A DNA stretch of 64,000 bases from Harmothoe impar. Lineage: Eukaryota; Annelida; Polychaeta; Phyllodocida; Polynoidae. Under the pieces are notes generated by a model. The model did no database searches. It was not told the origin of the DNA and saw only the letters and a list, made by a program, of their open reading frames with translations. The DNA lies in NCBI GenBank assembly GCA_947462335.1, contig OX381721.1:5704001-5768000 (forward strand), in the 5' to 3' direction. The translations under genes were made by a program, and so were the position numbers. Shown piece by piece: positions 1 through 64,000 of the stretch (the stretch's first letter is position 1; every line of letters starts with the position of its first letter).

Positions 1-3000
1 TTCTAGAAGAAAACCTCATATCATTATACCATGCCAAATATGTTCACCCCAACTCGACTAGATTCAAAGCGAATGACCAAGCATGAAGTCAAGCAGCACT
101 GATGGATGTAATCAGTCAAATCTTAGTCACATTTACCTTTTTTATAAGTGGTACCCTATATCAGTCTCTCATCTATCTGGTTTTGCCTAATGTGGTTTTT
201 AATTTACCCCCTTTTTGTACCAAATCTCAAGGGTTGTATCTAATTACTGCCATAATGGACAAATGCAGCATAGAAATGTAACTCAATGTTTTCACCTACT
301 TTATTCCTATAAGATCCAATCATTCTAGTAATGGATGTCTGGAGAGCTATATATAAGCCTCTTTACCACATGGATGATTATCATAAAGGATTAAGCCTCC
401 CCCCTTTGGGAAGACCTAATCATAGAGTACAGCTATCATGAATTCTAGTAATGGTATTAATAGGTACTGATCGCTCCATGATCGAAATAAATAACTAGCT
501 AGTTGTAGCCCTAGCAAAAATGATAAGGGGAAATAACATGCATGAATATGCTGATAGAAAATGCAGTCATTCTTTGCTCTAGAGCGATACTAATGTTATA
601 AGTGCTAGTTTTGTAAACAGGTTTGAATAATCAGGATCTTAGTTATACTAATGGCACATGAAAGAAAGTTGGAGGCCCTGTTCTGAAGCCAATTTGCAAG
701 TGATACATACATGAATATGATAAACATTCCAGAAGCTTCTTCTCGTAGTCCTTAACATCCACATAAATAAATTCCATGACACAATTCTGTCTAGGACCAG
801 AAGATTTATGAGTTTAGCTGTGAAGGCGTTGAGCCTCCCCTGACTGTAAATGACTCATTAAATCAATATGGACTCAAAGTCTCTACCACGATAGGTTCTT
901 GAAGGACACTAGATGATGCATAATGTTAGCTTGCACCAGTGCCACATGATTTGCATTATTTTAACTCATTTGCATCAATGCCACAGGGTAGCCATGACGC
1001 AGGAGTTATGGAAGGGGATGTTATTTGTCACATTTCAATATGTAGATTAAATACCTATGCTGAGGCAGTCTAAAGTCGTCCACATATAAAGTGTTGCGCG
1101 GGTCAATTTGTAGAATATTGGCTGTTCCTACTTTTTCCAAAGGATGTGCATCCTTGAACATTGCTTACTTTGAGCCAATATTGAACAACCATCCCCTCAA
1201 GCTATTTTGAAAATCAAAGAAAATTGATTTACTGAATCTTGAAAATAAAAAACAGAATTAATCCATTGGTGCTCAACAAATGTGCTAGATGTGAGAGACT
1301 AGGTTAAAAAAAAAAGAGCCAAGCAAACACATTATCACAGTGACGTACCGCTGCTTAATATTCAACTGGGTGCCTTGGACATGTTTAAATAGAAACTATT
1401 GAAAGAAATGTCAGCCACTGTAATTGAAAGCATTTTGCCTGTTAAAATGCACAACAGATTATCCATGGGTCTTTTGAAGACTAAATCAGCACATCCATGA
1501 ATTAAACATCAATCCTTTTCTTTCAAAACAAGGCTTTATTTCTTTTTTTTTCAGTAGTACCCCAGTCACTACCATTTAAAATTACTGTTATGTTTGTTTC
1601 TATTACTAAAGGATGCTAATTAGATGCACAGGTTACTTTCCCATTCCATAGTACATGGATGATTTATCCTTGATGCTTATAACCAAAGATGCCATAGCAA
1701 CATCTATATCCGATAACCTTTTCCCCCTCAAGACGACATGAGGAATGCTAATGTTGTAATCATGGTGCATATCTCAAATGAAGGAAATTGTTCCTAGATA
1801 CCTTATTTATTGACACCAATGCACTAGTTGCGACATCAGTGTGGTTTTGGCAGCAGGATGTATCAGTTGTCATCATGTGTGATCGATGAGGCGTTTATTG
1901 TACAGGCCTGGCAAATCCTACCTTTATTCCCTTGAAGGGGAAAAATAGAACGAGGGCTTTTTCCCCCTTGATTCTGGGGCAACATACATGTAATATTAGG
2001 CTCAATCATGAAATTCAATTTGCTGATATCTAACCATTATTTGCGGATAGTGGTTACTTCATAGACAGGTAGACAATACAGTAGGCTAGGTATATGTGGA
2101 TGGGCTTTTATATCAGTTTTATATTCCGTGATTTATAATGATTTAAAATGCAAAACCTGGCCGAAATAAGGTACATTATATGTGGATTCCCCCCCCCCCC
2201 CCTCACCCCTCCCTCACCACCCCACTGGGAGAATCCCCCTTGGTGGCGAAATCCCCCTTGGAGGTGAGGACCGGCGGCGGCCCTTATCTCTTATCTCTGC
2301 AGAGATAAGGGCTGAGCGTCCACATAGGGGCTATCTTAAGTGAGGGGAGATTTCCCCATGCTGGTTAAAATGCCCAGGAAGGGTTTTCTACCTGTATTGG
2401 GGAAATCCCGGGATTTTCCTAGCCTGTTGTATGTAGATCAGCGTACTGTAGCAATAGGATGGATATGCTGTGTATTAGATGTAAATCATTGTAGGTCTAG
2501 CGGCATGAAGGATCAGTGTCTATTGGCTGTCATGATGATGGAGTGCAATGTGCTGTACATTATAGGGTAAATCACTGTATTTTAGCAGCATGAATGATCA
2601 GTTTTTATTTTTTGAAGATAAAGGATCTCCTATGCTTAAGGACTAGAAGGACCGTATTCAATTTCCCCCATCGAATACAATGTGGCCGTATTCAATGGGC
2701 AAAACAAATGTGGTTTTTCCTTCGTTGAATAGCTTCAAATTAAAAATTAAACACAAATGCCAACTACATTGATACAGCTCTGATGTATTTCACTCGTGAA
2801 ATACGGCCCCAGCCCCCCTCGTGAAATACTGCAGAGACAGGATCAATGGACGTTGGCATTTGTCTGTTTATTAGCTGTCCTGATGATGGCATGTAGCAGA
2901 GTGGATGCAGTAAAGTGTATTGAGGATTGAGGAGGCATGGCCTCATTACTGCCTCCATACATCTTACAGCTGGCAGTTCTATGCAGTATCTGTGGGTCAT

Positions 3001-5640
3001 GCAGAAAATGATAAATACTGTATATTACACCTTTTCTTGGTAAATGATTATTTGTTCTGTAGATTATAAGTTATTGCCTTTAAATGAAATGTGATTATAC
3101 AAAGAAATAAGGTGGACCACAAAAACCTTTTTGAATTTCCTTTCAGATACTACTCACTTATTTTTTCGCCAAAACTCCTTTGTTGCGTGACGACAATAAG
3201 AGCCCCAGCCATGAAAGATTGTCTTCCCAATAATGAGACAGTTGACAATGGAAAAGACTTGAAATCAGGTCAGGTGTGCATACAATACCATTCATCTTGA
3301 CACTTAAACTCGGGTATACATTATATATGAAGTTACAGGAACTGGTCCATTTGCTAATGATGTCATCACACTGATTAGTTGTACAAGTTGTGAATGTTTC
3401 ACTTTTTAACCCTTTAACTGCTGGCTTTAAAAAATGTAATCTGGGCCATAACCACCAGCACTCTGGCATGAAAACATGAAATTCGTATCCAGGTGCTGCC
3501 CTGGGCTAGTGGCTAAAGAGTGAAATATTTACCTTTTTTCCATAGGGATATCAGTCATTTGCTTGTGTTACTGCCCAGTAGTAGCAGCGGCCTTTAAAGA
3601 GTTAAATACATCACAGTGTCTGATTGCAATAATGCAGGATACATTGTTGACAATGTCTGCATGCATCATACATCTAATGACATTTACATATAAAAAGTCC
3701 CATGTACAAAGACAAGCCATAGTTAATCATACCGTAGACATGTTAACATAGGCAATAAAACACCGTACAACCATCTCTGGTGTCTGAAACAATCAAGTGC
3801 GTCATGATTTCTTGTAGATTCAGATTGACATGCTACGAAATGGGATCGCCACAGCGACTGCGTATCCCTGGGTAGTAAGCTTAACCTGATGTCAAAGTGT
3901 TAAAGGGAACTAAATAGTTATATCACATTTTTCTAAGAGCTTGGAGCTGAAATAAGACAGCAAAATTTGATGTCCACTTCTAGAAATGTAATTAGTCACT
4001 GAGAAAAGTGATTATGTTGAGGTAATATTGCATTTTTATGATGTTGACATTTTGCTTGTAGCTGCCATCTCTATAGCTATCAGTGCTAGAGGCTTCCTTC
4101 TCACATAACAAATGTCCAGAGATGTACATAACATATTGTATCTCCTGTTAGCATCCAATAGAGGGCATTGGAACAAACGGTGCTTTGTTTGAAATCTCTT
4201 CAAAATGTAGGCCAGGAAGATGACTGAACAACCAATATCTGTAAGAATAACCCTATTTATGTAATTATTATACTTAGAGGCTTCAATATTACTTTAAAAA
4301 TTCACTGATGAACCAGATAACGATTAATAACTTTGTCTTACTGATAATTGTAGTAAACTCTGTCTTGTCTGAGCGAAAGCAACTTAGAAAGTGGAAATGT
4401 TTAAAAGGATTTACAGAAACTGCAGGGCATATTTGAACAGTGTCTGTTGGCCATGCTTCCACCTTTGGACAAAAGTTCAAAACGACTAATCTTGTCTGGC
4501 AGACAGAATCACAGCCGTTTCTGATGTTGGAATAATCTCTTATAGCACACAGGGAACTGCTCTAGATGTCCTGTGACTATATCAGAAGTAAGAGGAGTAA
4601 GGGCTGACCTGGCTTATCCAGCCCCCACTGCCTTGTGTAGAGTTGCACTCTCAGGATGTGACCAAAGCTGTTTCTGTAACCTTTAACCTTTGTGAGTCAC
4701 AGAAGGGTCCTCCATTGTACCCAGGTGGGAATACACACGCCTCAAACGTTTTTCCAAGGATTTTCTTAATTTACATTTTTGAAAATGTAAAGCAATGACT
4801 TGAACCAAGCATAGTATACAATTTTCTGCCAAATAGCAACTGTCGCTTTATTATGCTTTAGCAGTTGATATACAACATGTCTTACTAATATTTCATTGTG
4901 CAATCAAATAGACAAAGAAAGGTAATTACAAATGCACGACATTCTATGCTAATATGCTGAGGCATACATGTTTGCATAACACATACAAAACGTTTACTTT
5001 GAAGGAAAATCAACAAGTGTTTCATGAGGCCATGTCTAATTTAGTCCTTGGAAACAACAGTTATATTTTTGAACTAATTTGTTCACAAAATATGCAGCAG
5101 TCGCTCAGCATGTTTATCTATAAAGGGATTTGTAGGACTCTAGAGATCTCATCAAATATACTAAATCCTTTGGATAGCTGTCAAACTGTACTTTCTCTTC
5201 CAAGGTGTACACTATGTCTAAGAAATACTGTCCGGAAGGTATGACTATGTCTGTTTTCTCTTTTGAATGCCATAGAAATTTATGCGTAAATATCCTATGC
5301 TCTAATATTCATTTTTTACTACTGTACATGACATTTGGCTGTGGCTGGGTATGCTCCTTGCTGCAGGTTTTTGTTACATTACAAGGTGTGCATGTGCATG
5401 GAAATGTAAAGAAAAGGCTGCATTGCACCTTACGCATGGCACAATGCCTAAACATGCATCCATCACTATCACAAACTGGTCATACCTCTAGTGATTGATC
5501 CATTTTAAAAACCCATCGTGTAGCGTTGGGCAGGCATACAATGTCTGATATAGGCTATGACAAAATCATAATATTTATATAAGTATTTCTTAATGTTACG
5601 CCCACACAAACCAAGTAAAAACTAGAGGAATAGAGAACTA
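1..5640. other. Non-coding DNA with old segmental repeats
   Basis: No ORF in any frame looks like a protein family, and I see no linked exon series. The stretch has a C-run followed by a short palindrome (CTTATCTCTGCAGAGATAAG, about 2,284-2,310). Several blocks recur elsewhere in the window at clear but diverged similarity: about 640-900 near 21,050 and 23,110 (and inverted near 20,100), 1,140-1,420 near 16,290, 3,060-3,260 near 18,155, and 3,850-4,230 near 19,400. It reads as intergenic or intronic sequence from an old duplication series. Confidence 0.6.
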
Positions 5641-5778
5641 TAATCCTTAGGACTGCCAGTACTTTCTGAAGGGGCCCTGCCATAGCGTATTGTTTCCAAT
5701 GCAAACGCAAAATCCTGGCTTTTGGAGGGCCCTTTTTACTACCCGCATTGGTACGCTATGGCAGTGCTAAGGATATAT
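5641..5778. repeat. Short inverted-repeat element (MITE-like), copy 1
   Basis: The ends are complementary: ATCCTTAG.ACTGCCA and TAGCGTA on the left against TACGCTATGGCAGTGCTAAGGAT on the right, here given in two parts because the left arm is interrupted. A second copy lies at about 26,461-26,597 inside an intron of the protease-homologue gene. The unit is too short to code for anything, so a non-autonomous foldback or MITE is the likely identity. It abuts the 10-kb TIR element, ending about 40 bp from its target duplication. Confidence 0.6.
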
Positions 5779-5814
5779 GCCGAAAATGCACAAAGATTTG
5801 CTGAGTCATAGTGG

Positions 5815-5820
5815 TACACC
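5815..5820. repeat. Left target-site duplication (TACACC)
   Basis: TACACC immediately precedes the left terminus and is repeated exactly at 15,899-15,904 after the right terminus. This fixes both ends of the element to the base. Confidence 0.88.
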
Positions 5821-6533
5821 AGTAGTATAGTATGTATCGGAACGGGACTATAGTTAAGTACTGTTTATTACTCAATCGACCTGCAGCCAATCAGAGGCCT
5901 CCCTTTTGGCGGGAAATTCAAAAGCAGCCAATGAGAGGCCTCCCTTTTGGCGGGAAATTCAAATAGGTCACGTGACCGGAAGTGACCTACTTCCGGTCAC
6001 GTGACCTTTGGGCGGGAAATTCAAATTAGTCACGTGACCGGAAGTGACCTACTTAAGAGGGTCACGTGACCACCATGTTGGCGGGAAATTCAAATAGGTC
6101 ACGTGACTGGAAGTGACCTACTTAAGGGGGTCACGTGACTACTAGGTTGGCGCGAATTTCAAAATAAGTCACTTGAGATTTTTATGGATAAATAAATTTA
6201 AAAAAAGAAAAAAAGCAAGCTGAAAGCTTGCTAAAAAATAATTTAAAAATGCGGCTCTTTTTTTCTAGGAGGGAGGGGGGGGAGGGGCACTCTGGGGGGC
6301 ACTCTTTAAGATGCATGGGGGGGGAGGGGGGGAGGGGGGGAGGGGAAGGGTTTTTTAAGAGTGAGACTCGCTTCTCTGCCCTCTCTTTTAGAGGGCAGAG
6401 AGGCGAGTCTACTTACAATGAAAGGTATCATGATTGCGTTTATGATGATGTGCATCATGATGTGACTATCTTACAACCCTATAAGAAATAAGCAAGACAT
6501 GGGCGTACTTACACGGGCTATTTGTAAACTAAT
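5821..6533 (+). repeat. Left terminal inverted repeat with promoter-like motif array
   Basis: This 713-bp repeat matches the reverse complement of 15,187-15,898 with few differences. From about 5,885 to 6,160 it contains two CCAAT boxes (CAGCCAATCAGAGG, CAGCCAATGAGAGG). E2F-like TTGGCGGGAAA sites lie at 5,906, 5,947 and 6,078, with variants at 6,008 and about 6,147. Six CACGTG E-boxes lie at 5,969, 5,998, 6,031, 6,063, 6,100 and 6,132. ETS-like ACCGGAAGT sites sit beside some E-boxes. A G-rich tract follows at 6,267-6,350, then a hairpin (about 6,363-6,411). The short 87-codon reading frame across the G-rich part is low complexity and is not called as a gene. Confidence 0.85.
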
Positions 6534-6688
6534 TTCTCTTGAATCTATTAACAGCTCACATTTTTTTCTTAGATGACATCTGACAGCTGCTTGCTAGGCT
6601 AAGATATTGTTAAATAAACAACTTGGAAAGCTAATTACAGTTTTCTGGCTTGAAATATAGTCTTTCAACAGACTTTTTTTCTCATCTT

Positions 6689-7064
6689 ACACAGAGGCAA
6701 ATATCAGAGACACCCAATGGCGCTTAAACTGCTCTCAGCCAAGGGTCGGGCACTGCTGGACTATAATAGACGGGTCAAGGACCGTTCTACTGTGGGTCAG
6801 GCTAGGTCGGACATTCAATAACGCGACTTTAGCAAAACTTGCTTGAAAGTCTGACCATGCGAGATCCTTATGCCCCAGTCTGTCATTGCTGTCCAGACTT
6901 TCAAGCAAGGTTGTCAAAGACCTACCTGTCATTGAATGTCCGACTTAGCCTGCCTGACCCTCAGTAGAACGGTCCTTGACTCATCTATTATAGTCCAGCA
7001 GCGCCCGACCCTTGTATGAGAGGGGTATTGACACCATTGGCTGACTCTGATAATTCGCCTGTGT
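6689..7064. repeat. Long imperfect hairpin inside the 10-kb element
   Basis: The two halves are complementary over most of about 376 bp. CACAGAGGCAAATATCAGAG at the left faces CTGATAATTCGCCTGTGTG at the right. AAGGGTCGGGC faces GCCCGACCCTT, and CAAAACTTGCTTGAAAGTCTG, split by the centre, faces CAGACTTTCAAGCAAGG. A transcript would fold into a long stem. It may be a nested foldback element or a structural part of the host element. Confidence 0.8.
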
Positions 7065-7299
7065 GCACGGGGGGAGGAGAGGGTTTACAGCTTGCGCTTA
7101 TAGAGCACTACTAGTGGAGGTTTGGATGAGGAGGCTATGACATATGATGTTTGTCTTAAAAAATAGCCATGGCGCATGTCGATGTCGCTTAATTATGCTC
7201 ATATCTCATGTCGATTTTAAGAATTGCTCATGTCACCTGTCACTGTGTTTTTCAAGCTTCATGTCAAATGTCACTAGGCTTCATCTCGACTTTAGTGGT

Positions 7300-7680
7300 C
7301 CACACCGCCGCTGCTGCTGCTGCTGCTGCTGTCGGTGCTGCTGCTTGTGCTGCTTGTGCTGCTCATGCAGCAGCTGCTGGCTGCTTGTGCTGCTGCTGCT
7401 GCTGCTGACAGATGCTACTGCTTGTGCTACTGCTCGTGCAGCAGCTGCCAGCAGCTGCTGAAGCAGCTGCCAGCAGCTGCTGGCTGCTTGTGCTGCTGAC
7501 AAGGTCATGGGGGCTGCTGCTGACGATGTCACGGATGCTGCTGACAAATGCTACGGCTTGTGCTGCTCGTGCTGCTTGTGCTGCTGAAGTCGCTGCCAGC
7601 TGCTTGTGCTGCACGTGCAGCTGCTGCTGAAGCCGCTGCTAGATGCTGCTGCTTGTGCTGCACGAGACTGAGTAGCCGCT
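7300..7680. repeat. CTG/CAG-rich trinucleotide tract
   Basis: This is a degenerate array of CTG with interspersed GTG, TTG and CAGCAG units. The overlapping open frames on both strands translate to Ala, Cys, Leu, Ser or Gln runs, which is expected of any triplet repeat. I do not call a gene here. Confidence 0.85.
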
Positions 7681-8201
7681 ATTCGGCGTTTCACTCCTTA
7701 TGTACCCTGTCCTAGTTAATCCTCTTAAACGGCTGAAAAGGCTCTCTCAGCAGAGAGACTCTACTCAATGTAAGAGATCAGTTAAGTAAGTTTTCACATG
7801 CCACCTGACTACTGCGGGAGGGTTTAGACTTAAGCAGCTTAGTGCACACACGTGTCTGTTAGAAAAGCTACCTGCACACCTGCCTTCCTTTTTCACTAGT
7901 ATTTACCCCCTGCCGACTTATAAGGCACCTATACAGGCCTTCTTGCTTCTAGAGCTAAGCTGACTGGCAGCTATTTTAAAAGAGAATACTCGTAACCTGT
8001 ATAACGGATAAGGGGGTTATGAGATTAGCGTGTGTATACAAAAAAAAACAAAAAAAAAGCTACAGGGGGCGCGTGTCTGTCTGTGAGGTAGAGACCATGT
8101 GGTAAGCGACTCAAGTGTAAAACAACAGCACCTCCTCTTGTCGCAGTGAGTGGTGTGGACGGCGGCTGGCTAGTTGAATTTAAGCGTCAGCTTGAAAGAT
8201 A

Positions 8202-8461
8202 AGGCCAAATAAAAAAAAAGGTTTGTTTCAGGTCACCCGACCAACCCTAGCAAAACAGGGTCGACCCTACGTTTTTTTAAGCAAGTTTGAAGAAAATTTC
8301 ATATTTTTATACTTTTTGGGTCATTTTTAGAATTTCCACGGAGGATGGCTAGTACTTTCATGTTAAAAAAATAAAATAAAATAAAATAAAAATCCGACCT
8401 ACCGACTCCAGTCTTTCTGCCCATGTTACCTGAAACATACCTTTTTATTTTTTTTTGGCTT
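8202..8461. mobile_element. MITE-like element nested in the 10-kb element, copy 1
   Basis: The ends are inverted: GGCCAAATAAAAAAAAAGG followed by TTTCAGGT on the left, and ACCTGAAACATACC followed by a T-run and GGCT on the right. The interior is AT-rich and non-coding. A relative with the same end design lies at 11,086-11,489. Confidence 0.65.
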
Positions 8462-8984
8462 AATCCGTTCACGGGCTGGCGCGTCACACCTGTCGTTAAT
8501 CACCCCCTGTAGTCTTTGTATACACAGGTGACTCGGCTTTATCTCTTCACCAGCTATAATCCCATATACATGTAGCGCACGTTACACTCGTTAATTCTCT
8601 TTTCATGCTGATGGATTAGGGGTGGAAGGGTTCAGGTGAAAAGCGATTTGATTCTCTCTGGAAGAGGGTTGGAGCTCTAGGTGAACACAAGCTTAGAACA
8701 TCCAGATTAGCTGCTCTCTCGGCTATATAAAGAGCTTCATTTTTTCTAATCTCTGCCCACTTCGTCTTGTTGTACACTATCAGTCACGAGGCAGACGCTG
8801 GAAGTAGCAGATGTTTGCAGTATGGTTTACACAGAGGTTACCTGCTAATAGGATTTTGTCAGAATAGGGTGAGTTGCTATTAAAATGAACATTTTAAATG
8901 GTTTGTTAATATGGTATCTGATGTTAATGAGCTAACACCTAACATTGAGGATTATGACCTCCCAGAGGGACGTCTCGCTAAATT

Positions 8985-9640
8985 CTCCAGTCTTGACTAT
9001 AGTCTTAACTGTCTAAAGACTGTGGAGCGCGTTAATGGGGGGCCTCCTTACTAATTTCACTTGACCAGGCCGGCAGGGTCAACTAGGCTAGGTAATTACA
9101 ACCACAAGGGTGGCTACTCAACATGCAAGTAGACCTACTACTACGAGATTGTCTTTTGACCACTCTGCTGCCGCCTGCTGGTCTGGCCATTACATGCTCT
9201 AGTATAGTTCTCCGCTCTTTTCGTCAGATGACGCCACAATAGGGTTTTTGTACATTTCCACGATACTCGCGAACATTTTAAACGCATAATGACCTATAAT
9301 AAGCAACAAAGCACACTTCTAATATATTGAATATAAGAAACATGTCAACGCTGTGTATTTCTGATAGAATGAGGCAGATTCTTTGAAATATCAACTAAAC
9401 TATAGTGAGATTGAAAATACTACACCATATCTAAAGCGATATAAAAGCTATATAAAGTCAGAACTTCTCACGGAACGGCATCTGCAACAGATCACTCAAC
9501 CATTCGTCTTGAAATGCCACACAGGGTTCCCGTCCAACAGGACTCTGAGCCTTGACGCTTTTGAGGAAGGTTTGATCTCATGCTGCTTAACATGTGGTGT
9601 AATTAATCAACACCGCGGCCCCTCTTTAGGGGCCACACAA
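8985..9640. repeat. Internal direct repeat, unit 1
   Basis: Segments here recur in order at about 9,970-10,800. They include ACCAGGC.GGCAG, TAATTA.AACCACAAGGG, ACGAGATTGTCTTTT and GTATAGTTCTCCGCTCTT, followed by about 340 bp ending in CACACAGGGTTC. The match is roughly 80-85% by eye. One 86-codon frame lies at 9,383-9,643, but it is not conserved as an open frame in unit 2, so I do not call it a gene. Confidence 0.7.
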
Positions 9641-9969
9641 TAAACAAAGAATAAAAAAGGGTAGACCTTAGGTTTAAAGTGAATCTCCCAGGATTTTGGC
9701 GAAGTCGACAAAGGGGTAGATAACAGATTAAACTGCAAGAGACTATACGCAAACCTTGATACTCTCAGAGGGGGAGCCCCATATTGCGGACTTGTGGTCA
9801 GATCTATCCCTTCTAGGGGGCAGGTTGCATGTCGTAAATGTCTACTACAGACATTGGGATATATTGTTAATCTTACTCTAGGGTCTCCATAATTAGACCC
9901 TGAATCCGTTGTTAAACGGGTGTGAGGGGGTGGTAACTAATACTTATGAGATGTTAGCTTAGTTCATAG

Positions 9970-10800
9970 TCTCCTTACCAATTTTCACTTGACCAGGCTG
10001 GCAGAGCCAACTAGTCTAGGTAATTATAACCACAAGGGCGGCTACTCAAGATCCAAGTAGACCTACTACTACGAGATTGTCTTTTTGGTCCTTCTGCTGC
10101 TTAGTTATTACATCCTCCAGTCTAGCTCGCCACACCCTTTGAGCAGCACCACCATTGCCTCGGTAAAAGTGTAGGGTGTGTGCTTTCCACCTTCAGGCAT
10201 CCATAGATTCGATCACTATCACCCCCCTTGAAATGACTTCAGCTGTTAATTAGGGCGTAAAGCCACCAACCAAGTCCCTGTCAAAAGATGTGAATAACGA
10301 AACGCGCTAGTATAGTTCTCCGCTCTTTCGTCAGATGGTGCCACAATAGGGGTTTTGTACATTCCTACGATGCTCGCGAACATTTCAACGCATAATGAGC
10401 TACATAGGCAACAAAGCGCGCTTCTAATATATTAAAATATAAAAAACAATTCAATATTGTGTATTTCTGATAGAAATGAGGCGGTTTCCTTAAATACCAA
10501 CTAAACTATAGCGAGATGAAAAATACCACACCATATCTAAGGCTTTATAAAAAACTATAGAAAGTCAGAACCTCACACGGATGAGCATTCTGCATTCTGC
10601 AACGGATCACCCCTGACCCACTGGTCCTCGCATGCCACACACGGCTCTGCCGTGTTTGAGCTTTGAGGTATCACCCATCGAGTGATCCATGCCGCCCAAC
10701 ATGAAGCGTAATTAATAGCTGCTGTTGCATAGCACAGTGGCAGCATCTAACTAACTCTAAAGAGTTAGTCGGCCCCTCTTTAGGGGCCACACAATAAACA
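9970..10800. repeat. Internal direct repeat, unit 2
   Basis: Diverged second copy of the 8,985-9,640 unit with an extra insert at about 10,130-10,300. The insert ends with ATAGATTCGATCAC and CCCTTGAAATGAC, a block found again at about 14,331-14,410. Both units end in GGCCCCTCTTTAGGGGCCAC, a 20-nt palindromic hairpin followed by ACAATAAACAAAGAAT. Confidence 0.7.
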
Positions 10801-11085
10801 AAGAATACCCTGAATCTGGGACCTGCGGGCGAGGGCCCCAACTGTGAAGTCATTATTGGCCACATTGGTAATATCAATTAAAACTTTAGACAACACCCAC
10901 CTTAAGTATCATTAACGGACAATATCAATAAACTTAGCATCCGCCTGGTTACCACATTTAGCACCAATTTTACAACTCACAGGGGCCACCCTTGAAAATA
11001 ACACTAGCCTCACCGCGCTTTTTATTGCTCTGCTGATTTCTCCAATCCAAAACATGGGGTATCTAGTCTAGCTGTGAGCTCATTG

Positions 11086-11489
11086 GGCCAAACAAAAAAA
11101 TAATCCGTGTTCAGGTAACATGGTCCAAAAAAAAAAATAGGGTAGGTCGGTCGATTTTTTTATTTTTGGGATTTTTTTTTAGGGTTTTGAGATGAGTTGT
11201 ATGGGAGAATCACATTGTATAGAGTTGTTATTTGATAATGTAGGACCAATATCTGTCTAATTAAGCCATTATCAGCACTGTTTTTGTCATAGAAAGGATT
11301 TCCTCCCTTCTTATCTTTCAAATGATGACAAATAGGATAGTTGAAGGTCATTAGGTACTCCTTTCCCCTTTGGTGATAACCTAGATCAGGAAAAGTCTAA
11401 AAAAAAAAAAATCTAAAAAAGATTAAGGTCAAGCCAAAATGATAGGGTCGGTCGGGTTACCTGAACACAACTTTTTTTTTGTTTGGCCT
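11086..11489. mobile_element. MITE-like element nested in the 10-kb element, copy 2
   Basis: Left end GGGCCAAACAAAAAAATAAT with GTGTTCAGGTAAC; right end GTTACCTGAACACAACT then T-run and GTTTGGCC. Inside each end is a GGGT.GGTCGGTCG block, also inverted. It is the same family as 8,202-8,461, and the interior is non-coding. Confidence 0.7.
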
Positions 11490-11939
11490 TAGGTAAGTCC
11501 TTTGTCGACCTCGCCGGCAAGTCCCGGATTCAGTATAGAAAGACTAAGGGGACGGGGGGTAGGTCTTTAGGTTTAGTGCTATCTGTGTCATTAGACCATT
11601 TAAGTGACATGTGACACTAGCATTCTTAAAAATCGACATGCGACATGAATAAGAAATTCTCAATTACGGTGCCCCTACATTTTCCCCCTTAGTGACACTA
11701 TTAGTATTATAGTAGTACCGAGAACTACCCTCTTTTTTTTTATTTTTTTTTTTTAGAAAACTAAGTAAAAATATCCTTCTTCATGTCCAGTTACATACAA
11801 TGCCGATCAATTTGACACTGTAGCAGCCTGTCTCCATATCTGTATGCTGCATAAATGCACAATACACGGTTCTGCACGCACTTAAACCAAGGCTAACATG
11901 GTTGACCTATATAGATGTGATACTCTCGTTTTCGGGGCT

Positions 11940-12085
11940 AGTAGAAATTAGGCGTCTAATACGGACGTTCCGGGTTCGAACCCTCACTAAGTTTTAGTCA
12001 AGACGTCTAGCCACGTCGCCTAAGGCGACGAAAGCGCGTCAAAGCGTTTACAGGGTTCGAACCCGTGAGCTGCTCCGCTTAGACA
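11940..12085 (+). other. Two B-box-like GGTTCGAACCC sites, no valid tRNA fold
   Basis: GGGTTCGAACCC occurs at about 11,970 and again at about 12,054, matching the RNA polymerase III B-box and tRNA T-loop core. The second has a four-of-five paired T-stem, but I cannot find acceptor, D or anticodon arms that pair. A perfect small hairpin GTCGCC-TAA-GGCGAC lies between them. They may be remnants of a tRNA-derived SINE or a pol III promoter. They are not called as tRNA genes. Confidence 0.3.
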
Positions 12086-12483
12086 CTGAAATCCCATAGG
12101 GAAAAATTTTTGGGTTTTTGGACTTTAGGCCTTAATTTGAGGGTGATCCCGGGCTGATAGAAAAATAATTCTTGGACGAGCGGATAGCTCTGGATCTCTT
12201 TTATCTAAAACAGCGAAAAATTGATTATGGTTTCGCCGCAATTCATCCGAACGGGGGGTAATCAGCCCCCCCCTCTGCCAATGAAGGCAGTGAATCTTGG
12301 CAACCGTGCAATCACTCACGGCCACCGCGACGAACCGACAGAAGAGATCGGCATCTTAGTATGATTCGTGTGACCTACTTAGAGGCTCACACGGTGGAGG
12401 TGTGTCCGGCGTTCGGCGCGCTGATTGGCTACTGGTAGGAGGCGCTGTGCCGCGTCAAGAACTTCACCTATTTGGGGCGGCTG

Positions 12484-12623
12484 TTAAAGGCGCACTGAGT
12501 TGAGGTGCACCTTTAAGCAAGAGCGCGATCCGGCCTAGTCTTGCGGACCTCTGTTTGGAGAGTGTAGCGGGCGGCTATGTCGCGCTCTCCAACCACAGGC
12601 TTAACAGTGGTCCGCAAGACTAG
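12484..12623. repeat. Two adjacent hairpins in a GC-rich tract
   Basis: TTAAAGGCGCAC faces GTGCACCTTTAA at 12,484-12,516. CTAGTCTTGCGGACC at 12,535-12,549 faces GGTCCGCAAGACTAG at 12,609-12,623 (perfect 15-bp arms), with an inner TTTGGAGAG/CTCTCCAA pairing. The tract is GC-rich relative to its surroundings. Confidence 0.75.
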
Positions 12624-12839
12624 AGTGCAAGACGCGTGCACACACAGACCGAACAGACACACACAGACCCACACACCCACACACTCCTATCAGTGGGACG
12701 TCTAGCAGATTCGGGAGAGGCGACCAGGGAGGTACTCTCGGCTAGCGGCCACTAATTGACTGTTTAGATAAGGCACAGAAACAAGGGTGATGACAGACTA
12801 CGTGTTCAAGCAGCCAACATGCCCTGACACTTGATAATG

Positions 12840-13050
12840 GGTGTGGACCGCTAAATTCGATATGGTGACATGACCATTTCTTATAATCGACAAACGACAT
12901 GAGGTCTAATGACAAGTGACATGAGGCCCAAAAAATCATAGTGACAGGTGACATGAACATTTCTTAAAATCGACATGGGATATGAACATTATTAAGTGAC
13001 ATTGCCATGTGACATGGTCATTTTCTAAGATCGACATTCGACATGGGGAC
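12840..13050. repeat. Degenerate GACATG-type short tandem repeat
   Basis: Repeats of GTGACATG and AAAATCGACATG.GACATGA are arranged irregularly. The same family appears at about 11,585-11,660 and, inverted, at about 7,141-7,290. All three lie inside the 10-kb element. Confidence 0.65.
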
Positions 13051-13714
13051 CCCCCATCCAGAGCCCCTTGATAGATGACAGCTGTTGTGTGTAAGAAAAG
13101 TGTATGCCTCACAATCAAAAGATGATAAAAGGCTTTATCCCACTCGATGTGGGTTTTGAATCAAATATCAAGGGATCAAATATCAGATCGATATTTGACG
13201 TCGTCAAGTGATATCTGACGTTGTCAATCGCTTTTACTATGTAGTCAAGGTTGTAAAAACAGGGCGCCCTGATTGGTCAACAGCATGAATGAAAGTTGCA
13301 TCTCAAACTTTTAATACTCGGTATGGGGCCCCGTGGGACTGGGGCCAATATTTGCAATTTTCGGAAATACTGTCGAGAATTTCTAGATGGAAACAACTTG
13401 TCTGGGGTAATTTGACCTCTACTCTTCGATATTCAAGTAATACTCAAGCTATTCTGACTCTAAACATGAGTAAAACGGTCATTTACCAGCGTTATGGGCA
13501 GCGCCGACATCAACAACTGCTGATCTCCCTTGGTTACATGACCCAGTTCCGTTTCTAAGGCCACATGGATCGGGGCCCTGAAGGGGTATCTGCAGAGGCC
13601 CTATATCGGGCCCTAGATATGTACATTATATTAATATCTCATAACTTAATTTACTCTAAAATCTTTTTGATGGTTCATAACCTTGACCCTTATCTCCTTT
13701 TCTCGCGGGATAAA

Positions 13715-13857
13715 GATAGAATTTGGTTGTTGGCGTGTCCTCTCGTGGATATCTGCTCTTCTCCACGGCACCTCTCGAGCCCCCTGCGGGGCCTCTCGAG
13801 CTGCCGTGGAGAAGAGCAGATATCCACTCGAGCACACGCCAACAACCAAATTCTATC
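13715..13857. repeat. Near-perfect 143-bp palindrome
   Basis: The left arm begins GATAGAATTTGGTTGTTGGC and the right arm ends with its complement, GCCAACAACCAAATTCTATC. The inner GGATATCTGCTCTTCTCCAC also pairs with GTGGAGAAGAGCAGATATCC. The centre is GC-rich with CTCGAG repeats. Small overlapping frames on both strands are shadows of the palindrome. Confidence 0.88.
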
Positions 13858-14330
13858 AATTCATTAATTTGATGAAATTCTAAAATAGATATATTATTCA
13901 TGTTCTGTGTTCCACAGAAGTAATTTAATTAAACCTCAACTCCTTCTAGAAGCAGTAATACAAAAAATGTATAACATGATAACGTTGTATCAAACATTTT
14001 CTTATATACAGGCTTCTGGTAGGAGTTGAATCATAAATAAAGTACCTATGTGAAGCACATGACGTGCATGTCATGCTTATTAAAGAATAACATCAATTCA
14101 ATCGGGTATTCAAATATTTTGGGTTTGCAGGCACAGTTAGAAGGGGTAAGGTTAGTGGTGGTATCTGACCAGGATTACTACAAACTACCCCTGCCCCCTT
14201 CCACCACCACCACCACCACCGCTGGTCACCGGCTGTCTGGAGCTCCCGTGGCCAGGGGATAAATTCTATCCACTCTGAATCTGCTAGACGTCTCTCTGCT
14301 ATGTAGTGTGGGATGTAAAAGAACCCTTGT

Positions 14331-14440
14331 CTCGGTAAAAGGGCCAATAGATTCGATCACCATCACCGCCCTTGAAATGACCATAGCTGTTAACTAAGGC
14401 GTAAAGCAACCCACACACCCACACACCCACACACCCACAC
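14331..14440. repeat. Short repeat shared with 10,157-10,300, then (CCACACA)n
   Basis: CTCGGTAAAA, ATAGATTCGATCAC and CCCTTGAAATGAC.. recur in the same order at about 10,158-10,270. A short CCACACA array follows at 14,410-14,440. The two copies flank most of the interior of the 10-kb element. Confidence 0.55.
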
Positions 14441-15186
14441 ATTTTTCTGTATGAGCCTTCAGACCTCAAGCTGCTCAGTGTACGGGACTAGGTTTTGTCA
14501 TAGGCCCTACGGACGCTACTCAAGGTAAAAATAAGAGAGCTGTCTCACCATGACATTGGGCTGGCTGTAGTTTTTTATGTTTCGGTACCTACAACCAAAA
14601 CAGCCAGTACCCACCCCAGGGCTTCATGTCGCACGCGGGAAAAGTATAACGGTGGCGCCAACTGTCGGAATAGCGGGTACACTACGTCAGTAGTTCTTTT
14701 GTTCTCCGCTGAGTGACTGGGCGAAATGTAGTCGGTAGCTCTATTTTCTGTGCACTGTTCTGTTCATTTTCTACACTTAACACTTAAATAGACCTCGTGT
14801 TTGTACAAGCTAACCGTTTTTATCAGTGCAAAAATTAAATAAGCATCGGATAGAACACTTAAAAAAATGAGAAAGTAATCCAGCACTTAGTATAAGGCAC
14901 CAGTTTTATCATGACACACCGAAAGTCTGGTTTTTTTAAGGTGGATAAGACAGTCGACTGAGAGCTCCAAACTAACCAAAAACGTACCAGAGGTCGATCT
15001 ATCTCGTACCCGACAGGGCAGGGGCCTTCTACACCCCGGCTCTGATTGATGAGCAAGCGACAATTGTTACAGAGGGCCTATTCCTCTTTTGAGGTGGGCC
15101 CAAAATTGAACAAAAGAATAAACTCAAGAAAAAGCCTTAGGCTTAAAAGAGTTGTAGATACCGATTTTAACGAGGAAGTCACATTC

Positions 15187-15898
15187 ATTAGTTTACAAAT
15201 AGCCCGTGTAAGTACGCCCATGTCTTGCTTATTTCTTATAGGGTTGTAAGATAGTCACATCATGATGCACATCATCATAAACGCAATCATGATACCTTTC
15301 ATTGTAAGTAGACTCGCCTCTCTGCCCTCTAAAAGAGAGGGCAGAGAAGCGAGTCTCACTCTTAAAAAACCCTTCCCCTCCCCCCCTCCCCCCCTCCCCC
15401 CCCATGCATCTTAAAGAGTGCCCCCCAGAGTGCCCCTCCCCCCCCTCCCTCCTAGAAAAAAAGAGCCGCATTTTTAAATAATTTATAGCAAGCTTTCAGC
15501 TTGCTTTTTTTCTTTTTTAAAATTTATTTATCCATAAAAATCTCAAGTGACTTATTTTGAAATTCGCGCCAACCTAGTAGTCACGTGACCCCCTTAAGTA
15601 GGTCACTGCCAGTCACGTGACCTATTTGAATTTCCCGCCAACATGGTGGTCACGTGACCCTCTTAAGTAGGTCACTTCCGGTCACGTGACCTATTTGAAT
15701 TTCCCGCCCAAAGGTCACGTGACCGGAAGTAGGTCACTTCCGGTCACGTGACCTATTTGAATTTCCCGCCAAAAGGGAGGCCTCTCATTGGCTGCTTTTG
15801 AATTTCCCGCCAAAAGGGAGGCCTCTGATTGGCTGCAGGTCGATTGAGTAATAAACAGTACTTAACTATAGTCCCGTTCCGATACATACTATACTACT
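15187..15898 (-). repeat. Right terminal inverted repeat
   Basis: This is the reverse complement of the left TIR, about 712 bp. It carries the same CCAAT, E2F-like, E-box and ETS-like sites in mirror order, the same G/C-rich tract and the same internal hairpin. Differences are a handful of substitutions, for example in the spacer near 15,608 and in the A/T run near 15,480-15,530. It ends in CTATACTACT directly before TACACC. Confidence 0.85.
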
Positions 15899-15904
15899 TA
15901 CACC
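15899..15904. repeat. Right target-site duplication (TACACC)
   Basis: Exact repeat of 5,815-5,820, directly adjacent to the right TIR end. Confidence 0.88.
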
Positions 15905-17771
15905 TGTGCACTGTCTGCACCTATAGTAAAGAGATCTGTCCTCATGTAATATCAGAAGTCCCAACTCCACAGCTGCACATGTGCACGAAGAGATATTGCA
16001 AGTGCCCAAAGCTATATTTTGAACTAAACTTTCTCTCAGGGTGGGGAGACATTTTCCTGGTAACTTAAGGTATACAATATGTGTTTTGAAACTTACTATT
16101 GTAACTGCTTTAGACAAATGTGTGTATATATCAATATGCGGACTTAATACTAGGTTAAGGCTTACAGCTTTAAGTTATCGATGTATCAAGTGGCATGATG
16201 GCATTATAATAAATTCTTGATAATATTAGCTATTCCAGGTATTGTACAGAGAAGTGCTAGTTCCCTTGAACTTGCTTTTTTTGAGACTATGTGTACCCAA
16301 CTCCCCATGATGTTTGGAAAATCAAACAAAATGGCTTCGCTGTACCTCAAATTTTAAAACAAGTCAAGCAAACACAATATAACACAGTCCAGGCCTTGGT
16401 AGGTGCAGTACCTTTACTTTATATTCAAATTGGCAGCCTGGGGATGTTCAAAAATGGAAAGTGTTGAAATATATGTAACTTTATATTTATGCTGAATACT
16501 CAAAAACCAGTGTAGGGCACCCATTGCAATCATTGCTGTGATGGCGATTTCATTAAAATCCCAAGATGATTGACAGGTGTGACCCTAGGTCAGCAGCTGA
16601 CCTGGGGACATGCCTGTCAATCTGCCAAAAGTACCATTGCCCTAAAGAGGCACAATCATTAGGAACAGAAGATATTTGACCATACCTATGTCCAGTATAC
16701 AGGCCCTGGGGATTCTATTGGAACTTTTGTAATGTTGCCAGGTGCACTCTGTTACCTAGCAACAGCAATTCCAATCATATCACGCCTACAAACCGTCACA
16801 ATAGGTGGGAATGGAAGGTATTTGAAACCTACCCTGAGTATACAGGACCTAGTAGAAAAGTTACTATTTCCTAGGACCCCGGTATTACCTAGTGACAGCA
16901 ATTCAAAATTCCATGGCTAGCATTATAGCAAATGGCACAATATCTGACTCACTGCCCTAGCTTATCTGTCATCCCCTACTATCGTAGTTACACTTGGGTT
17001 CAGTTCTGGCTTGTAAATAAATAAACACGGATTTGGTCCCAATATTTATAGCCAAAGTTGTCATAGAAACATTTAACATTTTGATGCTCGATTCAAAAAT
17101 AAAATGAGATACAACAAAATAACTGTTGAGGAAATTAAGATACTGTTTTAAGCAGGTTGGCATTTAAAGGGGCGTTCTCACCGCTCGTACCTACCACATA
17201 GCTGGCTAGAACAGTACTAGAATTGTGAGTGGGAAATGCTCAATGAGAATGCCACTTTAACTGATGTTTGAATAGCAGCGTTGCAACAAAACTATCTAAA
17301 ATGGCTGATCTGAAAGCCAGACAACGGACTTTCACCGATTCTTCTCTGCAGTCTGTAGTAACTACATAATGGACATATAACTTTATGGATCCTCCAGTTT
17401 AATCAATCTAGCTTCCAAACTATGTAAGATCACTAAAAAAAGGAATGCAAAAAGAAAATGCCTCAGGGATTTCTGGTCAGAATTAGATTATAGTCCTGCC
17501 CATTTTTCTAAATATTTCATTGTCACTGAATGGGATATTAGTTCAAGATAAAGTAGTAGTTTCCTCATTAATATGAAAGCACATAATATGTCAATCTTAA
17601 CACCATTGAGAGCAATTTTATGACATCAACAAGAAAACAGATGAGGCATGTTCTTCTATACCTTGGGGTTTGAAATCACATGTAACTAAATGTAGTTTAC
17701 AATAGGTCACATAGGCATTTATATTTGTTGTGCTGCACGCAGATTGTAGGTAGAAATATGAAAAAGTATGT

Positions 17772-17995
17772 ACCGTAAATTCCCACATATAACCCGCGGG
17801 TTTTATGCAAACCAAACCTGTAGTGCGGTTATACACTTTTCTCAAAGCCTTGGGGCAAGTGATACAAGGGTTTTTGAAAGTATAGAACAGTAATAAATTT
17901 ACAATTTTCACACCCCAAATGCGGGTTATAGGATTCTCCCAAAGTTGAGGTGCAATTCAAACGCAAGATGTGGGTTATACGCGGGAAAAAAGGGT
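17772..17995. mobile_element. MITE-like TIR element
   Basis: The left end, ACCGTAAATTCCCACATATA then ACCCGC, is the inverted counterpart of the right end, GTGGGTTATACGCGGGAAAA then AAGGGT. An internal GCGGGTTATA recurs near 17,922. It is about 224 bp and non-coding. Confidence 0.6.
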
Positions 17996-18787
17996 TAATA
18001 TCAGCAGATCTATGCAGAGTGCAGCCTGCTATTCTATTTTTACAAAAACAGCCGTTTCAGTATTCAATTTTATCTATATTTTCTTGTTGCAAAAAGAAAA
18101 AAGAAATACTGAAATGATAATTACACAATTATCTTATTGAATGGTTAATTACTGTTCAAATCATAGGTTATTAGCTTTAAATGAAATGTCATTACAGAAA
18201 AAGATAATGCCGTTTGCAAAAACCTTCTTGTATTTCCTTTCAGACGCTTGCCATTCATGTCTTTTTCCCAATAGTGTTTCACTTCTTGATAAGAGAGACC
18301 CATCCATAAAGGGTTCTCTTGACAATATGGGTTCCATCTCTAGATTTATCCTTATTCATACATCCACACTGATTAAGGTGTCTTAGTGCTTCAATCAAAT
18401 AACGCAGAACACATGATGCATGATACCCATTCCTTATTAAACTAAACCTATATAGGGAAATAACTGATAGTGCAAACAGTATCAAATGAAGCTTACAGTG
18501 CACACTTTAAATTGAATTTGGTTTTAGTGTCTCGAAAAGGTCCCCAGTAATAATATTAATAACAAAGATTAGATAATTTGATATATCTCTGGAAATACCA
18601 TCGGACAACATTTTCAATTTTTGAATATCATGTTCATTTAGACAAGCACCCCTCAAATACATCACTATAATATAGAGATTTTTGTTGACACTGAAACAAA
18701 GTGTGTTGACAATAAATGAATATTTACGCCCCTATCCAGCCTCAGCGTCTGACTCAATGCAGTACCACATATGTATACATATAAATA

Positions 18788-18790
<3 letters not shown>

Positions 18791-18858
<68 letters not shown>
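18791..18858. repeat. (TA)n microsatellite
   Basis: Almost uninterrupted TA dinucleotides over about 68 bp, with one AATA interruption. Confidence 0.95.
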
Positions 18859-21800
18859 GTTGGTGATTCTAAAAGTATATCTCAAATCTATAGGCAAAAA
18901 TAAATCTATAAAAGCCCCATGATATGCAGTTTAGAATGACATTAAATGTAATGAGATCACAACAGTGAACGTCTATCCCTTTGCTGTAAACCTAACCTGA
19001 TTCTACTGCTGCGGTAGACACTAACAGTTTCAGCAATGGGCTAACCGGGCCCATAGCTTCCGAAATCTATCCGCCCACGCCTAAAGCTGCAGGCCCAGAA
19101 TAAATATTTTACTTTTCTTAAAGACAAAGTTACATCTATCACTGTAAAAGTAATACCAAACCTCACCAGAATGACAGAATTCCTATAGATTTCATCTTTC
19201 CAGCGACGTATAACATGACAATATTGATAAAGATACATTCTACTAGAATTTTTCTCATGAAGTTCTGTCGGCCCCCAGGCCCTAAGGAAGGTAATTCTTG
19301 AGAAAACTGTGGGCCCGGAAACAAAACTATGGGCCATTGGTTCCCAGGCCAGCATTATTGTCTACCCCTGTATGGTGTTTAAATACTAATGGGACTCAAG
19401 ATTTCATCACTTTCTTCTCAGAGCCTCCAGGTAGGATCACATCGCAATTTTTAATGTCCTCTACGGGAAATGCAATAAGTCAGAGTAAAGCTGTCGTTAC
19501 GATGAGGTATTGCACTTTTATGATGATGACATTTCGCCTGTAGCTGTCATCTATATGGCTTATAGTGCTGAAATATTTTTTCTCACAAAAAGAGTTCATA
19601 GCATGTACACACTACATTGAATCTCCTACTAAGGACTTCACAACAAGAAGAAAAACATTGTTTTGAAGTGACATCGTCTGGGCTGAAAAATTTTGTTACA
19701 AATGAACCAAAAAACTCAATATGGCTATGCTCCATGCCCCACCTACTTTATCAAACATTGTTCCCAAGAATTCAGCTGATTACAAGTTCTACACCTAATT
19801 TAAGACTTTTGAAGTGCACGCAATAAGGTCACCTATTAACAACTGTAAAATATTATACCCTGGCCTGGGGGACCCTCTTAATAGGCCCTTATTGTCAATC
19901 TAGGATATTTTAACATCCCTCACCCTCCAAATATAATACTGTTATAGCATTTGAAACACATTTAAGTAGGATTAAAAATATGGAATAGGCCGGAAAGTGG
20001 ACTGTACATTTGAGATAGAGTTACACTACCAGAATGAGAACACATGACCCAGTTTGACAAAGTAAGTTAAAAACGTTTACTCATCAATATTTGATATAGT
20101 TTTGAGTCCATATTGATTTAACGAGGCATTTGCAGACAAGGGGACAGTCAACGCCTTCACAGCTATATGATTTTATATTTATCATAATCCCGTATGACAC
20201 TACACCCGACCCAAGATAGACGATGAGGAGGTTTGGAGATAATAATTTTATTTTATAACAATTTGTAAAATTGTAATAATTGAGATGTGTACATAAAATG
20301 ATAGATTTTGTTGATCATGAGTAACACAAGAAATATAAAAGAACCAACACCCGTAGAATATTTTAACCCCATTCAAATGAGTAGTTTTAGGTATATGGGA
20401 ACATAACATGGATCAATAGGTCCATAAATAATACAACAACCATATTTCCTATTAAGATACTAATGGTAAGTGTTAAGTAAAATATACATTATTCAATTAA
20501 TGGGATCATGAAAAACTAACGGCCCATGAAAGATTATGTGTCCGTGAAGCTATGAAACGCTGCTTTATGAATAACATTTAAAATGCATTGCCAAATGCCC
20601 TTTCCTGAAACCACGTATAACATTAACCCTTTAAGGGCCGCTGCTGCCTCTGGGCAGCATCTAAAATACCCCTGAAAAACCGCTGCTGCCATAGGGCAGC
20701 AAAATTTCAACCCTAGGGCAGCAATACCACTAAATTACAGCTCCTGCTATGAAACAAAAAATAAGAATTTTTGAATGAATCCAAAAATATTTAACATGAA
20801 TACTACGTCCCCTTGTCAAAAAGGTTTAAATTCTGTCTGCAATACAACTTATTTCACTCCTTAGCCACTGTCCCAGGGAGCACATACTTGCAAAGTTGCA
20901 AATTCCCATTGCATAGGGCCGGTGGTTAAGTCCCAAATGACATTTTTCAAGGCCAGCAGTGAAAGGGTTAATGCAGTGGATCATAGAACTAGAAAATGAT
21001 AAAAATGCAAAAATCTTCCAGTCTTGGTCCCATACATCCCTGTAATAAAATATCATGACACCATTCTGTCTAGCGACAGAAGTTTTATGAGAGTAGCTGT
21101 AAAGTCTCATTAAGTCAATATGGACGCAAATCAACAGCAATGGCGACAACTTTGAGGATGCCATGATGCCTCAACATTTGCTTCTTTCTGGGTGACCCTA
21201 AATTGGCCATTTCCAATTTTTCCTCAAATTCTAAATCCTGCTCTAATGGATTTGAAACACTGTAAGAGTATTATGAAATGAAATAATCGGGGACCATCAA
21301 ATGTCTTCAATAGGTACTGAAAGGTCAGAAACCGTAGGGATTTCTGGTATAGCTTCAACAGGGGAATGAAATCGCACACAAATTATCCCAATTAGGCAAT
21401 GATATCAAATTTGAGCAAAATCGGGGGAGGAGGTGAGGGGGAATAGAAAAGCTAGGAAGATGAGTGCGTTCTTTGTGGACATTCTGACTATTTATTTGGG
21501 AAAATGGATTTGAAGGATTTGTTAATAGAACGTGTTAGATCAAGCATGTGAATGTTTTAATCAGTGTTAACCAGACTCTCACCATTTATCTCCAGCTAAG
21601 AGCTGCAGCACAAATAACTATAAGCAATCCGTTTTTTTTCAATCGTTATACTCCAGAAGAAGCCAATCAACAAAGTTGGACCATATTTGGACAATTGATA
21701 TGTCTCTAATCTTCAGCTCCTTTAAATATTAGTGATTATGCATTTTGTATTATGGCATTCCACCCCTATTATACATAACATTTCTCATGTGTCACGTACA

Positions 21801-22996
21801 ATGTTGTAAGAAGTTATTCTCAGCTGCCCAAGAGAATATCCATCTGAGAAATTCCATCAGCTTTATCAAATAAGATCACCAAACCACCACCCAGAGAAAG
21901 AAGCTTAACCTAATTCTAAGGTGTTAAAGTCTTAAGGGGAAGTACAATTTTCATCACATTCTATGTGCCTGCAGCGTAGATTGGATAGCCGAGTAAATCC
22001 ATTACCCTGAAGTATTGCATTTTATGGCGATGACATTTCCCAGGAGGGTATACTTTGTATTTCATACAGTGGGAGGATAGTTGAGGCTTATTCTCTCTTC
22101 ATACACTATAGTAATCCTTTGATGGGTTTGGGTTCCAGCCCAACGGATAAGGTAAGACATCATTTCAAGCAGGACCTTTGACTGCTAGTTAGTTTATTCT
22201 ACAAGAATACTTACCTGTTTGTATTCTACTGCATGCCATGAAGATACAGCCTCTCTATACCATCCCTACTGGAGTTTTACCCCCAGCAAAATAGGGCGAG
22301 CTAGTGCAAGCCTTGTGTATGCCCAAGGGTATCCAATCGAATTTGCTTGGGTATGCACACGGCTTACACAAACTGACCCTATTTTGCTGGGACCCTTCCT
22401 TGTTAAAAAAATGAAGTAGAATAATCAGGTTTGTTGATGACAACCGTCCAAAGAGCATAAAATAGGGAACTTTGTCAGAATAAAGATATGTTTATTTTAA
22501 TTTTGTACAATGTTTGTATACAAATTTCAGGGCCTATGATGTGTCAAACGATGTGCAAATGATGTATACACCCAGTGGACAATTTTTTTTTTTTACAAAT
22601 ATTTATCTTTATTTCTGAGTGTTTTTTCTAGTGTGAATTACATCGAGGTATTGATCACAATTGTGCTGAGGGAACACTCCCGTATGACTTCGGACGATCC
22701 CAGTGAGAAAACTTAATATTTATATTCCAAATAAACTCAGAATTAGAAAGGTTCCCGTCCTCCCACGCAATTCAGGTGTGTGGAGGATCTTCTCGGGGAA
22801 CCCTTTCCTTCACAGGAAGGTGCAATGATATTTTAGAGGTAGTCGGCCGATAATATCAAACAGGCTTGATATTACCAGCCGTTTCCTGGCTATATAAAAT
22901 GTATATGCAGGTGAGAGGGGGAAGGGTAGTAGTTGTGGCCTATACTATGATATATGTATCTAGACAGATTGAATGTAAATAGAAGTATATATCTGT

Positions 22997-23063
22997 CGTA
23001 CGTATAAGAACCTCTGACGTACATATAAGAACCTCTGACGTACGTATAAGAACCTCTGACGTA
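22997..23063. repeat. 21-bp tandem repeat, three copies
   Basis: CGTACGTATAAGAACCTCTGA is repeated three times with one or two changes and is followed by CGTAAGACGA. The unit starts with a palindromic CGTACG. Confidence 0.85.
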
Positions 23064-23953
23064 AGACGACAGAGCAGGGTGCAAAATCGTCTTATCACAC
23101 AAAATGCTGCAAGTCTCAGCCCCTTTTCTGAAGCAATGCACTACTATATAACTGTTTGATCAATATTCTAGGCGCTTCTTCTCCTGGTTCTTAACATATT
23201 ACTAATTAAATCAGATGACACCATTCTGTCTAGCACAGGATGTTTTATGACTTTAGCCATAAAAGCTTTGATTCTCCCCATGTCTCCAAACGCCTCATTA
23301 AATCAATATGTTTGATAAGGGGTACGGACTCAACATCCTCTGCCAAGGTGACCCCCTTCCATATGGTATGCTGCCTTGGTGTGCCAATTTGTAGTTGTGA
23401 TACAGCATTTTTACTATCAGTGCGTCTTAAAACTAGTCTTAATGCATAACAGCTAAATATAATGTGTGCGTTATGTGAGCATTATGTTTGCCATTTTAGG
23501 GTCTCATTGTTAAAGTTATACCAAAACCTAACCAGAATGACAGAATTCCTATAGATTTCTCCAGCTATGTATAACATGAAATTATTGATAGAGATACATC
23601 TTATTAGAATTTTCCTCATCCAGTCCTGTGGGCCATCCAGACCCATAGGAAGGTAGTTCTTAAGAGAACTGTGGACCCGGAAATTGGCTCCAGGGCCAGT
23701 ATCAGTATTTATTTTTTAAAGTAATTTTTAAACAGGAGTAAAACAGGTTAGGCTCCTTTAGAATTGCGGTGCCTATATTCTCCTGGTTCATGAGGGCAAT
23801 ACCAGGTGGGTTAACAAGATGCATGAAGGCATACCTGTCGAGTCGATTAGTCAGAACAGCATCCATGCATCATGACAACACATGAAAAAAATCATTAAAA
23901 ACACTCTGTTGGGCTTAAAGTAATAACAAGACTAGTGTTTGTGAATATTATTG

Positions 23954-23959
23954 TTTATT
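23954..23959 (-). terminator. Polyadenylation signal of the protease-homologue gene
   Basis: AATAAA on the minus strand lies about 42 bases after the stop codon at 24,001-24,003. It is the only canonical signal I see just past the last exon. Confidence 0.65.
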
Positions 23960-24000
23960 ACTCATTTAGACCAAAACAAGAGTTGCTTGATTACAATGCT

Positions 24001-26768
24001 TTAGTAGCCACCATTAGCTTTGATCTTCTCATCGACCCAGGTCTTGTACTTGGCCACCTGAGTGTAGACAGAGGGGGCATTGCCTGTAGCACATCTTCGT
24101 GTACCCCATGAATGCACTCCACCAACGAACCACTTATTATCCCTCATGCAGACCAGGGGGCCACCTGTATCACCCTAGGAAAGGAATATAAAGTACTGTT
24201 ATTTAAATGAGAATTCAAATGATTTATGTGATCTTGCTTGGTGCACAAACCAAAGCTTGCTTACAGGTGTAATCAGAGAGTTTCTCAAACTATATACATT
24301 TGATATAAGAATTCTAATGATGGCTTCAAAGATAAATTAAGTCTACAATATATAAAAATTTGATGTGACTTCTCTATATAACCATACTGGAACTATCTAG
24401 GCATGTTTAATATTAATAAACGTACGTCACAGCCCACAGAGAGACCGTCTCCAACACAAATATTGTTTGTAAGGATGTAACGAGGCCAGTAATCTTTGCA
24501 GACTTCTTGATCCCGTGGTGAGATGGCCAGTTCATTCAGTATGGGGCTGTCCACATCTTTATCTAATGAAAGAGTATGTTTATTACATTTAGTAAATATC
24601 ATGGACAGGTCCCTTTATGTATTTATTTGTTACAAGGTGTGTAGCCATGCACCTCTCACTATAGTTCAACGGGCAGCTGCGTCTCCTGTGTTATTTGTAT
24701 ATCTATTTTATGTTGTTACTACTGACGGTACCGACGGTAGGTTACCGTTGCACCGACGGTAGGTTACCGTTGGTTGTGTACCGAGGGTACCGAGGGTAAC
24801 TTCTTGCTACAGGTTTCATTACACCCTACATAACTTCAACACCAGGTGGCTCTGCTGGTGTGGTCAGGTAACCCCCACAGGCCTGTATATAAGGTGGACT
24901 GCTTCTTCTACACATAATATGTTATGTCCCTTGCACACCAGGTTAATGGGCCTAAAAATCTATGCACACCCAAGGGTGGCAGAGCCTCTCAGACCCAACC
25001 ACTACACCTCAGGTATAAAGGAGTACCCACTGCAAGCACCTGGTGAGAGCCAATGCTCCAAGCAAGGTTCCCAAGAGCTTTTACACCACATTTAGACCAG
25101 ATAGCTTTTATAGTAAATGTAGAAATGTTTAGTGTGGCTACAATTAATAGAGAAATTGGAACAGAGTCAAAATGACCTCCACCTCTTGAAATGGATCATT
25201 CTATCATCCTATAACCTCACAGAGTCATTAACCAATGGGGCATCAGAAACAAAGTGCATTCTAGAGATATCAAGCTAGGGCTGTGTCTCACGACCTTGGG
25301 ACAATGTTTTTGTCTCCGACCGGGTGCCGTCTCTGACTGGGTGCCGTCTCTGACCGGGTGCCGTCTCTGACCGGGTGCCATCTCTGACCGGGTGCTGTCT
25401 CTGTCCGGGTGCCGTCTCTGACCAGGTGCCGTCTCTGACCGGGTGCCGTCTCTGACCGGGTGCCGTCTCTGACCGGGTGCCGTCTCTGACCGGGTGCCGT
25501 CTCTGACCGGGTGCCGTCTCTGACCAGGTGCCGTCTCTGACCGGGTGCAGTCTCTGACCGGGTGCAGTCTCTGACCGGGTGCCGTCTCTGACCGGGTGCC
25601 GTCTCTGACTGGGTGCCGTCTCTGACCCGGTGCCGTCTCTGACCGGGTGCCGTCTCTGACCGGGTGCCGTCTCTGACCGGCTGGGCTTGATAAGGTCAAA
25701 ATACTTGCAGCAGGAGGCTAACTATAATTATAACTATGATTATATAACAACCAATATAACGTTTTTCCAAATCCTTATGTATATATGAGTATAAATATTT
25801 ATAAAACACCTTTTTCTAACACCTGGTCAGAGACGGCAGCCGGTCAGAGATGGCACCCGATCAGAGACAAAAGCATTGTCCCAAGGTCGTGAGACACAGC
25901 CCTAGAATTTTTTTCCTTTATGCATTGAGAATCATAAATATGTGGACACAAGTCATCTATATGACCAAAATAAAAATAGGTATCTAAAGGAATAAAAACA
26001 ATCTTGGCCATATGATGCAGCCCATCTATCACCAAGTTGCTAACTCACATCCAGTAAGACCCCAACCAGTTATGTAGCAGTCGTCATCAGGACCAAACTC
26101 CATATCCCCCTCTGGGAAGCAGGCTGGGAAGATCTTGGGCCCAAGTTTTAGTTTCTTGGACAGCTTTAACAGTGCAATGTCATTAGGAAAGGGTCTTCCA
26201 ATGATAAAATCTTCATGCTGGATAAGAAAGTACAGAATTAATAAGCCAATCTTAGACTAAGAGGTGTCAATGGTTTGACCAATTGTGACTGACAATCATA
26301 AATTATCATTGTCTTATTAGGTGTGTGTATTTGGGGAGGGGGGTCCATACTTTGTAACAGGTAAGCTGGAATATCTCTGGTCTCTTTTTAATATCTCATA
26401 TTCATTTGATGAACAAAGCAAATGTTCCACTAACTGTCCTTAAATTGTCTCATTCTATAATTATCCTTAGGACTGCCAGTACTTTCTAGAGATGCACTGC
26501 CATAGCGTATCATTTCCAATACAAATGCAAAATATTGGCTTTCAGGGGGCCCTTTTTACTATACACATTTGCCCGCTACAGCTGTGCTAAGGATATGTCT
26601 CTCCTGTTCAACATAATGCTAAGTTTAAGGAATACTATGCTGGACTAACCATGTTGACCTTCATAAGATTTTCTTACCATGATGATCCTAGATGTGTCAA
26701 TGCGAACCTCATTGCCAGTTACACTCAGCATGTCATGTTCTCCAGCAACAACAGTAAAGGTAAGGTCA
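24001..26768 (-). CDS. C-terminal S1 protease-homologue exons 13-16
   Basis: Exon 13 (26,768-26,678) reads DLTFTVVAGEHD to IIM. Exon 14 (26,217-26,049) has NDIALLKLS with the catalytic Asp, then ACFPEGD and CYITGWG. Exon 15 (24,562-24,426) has ISPRDQEVC and NNICVGDG. Exon 16 (24,174-24,001) has GDTGGPLVC, VGGVHSWG and a C-terminal helix (VYTQVAKYKTWV). Thr replaces the nucleophilic Ser. By counting back from it, the specificity-pocket position 189 appears to be Val rather than Asp. These exons are single-copy and shared by all isoforms. Acceptors are TATAG, CCAG, TTAG and CTAG. Confidence 0.87.
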
Positions 26769-29700
26769 CTATAATTTGAGAAAAACATTTAGCATCGACA
26801 CAAGTATGGATGAGCTCATTATGGTTCCCAGACAATTGTGTTCGGTACAATCTTAAAGTATAGTTTATAATGACCACACTTGTCCCATATCCAACATAAA
26901 AGCTTGAGCCACTATTATAATTGAATTTGGGAATATATTTTGCCATAGTCTAGAGCAAACAAAAAAGTGAAACAATAGAAATACTCAGGGTGGGGACCAT
27001 CTTGAGGTCAGAATGATTCATGCAGCTACACTATACCCTATTTACAAACTATTTTGTGAATCATAGGTCAAAATGGCCTCAACATCTTATTCCTAGATCT
27101 TGCTTGTATTTGAATGGAGAACTGATACTTAGGACTGGACACATTGGGCGGAGGTGACTGCCCATTCATCCGATAAAAGCACAGCACCACAAAAATGGCC
27201 TAGATTATCTCCCTGAAGGGAAAGCATCCAGGGCCAGGAGTTGGGCTGAGCTTCACCCCCACCACTAATGTAGGGCAGATCATCATTTCCAGTAACGCGC
27301 TTGCCACAGACTTTAGGGACATCAAAATATTTTCTTTCATGTACACTTTGGACTGCCTCATTTATGAATGCTCAAATATAATTATGTTAAAGTTCACCAT
27401 CCTATTGAACTCCCATTGACAAGTTTGAGTAATATTTGACCAGGTTTGAGGCACATGCCAGTAAGTGGAATTTGCTTTCGGTATTTATATAATACAACAG
27501 TTACATTTCTTTCAAAAAAGGAAGGCCATATGTTCCCACCTTACTATGTCATCAAAAATAGTGGTTTGTTTGAAAGGTGCAGACAAGGCTAGTTTATACT
27601 CCTCCTAATCACAATTTTAGCAATTTGAAAAAAAAAGATTTTAAATGAAAGCAAATGAACACTTATTCTAGTCTGTCAGCTTGGTTATTTCACATTTTGA
27701 CCGTGCGGCCACATTTCGCTTGGCCTAAAGTCTTGTAAACTACTGGCTGATGTCAACATGTGAAACAAGTCTGTCAACAGGTTGAAACTATGGTTTTTTT
27801 TCTCCAACAATACCATAGCCCATGTCTGATACAGACGTATATATGTGATACATAACAATGCAAGTATACAGAACAATGAGGTCCCACCTGGCTCAGGAGT
27901 AGGCTTGCAGCACCTGAGTGTTGGGTTCCCGCAGGTATCCTGCTGACCGTCCAGCTCTCCATGCTGACACGTCTCAGCACACACACCTCCCACCTCAGCA
28001 CACGTAGACCCTGGTAAACAAACAATCAGGTTTTAACAAAAGGAGGGGGATCGGTGACTCCCCTCCCCATTGATTTGTCCTTTTATACAAAGAAACTTGC
28101 AGGAATTTGTAACAAGAAAAATATAAAATGACAAAATATACAACAAGAAAAATATACAACAAAATATTTATAGATTTTCGCCTACTATCAAGAAAGCCCC
28201 CAAAGAGAATATCTCAAACTTTGAGAACACTACATAGTCTGCACCGTAAATGTGATGATTATTTCTACATATATGACCTGCACTCTTTGGTGTCAAATTG
28301 CAGCTAACTGTTATCTATGTGTGACTTCACTGTATGTATGATGCATACTAGAAAATCATTAAGGTACTTGCTTTCCCATGATATGTTGAAGCCGCGGGCA
28401 TTATTCGCAGCATCGGTTGTGAAGTGGAGGTAGACCCTCTTACCACTAGTGACAATGGGCTGGATTGCCTTTATACCACACAGGTTTGCAACCACAGGGG
28501 CATAGCCATTCTCTCCATCATGTACCTGAATGACATGCAATACCAACCATGTAGGCAATATATCACAAAACTATGGTCTCATCATGCACTAGACTTGTCA
28601 AATGTTCTCTGTTTGAACTAATATTTAATTCAGGTTATCCTACTCTATTAGTGTACACTATTCTTCATATTATACGAGAGTTGTTGCAACCAAAGGTCCA
28701 AAAAAGGTAGGACAGTTCAAGAAGATGCAGCTGAACTAGCCTTTGCATTAGTACATAAAAAGATAGTTAAAGATAACTTTGATTTAGTAATGTCACAGAT
28801 CATGGAATACAGCTGGTAACGCCATTGTGGCTTAATGGATTTATTCATCTCTATTGCTTTTTAGAATACCTACTTTGAGAGAGTCTGCCTTGCAGTTCTC
28901 AGAACTCTCTACTTCAAAGTCAAGGAACTTGAGGGTGATAGAGCCTGTGCTGTTGGCCTCCAACTCAATAAAGAAGGCACAGTCAGCATTGTCGGGGTAG
29001 TTCTCTGGATACTTAGGGCTAGTGAAGAAGCCTGAGTCTCCAACTAGCTCAGAGCCACAGTTCAGATTTGGGGGATACCTAAAGAGAATGTAGTTATATA
29101 AAATAATGAGACTGTATAATATAGTAGATACATGCTCTGTGCTAAGTATTGTATAAACCAAAAACTAGATATTGCAAAGCTGCCTGCTCTGGGGGACACT
29201 CATGTCTGACTGCTTTTTTTTATGCCGAAGTCAGGTTCCTGAGGTTGATAATAATCATACCTACCCCCGCTAATATGGACCCAAGGAATTCAATGGTTCT
29301 ATCGGTTTGTTGCTAAAACAGCTGGTTGCCTAGCAACGGCTATTCTAATTGTTTATCTGCCTAGCAACACACATTTCCATGGTCCTGAGGTTGATTATAA
29401 TCATACCTACCCCCCCTAATATGGACCCAAGGAATTCAATGGTTCTATCGGTTTGTTGCTAATACAGCTGGTTGCCTAGCAACAGCTATTCTAATTGTTT
29501 ATCTGCCTAGCAACACACATTACCATGGTCCTGAGGTTGATTATAATCATACCTACCCCCCCTAATATGGACCCAAGGAATTCAATGGTTCTATCGGTTT
29601 GTTGCTAATACAGCTGGTTGCCTAGCAACGGCTATTCTAATTGTTTATCTGCCTAGCAACACACATTTCTATGGTCCTGAGGTTGATTATAATCATACCT

Positions 29701-32700
29701 ACCCCCCCTAATATGGACCCAAGGAATTCAATGGTTCTATCGGTTTGTTGCTAATACAGCTGGTTGCCTAGCAATGGCTATTCTAATTGTTTATCTGCCT
29801 AGCAACACTCATTTCCATGGTCCTAAGGTTGATTATAATTATACATACCCCCCTTAAATGGACCCAAGGAATTCAATGGTTCTATCGGTTTGTTGCTAAT
29901 ACAGCTGGTTGCCTAGCAACATCTATTCTAATTGTTTATCTGCCTAGCAACACACATTTCCTTACCCCCTTACATGGACCCAGGGAATTCATAGGAACTG
30001 CCATATTTGAAGTAATATCATCCTTCCCCCTGATTACCCCTTCCGGGCTTTGCTTATTTGGTGTCTCGAATGGGTTCCTTTCGAACATACCAACCATGTA
30101 GACATTATGTTTCTTGGAATGCAAGAATTGCGGTTGTTGCCGCGTAAAAAAATGCCTGAGGCATTTTTTTACGCGGCAACAACCGCAATTCTTGTTTAGC
30201 CATGAAAGAAGAACAGTTTGAGAGTAATGTGAACAATCCGAAAGTCTTCAATACCAGGCTCCATCAAAGATGATGTTAGTTCTGAAATATGTCCACGTAT
30301 GGTTGTTGAGTCAATGGCTGCAACTGGAAACTGCCATTGGTATTGTACAACAAAATGTTCATTTATTGACAGCAGTTTCCTTCAATGTTCAATCTATGTA
30401 GGCTCATTGAGGCAACTATAGTATTATTTTTCTACACCATTGATATTTAAAAATGCTTTATATTACTACATGTATTATTCACTATACTAATATACTAATA
30501 CTCACCTGGTGGTCGGTACAGGTGTGGTGGTAATTGCAGGAATCTCCCTGTATGAGGCCTTGAACCCTCGGTAGTTAAGAGATTCATCCGAGCGGAATGT
30601 CACTTCAAGAATATTGGTTTTGCTTATTATCCGAGGAGGAGCCACACTACCACAGTATCTATTGCAAAGGAAAAAACATCTCTGGATCATGATCATAATG
30701 TCTTTTTGGTATTGGTGGTACTATGCATTGGTACAGGGAACATTCATTTTAAGGTCATAGAAGAATTGTCATTGAATATTTTGTAAAAACCCACAGCATT
30801 GATGATGCATTGATTATTAACTAAATTTATTCTACCAATATGTACTATTGAAAGAAATCTACTAGAACATAATCATTTTATCTTTTTTTGCAAGAAGTAC
30901 AAGCATTATACACACATCAATACATCATAGGTAGGACATTGACCATGACATATTTGAACCTTTGATTTTGACAAATACTATAGTTGTAAATTTCATTTGT
31001 CAAATTTATTTGACCAGGAAGAACAGAGCATTTTCATATCTAATGATGTTCAACTCTGTGAACTCATAAAACAGCTTTATTTTACTCCATGACAGGCTAT
31101 ACTGCAAAGGGACCTGTTGTGCTGAGCACTTGTACTTACTCGAGGATACATTGCGGACTGGTGATGGCCCATCCGTCTGACAGAAGTACAGCACCACAGT
31201 AGTTCTGTTTGCCCCTAAGAAGGCTCAGCTGCCAGGGCCAGGAGTTAGCCTCAGCCTCACGACCACCACTAATGTAGGGCAGCTCTTTATTACTGGTGAA
31301 TCGCCTGCCACAGCCTGTATTTACAAAGAAATTGTTTCATTCATGTCCACTTTAGAGAGATTAATATAACAGCACTATTTCAAGGATTAACAAGAGTGGA
31401 ATACTACAACTGTCCATCTTAGGCATGAATAGACCAATTGTACAAAGTAAACCTGTAGCCATATTGAGCTGCCAGAAGGCAATAAACATTTCCAATTCAA
31501 AGCTTTACATATCTTAAGCGAGTATTTTACTCCCATTGACAAGTTTAAGATATCTTGGAGCAGTAATTTTTACTTTCTCAGTTTGAGTGCGCCATAAATT
31601 CATTAACTCTTTCTTTCTATGAACAAAATTTGATTTGAAATGAAAATAATGATTCTGAAGAAAACATAGTTTCCAAAGAACCATATGTGTAATGATAAAG
31701 TAATTTATACTGTATAAACCTTCAAATTTGAGCAAAAAGTAAATTTAATTAAAAGCCTACTTTCAATGGCATCTTCTATCTTAAGGAAAAAGGGTGGTTG
31801 GGGTTGCTTCAATAAGGGGGACGAAGGCTGTTTATCAAAAATGTTTTTGCTTAAAGTTGCTTGAATTAGATAGTTCATGTGTCATACCTGGTCCCGGAGT
31901 AGGCTTGCAGCAGCTGAGTGTAGGCTTGCTGCAGGTACCTACACGGTCCAGCTCTCCATGCTGACACGTCTCAGCACACACACCTCCCACCTCAGCACAT
32001 GTAGACCCTGGTAAAGGAACAACCATGTTTTAGCAACAAGAGGGGGATTGTAAGATATTGTGTGCATAATCAATATGTTTATGGGTCAAAAAGTAATTTG
32101 TACAAGCAGTTTCATCCATAGTATCATAATAATTGTCTCATTGAACATGATTTTTACACCACATCAAGTACATATTTTATCTTGCTTCAATACCCTTCTT
32201 TTTGTAGAAATGTGCAGTATAAATCAAGTGAGAATTAACAGTAAGTATAATGCCTCAGAGAAATTCACTAATATACTTGCTTTCCCATGATATGTTAAAG
32301 CCTCGGGCATTATTTGCAACATCGGAAGTGAAGCGAATGTAGACTGCCTTGCCACTAGTAAAGATAGGTTGGATTGCATCTTTACCACACAGGTTTGCAA
32401 CCATTGGGGCATAGCCATTCTTTCCATCGTGTACCTGAATAACATGTTACAGTAATGTAGATCTAAACATCAAGATTTCATCATGTTCTAATGTTTTTTT
32501 GGTTATATGTGTCGAATGTTATAATATTTTATTGTAGCTGTTACGTCAATCTAGCTAAGTTGGACATTGGTCATATAACACAAGGCTCTAAGCAAGATGT
32601 CGCAACCAGGGTCCATTGGGTGTAGGACAGTCTTCCGACTGGACCTGTGCATTAAGAACGTGTTTATCATGAAATACAGCTTCAACAGGACAGCATTGTA

Positions 32701-35700
32701 CATTAAAGAATTTCTAGTATTACGTAAACCACCTACTTTGAGAGAGTCAGCCTTGCAATTCTCAGAGCTCTCTACCTCAAAGTCCAGGAACTTAAGGGTA
32801 ATAGAGCCTGTGGTGTTGGGCTCCAACTCAATAAAGAAGGCACAGTCTGCATTGTCGGGGTAGTTCTCTGGGTACATAGGGCTGCTTAAGAAGCCTGAGT
32901 CTCCAACTTGTTCAAAACCACAGTTCATATTCGGGGGAAACCTAGGCAAGAAAGATTTTATATATGATCTTTACCCTGAGAAGGAAAAAATACAATCCAC
33001 CTCAATATAAAACCAAGTAGGCAATGTACAAACAGTTTTTTTTTTTGGTTAATCAAAGCAAAATGTGTGTATTTTATTCCTGCATTCATTTCATTGTGGG
33101 TATCCTCGGACCTAAGCAGAGTATCTCCAACGCCTTAAATGGCCGCGGACATGGCCACCTCAGCGATGGATGCTTCCCTGGTGAGTCTTTAAGCCGATGC
33201 TCGGATGGCAGCTAATTCTAGTTCCACTTCTTTGAGCTTCCTCTCTTTCTGCCTCCTCTTCTCTGCTGCTGTCTCACTCGACTTAAGTTCCTCAGCTCGT
33301 CTGATCTGCGCATCTAACTCGGCATCTGTGAAGCTCGAGAGGACGGAGTCTCGGCCAGTCTCCTGCCCCCCCTCGGGGGCCACCATCACCGATATAGACA
33401 TATACAGTACGCTCATAAAACTTATTGTACGAGTTGAACAGTTGTACATGTATTCATTTTTCTCAAAGCATTATGTTTTGTCTAGGGAGGGCAATGAAGT
33501 GGTACAGTATGTAGTCAAGCGCTTACGTATAAGTGGGTCTATCTGGAACCAGGGGATGCTCCAATTATATGCTAACAGTATAAATACTGACTCTCACCCC
33601 TGGTTCAGAAAGACCTCCTCAGGTCTCAGATAGTGTATGTTAGATTGAAAGCACTTCCAGAACTCATGATCGCTGACAGTCCTTTACGAACTGCTTTAGC
33701 TTACTTGTACAGGTTGATTGAATAAAACTTTCCTTTTTCGCATCTGCATTCTGCAGTTTGAGTCCTTATTGCGAATTACTTCTTAGACAGGGGACTCTAC
33801 AAAGTTATGAATTTATCCAAAATATTTTCATTTCCTTAACTATAGAATTCTATGGGCAGTTTGAGATTTAATAAATATCATAAACATAGGTCCAATTAGA
33901 ACATTTTGCATAAATATATGTCATTTGGGCACCGTGGCCAATGGAGGGAATTAAGCCATTTTGACTTTTGCCTTTTGCTTTTTTTGTACCCTCCTGCTCT
34001 TCACTTTAATGATATTTTATATGGGCTCATTGAGAGGAGTACATATTTCTTTTTAAACACCACATATATTGAAATAACAATGCTGTATTTTAGAAAATGT
34101 ATCATTCACTGTACTGATACTCACCTGGTGGTTGGTACAGGTGTCGTGGTGATTGCAGGAATCTCCCTGTATGAGGCATTGAACCCTCGGTAGTTTAAAT
34201 ATTCATCCGAGCGGAATGTCACTTCAAGACTATTAGTCTTGCTCATTATCTGAGGAGGAGCCGCACTACCACAGTATCTATTGCAAAGGAAAAACATCTT
34301 CATATCATTTCTATCATTTCTTTTTTAGTATAGGTAGTACTATGCATGGGTTCAATTTCAATCTTTGGTACATTTCTTCATGAAAATTTCTCACAGTCAA
34401 CCGAGCCAAATGTCTTGCCTTTTATCATGTTGACATTTGTCCTCTATTATGCAAAATACTGTATTTCTTGGATCAATAAGTAATTCTCAGTGTGATTTAC
34501 TTGTTTTTGATGTAAGATTGGCTATTCTTTATGATACTTACGGTCCATGAGTCAATTCTTGATCGAAAACTTTCACATAGTCACAACCGCCACAGCCATT
34601 GATGGGGGAAGCATTCTCTAATTCAAAGTCTAGAAACTCTAACTCTATGGTGTTTCCTTCTCCTACAGTGATGCTCCAGGAACACTGGTAGTTGTCTGGG
34701 TAGTTAGTTGGGTAGTTGGGACTAGTCACCGTCCCACTCGGACCCTTCAGGGCACCACCACAGTCCTGACCTGATCCTACAGTAATAGAAAGATATTAAT
34801 AAGACAAAGCTTTCACCGACTTTTTATTCAATTGTCTATGTTCACTTAACACTGCACAGCTTAAAAAAGTATATCTAACTGACAAAATGAAACAAAATTT
34901 TGTTTTTACACTTCCCCATTTCTTTTTGCTGTTGCAGTCCCTTAAATTATGTAAAAAACACACTATGCACTTAATGAAGCACCAATTTTATAATAGATAA
35001 CAATATATTTGAGCAAAAAAATTGAAATTTGAGTTTCTAAAATTGACCCTAAAAGGGATGTGTGCGCCTTATGATGGAGTATTCATTTATTAGTTACAGG
35101 GGCGTGTAAAAATTTCCGACCCCTCTTGAGGGGGGGGGCATAAAAAATTCTGACCCCTCTTGAGCCCATTCTTAGTAAAAAAAAGCCCACGCGTTACTTG
35201 AGTTCAAAGAGGGGGCTGAAACATTCCACGCGCTCTCGAGGGGGGGGGGCATAAAATTGTTTCACCCCTCCATGCAAAATCTCACCACCCCCCTTGTAAT
35301 TAATAAATGAACACTCCCTTATGTTAAATATGGTGACTAGTATAGAGGATTCAGAAAACGATATGCCCTTGGACAATTTTCAGGGATTCTCAATTTACTT
35401 AGGCTTACCTAGCAGACAACTGTCAGTCTCCGATAGTATAAGCTCATTAAAAGTCAGCATCTATGCTTGAAGGGTAGTATATACACTTGAAACTCAGCAT
35501 CTAGCTCAAAGTATATAAGAATATGTACTCTTATTCAAGGTACAACGGGAGAAATTAATGTTTGGTCCTGCTTACACATCAATGGGATTACAAAGAGCAA
35601 ATTATTATAATAGTATAATATAATATTTGAATTATGATATGTTGTATAGGATAGAGAGTATAATATATCCACCCACCATATCGTAAGGCTATAACAAGGA

Positions 35701-35722
35701 TGATACAACCTAGTCTATCCAT
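24001..35722 (-). CDS. Secreted CUB/defensin-like/S1 serine protease homologue, 16 exons
   Basis: Predicted exons on the minus strand, in order: 35,722-35,677; 34,776-34,542; 34,277-34,125; 32,941-32,737; 32,434-32,281; 32,007-31,888; 31,314-31,140; 30,658-30,506; 29,078-28,874; 28,525-28,372; 28,010-27,888; 27,310-27,136; 26,768-26,678; 26,217-26,049; 24,562-24,426; 24,174-24,001. Joined, these give 2,469 nt, or 822 codons plus stop, with every junction in frame. Exon 1 encodes a short signal peptide (MDRLGCIILVIALRYG). CUB domains, a six-Cys module and an S1 protease fold follow. The catalytic Asp (NDIALLKLS) is kept, but the His position reads TSPQC or TSAQC and the Ser motif reads GDTGGP. 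The zymogen site is YISGG, with no basic P1. I infer a secreted pseudo-protease acting by binding, for example in recognition or as a cofactor. Exons 3-7 and 8-12 are duplicate cassettes, so shorter isoforms are also possible. A weak TATATC lies about 50 bp upstream of the start. Confidence 0.8.
24725..24800. repeat. Short GACGGTA/TACCG tandem repeat in intron 14
   Basis: CACCGACGGTAGGTTACCGT occurs twice with small changes, and related GTACCGAGGGTA units follow. It lies between exons 15 and 14 of the protease-homologue gene. Confidence 0.75.
25275..25905. mobile_element. TIR element carrying an expanded 17-bp minisatellite
   Basis: CTAGGGCTGTGTCTCACGAC at the left is matched by its complement at the right end. 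Complementarity continues through CTTGGGACAATG and into the repeats GTCTCTGAC.GGGTGCC. From about 25,314 to 25,680 the 17-bp unit TCTCTGACCGGGTGCCG is repeated roughly 22 times on one side only, against two or three units on the other. It sits in intron 14 of the protease-homologue gene. Ends within CTAG suggest a TA-type duplication, which is not proven. The 160-codon frame across it is a repeat artefact. Confidence 0.77.
26461..26597. repeat. Short inverted-repeat element (MITE-like), copy 2
   Basis: Second copy of the 5,641-5,778 element, about 80% similar by eye, with the same ATCCTTAGGACTGCCAGTAC left end and GTGCTAAGGAT right end. It lies in the intron between exons 13 and 14. Confidence 0.65.
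27136..30658 (-). CDS. Exon cassette B: duplicate of cassette A
   Basis: Five exons of 153, 205, 154, 123 and 175 nt match cassette A in order, phase and length; the defensin-like exon is one codon longer. The half CUB reads YCGSVAPPRI. CUB2 copy reads NCGSELVGDSGFFTSPKYP and VHDGENGYAP. The protease start reads VCGKRV, ISGG, NSWPWMLSL and WAVTSAQC, again with Gln for His. The last donor is weak: where cassette A has GA|GTAAGT, B has CA|GTCCTA, followed by a CTAAGT that looks like the mutated ancestral donor. Use of CA|GT restores phase 2. Skipping of this cassette, or a decaying splice site, is possible. Confidence 0.77.
27888..28010 (-). CDS. Beta-defensin-like six-cysteine module, exon 11 (cassette B)
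   Basis: Duplicate of exon 6, phase 1-1, 41 residues, spacing C-X6-C-X3-C-X11-C-X6-C-C. The first 20 residues are nearly unchanged from exon 6. Residues between Cys3 and Cys5 differ most (DGQQDTCGNPTLRCC against DRVGTCSKPTLSCC). That is the loop region in defensins, so the difference could alter binding. Confidence 0.7.
29234..29965. repeat. 146-bp tandem repeat array, about five copies
   Basis: Units start with GGTCCTGAGGTTGATTATAA at 29,381, 29,527, 29,673 and (variant) 29,819, giving an exact 146-bp step. A first, slightly longer copy starts at 29,234. Each unit contains TTCAATGGTTCTATCGGTTT and two GCCTAGCAAC motifs. Copies are very similar, and the last is truncated. The array lies in the intron between exons 9 and 8. 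Confidence 0.9.
30122..30194. repeat. Perfect 73-bp palindrome
   Basis: Arms 30,122-30,157 and 30,159-30,194 are exact reverse complements (36 bp each) separated by a single G. The arm starts CAAGAATTGCGGTTGTTGCC. It lies in the intron between exons 9 and 8 and has no coding content. A foldback MITE is the simplest identity. Confidence 0.92.
31140..34277 (-). CDS. Exon cassette A: half CUB, CUB, defensin-like, protease start
   Basis: Five exons of 153, 205, 154, 120 and 175 nt. They encode the second half of CUB1, a complete CUB2 (NCGFEQVGDSGFLSSPMYP, FLDFEVE, VHDGKNGYAP, FNISWES), the six-Cys module and the first part of the S1 domain. The protease part reads CGRRF, ISGG, NSWPWQLSL and WAITSPQC, with Gln where the catalytic His belongs. 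The cassette enters in phase 2 and leaves in phase 2 (donor CTCGA|GTAAGT). Exon 7 can therefore splice in frame either to cassette B (exon 8) or directly to exon 13. Intron similarity to cassette B, for example TTCATGT.CACTTT upstream of exons 7 and 12, shows that genomic DNA was duplicated rather than a retrocopy made. Confidence 0.83.
31888..32007 (-). CDS. Beta-defensin-like six-cysteine module, exon 6 (cassette A)
   Basis: One symmetrical phase 1-1 exon encodes 40 residues with the spacing C-X6-C-X3-C-X10-C-X6-C-C. It starts STCAEVGGVCAETC and ends LSCCKPTPGP. This order, including the terminal CC pair, resembles beta-defensins and the C-terminal domain of big defensins. I infer a defensin-like fold, but sequence identity beyond Cys and Gly is not tested. 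It lies between CUB2 and the protease domain, where arthropod clip proteases carry their own small Cys-rich domain at the N terminus. It is unlike WAP, EGF or Kazal spacing. Confidence 0.7.
33095..33801. repeat. Possible solo LTR or retroelement fragment
   Basis: In the intron between exons 4 and 3, a plus-strand AATAAAA (33,721) is followed by a downstream stretch ending GGGGACTCTACA, as in the R-U5 end of an LTR. On the minus strand, about 33,192-33,380 encodes a charged Ala/Glu/Lys-rich helix that could be gag-like or chance. I could not find a matching target duplication or a certain left end. There is no pol domain. Confidence 0.3.
34125..34776 (-). CDS. CUB domain 1 (exons 2 and 3)
   Basis: Exon 2 (34,776-34,542, entered in phase 1) encodes the first half of a CUB domain: CGG start, TSPNYPTNYPDNYQCSW and FLDFELE, then a CGGCDYVKV Ca-site-like stretch. 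Exon 3 (34,277-34,125) encodes the second half, YCGS through VTFRSDEYLNYRGFNASY, and a Thr/Pro linker TTTPVPTT. The YPDN, W, Y, F and four Cys positions match the family. CUB domains mediate protein or carbohydrate binding in complement and developmental proteases. Exon 3 belongs to the duplicated cassette; exon 2 is single-copy. Confidence 0.87.
35076..35317. mobile_element. MITE-like TIR element in intron 1
   Basis: Left GGAGTATTCATTTATTAGTT then ACAGGGG; right CCCTTGTAATTAATAAATGA then ACACTCC. Inside are several CCCCTCTTGAG.GGGGG blocks. Similar G/C-run blocks at about 39,745-40,015 and 40,288-40,360 may be degraded relatives. Confidence 0.65.
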
Positions 35723-37110
35723 GATGAACCTTGCTCGTCCACTAAAGGGGGGCTACAGGCTCTGATATAGCACCTCTGTATTCATCACAGGGGAGTGAGC
35801 ATTATTTTAACTAGGGCGGGGGGCTTTGAGGATATTCATGTTAGCAAATTATAAATCTTGGAACTCAGTTCAATTTTGTTCTGGCAGACCACTTCAGTCT
35901 GGCTTTCAACTAGAAAGAGTATGATAATTATCTTTGGTCCCCTTTCTGAAGGGGTTCCAATTATTTTGACCCCTCCTTGCAATCTACCAGCCCCCAAGCG
36001 ATCCCCCCCCCCAATTTGTTAACAAAAGACTATTCCCTATACACTGTTGTACCCAGACAGGCCTCCCCTATCAGACATCAACAGCTGTTCATTACCAGGG
36101 GACATTGTCTGGTTAGATAACTGCATATCACTAGCCATATAGATGTGTGCTTGTCAATGACATCTGTAATCATTGTGTAATAATTGTGATACATTCCTAG
36201 ATATATACATCATTGTCCCCTTGCGTCAAACTGGTGTACAACCTATTAGATATGAGAAATATTGCCATATTAGACCCATCTAAAGCGGCTTGTCCAACAT
36301 ATTTTGTGTATGCTATTTACCATCACCTTTAGCTTAAATCATATTAAGGAACATTAAGAACAGCACAAAACAAATCTAAAGAAATCACACTTCTTTTTCA
36401 TCATACTGCAGTAAAATTACAGAGCATATAAAAAATGAACCATAAGGTGATCTCATATCTCTTGTAAATCAATTGGACTGATGATCTCATTTTGTGAATA
36501 TGTTCAGGCACATGATTAGAATGTGGGTTAATAATCTTAACAATGGGGTATCCCTAAAAGTGTGTAAAAAGGAATGGCAGTTATATGGCCTACCTACATG
36601 TTGTATTGCTTCCAACCTGCTATTTGTATCACCCTTGTAAAGGTGCATGAGCAAGTAACTTACGTATAAAAGCATTACCGAGACATTGTCATTACCCATG
36701 TCATTGGTTCTAGGAATGCTTTCAGAATTCTCAGTTGCTAGGCAATCACTCATGGCAACAACAATATGATAAAAAATAGACAATCACAATGCTCAGTTAG
36801 GATTGAAATCGGTCTCCTACTATAGTTTGAATACGTCATATGCTATCTCCTAAAGAAATGTCGACTGAGGAAATACCATCACCTTTTACTGATTATCTCT
36901 CATATCCCTCGGCAAGAAGCTTAACCCGATTCTAGGGTGTAAACACTCTTCAGGGGCTGTAAAAATTTCATGACCCTCTCAGGAGCTAAAATACAACAGT
37001 GACATTTAATATGTTCTTTATTAGAAATTAGAAAGTAAAATCAGGTTACCTGAAAAGTCATAAGCATAAAGTGTAGCATTTCTTTTACTGCAATGGCAGT
37101 TGCCGGGAGG

Positions 37111-37113
37111 GTA

Positions 37114-37191
<78 letters not shown>
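37111..37191. repeat. (TA)n microsatellite
   Basis: Nearly pure TA dinucleotide run of about 80 bp, with ATGTATATA interruptions at both edges. Confidence 0.95.
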
Positions 37192-37193
<2 letters not shown>

Positions 37194-40100
37194 GTGTTTT
37201 CCATACAGCTGTTATCTGTATGAGGATTGGATGATGAAGCCTTATCTAAATGTATTTCATGAAATGTACATCCAGAAGACAAAGACACATTGCACATAGT
37301 GATTTTAACACTAGTCAGCCAATGAAGGGTTTTGTTGAAAAAACGATCTTCTAGAATGATAATTGCATTACCTTGTTCTCTTATCCCTGCATAGCATACT
37401 TGACTTGGCTTGGTCTTAGGATGACATAGAATAGCCGTATGAGATGTAGCCCTGAAGTACTAGAAGTATTTGGGAGAGTAAAACCCATCTCAATTATTGG
37501 TGAACTAGACTTGACATAAAATGGAAGGACAGAAGCAACAGAAAAGGGAAAAATGTGATAATCCCTCAATCTTTTTTCCTATGTAATTGCTGGACATACA
37601 CTTGATACACTATTTGAATATTTTCAATACTTGGAGAGATAAACAGATCTGCACCGTGGGCAATAAGAACACATATATACATTAGCTTAGCCAATAATGC
37701 AAACATATTTATCTATACAATATGTTGGTTCAAGAGCTGCAAAACGGACATGGTCTTATTATTTTGCAGGACATATAAAAGAATAATATATTAATCTATC
37801 TCCTAGGTAATATCATAGGAAGTATCAGAGCAAACAAATTAACTTCAAGGCCTATTTTCTCATATGTATCCCCAACCGGATTGCCACTAGAGAAATATCA
37901 TTGGGTTTTACCAAATGTCTCTATGTCTCCAGGCAAGAGAGACGGAGCTTAACTTAATTCCAAGATGTTAAATTCTTACAGGGCACTAAAAGTTTTATCA
38001 CCTTCTTCTAAGGGCCTGCAGCTGTGATGAGATCACAATGTTCAATGTCTTTTTCTAAGAATATCAAATCAGTCCCTCAAGTGAAAACCATCCTGCTGAG
38101 GCATTGCACTTTTATTGTCATGACATATTACTCTCATCTCTCACAAATGTGTTTTCATCAGCTTGGATGCACCTATGGCAAATGGTCCAGTAGCCTAGTT
38201 CTACAAAGTGACATTAACAATCTTCAAAGATATTATTAGTAGTAGTTACATTGTTACTATTTCATTATAAACTATAATCATTACTATCAGATATAACACA
38301 TGAATACGCCCAGAGAACACCTGTATAACTTGGAGATGCAAATTTATTGAATATCATGAAGATGAATAAATTTGGTTCTAAACAAAAACATATCTATATA
38401 GCTGTCACTGTATAGTGCCTGTATAGTGAGACCCTCACTCTCCCAACATCTTTGATAAATGGCCATGATTACTGACTAATATTCACTTTAATTCTTTATT
38501 TCATGGTGAATACAGCACTCACATGGACCTAACCAAGGAAGGCTGTATTTAACACCCCAGTGAAATACCCCTCATGCTTTTTTCACGGCCTGTCAAAATT
38601 GTTGATTTAACCATAATAAAAGTGCTTTCTTAGAGCAATAAAGTGGAATTTGGACGAATATTCTTAATTCTTACATGGAATAAATACAAAAGAGAACTTG
38701 TAGAGCTTCCTGCAGCGAGGTGCTCTACTCGTGCACCTTCTTCCATGTATTCACTTCATCCCCTTGCATTTTTTTTTAAATTGCTATATTTGTCCTCCAC
38801 ATGGTGATTTACAAGACAAAGAATTTATAATGTATATGATAAAATTGCAATATTAAGCGTAACACATTCAAATTTCAATATTGATGAAGTATATGCTATT
38901 TACATAACACATAACAAGCTATGTCCATATTCTACTCTTAACGCTAACAAAGAATCACATTTGATGTGGAATTAAATGTCTGAAAAATAAAATGCTTGCA
39001 TTGTTGTATGGGACTCTACCCATACAGCCCACCCTATGCTGTGTAGAGTAACACACTCATATGGAAGGGAGCTGAGGATCTCTTGCTGCCCTTAATATCT
39101 AATATATAGCAGTCTGGGTCCTCTATTAGTTGTTCCATTGAAGCTATAAAGAGAGGAAATAAAAAGTTGCTGACAAGTCTGAGTGCAAAATGTGACAGTA
39201 TTGCTCGTGTAGGGTAATCCTGGATCATTGAGGCGCCAATTTGAATTCATTTTCCTACATCCACTCTCCACTAGTGTCCCCACCTACCCCACAATCCTCA
39301 CACTACCCAGTCCTCCTCCTGTCCCTCAGCCCTCCCGGTCCTCAGTCTGTCGTCTGACACCAACTAGTCCACTACACTTTCTTACCTCCCACCCACCCTA
39401 CAATCAAACAATATTTATGTACTTACGTATCATTTCTACATGTAATTATCTACTACATTATTTACATCCCATAAAGGGGCCTATCATTGTGTAAATAATT
39501 ACTCCAATAATTACAAAATATGTCATTATCAAATCAATCATTGACGACAAATCATCAACTCGTATTTTATATAGGTGTATTCTTACATACAATTTTATTA
39601 CATAACATTTACATGTTATCTTCATACAATTGTCATATTTTATTATTCATAAAATGTCTTAATAAAATATCATCCTCCAAATCCTTCTCCTTGTGAATTC
39701 CTGGGGCGATACCTTAATGATGTCCATTACTTTTTTGTTGCCTAAGGGAGTTGTTATATTTTAAAGACTGGGGTGGGGTCGGTGGATTTTCGTGCGAGCT
39801 AGTCAAAAATATTTTGGTTCCCCACCCCCCCCCCCCATGGGAGGGGTCGACATTTGTTCAGTTCCCCCCCCCCCCCCGCTTAGGAGGGGCCCAAATTTCC
39901 TTTTTTCTGATTTTTCTACCCAAATTTCTCTTTTTTTGGTCCAAATTTCTCCTCACCCCCCAAAAAGAATCCATGGACCCTCCCCTGTAGTTAAACAATG
40001 ACGATTCCCTAAAGTTTCTGATCCATGCAGTCGGACAGACCCTCTTTGTTCACAGCGACATCAATTAACTTGCTGAACTTGCCAAGAAAGTATTTTCAAC

Positions 40101-40479
40101 CAACAATGTATGTTGTTAAGCCATGAAGGAGGATATACATATAAGCATATGTAGTGGCTAACCAGTAAAATTGTGAGACCTATGTTGACAACAACTGTGT
40201 CCTTACCAATGCATTTTGCCGCCTTATGTTAGTTGGTGTCTAAAACAAGAGATTGAATATCTCTACCCAGAGATTTTATACAATCATGGGGGGGGGGGGT
40301 GATTTGGGGGGACTAACAATTAATTTGGATCCCTCCTGAGGGTGGGACCAACAATATGTAACCCCCTATAACATTATAATGAGAGCATGGTGCCTAGATT
40401 GGCTGTAAATGAATGGGAACTCCCCAAATGTAGGACTACTGCACTAATAAACAAGACTTCACCCATTAAACCTTTATAG

Positions 40480-41605
40480 ATGGCATAATGCATTCATGCA
40501 ACATGCCCTTGGTCATCATTATGCATGAATGCAGCACTTACAAGTAACTCGCCAGTTCTGCATTCGAGCATCATGCCAACCCTACAGGGTTGAGACACTC
40601 TCAAAGGGTTGGCATGATGCATCAATGCAGCACCGGTTTTAGTGACATTTACCTTCAAAGGGTTAATATAACTTACTTAACTTAAAGGCATGGAGATCCT
40701 CCATTTTCCCCTAGAAGTGCCAAGTTTGCTCCTCCCCTCATTAGTGTCCATGCTACACAGCCATGTCCCTCACCTGCTGTCTGTAGCCTCCACATACTAC
40801 TTTGTCAGGGCCCTGTAATTTGATGCAGAACCTTTTAAATCACTAAACTACAGCCACCCTTAGTAGCTGTGTTAACCTTTTATGCACAGCATGATACCTT
40901 AATGCATCATGCCCTTTGTTGTCATGATGCATGAATGCAGCCTTGGCGAGCAGTGCTGCATATGCAAAAACTCCTGTATAAGCCGTATAAGATTCCTAAG
41001 CCTATAAGCTGCACCAGCGATCCGACTCGCGTACTAGCCACAGCTTATAAGCAAGGTTTTACGGTAACTCCTTTTCGATAAGTCATTTGTCATATTTTGC
41101 TTTGCCTCAGTCACTTTTAAAGTATTCGTCACGCCTTATGAATGTCTTAATGAATAACCTGGGACAGCCACCAGAGACTAAGGGCCGAACGTTTTCTGTA
41201 TAAAGAGCTCCTTAATTCCCTCCTGGTTGTGGTCATTTGTAATTCTGAAGAAGCTAGATTCATGATGAGGATGAGGATGGCAGTATATTGTTGCCCTGCA
41301 GACTCAATGTCCATTAAGCAACAATTTTGATTGAATTTCTGAGCAAAGCTCTGTGCAACCTTAGCCCTTAAGAGAATGGTACCTCAATATATCATGAACT
41401 TTATCATCATGATGCATTAACACAGCACTGTTGATTAGCTCGCCAGGGCTGCATTCAAGCATCACGCAGACTTTATGGGTTTGAGACACTCCCAAAGGGT
41501 TTTCATGATGCACCAATGTAGAACTGGTAAGTTACTCACCATCGCTGCATTGGTGCATTATGCTTGCAAATGTCATATTTTTGTGACATCCGTCCTCACA
41601 GGGTT
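40480..41605. repeat. Dispersed 'GCATGATGCA.CAATGCAGCA' repeat family
   Basis: Blocks at about 40,490-40,670, 40,880-40,945 and 41,350-41,605 share CATGATGCAT.AATGCAGCAC, AACTCGCCAG and GGTTGAGACACTC. Another copy lies at about 45,160-45,370. Within each block, GCATCATG and CATGATGC halves can pair. I cannot assign a named family. Confidence 0.55.
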
Positions 41606-42269
41606 AAGAGCTCATCTTTGTCTCACTTTGTGTGGGATGAATGACACAGATTTATTTGATGCTGAATACGGCCCTCCCATTGACTTAACAATGGAAGACT
41701 GTATTTAACACCCCCAGAGAAATAACCCTCGCCCATATCTAACACCTTTTCAAAATCTCAAAATTGTTGATTTAACTACTATAAATTAGCTTTTTCAGGG
41801 TAACTAAGTGCACATTTGACGAAAATTACTATCAAAGACCTGAATGAAACAAAAAGAAGCACCCATAGTCTCCCACTGAGAGTTATTTCACTTGTCTTTT
41901 CCTCGTATGATAAACCTCAGTGAGGGATTCTACCTATGCGCCTTTATCTATAGCTTTGTCCAATATGATTGATTGCTGTCTATTTAGGATATAAGGTAAG
42001 GTGATCCTACTGGTAGTGCAGTCATTCTCAAGTCGCCAAGTTTCTTATAGTTGTTCTCTGATCTACACGATAAGGAAACAGAACTCACAGCACATAGATA
42101 CAATGATGACAGAAATGACACGTTTACTTTTGTGGGTTAATTGGAAGCCTTCCTTTAATACGATGGCTATCTATCAGACTTCCCTGAAATATTGGCAGTA
42201 CAGTGATCAAGAGGGAAGGCAGATATCTTAGAAGCTTCTGCTACTGGAACTCCAAAAGAATGATAGTCT

Positions 42270-42616
42270 CACTGTGAGAAAGGGGACTATGGTAACTGCA
42301 GTTATTAGATCACACTGTGTTTATAGCAGAGTTATATAGTTACAGCTAGACCTACTTGGGCCACTCAATGTATACATCATGTAATTGTATAGAACAGAGG
42401 TATAAAGGGGTTTTAGAATCAGATGGACTTTGGTAACTGGTTTGGACTACAATAACAAGTACTATGGTAACTAGATGAGGGCGACTAAAGCAGTTACTAA
42501 AGCTATAACTATGCAATACCCGAGTACCCAAATACAGTGTAATCACCACTTTGATTCTCTATGCTACAGTGGGGATCCCTCAAGGATGCAGTTACCCTAG
42601 TCCCCTTTCTCACAGG
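42270..42616. mobile_element. TIR element, about 350 bp
   Basis: Left CACTGTGAGAAAGGGGACTA then GGTAACTGCA; right TGCAGTTACCCTAGTCCCCT then TTCTCACAGG. The arms are about 28 bp with one or two mismatches. Internal copies of ACTATGGTAACT recur. The target duplication is not clear. Confidence 0.65.
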
Positions 42617-42959
42617 GAGTATGGAACCCATTTTATATCAAAGAGCCAGTGCTGTTCTGTGAAATATGAATATCTGAGAGGTGTAGTTTCCACCCTCAGC
42701 CTCCTGTAACAGGACCCCAGCTCTGACTTTGGCCGGGGTTTCATGTTATTAGAGAGATTAACATTAAAGGAGGGTATCCATCTACATGAGTAGGGAGTTG
42801 ACCCTAGCCCTTGGTGTTCACTACTTCAAAACACTGCAGGGCACCTCTGGCCTGCATTTACTTGTCCTAAGCCAGATGCAAAAATGTAAAACAGTGCTGT
42901 TTATTTAGTATTTGAAATAATACAATTTGTAAAAACAGGTGGCTGACCAAAACTAGTTA

Positions 42960-44760
42960 ATCTAAGAAGCAGCCTTTTTGTTAATATATAATAGAGGAAT
43001 GACAACTTAGTACAGGGTTGTATATTTTATCAAGCATTAAAGCTGTTAACCTGGAAGTTATTTATCTCATGAAATAAGGATGTATATCAAATATATAAGT
43101 AGCAAGAGACTCTAAATCAAACAAAGCATACAAAACATAAAATATCCTAGACCTTCCCTCTCTGTCTGTGTAATGCGTTTGGTAAACCCTATAGTCTGAG
43201 CAACCCTGTGTATAGTTGTACATGCAAAGATCTACAGTACATTGAGCTCACACCCGTAGTGTTTCGTACAAATGGAATCTCATCATAGTATATTGATCTA
43301 CATTGGTGTGTCAATAGGTGTGTGTCCATATCAAGTTAAAATATAGGTTCTGTCTCCTTGTGGAAAAAAGTGGGATAGCAATCTACGGGTGTCAAAATTC
43401 GAAGTCAAAAGTGGGAATTTAAGTATCTAACATGTTTTGATTTTTAGTGCAGAAATTATGCGATATACTCCTTGTTCTATCATAATGCCTCATCCATGTA
43501 TGCCTGGACAGTCTGGGCCGGAATTTATGACACCTAGTGGACGCAGCCTATATGCCGTAAAAGTGGAAGATATCTATGAAAAATTTTCCCAAATATTAAC
43601 GTATAACTGTATGTCAAACAGGTGAAATCGTCCACTTTCCTTGTGGTATAGTGGACAAACTTCCACATGAGAGGTTGAGTAGTTGATGAGTAGCCCTGCC
43701 TAAAACTTTTGTCTGCCTAGCCACGCATGTAATTATATCGATTTTTTAATACTGTGCAATACTTGCCTAACACGTAAGATAATCTGTGCAATGTTCAAAA
43801 TAAAACAGAAGGAAAAAAACAGTTTATCTGCCAAGTTGTATTTTACATGTCAATGAACTTAATGTATTTCGACTAGTACATTCCCCTGACATAAGTCATA
43901 TTCAGTGTCATATTACATCAGACCATACTGATCCTTGTCTTATAATGTAGAAATCCTCATTGGATTGCTGGGAAATTGTTGTAAAAGCTCTGAGGTGGAA
44001 GGACACACTGGCAACACAGTCTGTACATCGGTATTGACACCATGTCATCCATAATATACATCACAGTGTATAAAACATGTAGCAGGTGTGAGGTGGAAGG
44101 ACACACCTACAGCACAGTCTGTACATCAGTATTGACACCATGTCATCCATAATATACATCACCTTGTATGAAACATGATACATTGCATGACAATGAAATG
44201 AGAAAGGACAATAGTGTTATGAATTACATTACTTGTATTTTATTTTCGCATGCAATGTGCACTGCTTTGTTTTTCAGAATCATTGAAGGGGTGGCAATTG
44301 ACATTTTTTTCATCTTTCATTGCCCAAGCTTCTAAGGATGTATATTTTATGGTTGAGAAAAATCTGTGAAGCTAATGACATATAATGGCCCTATTACTAT
44401 TCCACAAATATTAATTGTATCTTTACATGAGCTGCATTTTTTTAGCCTGTAGGTGAACAGGCTCTCAAGATTTCTAGACTAAACAGAGGGAACAAAATAT
44501 GCAAGTTTTTAATTGTATGCAGAGAGATATATACCTTTGATATTCATTAGTGACAGGCAGCAGTCAAATTGAGTTGACAATATTTGGTTACATTGTCAAT
44601 AAACATTTTGCAACACATTATAGAAATTAAAAGCAATTATGAACTTAATTTATTATTTAAGGTCTTCAAGTAATAAAGAGTGGGAACTGCCAGATAAAGT
44701 GACAACGTCTGCAAAGGATTCACAGAAGAAACACAGAAGGTCCTTGCCTACAATCTGAGC
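42960..44760. repeat. Segmental duplicate A (partner at 56,790-57,660 plus 62,960-63,180)
   Basis: Shared blocks include TTGCTGGGAAATTGTTGTA, GTGGAAGGACACAC, CATGATACATTGCATGACA, and GTGACAGGC.G.AGTCAAATTGA followed by an AAGCAATTATG.ACTTA stretch. Copy A has two tandem 98-bp units at 43,975-44,170, where copy B has one. It also has about 350 bp at 43,330-43,680 that is missing from B. No coding content recognised. Confidence 0.75.
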
Positions 44761-46742
44761 CTGCAGTCAATAGCGATCACATGTTAGTGTGTCCCTCCCA
44801 CAAAGAGAGTGTAGCTCCAAGTTTTGTAAATAAACAATTTTAAGTAATCGATCAAGTTATTTCCAGCAACACCATTTCTTTTAATTTCATTTAGTTCTAA
44901 GTGGGAATGAGTTAGGTAGCTGAAAGCTCTAGTAGGGGACTGTCTTGCCATCAGACCCCAAGTGTTCGAAACCTATAGAGAGGGGAGGACAGTTGTGTCT
45001 GTAGACAACAAGAATAATTTATGCAGCTTTTATACTAAATGTAACGTTAAGTTACACCTTGAGCTGCTCTTGCAGTTGACCTAACTTCTGACCTCCACCA
45101 TCACTGCTAGATGGGAATAGGGAGAGAAAAATGGCACAGCTTGGTCAGAGGAAGGGTTTGGGCCTTGATACTCCTGATGCATGAATACAGCTCTAACCAG
45201 AAACTCGCCAGTGCTGCAGTCAAGCATTATGATGACCCTATGGGGTTGAGCCACTCCTGAATGATCAGCATGATGCATCAATGGAGCACTGGTGAGTTAT
45301 TGCCAGGGCTGCATTGGGGCAATATGGTGACGAATGTAATATTTTAGTTGCATGCTGTCTTAAAAGGGTTCAGTGGAAGCATAGAATATCTTTCAAAACT
45401 TTATTAAAAAAGGAAATAAAATGCCCTTTAACCAAGAGATAAATGTAAAAAAAAAATCCCAATGAAAGTCGCAAATACTAAATCTGAACCAATGCACATA
45501 CAAACACCTAAGGCGTCCCACACTTATTGGATTCACTATACAGTGCCTAGCTTGTTGCCGTCCCTCATTAGTGCCAATGTTACACATTCAGGTCCCTCAC
45601 CTTCTTGTATGTAGCCTCTGCCATCTATACAGCTGGAGTCCAATAATTGGATGAAGTACCCTTTGAACGTGTTAATATCTGATTATATGAAGGATAAAAC
45701 AAAGGAAAACTATTTCAATGGTTAGCTTATCACAAAACCTTTAATGGTATCATGGAACTAAAACATGCAGACCCTTGAAGGAGGAAATGTAATGTTGAAT
45801 ATCTTAAAGATAATGTCAGTCACAGATTTTAGGCTCGTCAATTTGGCAGTGATCTGAGGAAAGGGTGATTCAGTCCTGCTCCCATTAACACCTGTGGTTC
45901 CAAGCACGTATATTTCTCCTAAAATTTTCTGAAACTCTCTCCTACACCAACTAACATTAAGATATTTTTGCTGGTGGTCGGGCAGACCTACTAGGACAGC
46001 ACAAATTATGGCATATCAAGATAGCTTGCTTCATATTTGATGATGTTAGTATTCTGCATAATTTTGCCTTCCTCCAGGGTACTCAACACATGTACTTTGA
46101 TCTAAATACAATGTTGTCTGGCAATATCAGAAATGCAGCGTTGTTCTTCTAGTGCTCTCTTGACAACTGAATTGGATAAGAGTACATCATTTAGGATTCT
46201 GGGAAGAACGCTGAGGATTAAAGCTTCATCTTAATGACAAAAGACAAGAGAAGCAGAATTGTCATGGAAACGACACCCTTTACACATTACCACTGAAGGG
46301 ATTGTCTTTTAGGTGAAAATGAATCACCTCTTTACGGTGGATGCCCAACATTTAGGATATCAAGTTACTACTCAAGGAAGATGTGGTGAGTTGTCCAAAG
46401 TCTAAGAGACTTCCACTGGATTACATAAAGAAATGAGAGGCAATGCATCCATGCACTTTGGGGATTTCAATCATATGTTTGGCAGTGTATACTCTTCTAA
46501 GGGATAAGGCTGACATGTCTCTCAAAGGAATGTGGCAAAACAGTTTCCTCAACATTTCTAGTTAATTTGCAATATGATCTAAAGGCGACTCCTATCCAAG
46601 TACTCATGTGCAACCCTTATGTACAAAACACATTCGGGTATGGCCACCGACCGATGCTGACGTGCCCACGCGAGCTCCCCGAACATTCGAGGAATTATTT
46701 GTGATCCACACACCTAGGGACTCTTAATTATGCCTCAGGAGG
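44761..46742. other. Non-coding left flank of the three-ORF LINE
   Basis: Contains a copy of the GCATGATGCA repeat family (about 45,160-45,370) and an AT-rich tract. No exon or element boundary is certain. The LINE 5' end must lie in the last part, but I cannot place it without another copy to compare. Confidence 0.5.
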
Positions 46743-46750
46743 TATATAAA
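46743..46750 (+). promoter_or_regulatory. TATA-like element upstream of LINE ORF1
   Basis: TATATAAA lies 66 bp before the ORF1 ATG. A start of transcription about 25-30 bp downstream would fall at 46,770-46,780. It could be an internal LINE promoter element or a chance AT-rich site. Confidence 0.35.
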
Positions 46751-46808
46751 GTGACAAGGGTCACTCAGATATAACTCTGGGGATTACACCCCGCACCAAT
46801 TCGGAATT

Positions 46809-49800
46809 ATGCCAACAAGATCGAGAACCCGAAAACCCAAGCGCCGGAATGCGGCCAAAAACATGGCTGCTTTCATGGATTATGACTTCGCCTGGTCTGC
46901 ACCTGGATTACAGGACACTAGGCAGAAAGCCACCCCGAAAAGGCCCAGGGCGGAGGGAGGGATATCAACCCTCCTAAATGCCACCCCGAATGAAGTCTCA
47001 CCAATCCACAAAAAGAACAGGTTTGACATTTTGAATTCTACAGCACTGGTTGCTAAGGAAGCCATTCCCGGTGTTGACATTAACTACCCACCGTCAACAT
47101 CGACGGCCGGCACCCACCCCCTGATAGCACTCTCAGGTAACCAATCCACAGCTGGGATTGACCTACCTCGTGAGGCCCAAGCTGTGAACAACAACCTCCC
47201 ACCTCCGGGCTCTCTACTCAACCCCTACCCACCGCCGGACATGGGGACAAACCTGACTGGCTACCTGCTTGGTAATGAGACGGCCCATGATTACCACCTG
47301 GTGGCATCAGACCCTGTAACTGAATTTATTGATGAACTCAATCACTCAATCAATGTCAGTTCACACAGCTACCTCCTGCCGTGCCCCGTAGCTGAAGGGG
47401 TCAACCTGACACCGCCTGACAGCCCCGCCAGAGGGGAAAAACCGCCGACTCAGCGCGCCGCCTTTGACGGCCACGCCCACACACGCGCCGACACACGTGG
47501 GCCCGTCACAACAACAACAATGCCACGTGCCCGAGAGCACGGCTCCCGCCCGGACCTACCACCGCCGCCGCTACCGCCGCCGCCGCACACCGCGACACGT
47601 ACAACTGCAGCTACACACATACCAGGAGGGGAGATTGGCCAGCTACCACCGGGTTCCCTACACACCCAGCGGCTACATCAGGCTGATCCCAATCACCCCC
47701 ACAACCTGGTCCCGATGAACACCCGACTTCTGTCAGCGGTTGAATACATCAAATTCAACATGGTTGAAAAAACCCAGCTGAAAGATGAAATGACCTCCCT
47801 CACAGCTAGTTTTGACCAAAAGGTAACCACCCTCTCAACTGAGCTGAGTGCCCAGCTTAATGGCATCAGCAGCAGGGTGACAACCTGTGAGTCTACGCTA
47901 AACAAACAGCTGATAAATGTCCCCATTGCCATCAAACTAGCTGAGGACAAGTGCATTCAACATTCAGATGCTGCCTCCGCTGCACTATCTGCTAAACATG
48001 CTGACCTAGAGAGGCGCTTCAATGCCCATCTGACAGACTTTAATGCTGTCCAAACAAAGGTCAGCCAACAGGAGGTGGCTTCCTCACGTGCCAGCATCCA
48101 CACAGCCACCCTGTCTAACAAAGGATATGCAGCCTCAGTAAGCCAGGGAGTAGCACAGCCTGCTGCCCCCCATCCACCCATCCCTGCCGCCCCCCCGGCC
48201 CAGCCCCCGAAGGGAACGCGCCGCAGGGGCAAAACCACTTACAATGTAGTGGTAGTAGGCCTACCTGCGGAAGATGGTGAAGACATCTTTGGCACCTGGA
48301 GCAAAATCAAGAATGCACTGGGAATTATTGTCAATAACACTGACATATCATCCATTGCCCGCATAGGGAGATCTGGGAAGAAGCTCCCACCCCCCATCAT
48401 GATCTCCTTCACCAACCCGGACACACAATCACTTGTGCTAAGCATCAGGGACAGAGTGCGGAGTCTAGGCTCCCGAGTGTACTTAAACCCTGATGAGCCA
48501 CGTGAAACGCGTGTCAATCGTTATCTGCTGAGATCCATTTTCAACCACATCCGTGACTGGGATGTGGGGGCTAGCCTAACCGATGAAGGGCTGACCATTA
48601 ATGGACTGCTGTACCCACCCACAGAAACAGCTATAGACTCAATAGATGACGTGTTCAAACCAACTGACTTAAACAGTAGCAAAAAGTCAAAGAAGGGTAA
48701 GCAACCCGTCAAGCCAGCAGCAACTGGCGTAACCACCCCCCCTCCCCCCCCAACACATCCCATGCCAGCCAATCCCCAGAGGGTACAACAGACACACCCC
48801 CGTGCACCACCAGCGGCCACCACCTCACGCCGCACCATGGGCGCTCCCATAGCCCACCCCCATATACACCCACCCACCACGTGTACTGTTGACCCGCCCC
48901 CCCTCCCCCCCATCAACCCCCCGACCCAAACTCGCCAACCTGTAACACTCTCGCACATGATGCATGGTCAAGCTAAGCCTAGACACGCTCAGCCCAGCCC
49001 CCACCTGTCCAACCACCAACCACCACTCCGAGCGCCACCTGCCCCGCAAAACAAACCTGCACCTCCTGGCACCATCAAACCCCTAATGGGGCTCCATGTT
49101 GACACCCCCGCGCCACACAGAGGCAGGGGGCCTACCCCACTCTCCCCAATACAGCACTCTGCCATTACCATTGATTCTACCCTAGACGGGCAGAAACCAA
49201 TACCAATCATCACATCCACCCCAACCCACGGCGCTGCCCCCACCCACCCACCCAGGCCCACAACAACCAGTGACCTCCGCCTGCCACCCTCCTCATATAT
49301 CTCATCCCATAAGTCCAAAAAGGAGAGAATTGTAACAGTGAGCAGGGGAATTGCATTCAGCGGGGAAACTGCCTACCTCAGTAACTTTTTCCCTGCCCCC
49401 TTTGAATTTGAGGTCAAGGGAGTCATGGAAACCTATGAGAGTGTTGAGCAAGGGTATCAACATGCCAAAGCGCTCCACTGTCATGACTACAGAGCAGCCA
49501 TAGACATTAAGCAAGAACCCCGCGCCCCACTCAATAAATCAAGGGGGCGTGGCATTGACACTACCGGGACTGATTGGGCCCGCCATGCAGTACCCACAAT
49601 AAAGAAACTCGCCACTGCAAAGTATGTGCAGCACCCTCCCCTGAGACACCTGCTGTTTCTCACTGGTAACACCCCGCTGTTAGAAGCCAGTCGAGATGAA
49701 TTCTGGGCCATAAACGTCTCCTTTGACAGCCTACTTCGTAACCCCACAGGCTGTGAATTCAGTGGAAAAAATGTCATGGGACACATCCTAATGGACATTA

Positions 49801-49931
49801 GGTACGAGCTATCCATCATCTATGAGTACCAAGCACCCCACCCAGGTGCCCAACCACTGCCCACCTCCAGCATGACTGGGCCCCCGCCTGTGGCCCCAGT
49901 CAAGAGGCACCATCAGCCTAAATGGCCCTAG
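46809..49931 (+). CDS. LINE ORF1: coiled coil, RRM-like ORF1p core, C-terminal NADAR domain
   Basis: 1,040 codons. The N terminus is basic (TRSRTRKPKRRN). Pro-rich linkers follow, then a heptad-like coiled coil at about residues 311-430. An ORF1p RRM-like core starts at about residue 477 (YNVVVVGLP, ISSIARIG, PIMISF), with the usual following helical domain (ETRVNRYLLRSIF) to about 620. This type of core binds RNA and forms LINE RNPs. After a long Pro/His-rich stretch, residues about 845-1005 match the NADAR/YbiA family: YLSNFFPAPFEF (856-867), SVEQGYQHAKA (878-888), LRHLLFLTGN, EASRDEFWA (959-967) and GKNVMGHILMDIR. NADAR proteins are known ADP-ribosyl N-glycosidases acting on guanine or on riboflavin intermediates. 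I infer that the LINE protein may remove ADP-ribose from nucleic acid. I know of no classic LINE with this fusion. Confidence 0.87.
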   Translation: MPTRSRTRKPKRRNAAKNMAAFMDYDFAWSAPGLQDTRQKATPKRPRAEGGISTLLNATPNEVSPIHKKNRFDILNSTALVAKEAIPGVDINYPPSTSTAGTHPLIALSGNQSTAGIDLPREAQAVNNNLPPPGSLLNPYPPPDMGTNLTGYLLGNETAHDYHLVASDPVTEFIDELNHSINVSSHSYLLPCPVAEGVNLTPPDSPARGEKPPTQRAAFDGHAHTRADTRGPVTTTTMPRAREHGSRPDLPPPPLPPPPHTATRTTAATHIPGGEIGQLPPGSLHTQRLHQADPNHPHNLVPMNTRLLSAVEYIKFNMVEKTQLKDEMTSLTASFDQKVTTLSTELSAQLNGISSRVTTCESTLNKQLINVPIAIKLAEDKCIQHSDAASAALSAKHADLERRFNAHLTDFNAVQTKVSQQEVASSRASIHTATLSNKGYAASVSQGVAQPAAPHPPIPAAPPAQPPKGTRRRGKTTYNVVVVGLPAEDGEDIFGTWSKIKNALGIIVNNTDISSIARIGRSGKKLPPPIMISFTNPDTQSLVLSIRDRVRSLGSRVYLNPDEPRETRVNRYLLRSIFNHIRDWDVGASLTDEGLTINGLLYPPTETAIDSIDDVFKPTDLNSSKKSKKGKQPVKPAATGVTTPPPPPTHPMPANPQRVQQTHPRAPPAATTSRRTMGAPIAHPHIHPPTTCTVDPPPLPPINPPTQTRQPVTLSHMMHGQAKPRHAQPSPHLSNHQPPLRAPPAPQNKPAPPGTIKPLMGLHVDTPAPHRGRGPTPLSPIQHSAITIDSTLDGQKPIPIITSTPTHGAAPTHPPRPTTTSDLRLPPSSYISSHKSKKERIVTVSRGIAFSGETAYLSNFFPAPFEFEVKGVMETYESVEQGYQHAKALHCHDYRAAIDIKQEPRAPLNKSRGRGIDTTGTDWARHAVPTIKKLATAKYVQHPPLRHLLFLTGNTPLLEASRDEFWAINVSFDSLLRNPTGCEFSGKNVMGHILMDIRYELSIIYEYQAPHPGAQPLPTSSMTGPPPVAPVKRHHQPKWP
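49330..49830 (+). other. NADAR (YbiA-like) domain-coding part of ORF1
   Basis: It encodes residues about 841-1007 of ORF1. Motif order follows the family: N-terminal strand and LSNF-P-PF, the SVE.xYQ..KA helix, a DW..A...MKKL.AKY-like helix (here DWARHAVPTIKKLATAKY), L...LL.TG, L.EAS.DxFW and a G.N..G..LM..R C-terminal helix. All the blocks I expect for the family are present and in order, so the domain looks complete rather than a remnant. A 30-residue insert (EPRAPLNKSRG region) is longer than the bacterial loop. Confidence 0.83.
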
Positions 49932-50092
49932 GCAATAAACTACACGGTCCCCAGCTGTTGCTCAGCAAACCGTGACCACTGCCCCACTGACACGGTCAGC
50001 CCCTGTAAATACCCCTACCTGCGTGCACTCTCCATTCACTGTTCTACACTGCCAGCTCTAGTACAGACCTGCCAGCACTATAACCTGCCAAA

Positions 50093-50734
50093 ATGGTCAT
50101 CCTTGTAATAGGGGATTCTAGGGTAAGGGATCTCGGTGGCTACCTGAGTCCTGTACCTCGCTACATAACCCATGCGATGGGTGGAGCCCCTCTCGCCAGA
50201 GTTAGTAATAACATCTGCCAGCGACTGCTACATAATGAACACTTCGATGCCATATACATAGCAGCAGGCATTTGTAATCTACTAGCCTATGACAACTATG
50301 GGAAATCATGTATGTGCCACATAAAGGACCCTGACAGCTTCAAACTGGATTACCTAATTCAAATGCAGGAACTGGTCTACAAATGCCAAGAAATCAGTGC
50401 AAACATTCCTATAGTGTTTGTGCCCATCTATGGAGTGAACTTATCGCACCTGAACGGCAAACCCACCTCCTGGGTACACCCGCAGCAAGATAGGTTCAAT
50501 GCTATGATCCATAAATTGAATGCAGCCATTTATGGTATCAACAAAACTGGTCGCCTGAATACCCCGAAAGTGGACAAAATTGTCCATGAGTGGCATTCCC
50601 GGGTGCACCTATATGAACAGCACTTCGACTTCCTCTACGATGGCCTGCACCCCAACCCTGATCTAGTTGAACTTGTCTCATCAGAGATCATGTCGGCTGT
50701 AAATAAGAACAGACTGCAATATTTGCATCAGTAA
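50093..50734 (+). CDS. LINE ORF2: stand-alone SGNH/GDSL hydrolase (esterase-like)
   Basis: 213 codons, starting 162 bp after ORF1. Block I is G7-D8-S9 in VIGDSRVRD with the nucleophile Ser. A block II-like Gly is in MGGAPL (30-31). Block III has G59 and N62 in AAGICNL. Block V is D183-G-L-H186 in YDGLHPN. All four catalytic-site residues of the SGNH family are therefore present. Esterase domains of this type are known in ORF1 of CR1-type LINEs, where they are proposed to act on lipids or membranes. Here it is a free protein, not fused to the RNA-binding ORF1. The start codon context is CAAAATGG. It has no signal peptide or membrane segment. Confidence 0.83.
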   Translation: MVILVIGDSRVRDLGGYLSPVPRYITHAMGGAPLARVSNNICQRLLHNEHFDAIYIAAGICNLLAYDNYGKSCMCHIKDPDSFKLDYLIQMQELVYKCQEISANIPIVFVPIYGVNLSHLNGKPTSWVHPQQDRFNAMIHKLNAAIYGINKTGRLNTPKVDKIVHEWHSRVHLYEQHFDFLYDGLHPNPDLVELVSSEIMSAVNKNRLQYLHQ

Positions 50735-53466
50735 TTATGAGTGCCTGTCATGTATCATTTAAACCAAACTGCTGTCTGCCTGTATAATTCCCCTTAATCT
50801 CTAAAAAATATGGTACAATATATTATATCTTAGGTCACTAGCTCAATATCCCACTATCTCACTTAACTTAAATCGTGCTTACCAACATAGCCGTGTTCAT
50901 GTTTATTTTTATAATCATAATCAAAAATCACAAATCAGTACTCAACCAATCAATTATCCCATAGACGGGACAAACGGGTTCCCTTAAAAATATGCCAGGA
51001 AACTACTAAACACCAATCAATAGTAATGTATAGACAACTGTATGCATACTCGCATAATGACACCATTTCTGGACTGGGGACTCTCTGTCCTTGAGTGTCC
51101 ATGTGTTTGTGGACTGAGGGTGATGGTACTGATGGGTATGGTGTCTGGTAATGCACCCTACATCTTGTTTGATGCGGGCATAAATTGGTCACCAACTGAT
51201 ATCCACTGGCCGTCGGCCCTCAATCCCCTAAACACAAATTCTATTGTGTGTAAACCTGTAAGCTATACACTTAGTACTTTATTGTATATTGAATATTGAT
51301 TGCTGTATATTTGGCCTATGACTGGGTTTTGGTACCGGCTGCATACTGACATACCCTACGTCATGTCTGATGCGGTCCTCAGTCTGCGGCCAATTACCAC
51401 TCCAGCCAGCCAAATAATTAGTTGTTTAAGTTAAGCATACTGAAACATATTGAAGTATATCTGTGTCACGACTAACATGGTGGACACCGATGGTGATATT
51501 CATATTAAGGCTGTACGTGATTGAGCGGCGGCCGGTGGTCACTGATCGCCAGTCCCTGGCCACTGGTCACTGGTCAATGACTTAAGCCCACTGTCTAATG
51601 GTTTCATTAATATTTTCATGATTTTATTGCCCGCCATTTATCACTTCTGTCGTTGGTGCGGGGGGGGGGGTGTGACACCTAGTGTTTGTGCTGGTGCGGT
51701 CCCGCCCTGCACCTACTAGATACACACTGAATAACACACACCATACTATAGAAATGCAGATGAAAGCATGGGCCTTAACGCATGCCACGAGCCAATATAT
51801 ATGTGTGTCAATGACGGTACCCTACATCTTGTTTGATGCGGACTGTACTGACACCTATATGACGCCTATATGACTTGCATAACCCATGTGACTCACTTGA
51901 TGATATCGCGACTGCGAGCGCCCCCGGGTGCAGCCCTGAGGAATGTTACATAGGTTGTACCATACATCTTGTCTGATGCGGACAACACTAGTACCAGCAT
52001 TCTCATGGCACTGAAGCAGCACTCATACGACGCTCATCTAGTATACATCTGTAACTGTCGGCTTCAGCTCATTGAGCTTAACAGAGGGAGTCAGGGACTA
52101 GATGGCCTAATGTCCATGGTGGTCACTGCCGACCCTCTGCTCTCTACCGTATAATGCACACATACTAACCACTGTAGCTATGTAGCATCCTAATACCAGT
52201 GTGCTATGACACGGCTAAGGCCTTGATAGTCTAGTACTAGGAAAATTAATTCCACTGTGACCATTGCTACATCGCAACTAATGATGTCTCGTTATCAGTA
52301 TTATCATTGTTACTATTGTTATTCTCTCACACTCCCTGTGCTGTTACCAGGGCTGTGTTCTTTCCCAGTATCATTATTATTACTAGACCAACATGTAGCA
52401 TTGTAACACTAGTGTGCTATGACACGGCTAAGGCCATGATAGTCTAGTACTAGGAATACTAATTCCACTGTGACCCATGCTACATGCTACATCACAACCA
52501 GTGATGTCTCAATATTATCACTGTTACCATTGTTATTCTTACTCACTCCCTGTGTTATTACCAGGACTGTCTCTCCCAATATTATTATCGTTATTAGACC
52601 AGCATCTAAGACCAGGTATCTTGTCTGATGCGGCCACTCACGATGCTGGGCTCAAATGGCTACAAATCCCTCCCAACTCGCCGCCCACTACTTTCCAAAC
52701 CACTTAGTTATCTAAAATTACGATTACTGGACCAGCATCCTTGACTGAACATCTTGTTTGATGCGGCCAATTATGATGCTGTGCTATGCTGATCACTAAC
52801 CACCCCCATCCCTCCCCATTACTAACATCCTCCCCTACTACGCCCGCCATACATCTGGCACTGTCAGCCCTACCCACCACCGTCCTATACCCCACCCCAC
52901 CAACCAACCAACCTACACCCCCCCCCCCACCAACCCACCCCCCCCCCCGCCCTCCCTTCCACACCCACTACCCCCCGCCTCTCCCCCCCCAACCCCCAAC
53001 GGCCCCCCCCCCCCCCCCGGCATCCCCCCCCCTCCCCTTCCCCCAGCGTCGTCCGCTTACCATCGAAACTTTAATATGAAGATCTCAGCGACCGAAGCTT
53101 AGCAATTAATTATTCAGTATTAATTATTAATTATCTCTTTTAGTTAATCTAATCTATGGATCACGATAATTATACCTCGAGTTAGTTTGGGGAGACAGCT
53201 CTCCTACCAGTCAAGCAGTCACGCACCTACAGTTACAAAGACATATAACAAACCCCAACGGCCTTTCTCAAGGCCACTCTTCTCGACCGCGACGTACCCT
53301 ACGCATATAGGAGACTGGTGCTCGTGACACCGCCCCCTCTCTCTGTCCTACACGTATGTGCAGCCCCTGTGCCGCCACTCTCGCTGTTTATATCACTGTC
53401 CCTCAGCACACATATACCCCCGCTCTGGTCACTTCCTATATAGCAAGGTGAAATCATACCTTAAAA
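50735..53466 (+). other. 2.7-kb inter-ORF region with repeated motif and C-rich tract
   Basis: There is no long frame. CATCTTGT[T/C]TGATGCGG occurs at 51,161, 51,825, 51,965, about 52,617 and 52,750, with a weaker copy at 51,361 (TCATGTCTGATGCGG). Four copies are preceded by TACC.TAC or CCCTAC. A second repeat, GCTATGACACGGCTAAGGCC with TGATAGTCTAGTACTAGGAA, occurs at about 52,200 and 52,412. From 52,800 to 53,050 the strand is C-rich. A TATATAG at about 53,437 lies 30 bp before the ORF3 ATG. This may be a separate promoter or untranslated leader for ORF3, or a join between two elements. Confidence 0.7.
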
Positions 53467-56385
53467 ATGACCACCACATATGAGGACTTTGTCCTACTAA
53501 AAGGCCTAAAAATAGGCCACTATAATATACGTAGTCAAAATCTTAAGTTTGGAGAATTATCCAAACTTGTGAAACTATTTGATGTACTTGCGATTAGTGA
53601 AAGTTGGTTAGTTGAAGGCTTCCCGGATAATAAACTACACATAGCTGGTTACCAATTCTTCCGCTATGACAGGGTAGTGAATAAAACCGGTGGAGGCCTC
53701 CTTATCTACATATGTAATAGTATGGCTCCCTTCTGTAGCTTACTCACTCCCCTGAAGCGTTCCAATGAGGACATAGAATCTATTGTTGTAAATTTTACTA
53801 AAGATAAGCACCGTCTCACCACCTTCATCCATGTGTATCGCCCACCTAGTGGGAGCTACATCAAGTGCATTGAGTCCATCAAAGAAATCTGTCAGGACCC
53901 AATACTGGAGGGGCGAGAACGCTGGCTAATAGGTGACATCAACATAGACCTTTTCCAGCCCAATGATCCTAAAACAAAATCATACACCAAGGCCATGAAC
54001 GACTTAAATCTACATGATCAGATCTACCATGTAACCCGTCCCCACCCTAATGGCAACGGAGGAACATGTATAGATCTCATATCGACTGATTGCGATATTG
54101 TCATGTATAATGGTACGCTCCCACTGTTTGTGAGTGACCATGTCCCCACCTATGCCATAAAAAAGAAGCCAAAAGAGGTCTATACCATGGTAAAGATGAG
54201 GGGCCGCTCTTATAGAAATTATAGTCAAGCGGATTTCATGGATCACCTGCTACACGTTGACTTATCAACTTTCTATGCAAGTAATGATGTTGATGTTAGG
54301 TGGTCCATATTACAGTCACACATAACTGAATACCTAGACACCCATTGTCCCATCAAGGACATGTCCTTTAAGGACCGGAACAAACCCTGGATGACTAGGG
54401 ACATATTTGAGTTAATTCATGAACGGGACCAGTACATCCTGGAATACATTAGAGACGGGGAGCATAACCCTGATCTCCTAGAATGTGCACAGCAGGTCCG
54501 TAGGGACATTAACCTTAAAACGCGCATATCTGAAGAAAATTACTTCAATAAAAAACTAACCGACTTGGCTTCCCATCCTACTAAATTCTGGCGTGAATTA
54601 AACCTCCTACTTGGCAAAACCGGTGATAACAAGCCGGATATTGTATTAGATCACCATAAGCATGGTCAGGAGGTCAAGGGCAGCGATGTACCAGGGTACA
54701 TTAATGCTTTCTTCTCGGGAATAGGGGAAAAGCTCTTTGACACTCTAGGGGACGCCCCTAAGGTCTCTGAATGTAATAAGCCCTCCAGTAAGACTCACAC
54801 CTTCAGTGAGGATGCTGTAACTAATGTCTCTTATGAAAGTGTACTAAAGCTTGTGAAATCTATTGAAGTCCACAAATCCAGTGGCATAGACAATATACAA
54901 ACCTCGGTGATGAAGGATGCCCTATTGGTGCTTGCACCAGAATTACTATCCATCATCACACTCAGCCTACAAACCGTTGCATTCCCACAGAAATGGGCAT
55001 CTGCAAAAGTAGTACCGCTGCCTAAATCCGGTGACTTGAGGCATATAGGGAACTGGCGCCCTATCTCACTCCTACCGGTCCCCAGCAAAATTATGGAGCG
55101 TATTGTATATGAAAAAATCTACACTAACTTAGAAAACAGTAAAAAATTGCATAGTTCACAGTATGGCTTCCGCGCGTCCAGGGGAACAAATGATGCTGTG
55201 TTCAAGTTTGTCAATCGGGTCTACCAATCCAAAGACAGAGATGAAACCCTGATGGCCTGTTTCCTGGACGTGCGGAAGGCTTTTGATAGCATCCACCATT
55301 TTGAATTAATTAGCCGCATGAAATATCTAGATCTACCCCCAATGCTCACTGACTGGTTATTCGCATACTTAGGCAATAGAACCCAACGAGTTGTCTGTAA
55401 TGGCTCCTCATCTACCCTACTACCTGTAAAATTCGGCGTCCCCCAGGGGTCCATCTTGGGCCCCCTCCTATTTATTTGTTTTGTAAATGCCCTACCTGAT
55501 GTCCTAGAATATTGCGAAATTATCATGTATGCAGACGATGTCGTCTTCTTTATAAGCGCCCAAAACGCTGAAGCTGCGGAGAGAAAGCTGCAAATTGACG
55601 CCACAAATGCATATAACTGGTTTAGCAAAAGTGGTCTCTGCATCAACACTGAAAAAACCAAGGTCGAAGTGTTTAATGTGAAAAGAAATGATGGTTACAA
55701 ACCCAACATTAGAATGGGAAACACATTGTTGAGTGTCTGTAATAAGTATGAATACCTTGGCATCATAATAGATAATAACCTGTCCATGGAGTATACCATT
55801 AGTAAAAATGTAAGCTCAGCTGCAAACAGATGTAAAATGTTAGGTCAAATGCGAAGGAGAATGTCCACAGCTACTGCAATACTTGTATATAAGCAGACCA
55901 TCCTACCAGTACTTGAATATTGTGGTTATCTTCACAACGGTATTATTCAGTCACAGCACAAGCGGCTGCAGCTGATGCAAAACCGCTGTTTACGCGTCAG
56001 TCTGCGACTGCAAATGCGCTACCATGTACTTAATTTACACACAGACACCAAAATAGATTACCTAAGTGTTCGTTTTGATCTGCAGCTGCTGTTACTATTA
56101 TATAAATACCTGAATGGTACTAACCAGTCCCCTGCAGAGCTAGGTCTTGCATACTCTAATCCCCCCGCGTGTGGAAGAGTCACCAGATCCACAAACACTG
56201 GTCTCTTGCAATACCCCCCCAGTAACACGTTAACCTACAGGAGAAGTCCCTTATACAGGGGCATAGACCTCTGGAATAACCTAAATGTCTCATGTCGCCT
56301 AGCCGCGAATAAATCCCTCTTCAGGTCAAAGGCCCTAACCCATATTCGAGCCCTACACCTTGCCAAATTACGCTTACAGAGATAG
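53467..56385 (+). CDS. LINE ORF3: EEP (APE-like) endonuclease and reverse transcriptase
   Basis: 972 codons. The endonuclease covers about residues 14-235: N20 in HYNIR, E45 in SESWL, YRPPSG, GDIN (156-159) and SDH (223-225). The RT covers about residues 500-760: PKSGD and NWRPISLLPV, YGFRASRGT, FLDVRKAFDS (599-608), GVPQGSILGPLLF and YADD (688-691). A C-terminal helical region ends in YRRSPLYRGIDLWNNL, typical of CR1/L2/Jockey-group LINEs. All metal-binding and catalytic residues are intact. It makes the target nick and primes cDNA synthesis from the element RNA. There is no RNase H domain. The start follows ACCTTAAAAATG, with no long upstream frame in phase. Confidence 0.94.
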   Translation: MTTTYEDFVLLKGLKIGHYNIRSQNLKFGELSKLVKLFDVLAISESWLVEGFPDNKLHIAGYQFFRYDRVVNKTGGGLLIYICNSMAPFCSLLTPLKRSNEDIESIVVNFTKDKHRLTTFIHVYRPPSGSYIKCIESIKEICQDPILEGRERWLIGDINIDLFQPNDPKTKSYTKAMNDLNLHDQIYHVTRPHPNGNGGTCIDLISTDCDIVMYNGTLPLFVSDHVPTYAIKKKPKEVYTMVKMRGRSYRNYSQADFMDHLLHVDLSTFYASNDVDVRWSILQSHITEYLDTHCPIKDMSFKDRNKPWMTRDIFELIHERDQYILEYIRDGEHNPDLLECAQQVRRDINLKTRISEENYFNKKLTDLASHPTKFWRELNLLLGKTGDNKPDIVLDHHKHGQEVKGSDVPGYINAFFSGIGEKLFDTLGDAPKVSECNKPSSKTHTFSEDAVTNVSYESVLKLVKSIEVHKSSGIDNIQTSVMKDALLVLAPELLSIITLSLQTVAFPQKWASAKVVPLPKSGDLRHIGNWRPISLLPVPSKIMERIVYEKIYTNLENSKKLHSSQYGFRASRGTNDAVFKFVNRVYQSKDRDETLMACFLDVRKAFDSIHHFELISRMKYLDLPPMLTDWLFAYLGNRTQRVVCNGSSSTLLPVKFGVPQGSILGPLLFICFVNALPDVLEYCEIIMYADDVVFFISAQNAEAAERKLQIDATNAYNWFSKSGLCINTEKTKVEVFNVKRNDGYKPNIRMGNTLLSVCNKYEYLGIIIDNNLSMEYTISKNVSSAANRCKMLGQMRRRMSTATAILVYKQTILPVLEYCGYLHNGIIQSQHKRLQLMQNRCLRVSLRLQMRYHVLNLHTDTKIDYLSVRFDLQLLLLLYKYLNGTNQSPAELGLAYSNPPACGRVTRSTNTGLLQYPPSNTLTYRRSPLYRGIDLWNNLNVSCRLAANKSLFRSKALTHIRALHLAKLRLQR

Positions 56386-56711
56386 CAAGACTAGCTGGTC
56401 CCATACCTGCCTGCTGTTAAACAAAGAATCACAAATATTATTATATATATCGGCATTGTTCATCCAGTTTAATTGCCTTCCCATATGCATAAATCATGTA
56501 TTAATGTATGTACTTTGGTTGTATTAATTAGAAATGTATTAGTTTATTGTGATTACAGGGGAAATCATGACGCTGCCCTCCTATATCTATATAGGACGTT
56601 GATTGTGTGGCATGGCAGTACCTAGTATCTCTATATCTATTACTCATAATAACCAAGGAGAGGAAATATTCCTCATTTTGAATGTATCGTATTTTTGAAA
56701 ATCACCAAGTG

Positions 56712-56745
56712 AATAAATACGTTATAAACTCAAAAAAAAAAAAAA
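56712..56745 (+). terminator. LINE polyadenylation signal and A-tail
   Basis: AATAAA (56,712-56,717) is followed 14 bp later by 14 A residues at 56,732-56,745. This marks the 3' end of the three-ORF LINE, about 345 bp after the ORF3 stop. Confidence 0.8.
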
Positions 56746-56789
56746 GTTTTTTATTTGTTTTTTCACTAACAAAGACCAATTTATATCTG

Positions 56790-57660
56790 AATAATGCTTT
56801 AATGGGCAAAACAAATGTGATGCCTTCAAATACATAAATAGTAAGAGACTCTAGAACATACAGAACTACAAAACACCAATCATCTTAGACCATCAAGTTA
56901 TGTAGGTGTAAACTCTACAGTCTGAGCCCTGTGTATATTGGTGCATGCAAACATTCACAGTACATTGAACTCACCACCCTAGTGCAGGGGGCAAATGGAG
57001 CCCCATCATAGAGTATAGATCTACACAGTTGTGTCAAAGAGAGGTGACGAGTAAAGCCTGGTTGAATGTCTTGTCTGCCGCGCCATGCATGTAATCGGAT
57101 CAATTCTGGAATACTTTGTGATATTTACAAAACTAAGATAATCTGCACATCAACAAAAACTAGAAAAGAAAAACGGATCATTTGTTAAGTTGTATTTTAC
57201 AGGTCAGTGAATTAATGAGTATTGACTGGTACTTTCCCCTGACACCTATCCATTGTCATATTGTATAGCATCATTTCCATTGGCTGAAATATATCTCATA
57301 ATGAATAAAACCTTGCTGGATTGCTGGGAAATTGTTGTAGCAGGTGTCAGGTGGAAGGACACACCTGCAGCACAGTCTCTACATCAGTATTGACACCATG
57401 TCACCCATGATATACATCACCTTGTATGAAACATGATACATTGCATGACAAGGAAATGAGAAAGAGCAAGAGTGCTCTGAACTGCATCATTTGTATTTCA
57501 GTTTTGCATGCAATGTGTATTGTCATGCTTTATAGGATCATTGAAATGATTGCCATTGACATGTTTTTTCTTTTTCATTTCTTCTCAATCCCCCCAAACT
57601 CCCATGCATGTGTGTTTCTTGAATCATCTCTGAGGCTAATGTCAGATAATGTAGTTCAGT
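56790..57660. repeat. Segmental duplicate B, left part
   Basis: Partner of 42,960-44,400: CTGAGC..CCTGTGTATA, TACAGTACATTGA, GCCTGCCGCGCCA-like, TTGCTGGGAAATTGTTGTAG and ATGATACATTGCATGACA appear in the same order. The match stops near 57,660 and resumes near 62,960. The DNA between is an insertion made after the duplication. Confidence 0.72.
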
Positions 57661-58657
57661 CTGCTGATGATGAAACTTTACATCATGTTTAACATTACCG
57701 GTAGTTAGTAATATTTACTTGGCACAATTAGTGAACCCCGATCTTGGTTAGAATTGATACACAAATGGACGCAAACACTTACTGCTTTAGAAGCATGAGA
57801 CTAGTGTGTGCCTTGTTGCCAGCTGAGCCTTACTGGTACAAATATTGAGTGCATAGAGTGTTATCATATAGACATATGTTTATTTCTGCATAATATGTTA
57901 TTATTACTACGTATTCCTTTCCAAGTTATCATGAAAGGCATTAGTCGTCTGAATGACCATAAGAACCTACACAAACATAAATGATCGCCTCATGAACAGT
58001 GTCTGGTTATAGGTACATGAATGAGTAAAATTGTACACTCTAGATTCCTCTGCCTTGGGATTCATGGACATTTGACTCTTTACGATTACTACCCTGTGAC
58101 ACATGTGCTGGAGTATAGAAGGAGTAAACAGCAGTGTTATATATATACTGCAGTATTACAATGGACAAAATCATCATTACTACAATCTGTCGACAATTAA
58201 AAACTGTTAACACTAGATATATTATTATTATTGGTTACATGCCACTCTTCTTTAATTGGGATCCTACTATGTAGCCTATTAGCTTATCAGACATAAAACC
58301 ACTACTTTCCAGGTGCGAGCTTAGCTCTATCAACAGTAATCACATATTCATAACGACGCTTGTGTATTGTCTATGACATAACCAACTTATTCTCACTTCA
58401 AAGGGTTTTCAATTCAGTGGCCAGTTACCGGCTGTCCACATATTGTAAACTCTATCATCTAAGTTGTTACAAACTTGTCGCAACCTAGATACACTCCAAT
58501 GGTCTTCAACGTCTGTCTTACTTAAGTTATTATTACACACTCTATCCTATTGTATGTTATTATATTGTCTTTTGTTTCTTTTGTATTGTTTTTTTCTTGT
58601 CACTTGAATTTTGTGTCAACCCTCATTCACATTGCCTGCCCTCACTGCTAGGTCAAC
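57661..58657. other. Non-coding stretch upstream of the decayed LINE
   Basis: No ORF1-like frame is visible. It may hold the 5' untranslated end of the decayed LINE or older insert sequence. The start of that element could not be found. Confidence 0.4.
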
Positions 58658-61542
58658 ATGTCATTCACTATTAAAGAAGTAGTGGAAGAAAAAGGTCTCA
58701 AAATGATGCACTTGAATTCAAGAAGCTTCTATAGGAAGAGACACCAATTCTACAGACTGTTTACTGAATTTGACGTTGTGACCATCAGTGAGAGCTGGTT
58801 ACATGAGGGTTATAACGAATGTCTCCTCCAGTGGCCTGGGAAAACATTGTTCAGAATGGACCGTCCGGCATCTGTTGGCAAAAAGACTGGGGGGGGGGGG
58901 CCTGGTGTGTTATGTGTCTGATCAACTAGCAAGCCACTGCGTCACAGTCCCTTCTCTCAGTATTGTGACCCCTGATGTTGAAAGCTTAATATTAAGCCTC
59001 AAGATTGCTGATTGCAAGCCAATTATGATTGCGAGTGTTTATCTCCCACCTAGTGGGAATGTGACGAGATTCCTGGAATACTTGGAATCAACCCAGCTGA
59101 GCCTGTTGGTGGCTGGACATGAAAAGTGGTTCCTGGGAGATCTTAACATCAATACCCTGAACACTGGTGCTGCCCCTTGTCGCAACCTAGTGGACAAATG
59201 TCGAGACTTGGGTCTGAAAATTCTGATCAATAGCTGCACTAGGCCCTGGGGTAGAAAGGTCACATGTATTGACCATATACTAACTGACTCTAACTGCATT
59301 CTGAGGTCTGGTGTGATGGCGGTGCTACTATCTGACCACTTGTCGGTGTTTGCTGTAAGGCAAAAAACGGCACTGGCGGAGTGTACAGCCCAAATGTGGG
59401 CGCAACTACAAACAGTACAGTACAGAGGGTCTGTCAGATTGGATGCAACAAGCTGATTGGGATTCCTACTGGGAGTTAGATTCACCTGACCACCAGTGGG
59501 ATTTCATTCATGAACACATTGACCTGTATTTGGATTACAACTGTCCTCTACAGGTCATGAAGGTTCAATCAAAATCCAAAGATTAGATGACCCCTGAGAT
59601 ACTGGAGTATATGTCAGAGCGCGAGCACAGACTTAGAAAGTATCAAAGAACACATGATGATGGTGAATTGAAGATGATCAGGGCACTGAGGAATAGAATT
59701 AATCACCTGTGTAGATACACCAAGGCTGCCACTGTCAAGCACAAACTGGCAGCCTGTGAGAGCGACCCAAAGAAATTCTGGAGGGAGATCAATTCTATGT
59801 TCAAGGGGGTGGATACTGCCATAGCTCCAACATTGGTAGATGCTGACTCAGGTGACACAATCCCTCCAACGGAGTCACCAGACTACATCAATAAATATTT
59901 CTCAAATATTGGGCGAGTGCTTAATGAGGAATTTGTTGACAACCCCCTGACAGACTCATATACCAGGCCTGACGATAGTTATGTCCCGAAGGTAGATCCG
60001 ATCAGTGTCAATCCAATAGTGGTGGACATACTGCTAAGGGAGGTCTCTGTCTCCAAGACCTCAGGCCTTGCTAATGTGAGACCTGATGTCTTGAAACATG
60101 CCTTGCTATGCATTGTGCCACAGTTCACTGCTCTGTTGCAGAATTCATTTGATAGTGGTGTCTTCCCATCTGTGTGGAAAGATGCCAGGGTCACCCTGAT
60201 ACCCAAAGCTGGCAGGAAGGACAATGTGAGCAACTAGAGACCAATCTCCTTGCTGAGCATGCCTTCTAAGATCGCTGAGAGGCTGATGCACATGCATCTG
60301 AACAATGCCATTGAAGAGGCTGGTGACCTCAGTGAGTCTCAGTTTGGGTATCCCAGTGGCAAAGGCACGGTGGACGCAGTCTACAAACTAGTCAATGACA
60401 TAGGTTTGGCTAAGGACAATGGTATGTACACTGGTGTGGCCTACCTTGACCTGCGCAAGGCCTTCAACTGCGTCCACCATGGCCTTCTAATGAACAAGCT
60501 GAAGACCTTGGGGCTCTCCACGAATATCTTGGCTTGGATTCATGACTACCTGACGGGCAGAACTCAGCGAACATGCTTTGGTAACAACTCCTCCACAACT
60601 GAACAGGTGACAACAGGGGTGCCTCAAGGCAGTGTCTTGGGCCCTCTGCTGTTTGTCTACTTCCTCGATGCCCTGACCAAAAACTGTGATGACTGTAGTG
60701 TCATCCTCTATGCAGATGATGTTGCACTGTACACTTCCCATAAGAAGCCCAAAGTGGTGGCAGAGAGACTGCAGCGCTCCCTTTCTGTGGTTTCAAAATG
60801 GTTCCAAAAGTCTAAACTGACGCTGAACGCTGAGAAAAGCAAGTGTGTGCTGCATTCCACATGTAGTCAGGGGCCAACTGTCGAGTCGATCAAGGTTGAT
60901 GTAGACGGTGTGGCTCTGGGCTGTGTTGACTGCTACACATATCTTGGTGTGCCTCTGGACAGGAGACTGACCTTTGAGAAGGCCATTAAAGAACTGATCA
61001 AGAAGGTCAATGGTCGCCTGTTCAGCCTGGCTAAGCTCCGTGACATGGTCACCAGAGAGACGGCATTGCTGATCTATAAGACCAGCGTGTCCACTCTGTT
61101 TGACTATGCGTCATTCTTCTATGCTGCTGCAAATGAAGGACTATTGTTGAAGCTTCAGAGACTACAGAACAGGGGGTTGCGCACCTGTCTGAATACCTCT
61201 GCGCATGTGTACAGTGTTGATGAGCTGCATGCACTGGGCAAGATGCAGTTCCTATCACGGCGCCGTAATGAGATCATGTTGACCCTGATGTACAAACTGT
61301 ACCGCAGGTCTGATGCTGCGGGTGCCGACACCCCACGGGTGGGTGCTCGCGGCACCAGATCTGACGACAAAAAGCTGTTCCCTCTGAGGAGACCGGTGAC
61401 TGAATCATACAGGAGGTCACCTGTCTACAGGGGCAACTTGCTGTGGAATGTTCAGCCAGAATGGTTGAAGGACAGTGTCACTAAGCCACAGTTCAAGAGA
61501 AACCTGAAGAAAGTGGTAAATCTGAGAGAAAAGCATCCATGA
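58658..61542 (+). pseudogene. Decayed LINE EEP-reverse transcriptase ORF
   Basis: Parts of one ORF lie in three frames. Part 1 is 58,658 to about 58,890 (LKMMHLNSRSF, SESWL). Part 2 runs from about 58,890 to 59,430 (LVCYVSDQL, YLPPSG, GDLNINTL). Part 3 is about 59,430-61,542 (FLDRRK-like YLDLRKAFNCVHH, GVPQGSVLGPLLF, YADDVALY, YRRSPVYRGNLLW). The first shift is in a 12-G run at 58,889-58,900; the second is near 59,430. Two in-frame TAG stops lie at 59,584 and 60,235, where the family has Trp (K.WMT and NWRPISLL). The RT catalytic YADD is intact. It is diverged from the LINE at 46.7-56.7 kb, so it is a different family, and it has no ORF1 beside it. Confidence 0.9.
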
Positions 61543-61947
61543 ACTGGATTATACAATCAGTATATGACCTGCGCGGTATTGTAGCCAGTATAAATTATAT
61601 GTATTATTACTTGTGTTACAATGACTGATTGCTTGTTCCTTACGGTATCACATAGAAAAAGCTTGTTGTCTCTACGGAATGCATCAAATCTGCTGTATGA
61701 AACTGGTATATTGATTATCATTTTTCTTGTTGTTCCTCTACTATATTCTCATCTCATTCCTACTTGTATTCCATATTATGTATGTATTCTGGTGAACTTG
61801 AAAAAGCTTATTAGTAACAGACAAAATAGAAAACGTCTTGTTCATCAGATCAATTTTCTTGGATCATATTATCAGATTTGTACCGCGTCACGAACGTGTA
61901 TTTCTGAAATAAACGAGCATAAATACGTGCTCATTGAACCAAAAAAA
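61543..61947 (+). other. 3' end of the decayed LINE
   Basis: AATAAA at 61,908-61,913 and a seven-A run at 61,941-61,947 mark a plausible 3' terminus, about 400 bp past the RT stop. The 109-codon frame at 61,621-61,950 is AT-rich and matches no family. Confidence 0.6.
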
Positions 61948-62186
61948 TGATCTGCCCTTTTCAAAAGGAGATATAATATAGTAAAGTACCTGCATGGAGT
62001 GAACATTTTCACTACAGGCTAATGTCAAGTTTATTTACGCTTCTCAAACTTCCTTTAACAATTTCCTATGGCTAGATATTGTAAATATAGCTTTTTCTAC
62101 TTATCCATCTTTTAAATGGTTATAAAAATATCACTTTTCTAGCATGCAGGTTGACAAAATGCCAAGATTTCATTATTATAGTATTA

Positions 62187-62953
62187 CAGTAAAATCTCGT
62201 TATAAGGAGCACCTTTTGGCAAGGCAAATTTGCTCGTTGTAACCAACCTTCCTTATAACTGATTTTCGTCTGTATATATACTGTACACTGGTATTTACTA
62301 TATATATGTAAGAATATAGTGACATTTAAAGAAGTAAGACATGTAATCCCTGGCTATCTATCCCCTGGACCGCCCACATCAGAGAGGGAAGTCATGACAA
62401 AGCCCCTCTCCCCTTGTCCCCTCACCTCTCACAGGTCCGCATGTACACCCCTGTAGGCTGCCCACATTACAAGGGAAGTCCTAACAAAGGTCCCACCCCC
62501 CCCCCCTTACAGGTCCGTACCTACACCTCTGTAGGCCGCCCACATCACAGGAGAAGGCTGACAAAGCCCCCTCCCCCCTCCCTATCCCCCCTCCCCCACT
62601 CACAGGTCCGCACCTACACCCCTGTAGGCCGCCCACATCACAGGAGAAGTCCTGACAAAGCCCCCTCTCCCCTTCCCTCTCCCCTGAAGTCCTGACAAAG
62701 GCTAGTCCACTCAGCATCACAGGGGCTGTAGGATATGTGAGCCTTTTTTTACCTTATTTTGAATGAAAAAAAATAAATCACTTACTACCTTGAAAAATAT
62801 TTGCTCCTTATAAACGATTTTTGGCTAGAAATGCTCATTCTAATGGTGTTTTTTTTGCTATAGAAAAGTATAGAAAAGGATTTGGCAGAGCAAATGTGCT
62901 CCTTATAACCGTCTGCTCCTTATAACCGTCCTCGTTATAAAAAGATTTCACTG
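62187..62953. mobile_element. Pogo/Tigger-like TIR element with internal tandem repeats
   Basis: Left end CAGTAAAATCTCGTTATAAG; right end TTATAAAAAGATTTCACTG, flanked by TA on both sides. CAGT..AATCTCGTTATAA-type ends with a TA duplication are typical of pogo/Tigger elements. Near each end GCTCCTTATAACCG-type blocks repeat. From about 62,360 to 62,700 there are four copies of an about 90-bp C-rich unit with CAGGTCCG.A..TACACC and GTAGGC.GCCCACAT. There is no transposase frame, so it is non-autonomous. It interrupts segmental duplicate B. Confidence 0.72.
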
Positions 62954-62959
62954 TATATG

Positions 62960-63180
62960 CAAGTTAGTTTTGAACTGTATTTGGAGAGGTACCCTTTTTA
63001 ATTTACATAAGTGACAGGCGGTAGTCAAATTGAATTGATGGGATTTGGTGACATTTTCAATAAAGATTTGCAAAACATCATAGAAATAGAAAGCAATTAT
63101 GGACTTATTTAATTATTCAAGGTCTTTAAGCTATAAAGAAGGGTGAACTGCCGAAGACCATTCTTCTCCAATGTGACAAC
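62960..63180. repeat. Segmental duplicate B, right part
   Basis: Matches 44,510-44,740: AAGTGACAGGCGGTAGTCAA, CAATAAAGATTTGCAAAACA and GAAAGCAATTATGGACTTAT, followed by TTCAAGGTCTTTAAG. Similarity is about 80-85% by eye. Confidence 0.75.
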
Positions 63181-64000
63181 TTCCATAAGGGAGTTCCCTA
63201 ACAATATTCCTTAGAACAGAATGTCCCTGTTTATCACTGTAATGGAAAATATGTATAAACATGCCCCGAGGTTTGTAACTACCTTTCAAGAAACTGAGAT
63301 TAGGTAAAATACAAAAATGTCACCTATGTCAAGTTTATCTATTTCTGCTAAGAGGTGCTGAGCCATGCAAATAAAGAACTAACTCATTAAATGTGGCATG
63401 TTAAAGGCTGTCAGATATTTGGACCAACGGTGAAGCAGACAAGAAGGCGACGGAGGGTTAGGCTGAAATGCGTAGTAAAACTACAAATATAGGATTAAAA
63501 ATTGTTCCAAACCTGTATAAAAGTATGATACATCTACTGATCAACTTCTTGATTATGCCAGCGACCAGACAAAGTGTCAGAGACGGAGATATGTTAGTCC
63601 GACTGGAGCCATGCCGAATAAGATCATAGAGGCCATAAATAGCCTGGTCACACGCTTGACAGCGCAGAAGGATTTCGCTGTCACAAAGCTGGTCCTACCC
63701 TACTTGCCTTGGTTGATGGTCACTAGAGTCCCTCTACCATTATGCCATATTCATCAGGAAATTTATAATTCTGACCACATTCAAAAATCACATCTAAGAA
63801 TTAGATCCTATCTCAACAGTAGTCTACAATGGAGGTCTGTAATTTCAGTATAAATGTGCTTGGAATGTGAAGGGTACAACAGGTCTTCATGTTACATTAT
63901 CAGTAGGCCATCCACCTTTCGAAACAGGGTTAGTTAAACTCAGCATCCAAACCTTCATGAACTATTTCACTCAGAAACCTCAGCATAGGTAACAATAAAC
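63181..64000. other. Non-coding right end of the window
   Basis: No gene or element recognised. An 80-codon frame at 63,611-63,853 has no family motif and is probably chance. Confidence 0.5.

Follow-up and report, generated by a model that had tools for sequence, protein, structure and literature searches.

We find that the 64,000-nucleotide stretch of the Harmothoe impar genome analysed here (the window) contains an autonomous LINE of a recently active family, in which an L1-type RNA-packaging ORF1p carries a C-terminal NADAR domain. Selection keeps this domain intact in related elements of the genome, and it therefore probably helps the element to copy itself, perhaps against host modification. 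The element is composed as follows.

46809–49931, + strand: ORF1, 1,040 aa, with a proline-rich N terminus, coiled coil, RRM+CTD core, proline-rich linker and NADAR domain
47706–48098, + strand: probable coiled coil, about residues 300–430 of ORF1 (heptad count)
48159–48728, + strand: RRM+CTD core of the L1 ORF1p type, residues 451–640 as modelled (AlphaFold and Foldseek)
48729–49328, + strand: proline-rich linker, fast evolving (pN/pS of the stretch preceding NADAR)
49365–49811, + strand: NADAR domain, residues 853–1001 (Pfam, profile and fold)
50093–50734, + strand: ORF2, 213 aa, SGNH-like (GDSL) hydrolase (GDS and DGLH motifs)
50735–53466, + strand: spacer belonging to the element, with no long frame (covered by the near-identical copy L033)
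53467–56385, + strand: ORF3, 972 aa, APE-type endonuclease and reverse transcriptase (Pfam)
56667–56745, + strand: 3′ terminal sequence common to other families, then an A run that marks the element end

The ORF1 frame occupies exactly 46809–49931 as 1,040 stop-free codons, as the initial annotation of this region had proposed. The coiled coil comes from a crude heptad count without a control, and the ORF1 piece comprising residues 301–450 matches relatives. At the sequence level the core (residues 451–640) has no Pfam or PDB match. When its AlphaFold model (pLDDT 88, pTM 0.68) was searched with Foldseek, the top eight PDB matches were all human LINE-1 ORF1p (including 2ykq, 2ldy, 2ykp, 2yko and 2w7a), seven of them at E ≤ 0.001 and with probability 0.99–1.00, at modest TM-scores by query of 0.29–0.49 (all below 0.5). 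Because the core model is nearest to human L1 ORF1p, the RRM-type core claimed earlier holds, and the predicted fold corresponds to a type II LINE ORF1 with the RRM and CTD of L1 ORF1p.

ORF2 gives a weak Pfam match to Lipase_GDSL_2 (E 0.0083, below the cut-off) and no SGNH chain among its PDB sequence matches; both the GDS and the DGLH motif are present in all six ORF2s of the window clade. ORF3 matches RVT_1 over residues 519–768 (E 1.1e-35) and Exo_endo_phos at E 2.6e-4 (21.3 bits, under the Pfam cut-off of 24.5). As judged from these matches, the element is a non-LTR retrotransposon with reverse transcriptase and APE endonuclease in one ORF. The spacer between ORF2 and ORF3, which holds a direct repeat, degenerate and about 220 bp long (52180–52608), is part of the element because L033 is 99.7% identical over 50425–56744. 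The 3′ terminal sequence recurs at 88–93% identity across 66–82 columns in L030, L031 and L032 and at 77% over 173 columns in L029, and unrelated flanks lie beyond the A run. Dispersed copies (L033, L034 and L035) share the 3′ end and an A-tail and show variable 5′ truncation, with 5′ ends seen in L033 and L034 and that of L035 lying outside the stretch fetched. Copies up to 99% identical occur in the genome, which indicates recent activity of the family.

Tx1 elements belong to the L1 group. Against human L1 ORF2p, ORF3 scores 65 bits over residues 457–771 only (the RT), whereas a control element from the same genome, L023, scores 344 bits over residues 6–1170, nearly the whole protein. This rules out L1/Tx1 membership of the window element. 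With L1 excluded, and since an L1-type ORF1 core and an SGNH-like ORF are known in CR1/L2 elements (PMC4120745), the element is best described as CR1/L2-like and of a non-L1 branch, a label given on ORF types and L1 exclusion. Type II ORF1s consist of coiled coil, RRM and CTD, and esterase-type ORF1s are known in CR1 and L2, where that survey found them only in vertebrate subgroups (PMC4120745). The window element shares with the type II LINEs of the CR1/L2/Jockey superfamily the APE endonuclease–RT ORF and the L1-type ORF1 core; it differs in having an SGNH-like ORF2 beside its type II ORF1. The main text of PMC4120745 makes no mention of NADAR or YbiA.

A complete NADAR domain had been claimed at residues 845–1005. 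Pfam NADAR (PF08719) matches residues 853–1001 over profile positions 9–162 of 163, scoring 77.9 bits where the cut-off is 35.1 (E 1.4e-21), so that the absence of a profile hit, which the initial annotation would have taken as refutation, did not occur. Searched as a single sequence, the domain matches PDB chains only weakly (8bau, E 0.0011; YbiA, 2b3w, E 0.0026). A profile of 25 LINE NADARs retrieves the same two chains at E 5.8e-27 and E 2.7e-22, and no other PDB chain at E ≤ 0.01. The AlphaFold model of the domain (pLDDT 93.5) is nearest to 8bau in Foldseek (E 1.1e-10, TM 0.73) and then to YbiA (2b3w), both with probability 1.00; 8bau is a Phytophthora NADAR with ADP-ribose. The Pfam score and the fold match rule out a chance or low-complexity match.

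Window residues E880, K887, W923, E959 and W966 correspond to Phytophthora NADAR E43, K50, W89, E125 and W133, as read by eye off the pairwise alignment with 8bau with a numbering offset of 2 allowed; the roles of the Phytophthora residues are those given in the available extract of PMC11543638. E880, W923 and E959 are present in 26/26 distinct LINE NADARs, K887 in 25/26 (with R in the remaining one) and W966 in 25/26, at a median identity among the domains of 29%. These counts derive from 29 rows at 27 places, from which three identical rows were dropped; the presumed cellular NADARs L001, L002 and L004 were excluded, and L003, which the locus-orienting tblastn did not recover, lies outside the analysis. 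The catalytic Glu, the Lys and the last-strand Glu of the YbiA subfamily are all present in the window domain. Counterparts of the ligand contacts R79 and R93 are not conserved in LINE NADARs (that of R79 is by alignment the variable R914, the residue count having used R912), and the D130 contact is kept in only 15 of the 26.

The domain is not unique to this copy. A genome search returned 3,484 first-look NADAR candidates, and the 150 best-scoring of these, which were the ones scored, all exceeded the cut-off. In 17 of 20 ten-kb loci, hand-picked from the 150 mostly for long frames, EN-RT lies downstream in the same orientation; L005 and L020 represent a single genomic place, as do L007 and L028. 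By coordinates alone the same arrangement was found at 14 of 19 NADAR places (ranks 5–23 of the 150), a test that drew on 32 of 47 RT rows of one search and 47 of 47 of another, 44 of 66 ORF1 rows (one per locus) and 25 of 152 ORF1-core matches. All 44 scored loci of the ORF1 search match both core and NADAR as we read the rows, in a ranking that favours full-length matches. The ORF1-core search also gave several places at 62–70% identity outside the ORF1 locus list, and some relatives may have lost NADAR. Copies lacking NADAR had been named as evidence against the proposal; the relatives that were read carry the domain, subject to the same ranking.

NADAR identities track RT identities across 21 loci (Spearman 0.80; 0 of 2,000 permutations as high), which together with the EN-RT loci supports, for this genome, a linkage of NADAR to an RT clade. 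Because dS is near saturation in most pairs, pN/pS is given beside dN/dS. NADAR pN/pS is 0.13–0.26 (eight pairs), compared with 0.19–0.26 for EN-RT (four pairs) and 0.34–0.68 for what precedes NADAR, at most 190 aa (eight pairs), and is lower than in that preceding stretch in 8/8 pairs. The ORF1 core, placed approximately in this comparison, gives 0.14–0.29 in six of seven pairs and 0.49 in L016–L018. On these sequence comparisons the NADAR domain is as constrained as EN-RT and under purifying selection.

The leading mechanism is a predicted removal of ADP-ribose from nucleic acid. ORF1p would coat element RNA and thereby place NADAR at that RNA, at newly made cDNA and at the nicked target, where the domain would hydrolyse ADP-ribose off nucleic acid, most likely at the N2-guanine linkage, so that host or DNA-break-triggered ADP-ribosylation would no longer block reverse transcription or translation. 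This linkage is the one that characterised NADARs cleave. The available extracts of PMC11543638 and PMC11125620 report guanine de-ADP-ribosylation as a conserved activity of the NADARs assayed, both eukaryotic and bacterial; the former extract also names guanine-modifying ADP-ribosyltransferases in animals, the pierisins and clam CARP-1. The anti-defence action on ADP-ribosylated RNA or cDNA put forward in the initial annotation is plausible given this known chemistry (PMC11543638). The catalytic residues, low pN/pS, EN-RT linkage, RT co-divergence and 8bau fold match support such an eraser, and the unconserved R79 and R93 counterparts and poorly kept D130 weaken it. Also counting against it, Ala at the E43 counterpart of the E. 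coli C7 NADAR has only a minor effect in vitro, although it loses cell rescue and Gln is not tolerated there (PMC11543638, extract); no Scabin/pierisin-like transferase was found in this genome, in a search that gave no control match; and we found no direct evidence of ADP-ribosylated LINE nucleic acid in any animal. Some active NADARs do not protect cells from DarT1 (PMC11125620, extract), and the substrate of a NADAR therefore cannot be read from its sequence. The explanation as a whole, an autonomous CR1/L2-like LINE whose ORF1p–NADAR acts as a putative counter-defence or template-cleaning enzyme, has in our estimate a little less than an even chance of being right.

The domain could instead serve the element's life cycle rather than counter-defence, by stripping ADP-ribose-derived groups from element RNA ends or caps, or from small by-products. 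The extract of PMC12477816 proposes RNA-intermediate processing for Ectocarpus and oyster elements, PMC9503650 ties NADAR to RNA repair, and the nematode NADAR protein SNA-3 is required for SL1 trans-splicing, which changes at its YbiA catalytic equivalents impair, with a folding effect allowed for by the authors (PMC9303266). Fusion to an RNA-packaging ORF1p would fit this role, whereas the activities described in the extracts of PMC11543638 and PMC11125620 are base de-ADP-ribosylation and riboflavin-intermediate hydrolysis. We consider this alternative unlikely, with a real chance nonetheless. A NADAR that binds host-PARP ADP-ribose at DNA breaks, and so steers the LINE particle to its target, would account for the match to ADP-ribose-bound 8bau and for the retained pocket tryptophans (26/26 and 25/26); mere binding has no obvious need of the invariant catalytic E959 and two ligand contacts are not conserved, which makes a reader improbable. 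A riboflavin-intermediate N-glycosidase or other metabolic role is very improbable. On the NCBIfam model for that enzyme (TIGR02464, cut-off 73.7 bits) the NADAR of L1-like L023 scores 108 bits, but the window domain reaches only 69.4, compared with 166 and 148 for two NADARs of this genome that are presumed cellular, and the activity has no evident use to a retrotransposon. That NADAR is a one-off capture, a host fragment drifting as a neutral passenger, can be dismissed given its copy number (3,484 candidates, 150/150 scored passing), conserved residues, low pN/pS and RT co-divergence.

In a tree of 41 NADAR domains the LINE rows need five changes, at least two of them by well supported branches, and L1-like L023 groups weakly (81/88) with presumed cellular copies; long branches also meet. 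This tree neither shows nor excludes that all LINE NADARs go back to one origin. A protein homologue search with ORF1 residues 840–1010 gave 286 candidates, none at E ≤ 0.001, and a profile search gave 11 proteins of 147–301 aa at E ≤ 1e-5 among 2,224 candidates. One of the 11, P0002, appears by eye to comprise an ORF1 CTD end and NADAR. Pattern scans of viral and prokaryote contigs returned 54 and 84 matches and no relative.

The initial annotation was aware of no LINE family described with such a fusion, a statement that is not supported in that form: the available extract of PMC12477816 already notes a YbiA-family NADAR in the ORF1 protein of several Pacific oyster Tx1 elements (Crassostrea gigas, Repbase), in a short passage without selection or linkage analysis. 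The domain type and its position in ORF1 are the same; the window element differs in that its ORF3 matches L1 ORF2p only over the RT (65 bits) and in its SGNH-like ORF2. The same extract describes Ectocarpus Gypsy elements that also conserve a NADAR, there at the Pol N terminus of an LTR retrotransposon of a brown alga. Positive-strand RNA viruses of invertebrates likewise carry a parasite-borne polyprotein NADAR, proposed to undo host ADP-ribosylation, in a virus rather than a retroelement; the main text of PMC9503650 leaves retrotransposons, retroelements and transposons unmentioned. What is apparently new is a CR1/L2-like, non-L1 radiation of NADAR-bearing LINEs that shows evidence of selection and shares its genome with an L1-like NADAR family.

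In diverse LINEs, some of them recently active, the packaging protein thus retains under selection an active site predicted to remove ADP-ribose. This makes it directly testable whether ADP-ribosylation touches the retrotransposition cycle. LINE NADARs also point to a possible function of NADARs in animals, where the extract of PMC11125620 calls their physiological role unclear, and some listed invertebrate NADAR proteins may be LINE ORF1s. A further reading, possible if doubtful, would make NADAR an ancient core component of a whole radiation of animal LINEs, maintained by selection and acquired more than once (by CR1/L2-like and by L1-like lineages), the reason being a still undescribed defence in which animal hosts place ADP-ribose on guanines of retroelement RNA or cDNA, with the LINE enzymes as its eraser. 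If this is true, LINE NADARs would reveal that host guanine ADP-ribosylation defence.

The ORF1 frame at 46809–49931 is open throughout its 1,040 codons, and NADAR is its sole Pfam domain above cut-off (residues 853–1001, E 1.4e-21). The predicted fold of residues 830–1012 (pLDDT 93.5) has as its best PDB match the Phytophthora NADAR–ADP-ribose structure 8bau (E 1.1e-10, TM 0.73), followed by E. coli YbiA, with the third match already at E 1.4. Sequence searches with the ORF1 core gave no match; the top eight PDB matches of the core model (pLDDT 88, pTM 0.68) are all human LINE-1 ORF1p, at modest query TM-scores of 0.29–0.49. The open frame, the Pfam match and the fold matches of both parts confirm the initial annotation's description of a LINE ORF1 with a complete NADAR domain.

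Two further frames belong to the element:

50093–50734, plus strand: ORF2, with GDS and DGLH motifs, SGNH hydrolase type
53467–56385, plus strand: ORF3, endonuclease and RT (EN-RT)

The SGNH hydrolase motifs GDS and DGLH are kept in all six ORF2s of the window clade, to which the element belongs; among seven weakly similar frames at distant loci, the GDS pattern occurs in one and a DxxH pattern in two. The Pfam match of ORF2 is weak and below cut-off, and an SGNH chain is absent among its PDB matches by sequence. Close copies of the element lie at three other places, L033 (99.7% identical, starting at 50425), L034 (99.6%, starting at 51841) and L035 (98% over 52934–56739 and 92% over 51516–52701, its 5′ end falling outside the stretch compared). 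All end at 56737–56744 in an A run, beyond which the flanks are unrelated. This pattern marks them as recent, 5′-truncated LINE insertions and shows the 2.7-kb spacer to be part of the element. The three matches stop short of ORF1, of which the genome search found no near-identical copy (next best match 73% identical); ORF1 and ORF3 are taken as one element because relatives show the same order. The 3′ end is common to more distant families.

Another LINE elsewhere in the window (58652–61542) falls in the same broad RT group and has its EN-RT scattered across several frames. The largest plus-strand frame between it and ORF3 is 93 codons, so there is no apparent ORF1 there. A 17-bp unit is repeated 21.7 times with 94% matches (25312–25680) within a 160-codon minus-strand frame at 25217–25699, and a satellite-like 146-bp unit five times with 96% matches at 29237–29961. 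A 10.1-kb unit at 5821–15898 is bounded by inverted repeats of about 700 bp, 98–100% identical and built partly from 69-bp tandem units:

5821–6248 and 15471–15898: inverted-repeat arms
6236–6533 and 15187–15484: inverted-repeat arms

No stop-to-stop frame listed for it exceeds 109 codons, and it resembles a large non-autonomous mobile element.

Searched with Pfam in full, the 1.51-Gb genome yielded 3,484 first-look NADAR candidates. A one-off capture is ruled out by the 150 of these that were scored, all of which pass the cut-off, by the whole-ORF1 search, in which core and NADAR were both matched in 44 of 44 scored loci (by reading rows, in a ranking that favours full matches), and by recurring linkage to EN-RT. 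Same-strand EN-RT lies downstream of NADAR in 17 of 20 loci inspected over 10 kb (the exceptions being L017, L021 and L022), and by coordinates alone a related RT lies within 3 kb downstream in 14 of 19 NADAR matches (ranks 5–23 of the genome-wide Pfam list). By coordinate comparison, ORF1 or its core is found 2.3–7.6 kb upstream in 21 of 47 ORF3 copies; many of the remainder may be 5′-truncated. Both coordinate comparisons draw on subsets of the listed RT, ORF1 and core matches. A second family, inspected at four places (L005/L020, L006, L007/L028 and L008), has a short ORF1 of 427–471 aa with NADAR at its end (in L008 this ORF1 is split). Its NADAR-including copies are 94–99% identical over 2.5–5.2 kb.

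The genome's four best NADAR matches, L001–L004 (G000 C19:3.415 Mb and C21:30.058–30.084 Mb), are probable NADAR genes of the host itself, and three of the four lie in a cluster; against a riboflavin N-glycosidase model, L001 reaches 166 bits and L002 148 bits. At L021 (4180–8275) and L022 (4164–8221), a NADAR ORF1 precedes two adjacent frames weakly similar to window ORF2 by blastp. Pfam gave no SGNH match for these frames in L021, and no RT was found in the 10 kb inspected at either locus, a possible different element arrangement. Contigs C9, C16 and C17 have no listed NADAR, ORF1, core or RT place and other 65–124-Mb contigs have many, a comparison that takes no account of the sizes of these three.

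Window ORF3, provisionally placed as CR1/L2-like, matches human L1 ORF2p only over residues 457–771 (65 bits), whereas L023 of the same genome aligns with it over residues 6–1170 (344 bits). The ORF1 of L023 is a separate frame that also has NADAR at its end (99.3 bits); its coiled-coil matches are weak and fall short of the Pfam cut-offs. At least two deep LINE lineages of H. impar thus carry NADAR, and L024, on a long branch, may be a third. LINE copies are not all united in the NADAR tree, in which deep forks are weak.

RT and NADAR identities are correlated across the 21 loci with both domains (Spearman 0.80, reached by 0 of 2,000 permutations), and, judged by eye, the RT and NADAR trees of the window clade are largely congruent. 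Seven window-clade loci (L009, L010, L011, L014, L015, L017 and L027) retain NADAR with no visible ORF2, and three SGNH ORF2 queries gave no match there. NADAR pN/pS is 0.13–0.26 (8 pairs), similar to EN-RT (0.19–0.26, 4 pairs), and the stretch before NADAR is higher in 8 of 8 pairs (0.34–0.68). Where dS can be measured, NADAR dN/dS is 0.061 for window–L029, 0.086 for L009–L011 and 0.12–0.15 among young copies. These low values argue against a one-off capture under no selection, the outcome that the initial annotation had set against its own reading.

The 26 distinct LINE NADARs, at a median identity of 29%, all keep E880, W923, E959, G986 and N988; at position 887, 25 have Lys and one has Arg, and 25 keep W966. 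E880, K887 and E959 correspond to Phytophthora E43, K50 and E125, reported to coordinate the distal ribose or pyrophosphate (PMC11543638). In the E. coli C7 NADAR, the K50 and E125 counterparts are required for activity, with Lys to Arg tolerated in vitro; changing the E43 counterpart to Gln inactivates, and to Ala has a minor effect in vitro and abolishes rescue (PMC11543638). However, counterparts of Phytophthora R79 and R93 are not conserved in LINE NADARs and that of D130 is kept in only 15 of 26, which counts against an eraser function.

DNA nicking triggers PARPs. As it nicks DNA, a LINE exposes RNA and single-stranded cDNA, and an eraser tethered to ORF1p could serve counter-defence or template cleaning. 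The LINE NADAR fits such a tethered eraser, for which we infer both substrate and benefit. In the assays of PMC11543638 and PMC11125620, the NADARs examined take ADP-ribose off guanine, and animal guanine-ADP-ribosylating enzymes, pierisins and CARP-1, exist (PMC11543638). A search of the H. impar genome, run with no working control, did not find a Scabin-like transferase.

The initial annotation knew of no described LINE family with this fusion. Such a fusion has already been published: NADAR is present in ORF1 of several oyster Tx1 LINEs from Repbase and in Ectocarpus Gypsy Pol, with a suggested role in RNA processing (PMC12477816). Among the papers listed by our literature searches, this was the only one placing NADAR in retroelements; the searches found neither a CR1/L2-like NADAR LINE nor selection evidence for a LINE NADAR, and the main text of a Jockey-superfamily ORF1 survey mentions neither NADAR nor YbiA (PMC4120745). 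The NADAR enzyme domain is genuine and under selection in a radiation of LINEs in animals, some members of which were recently active; one earlier paper touched on this kind of element, and the clade, scale and selection evidence presented here extend it.
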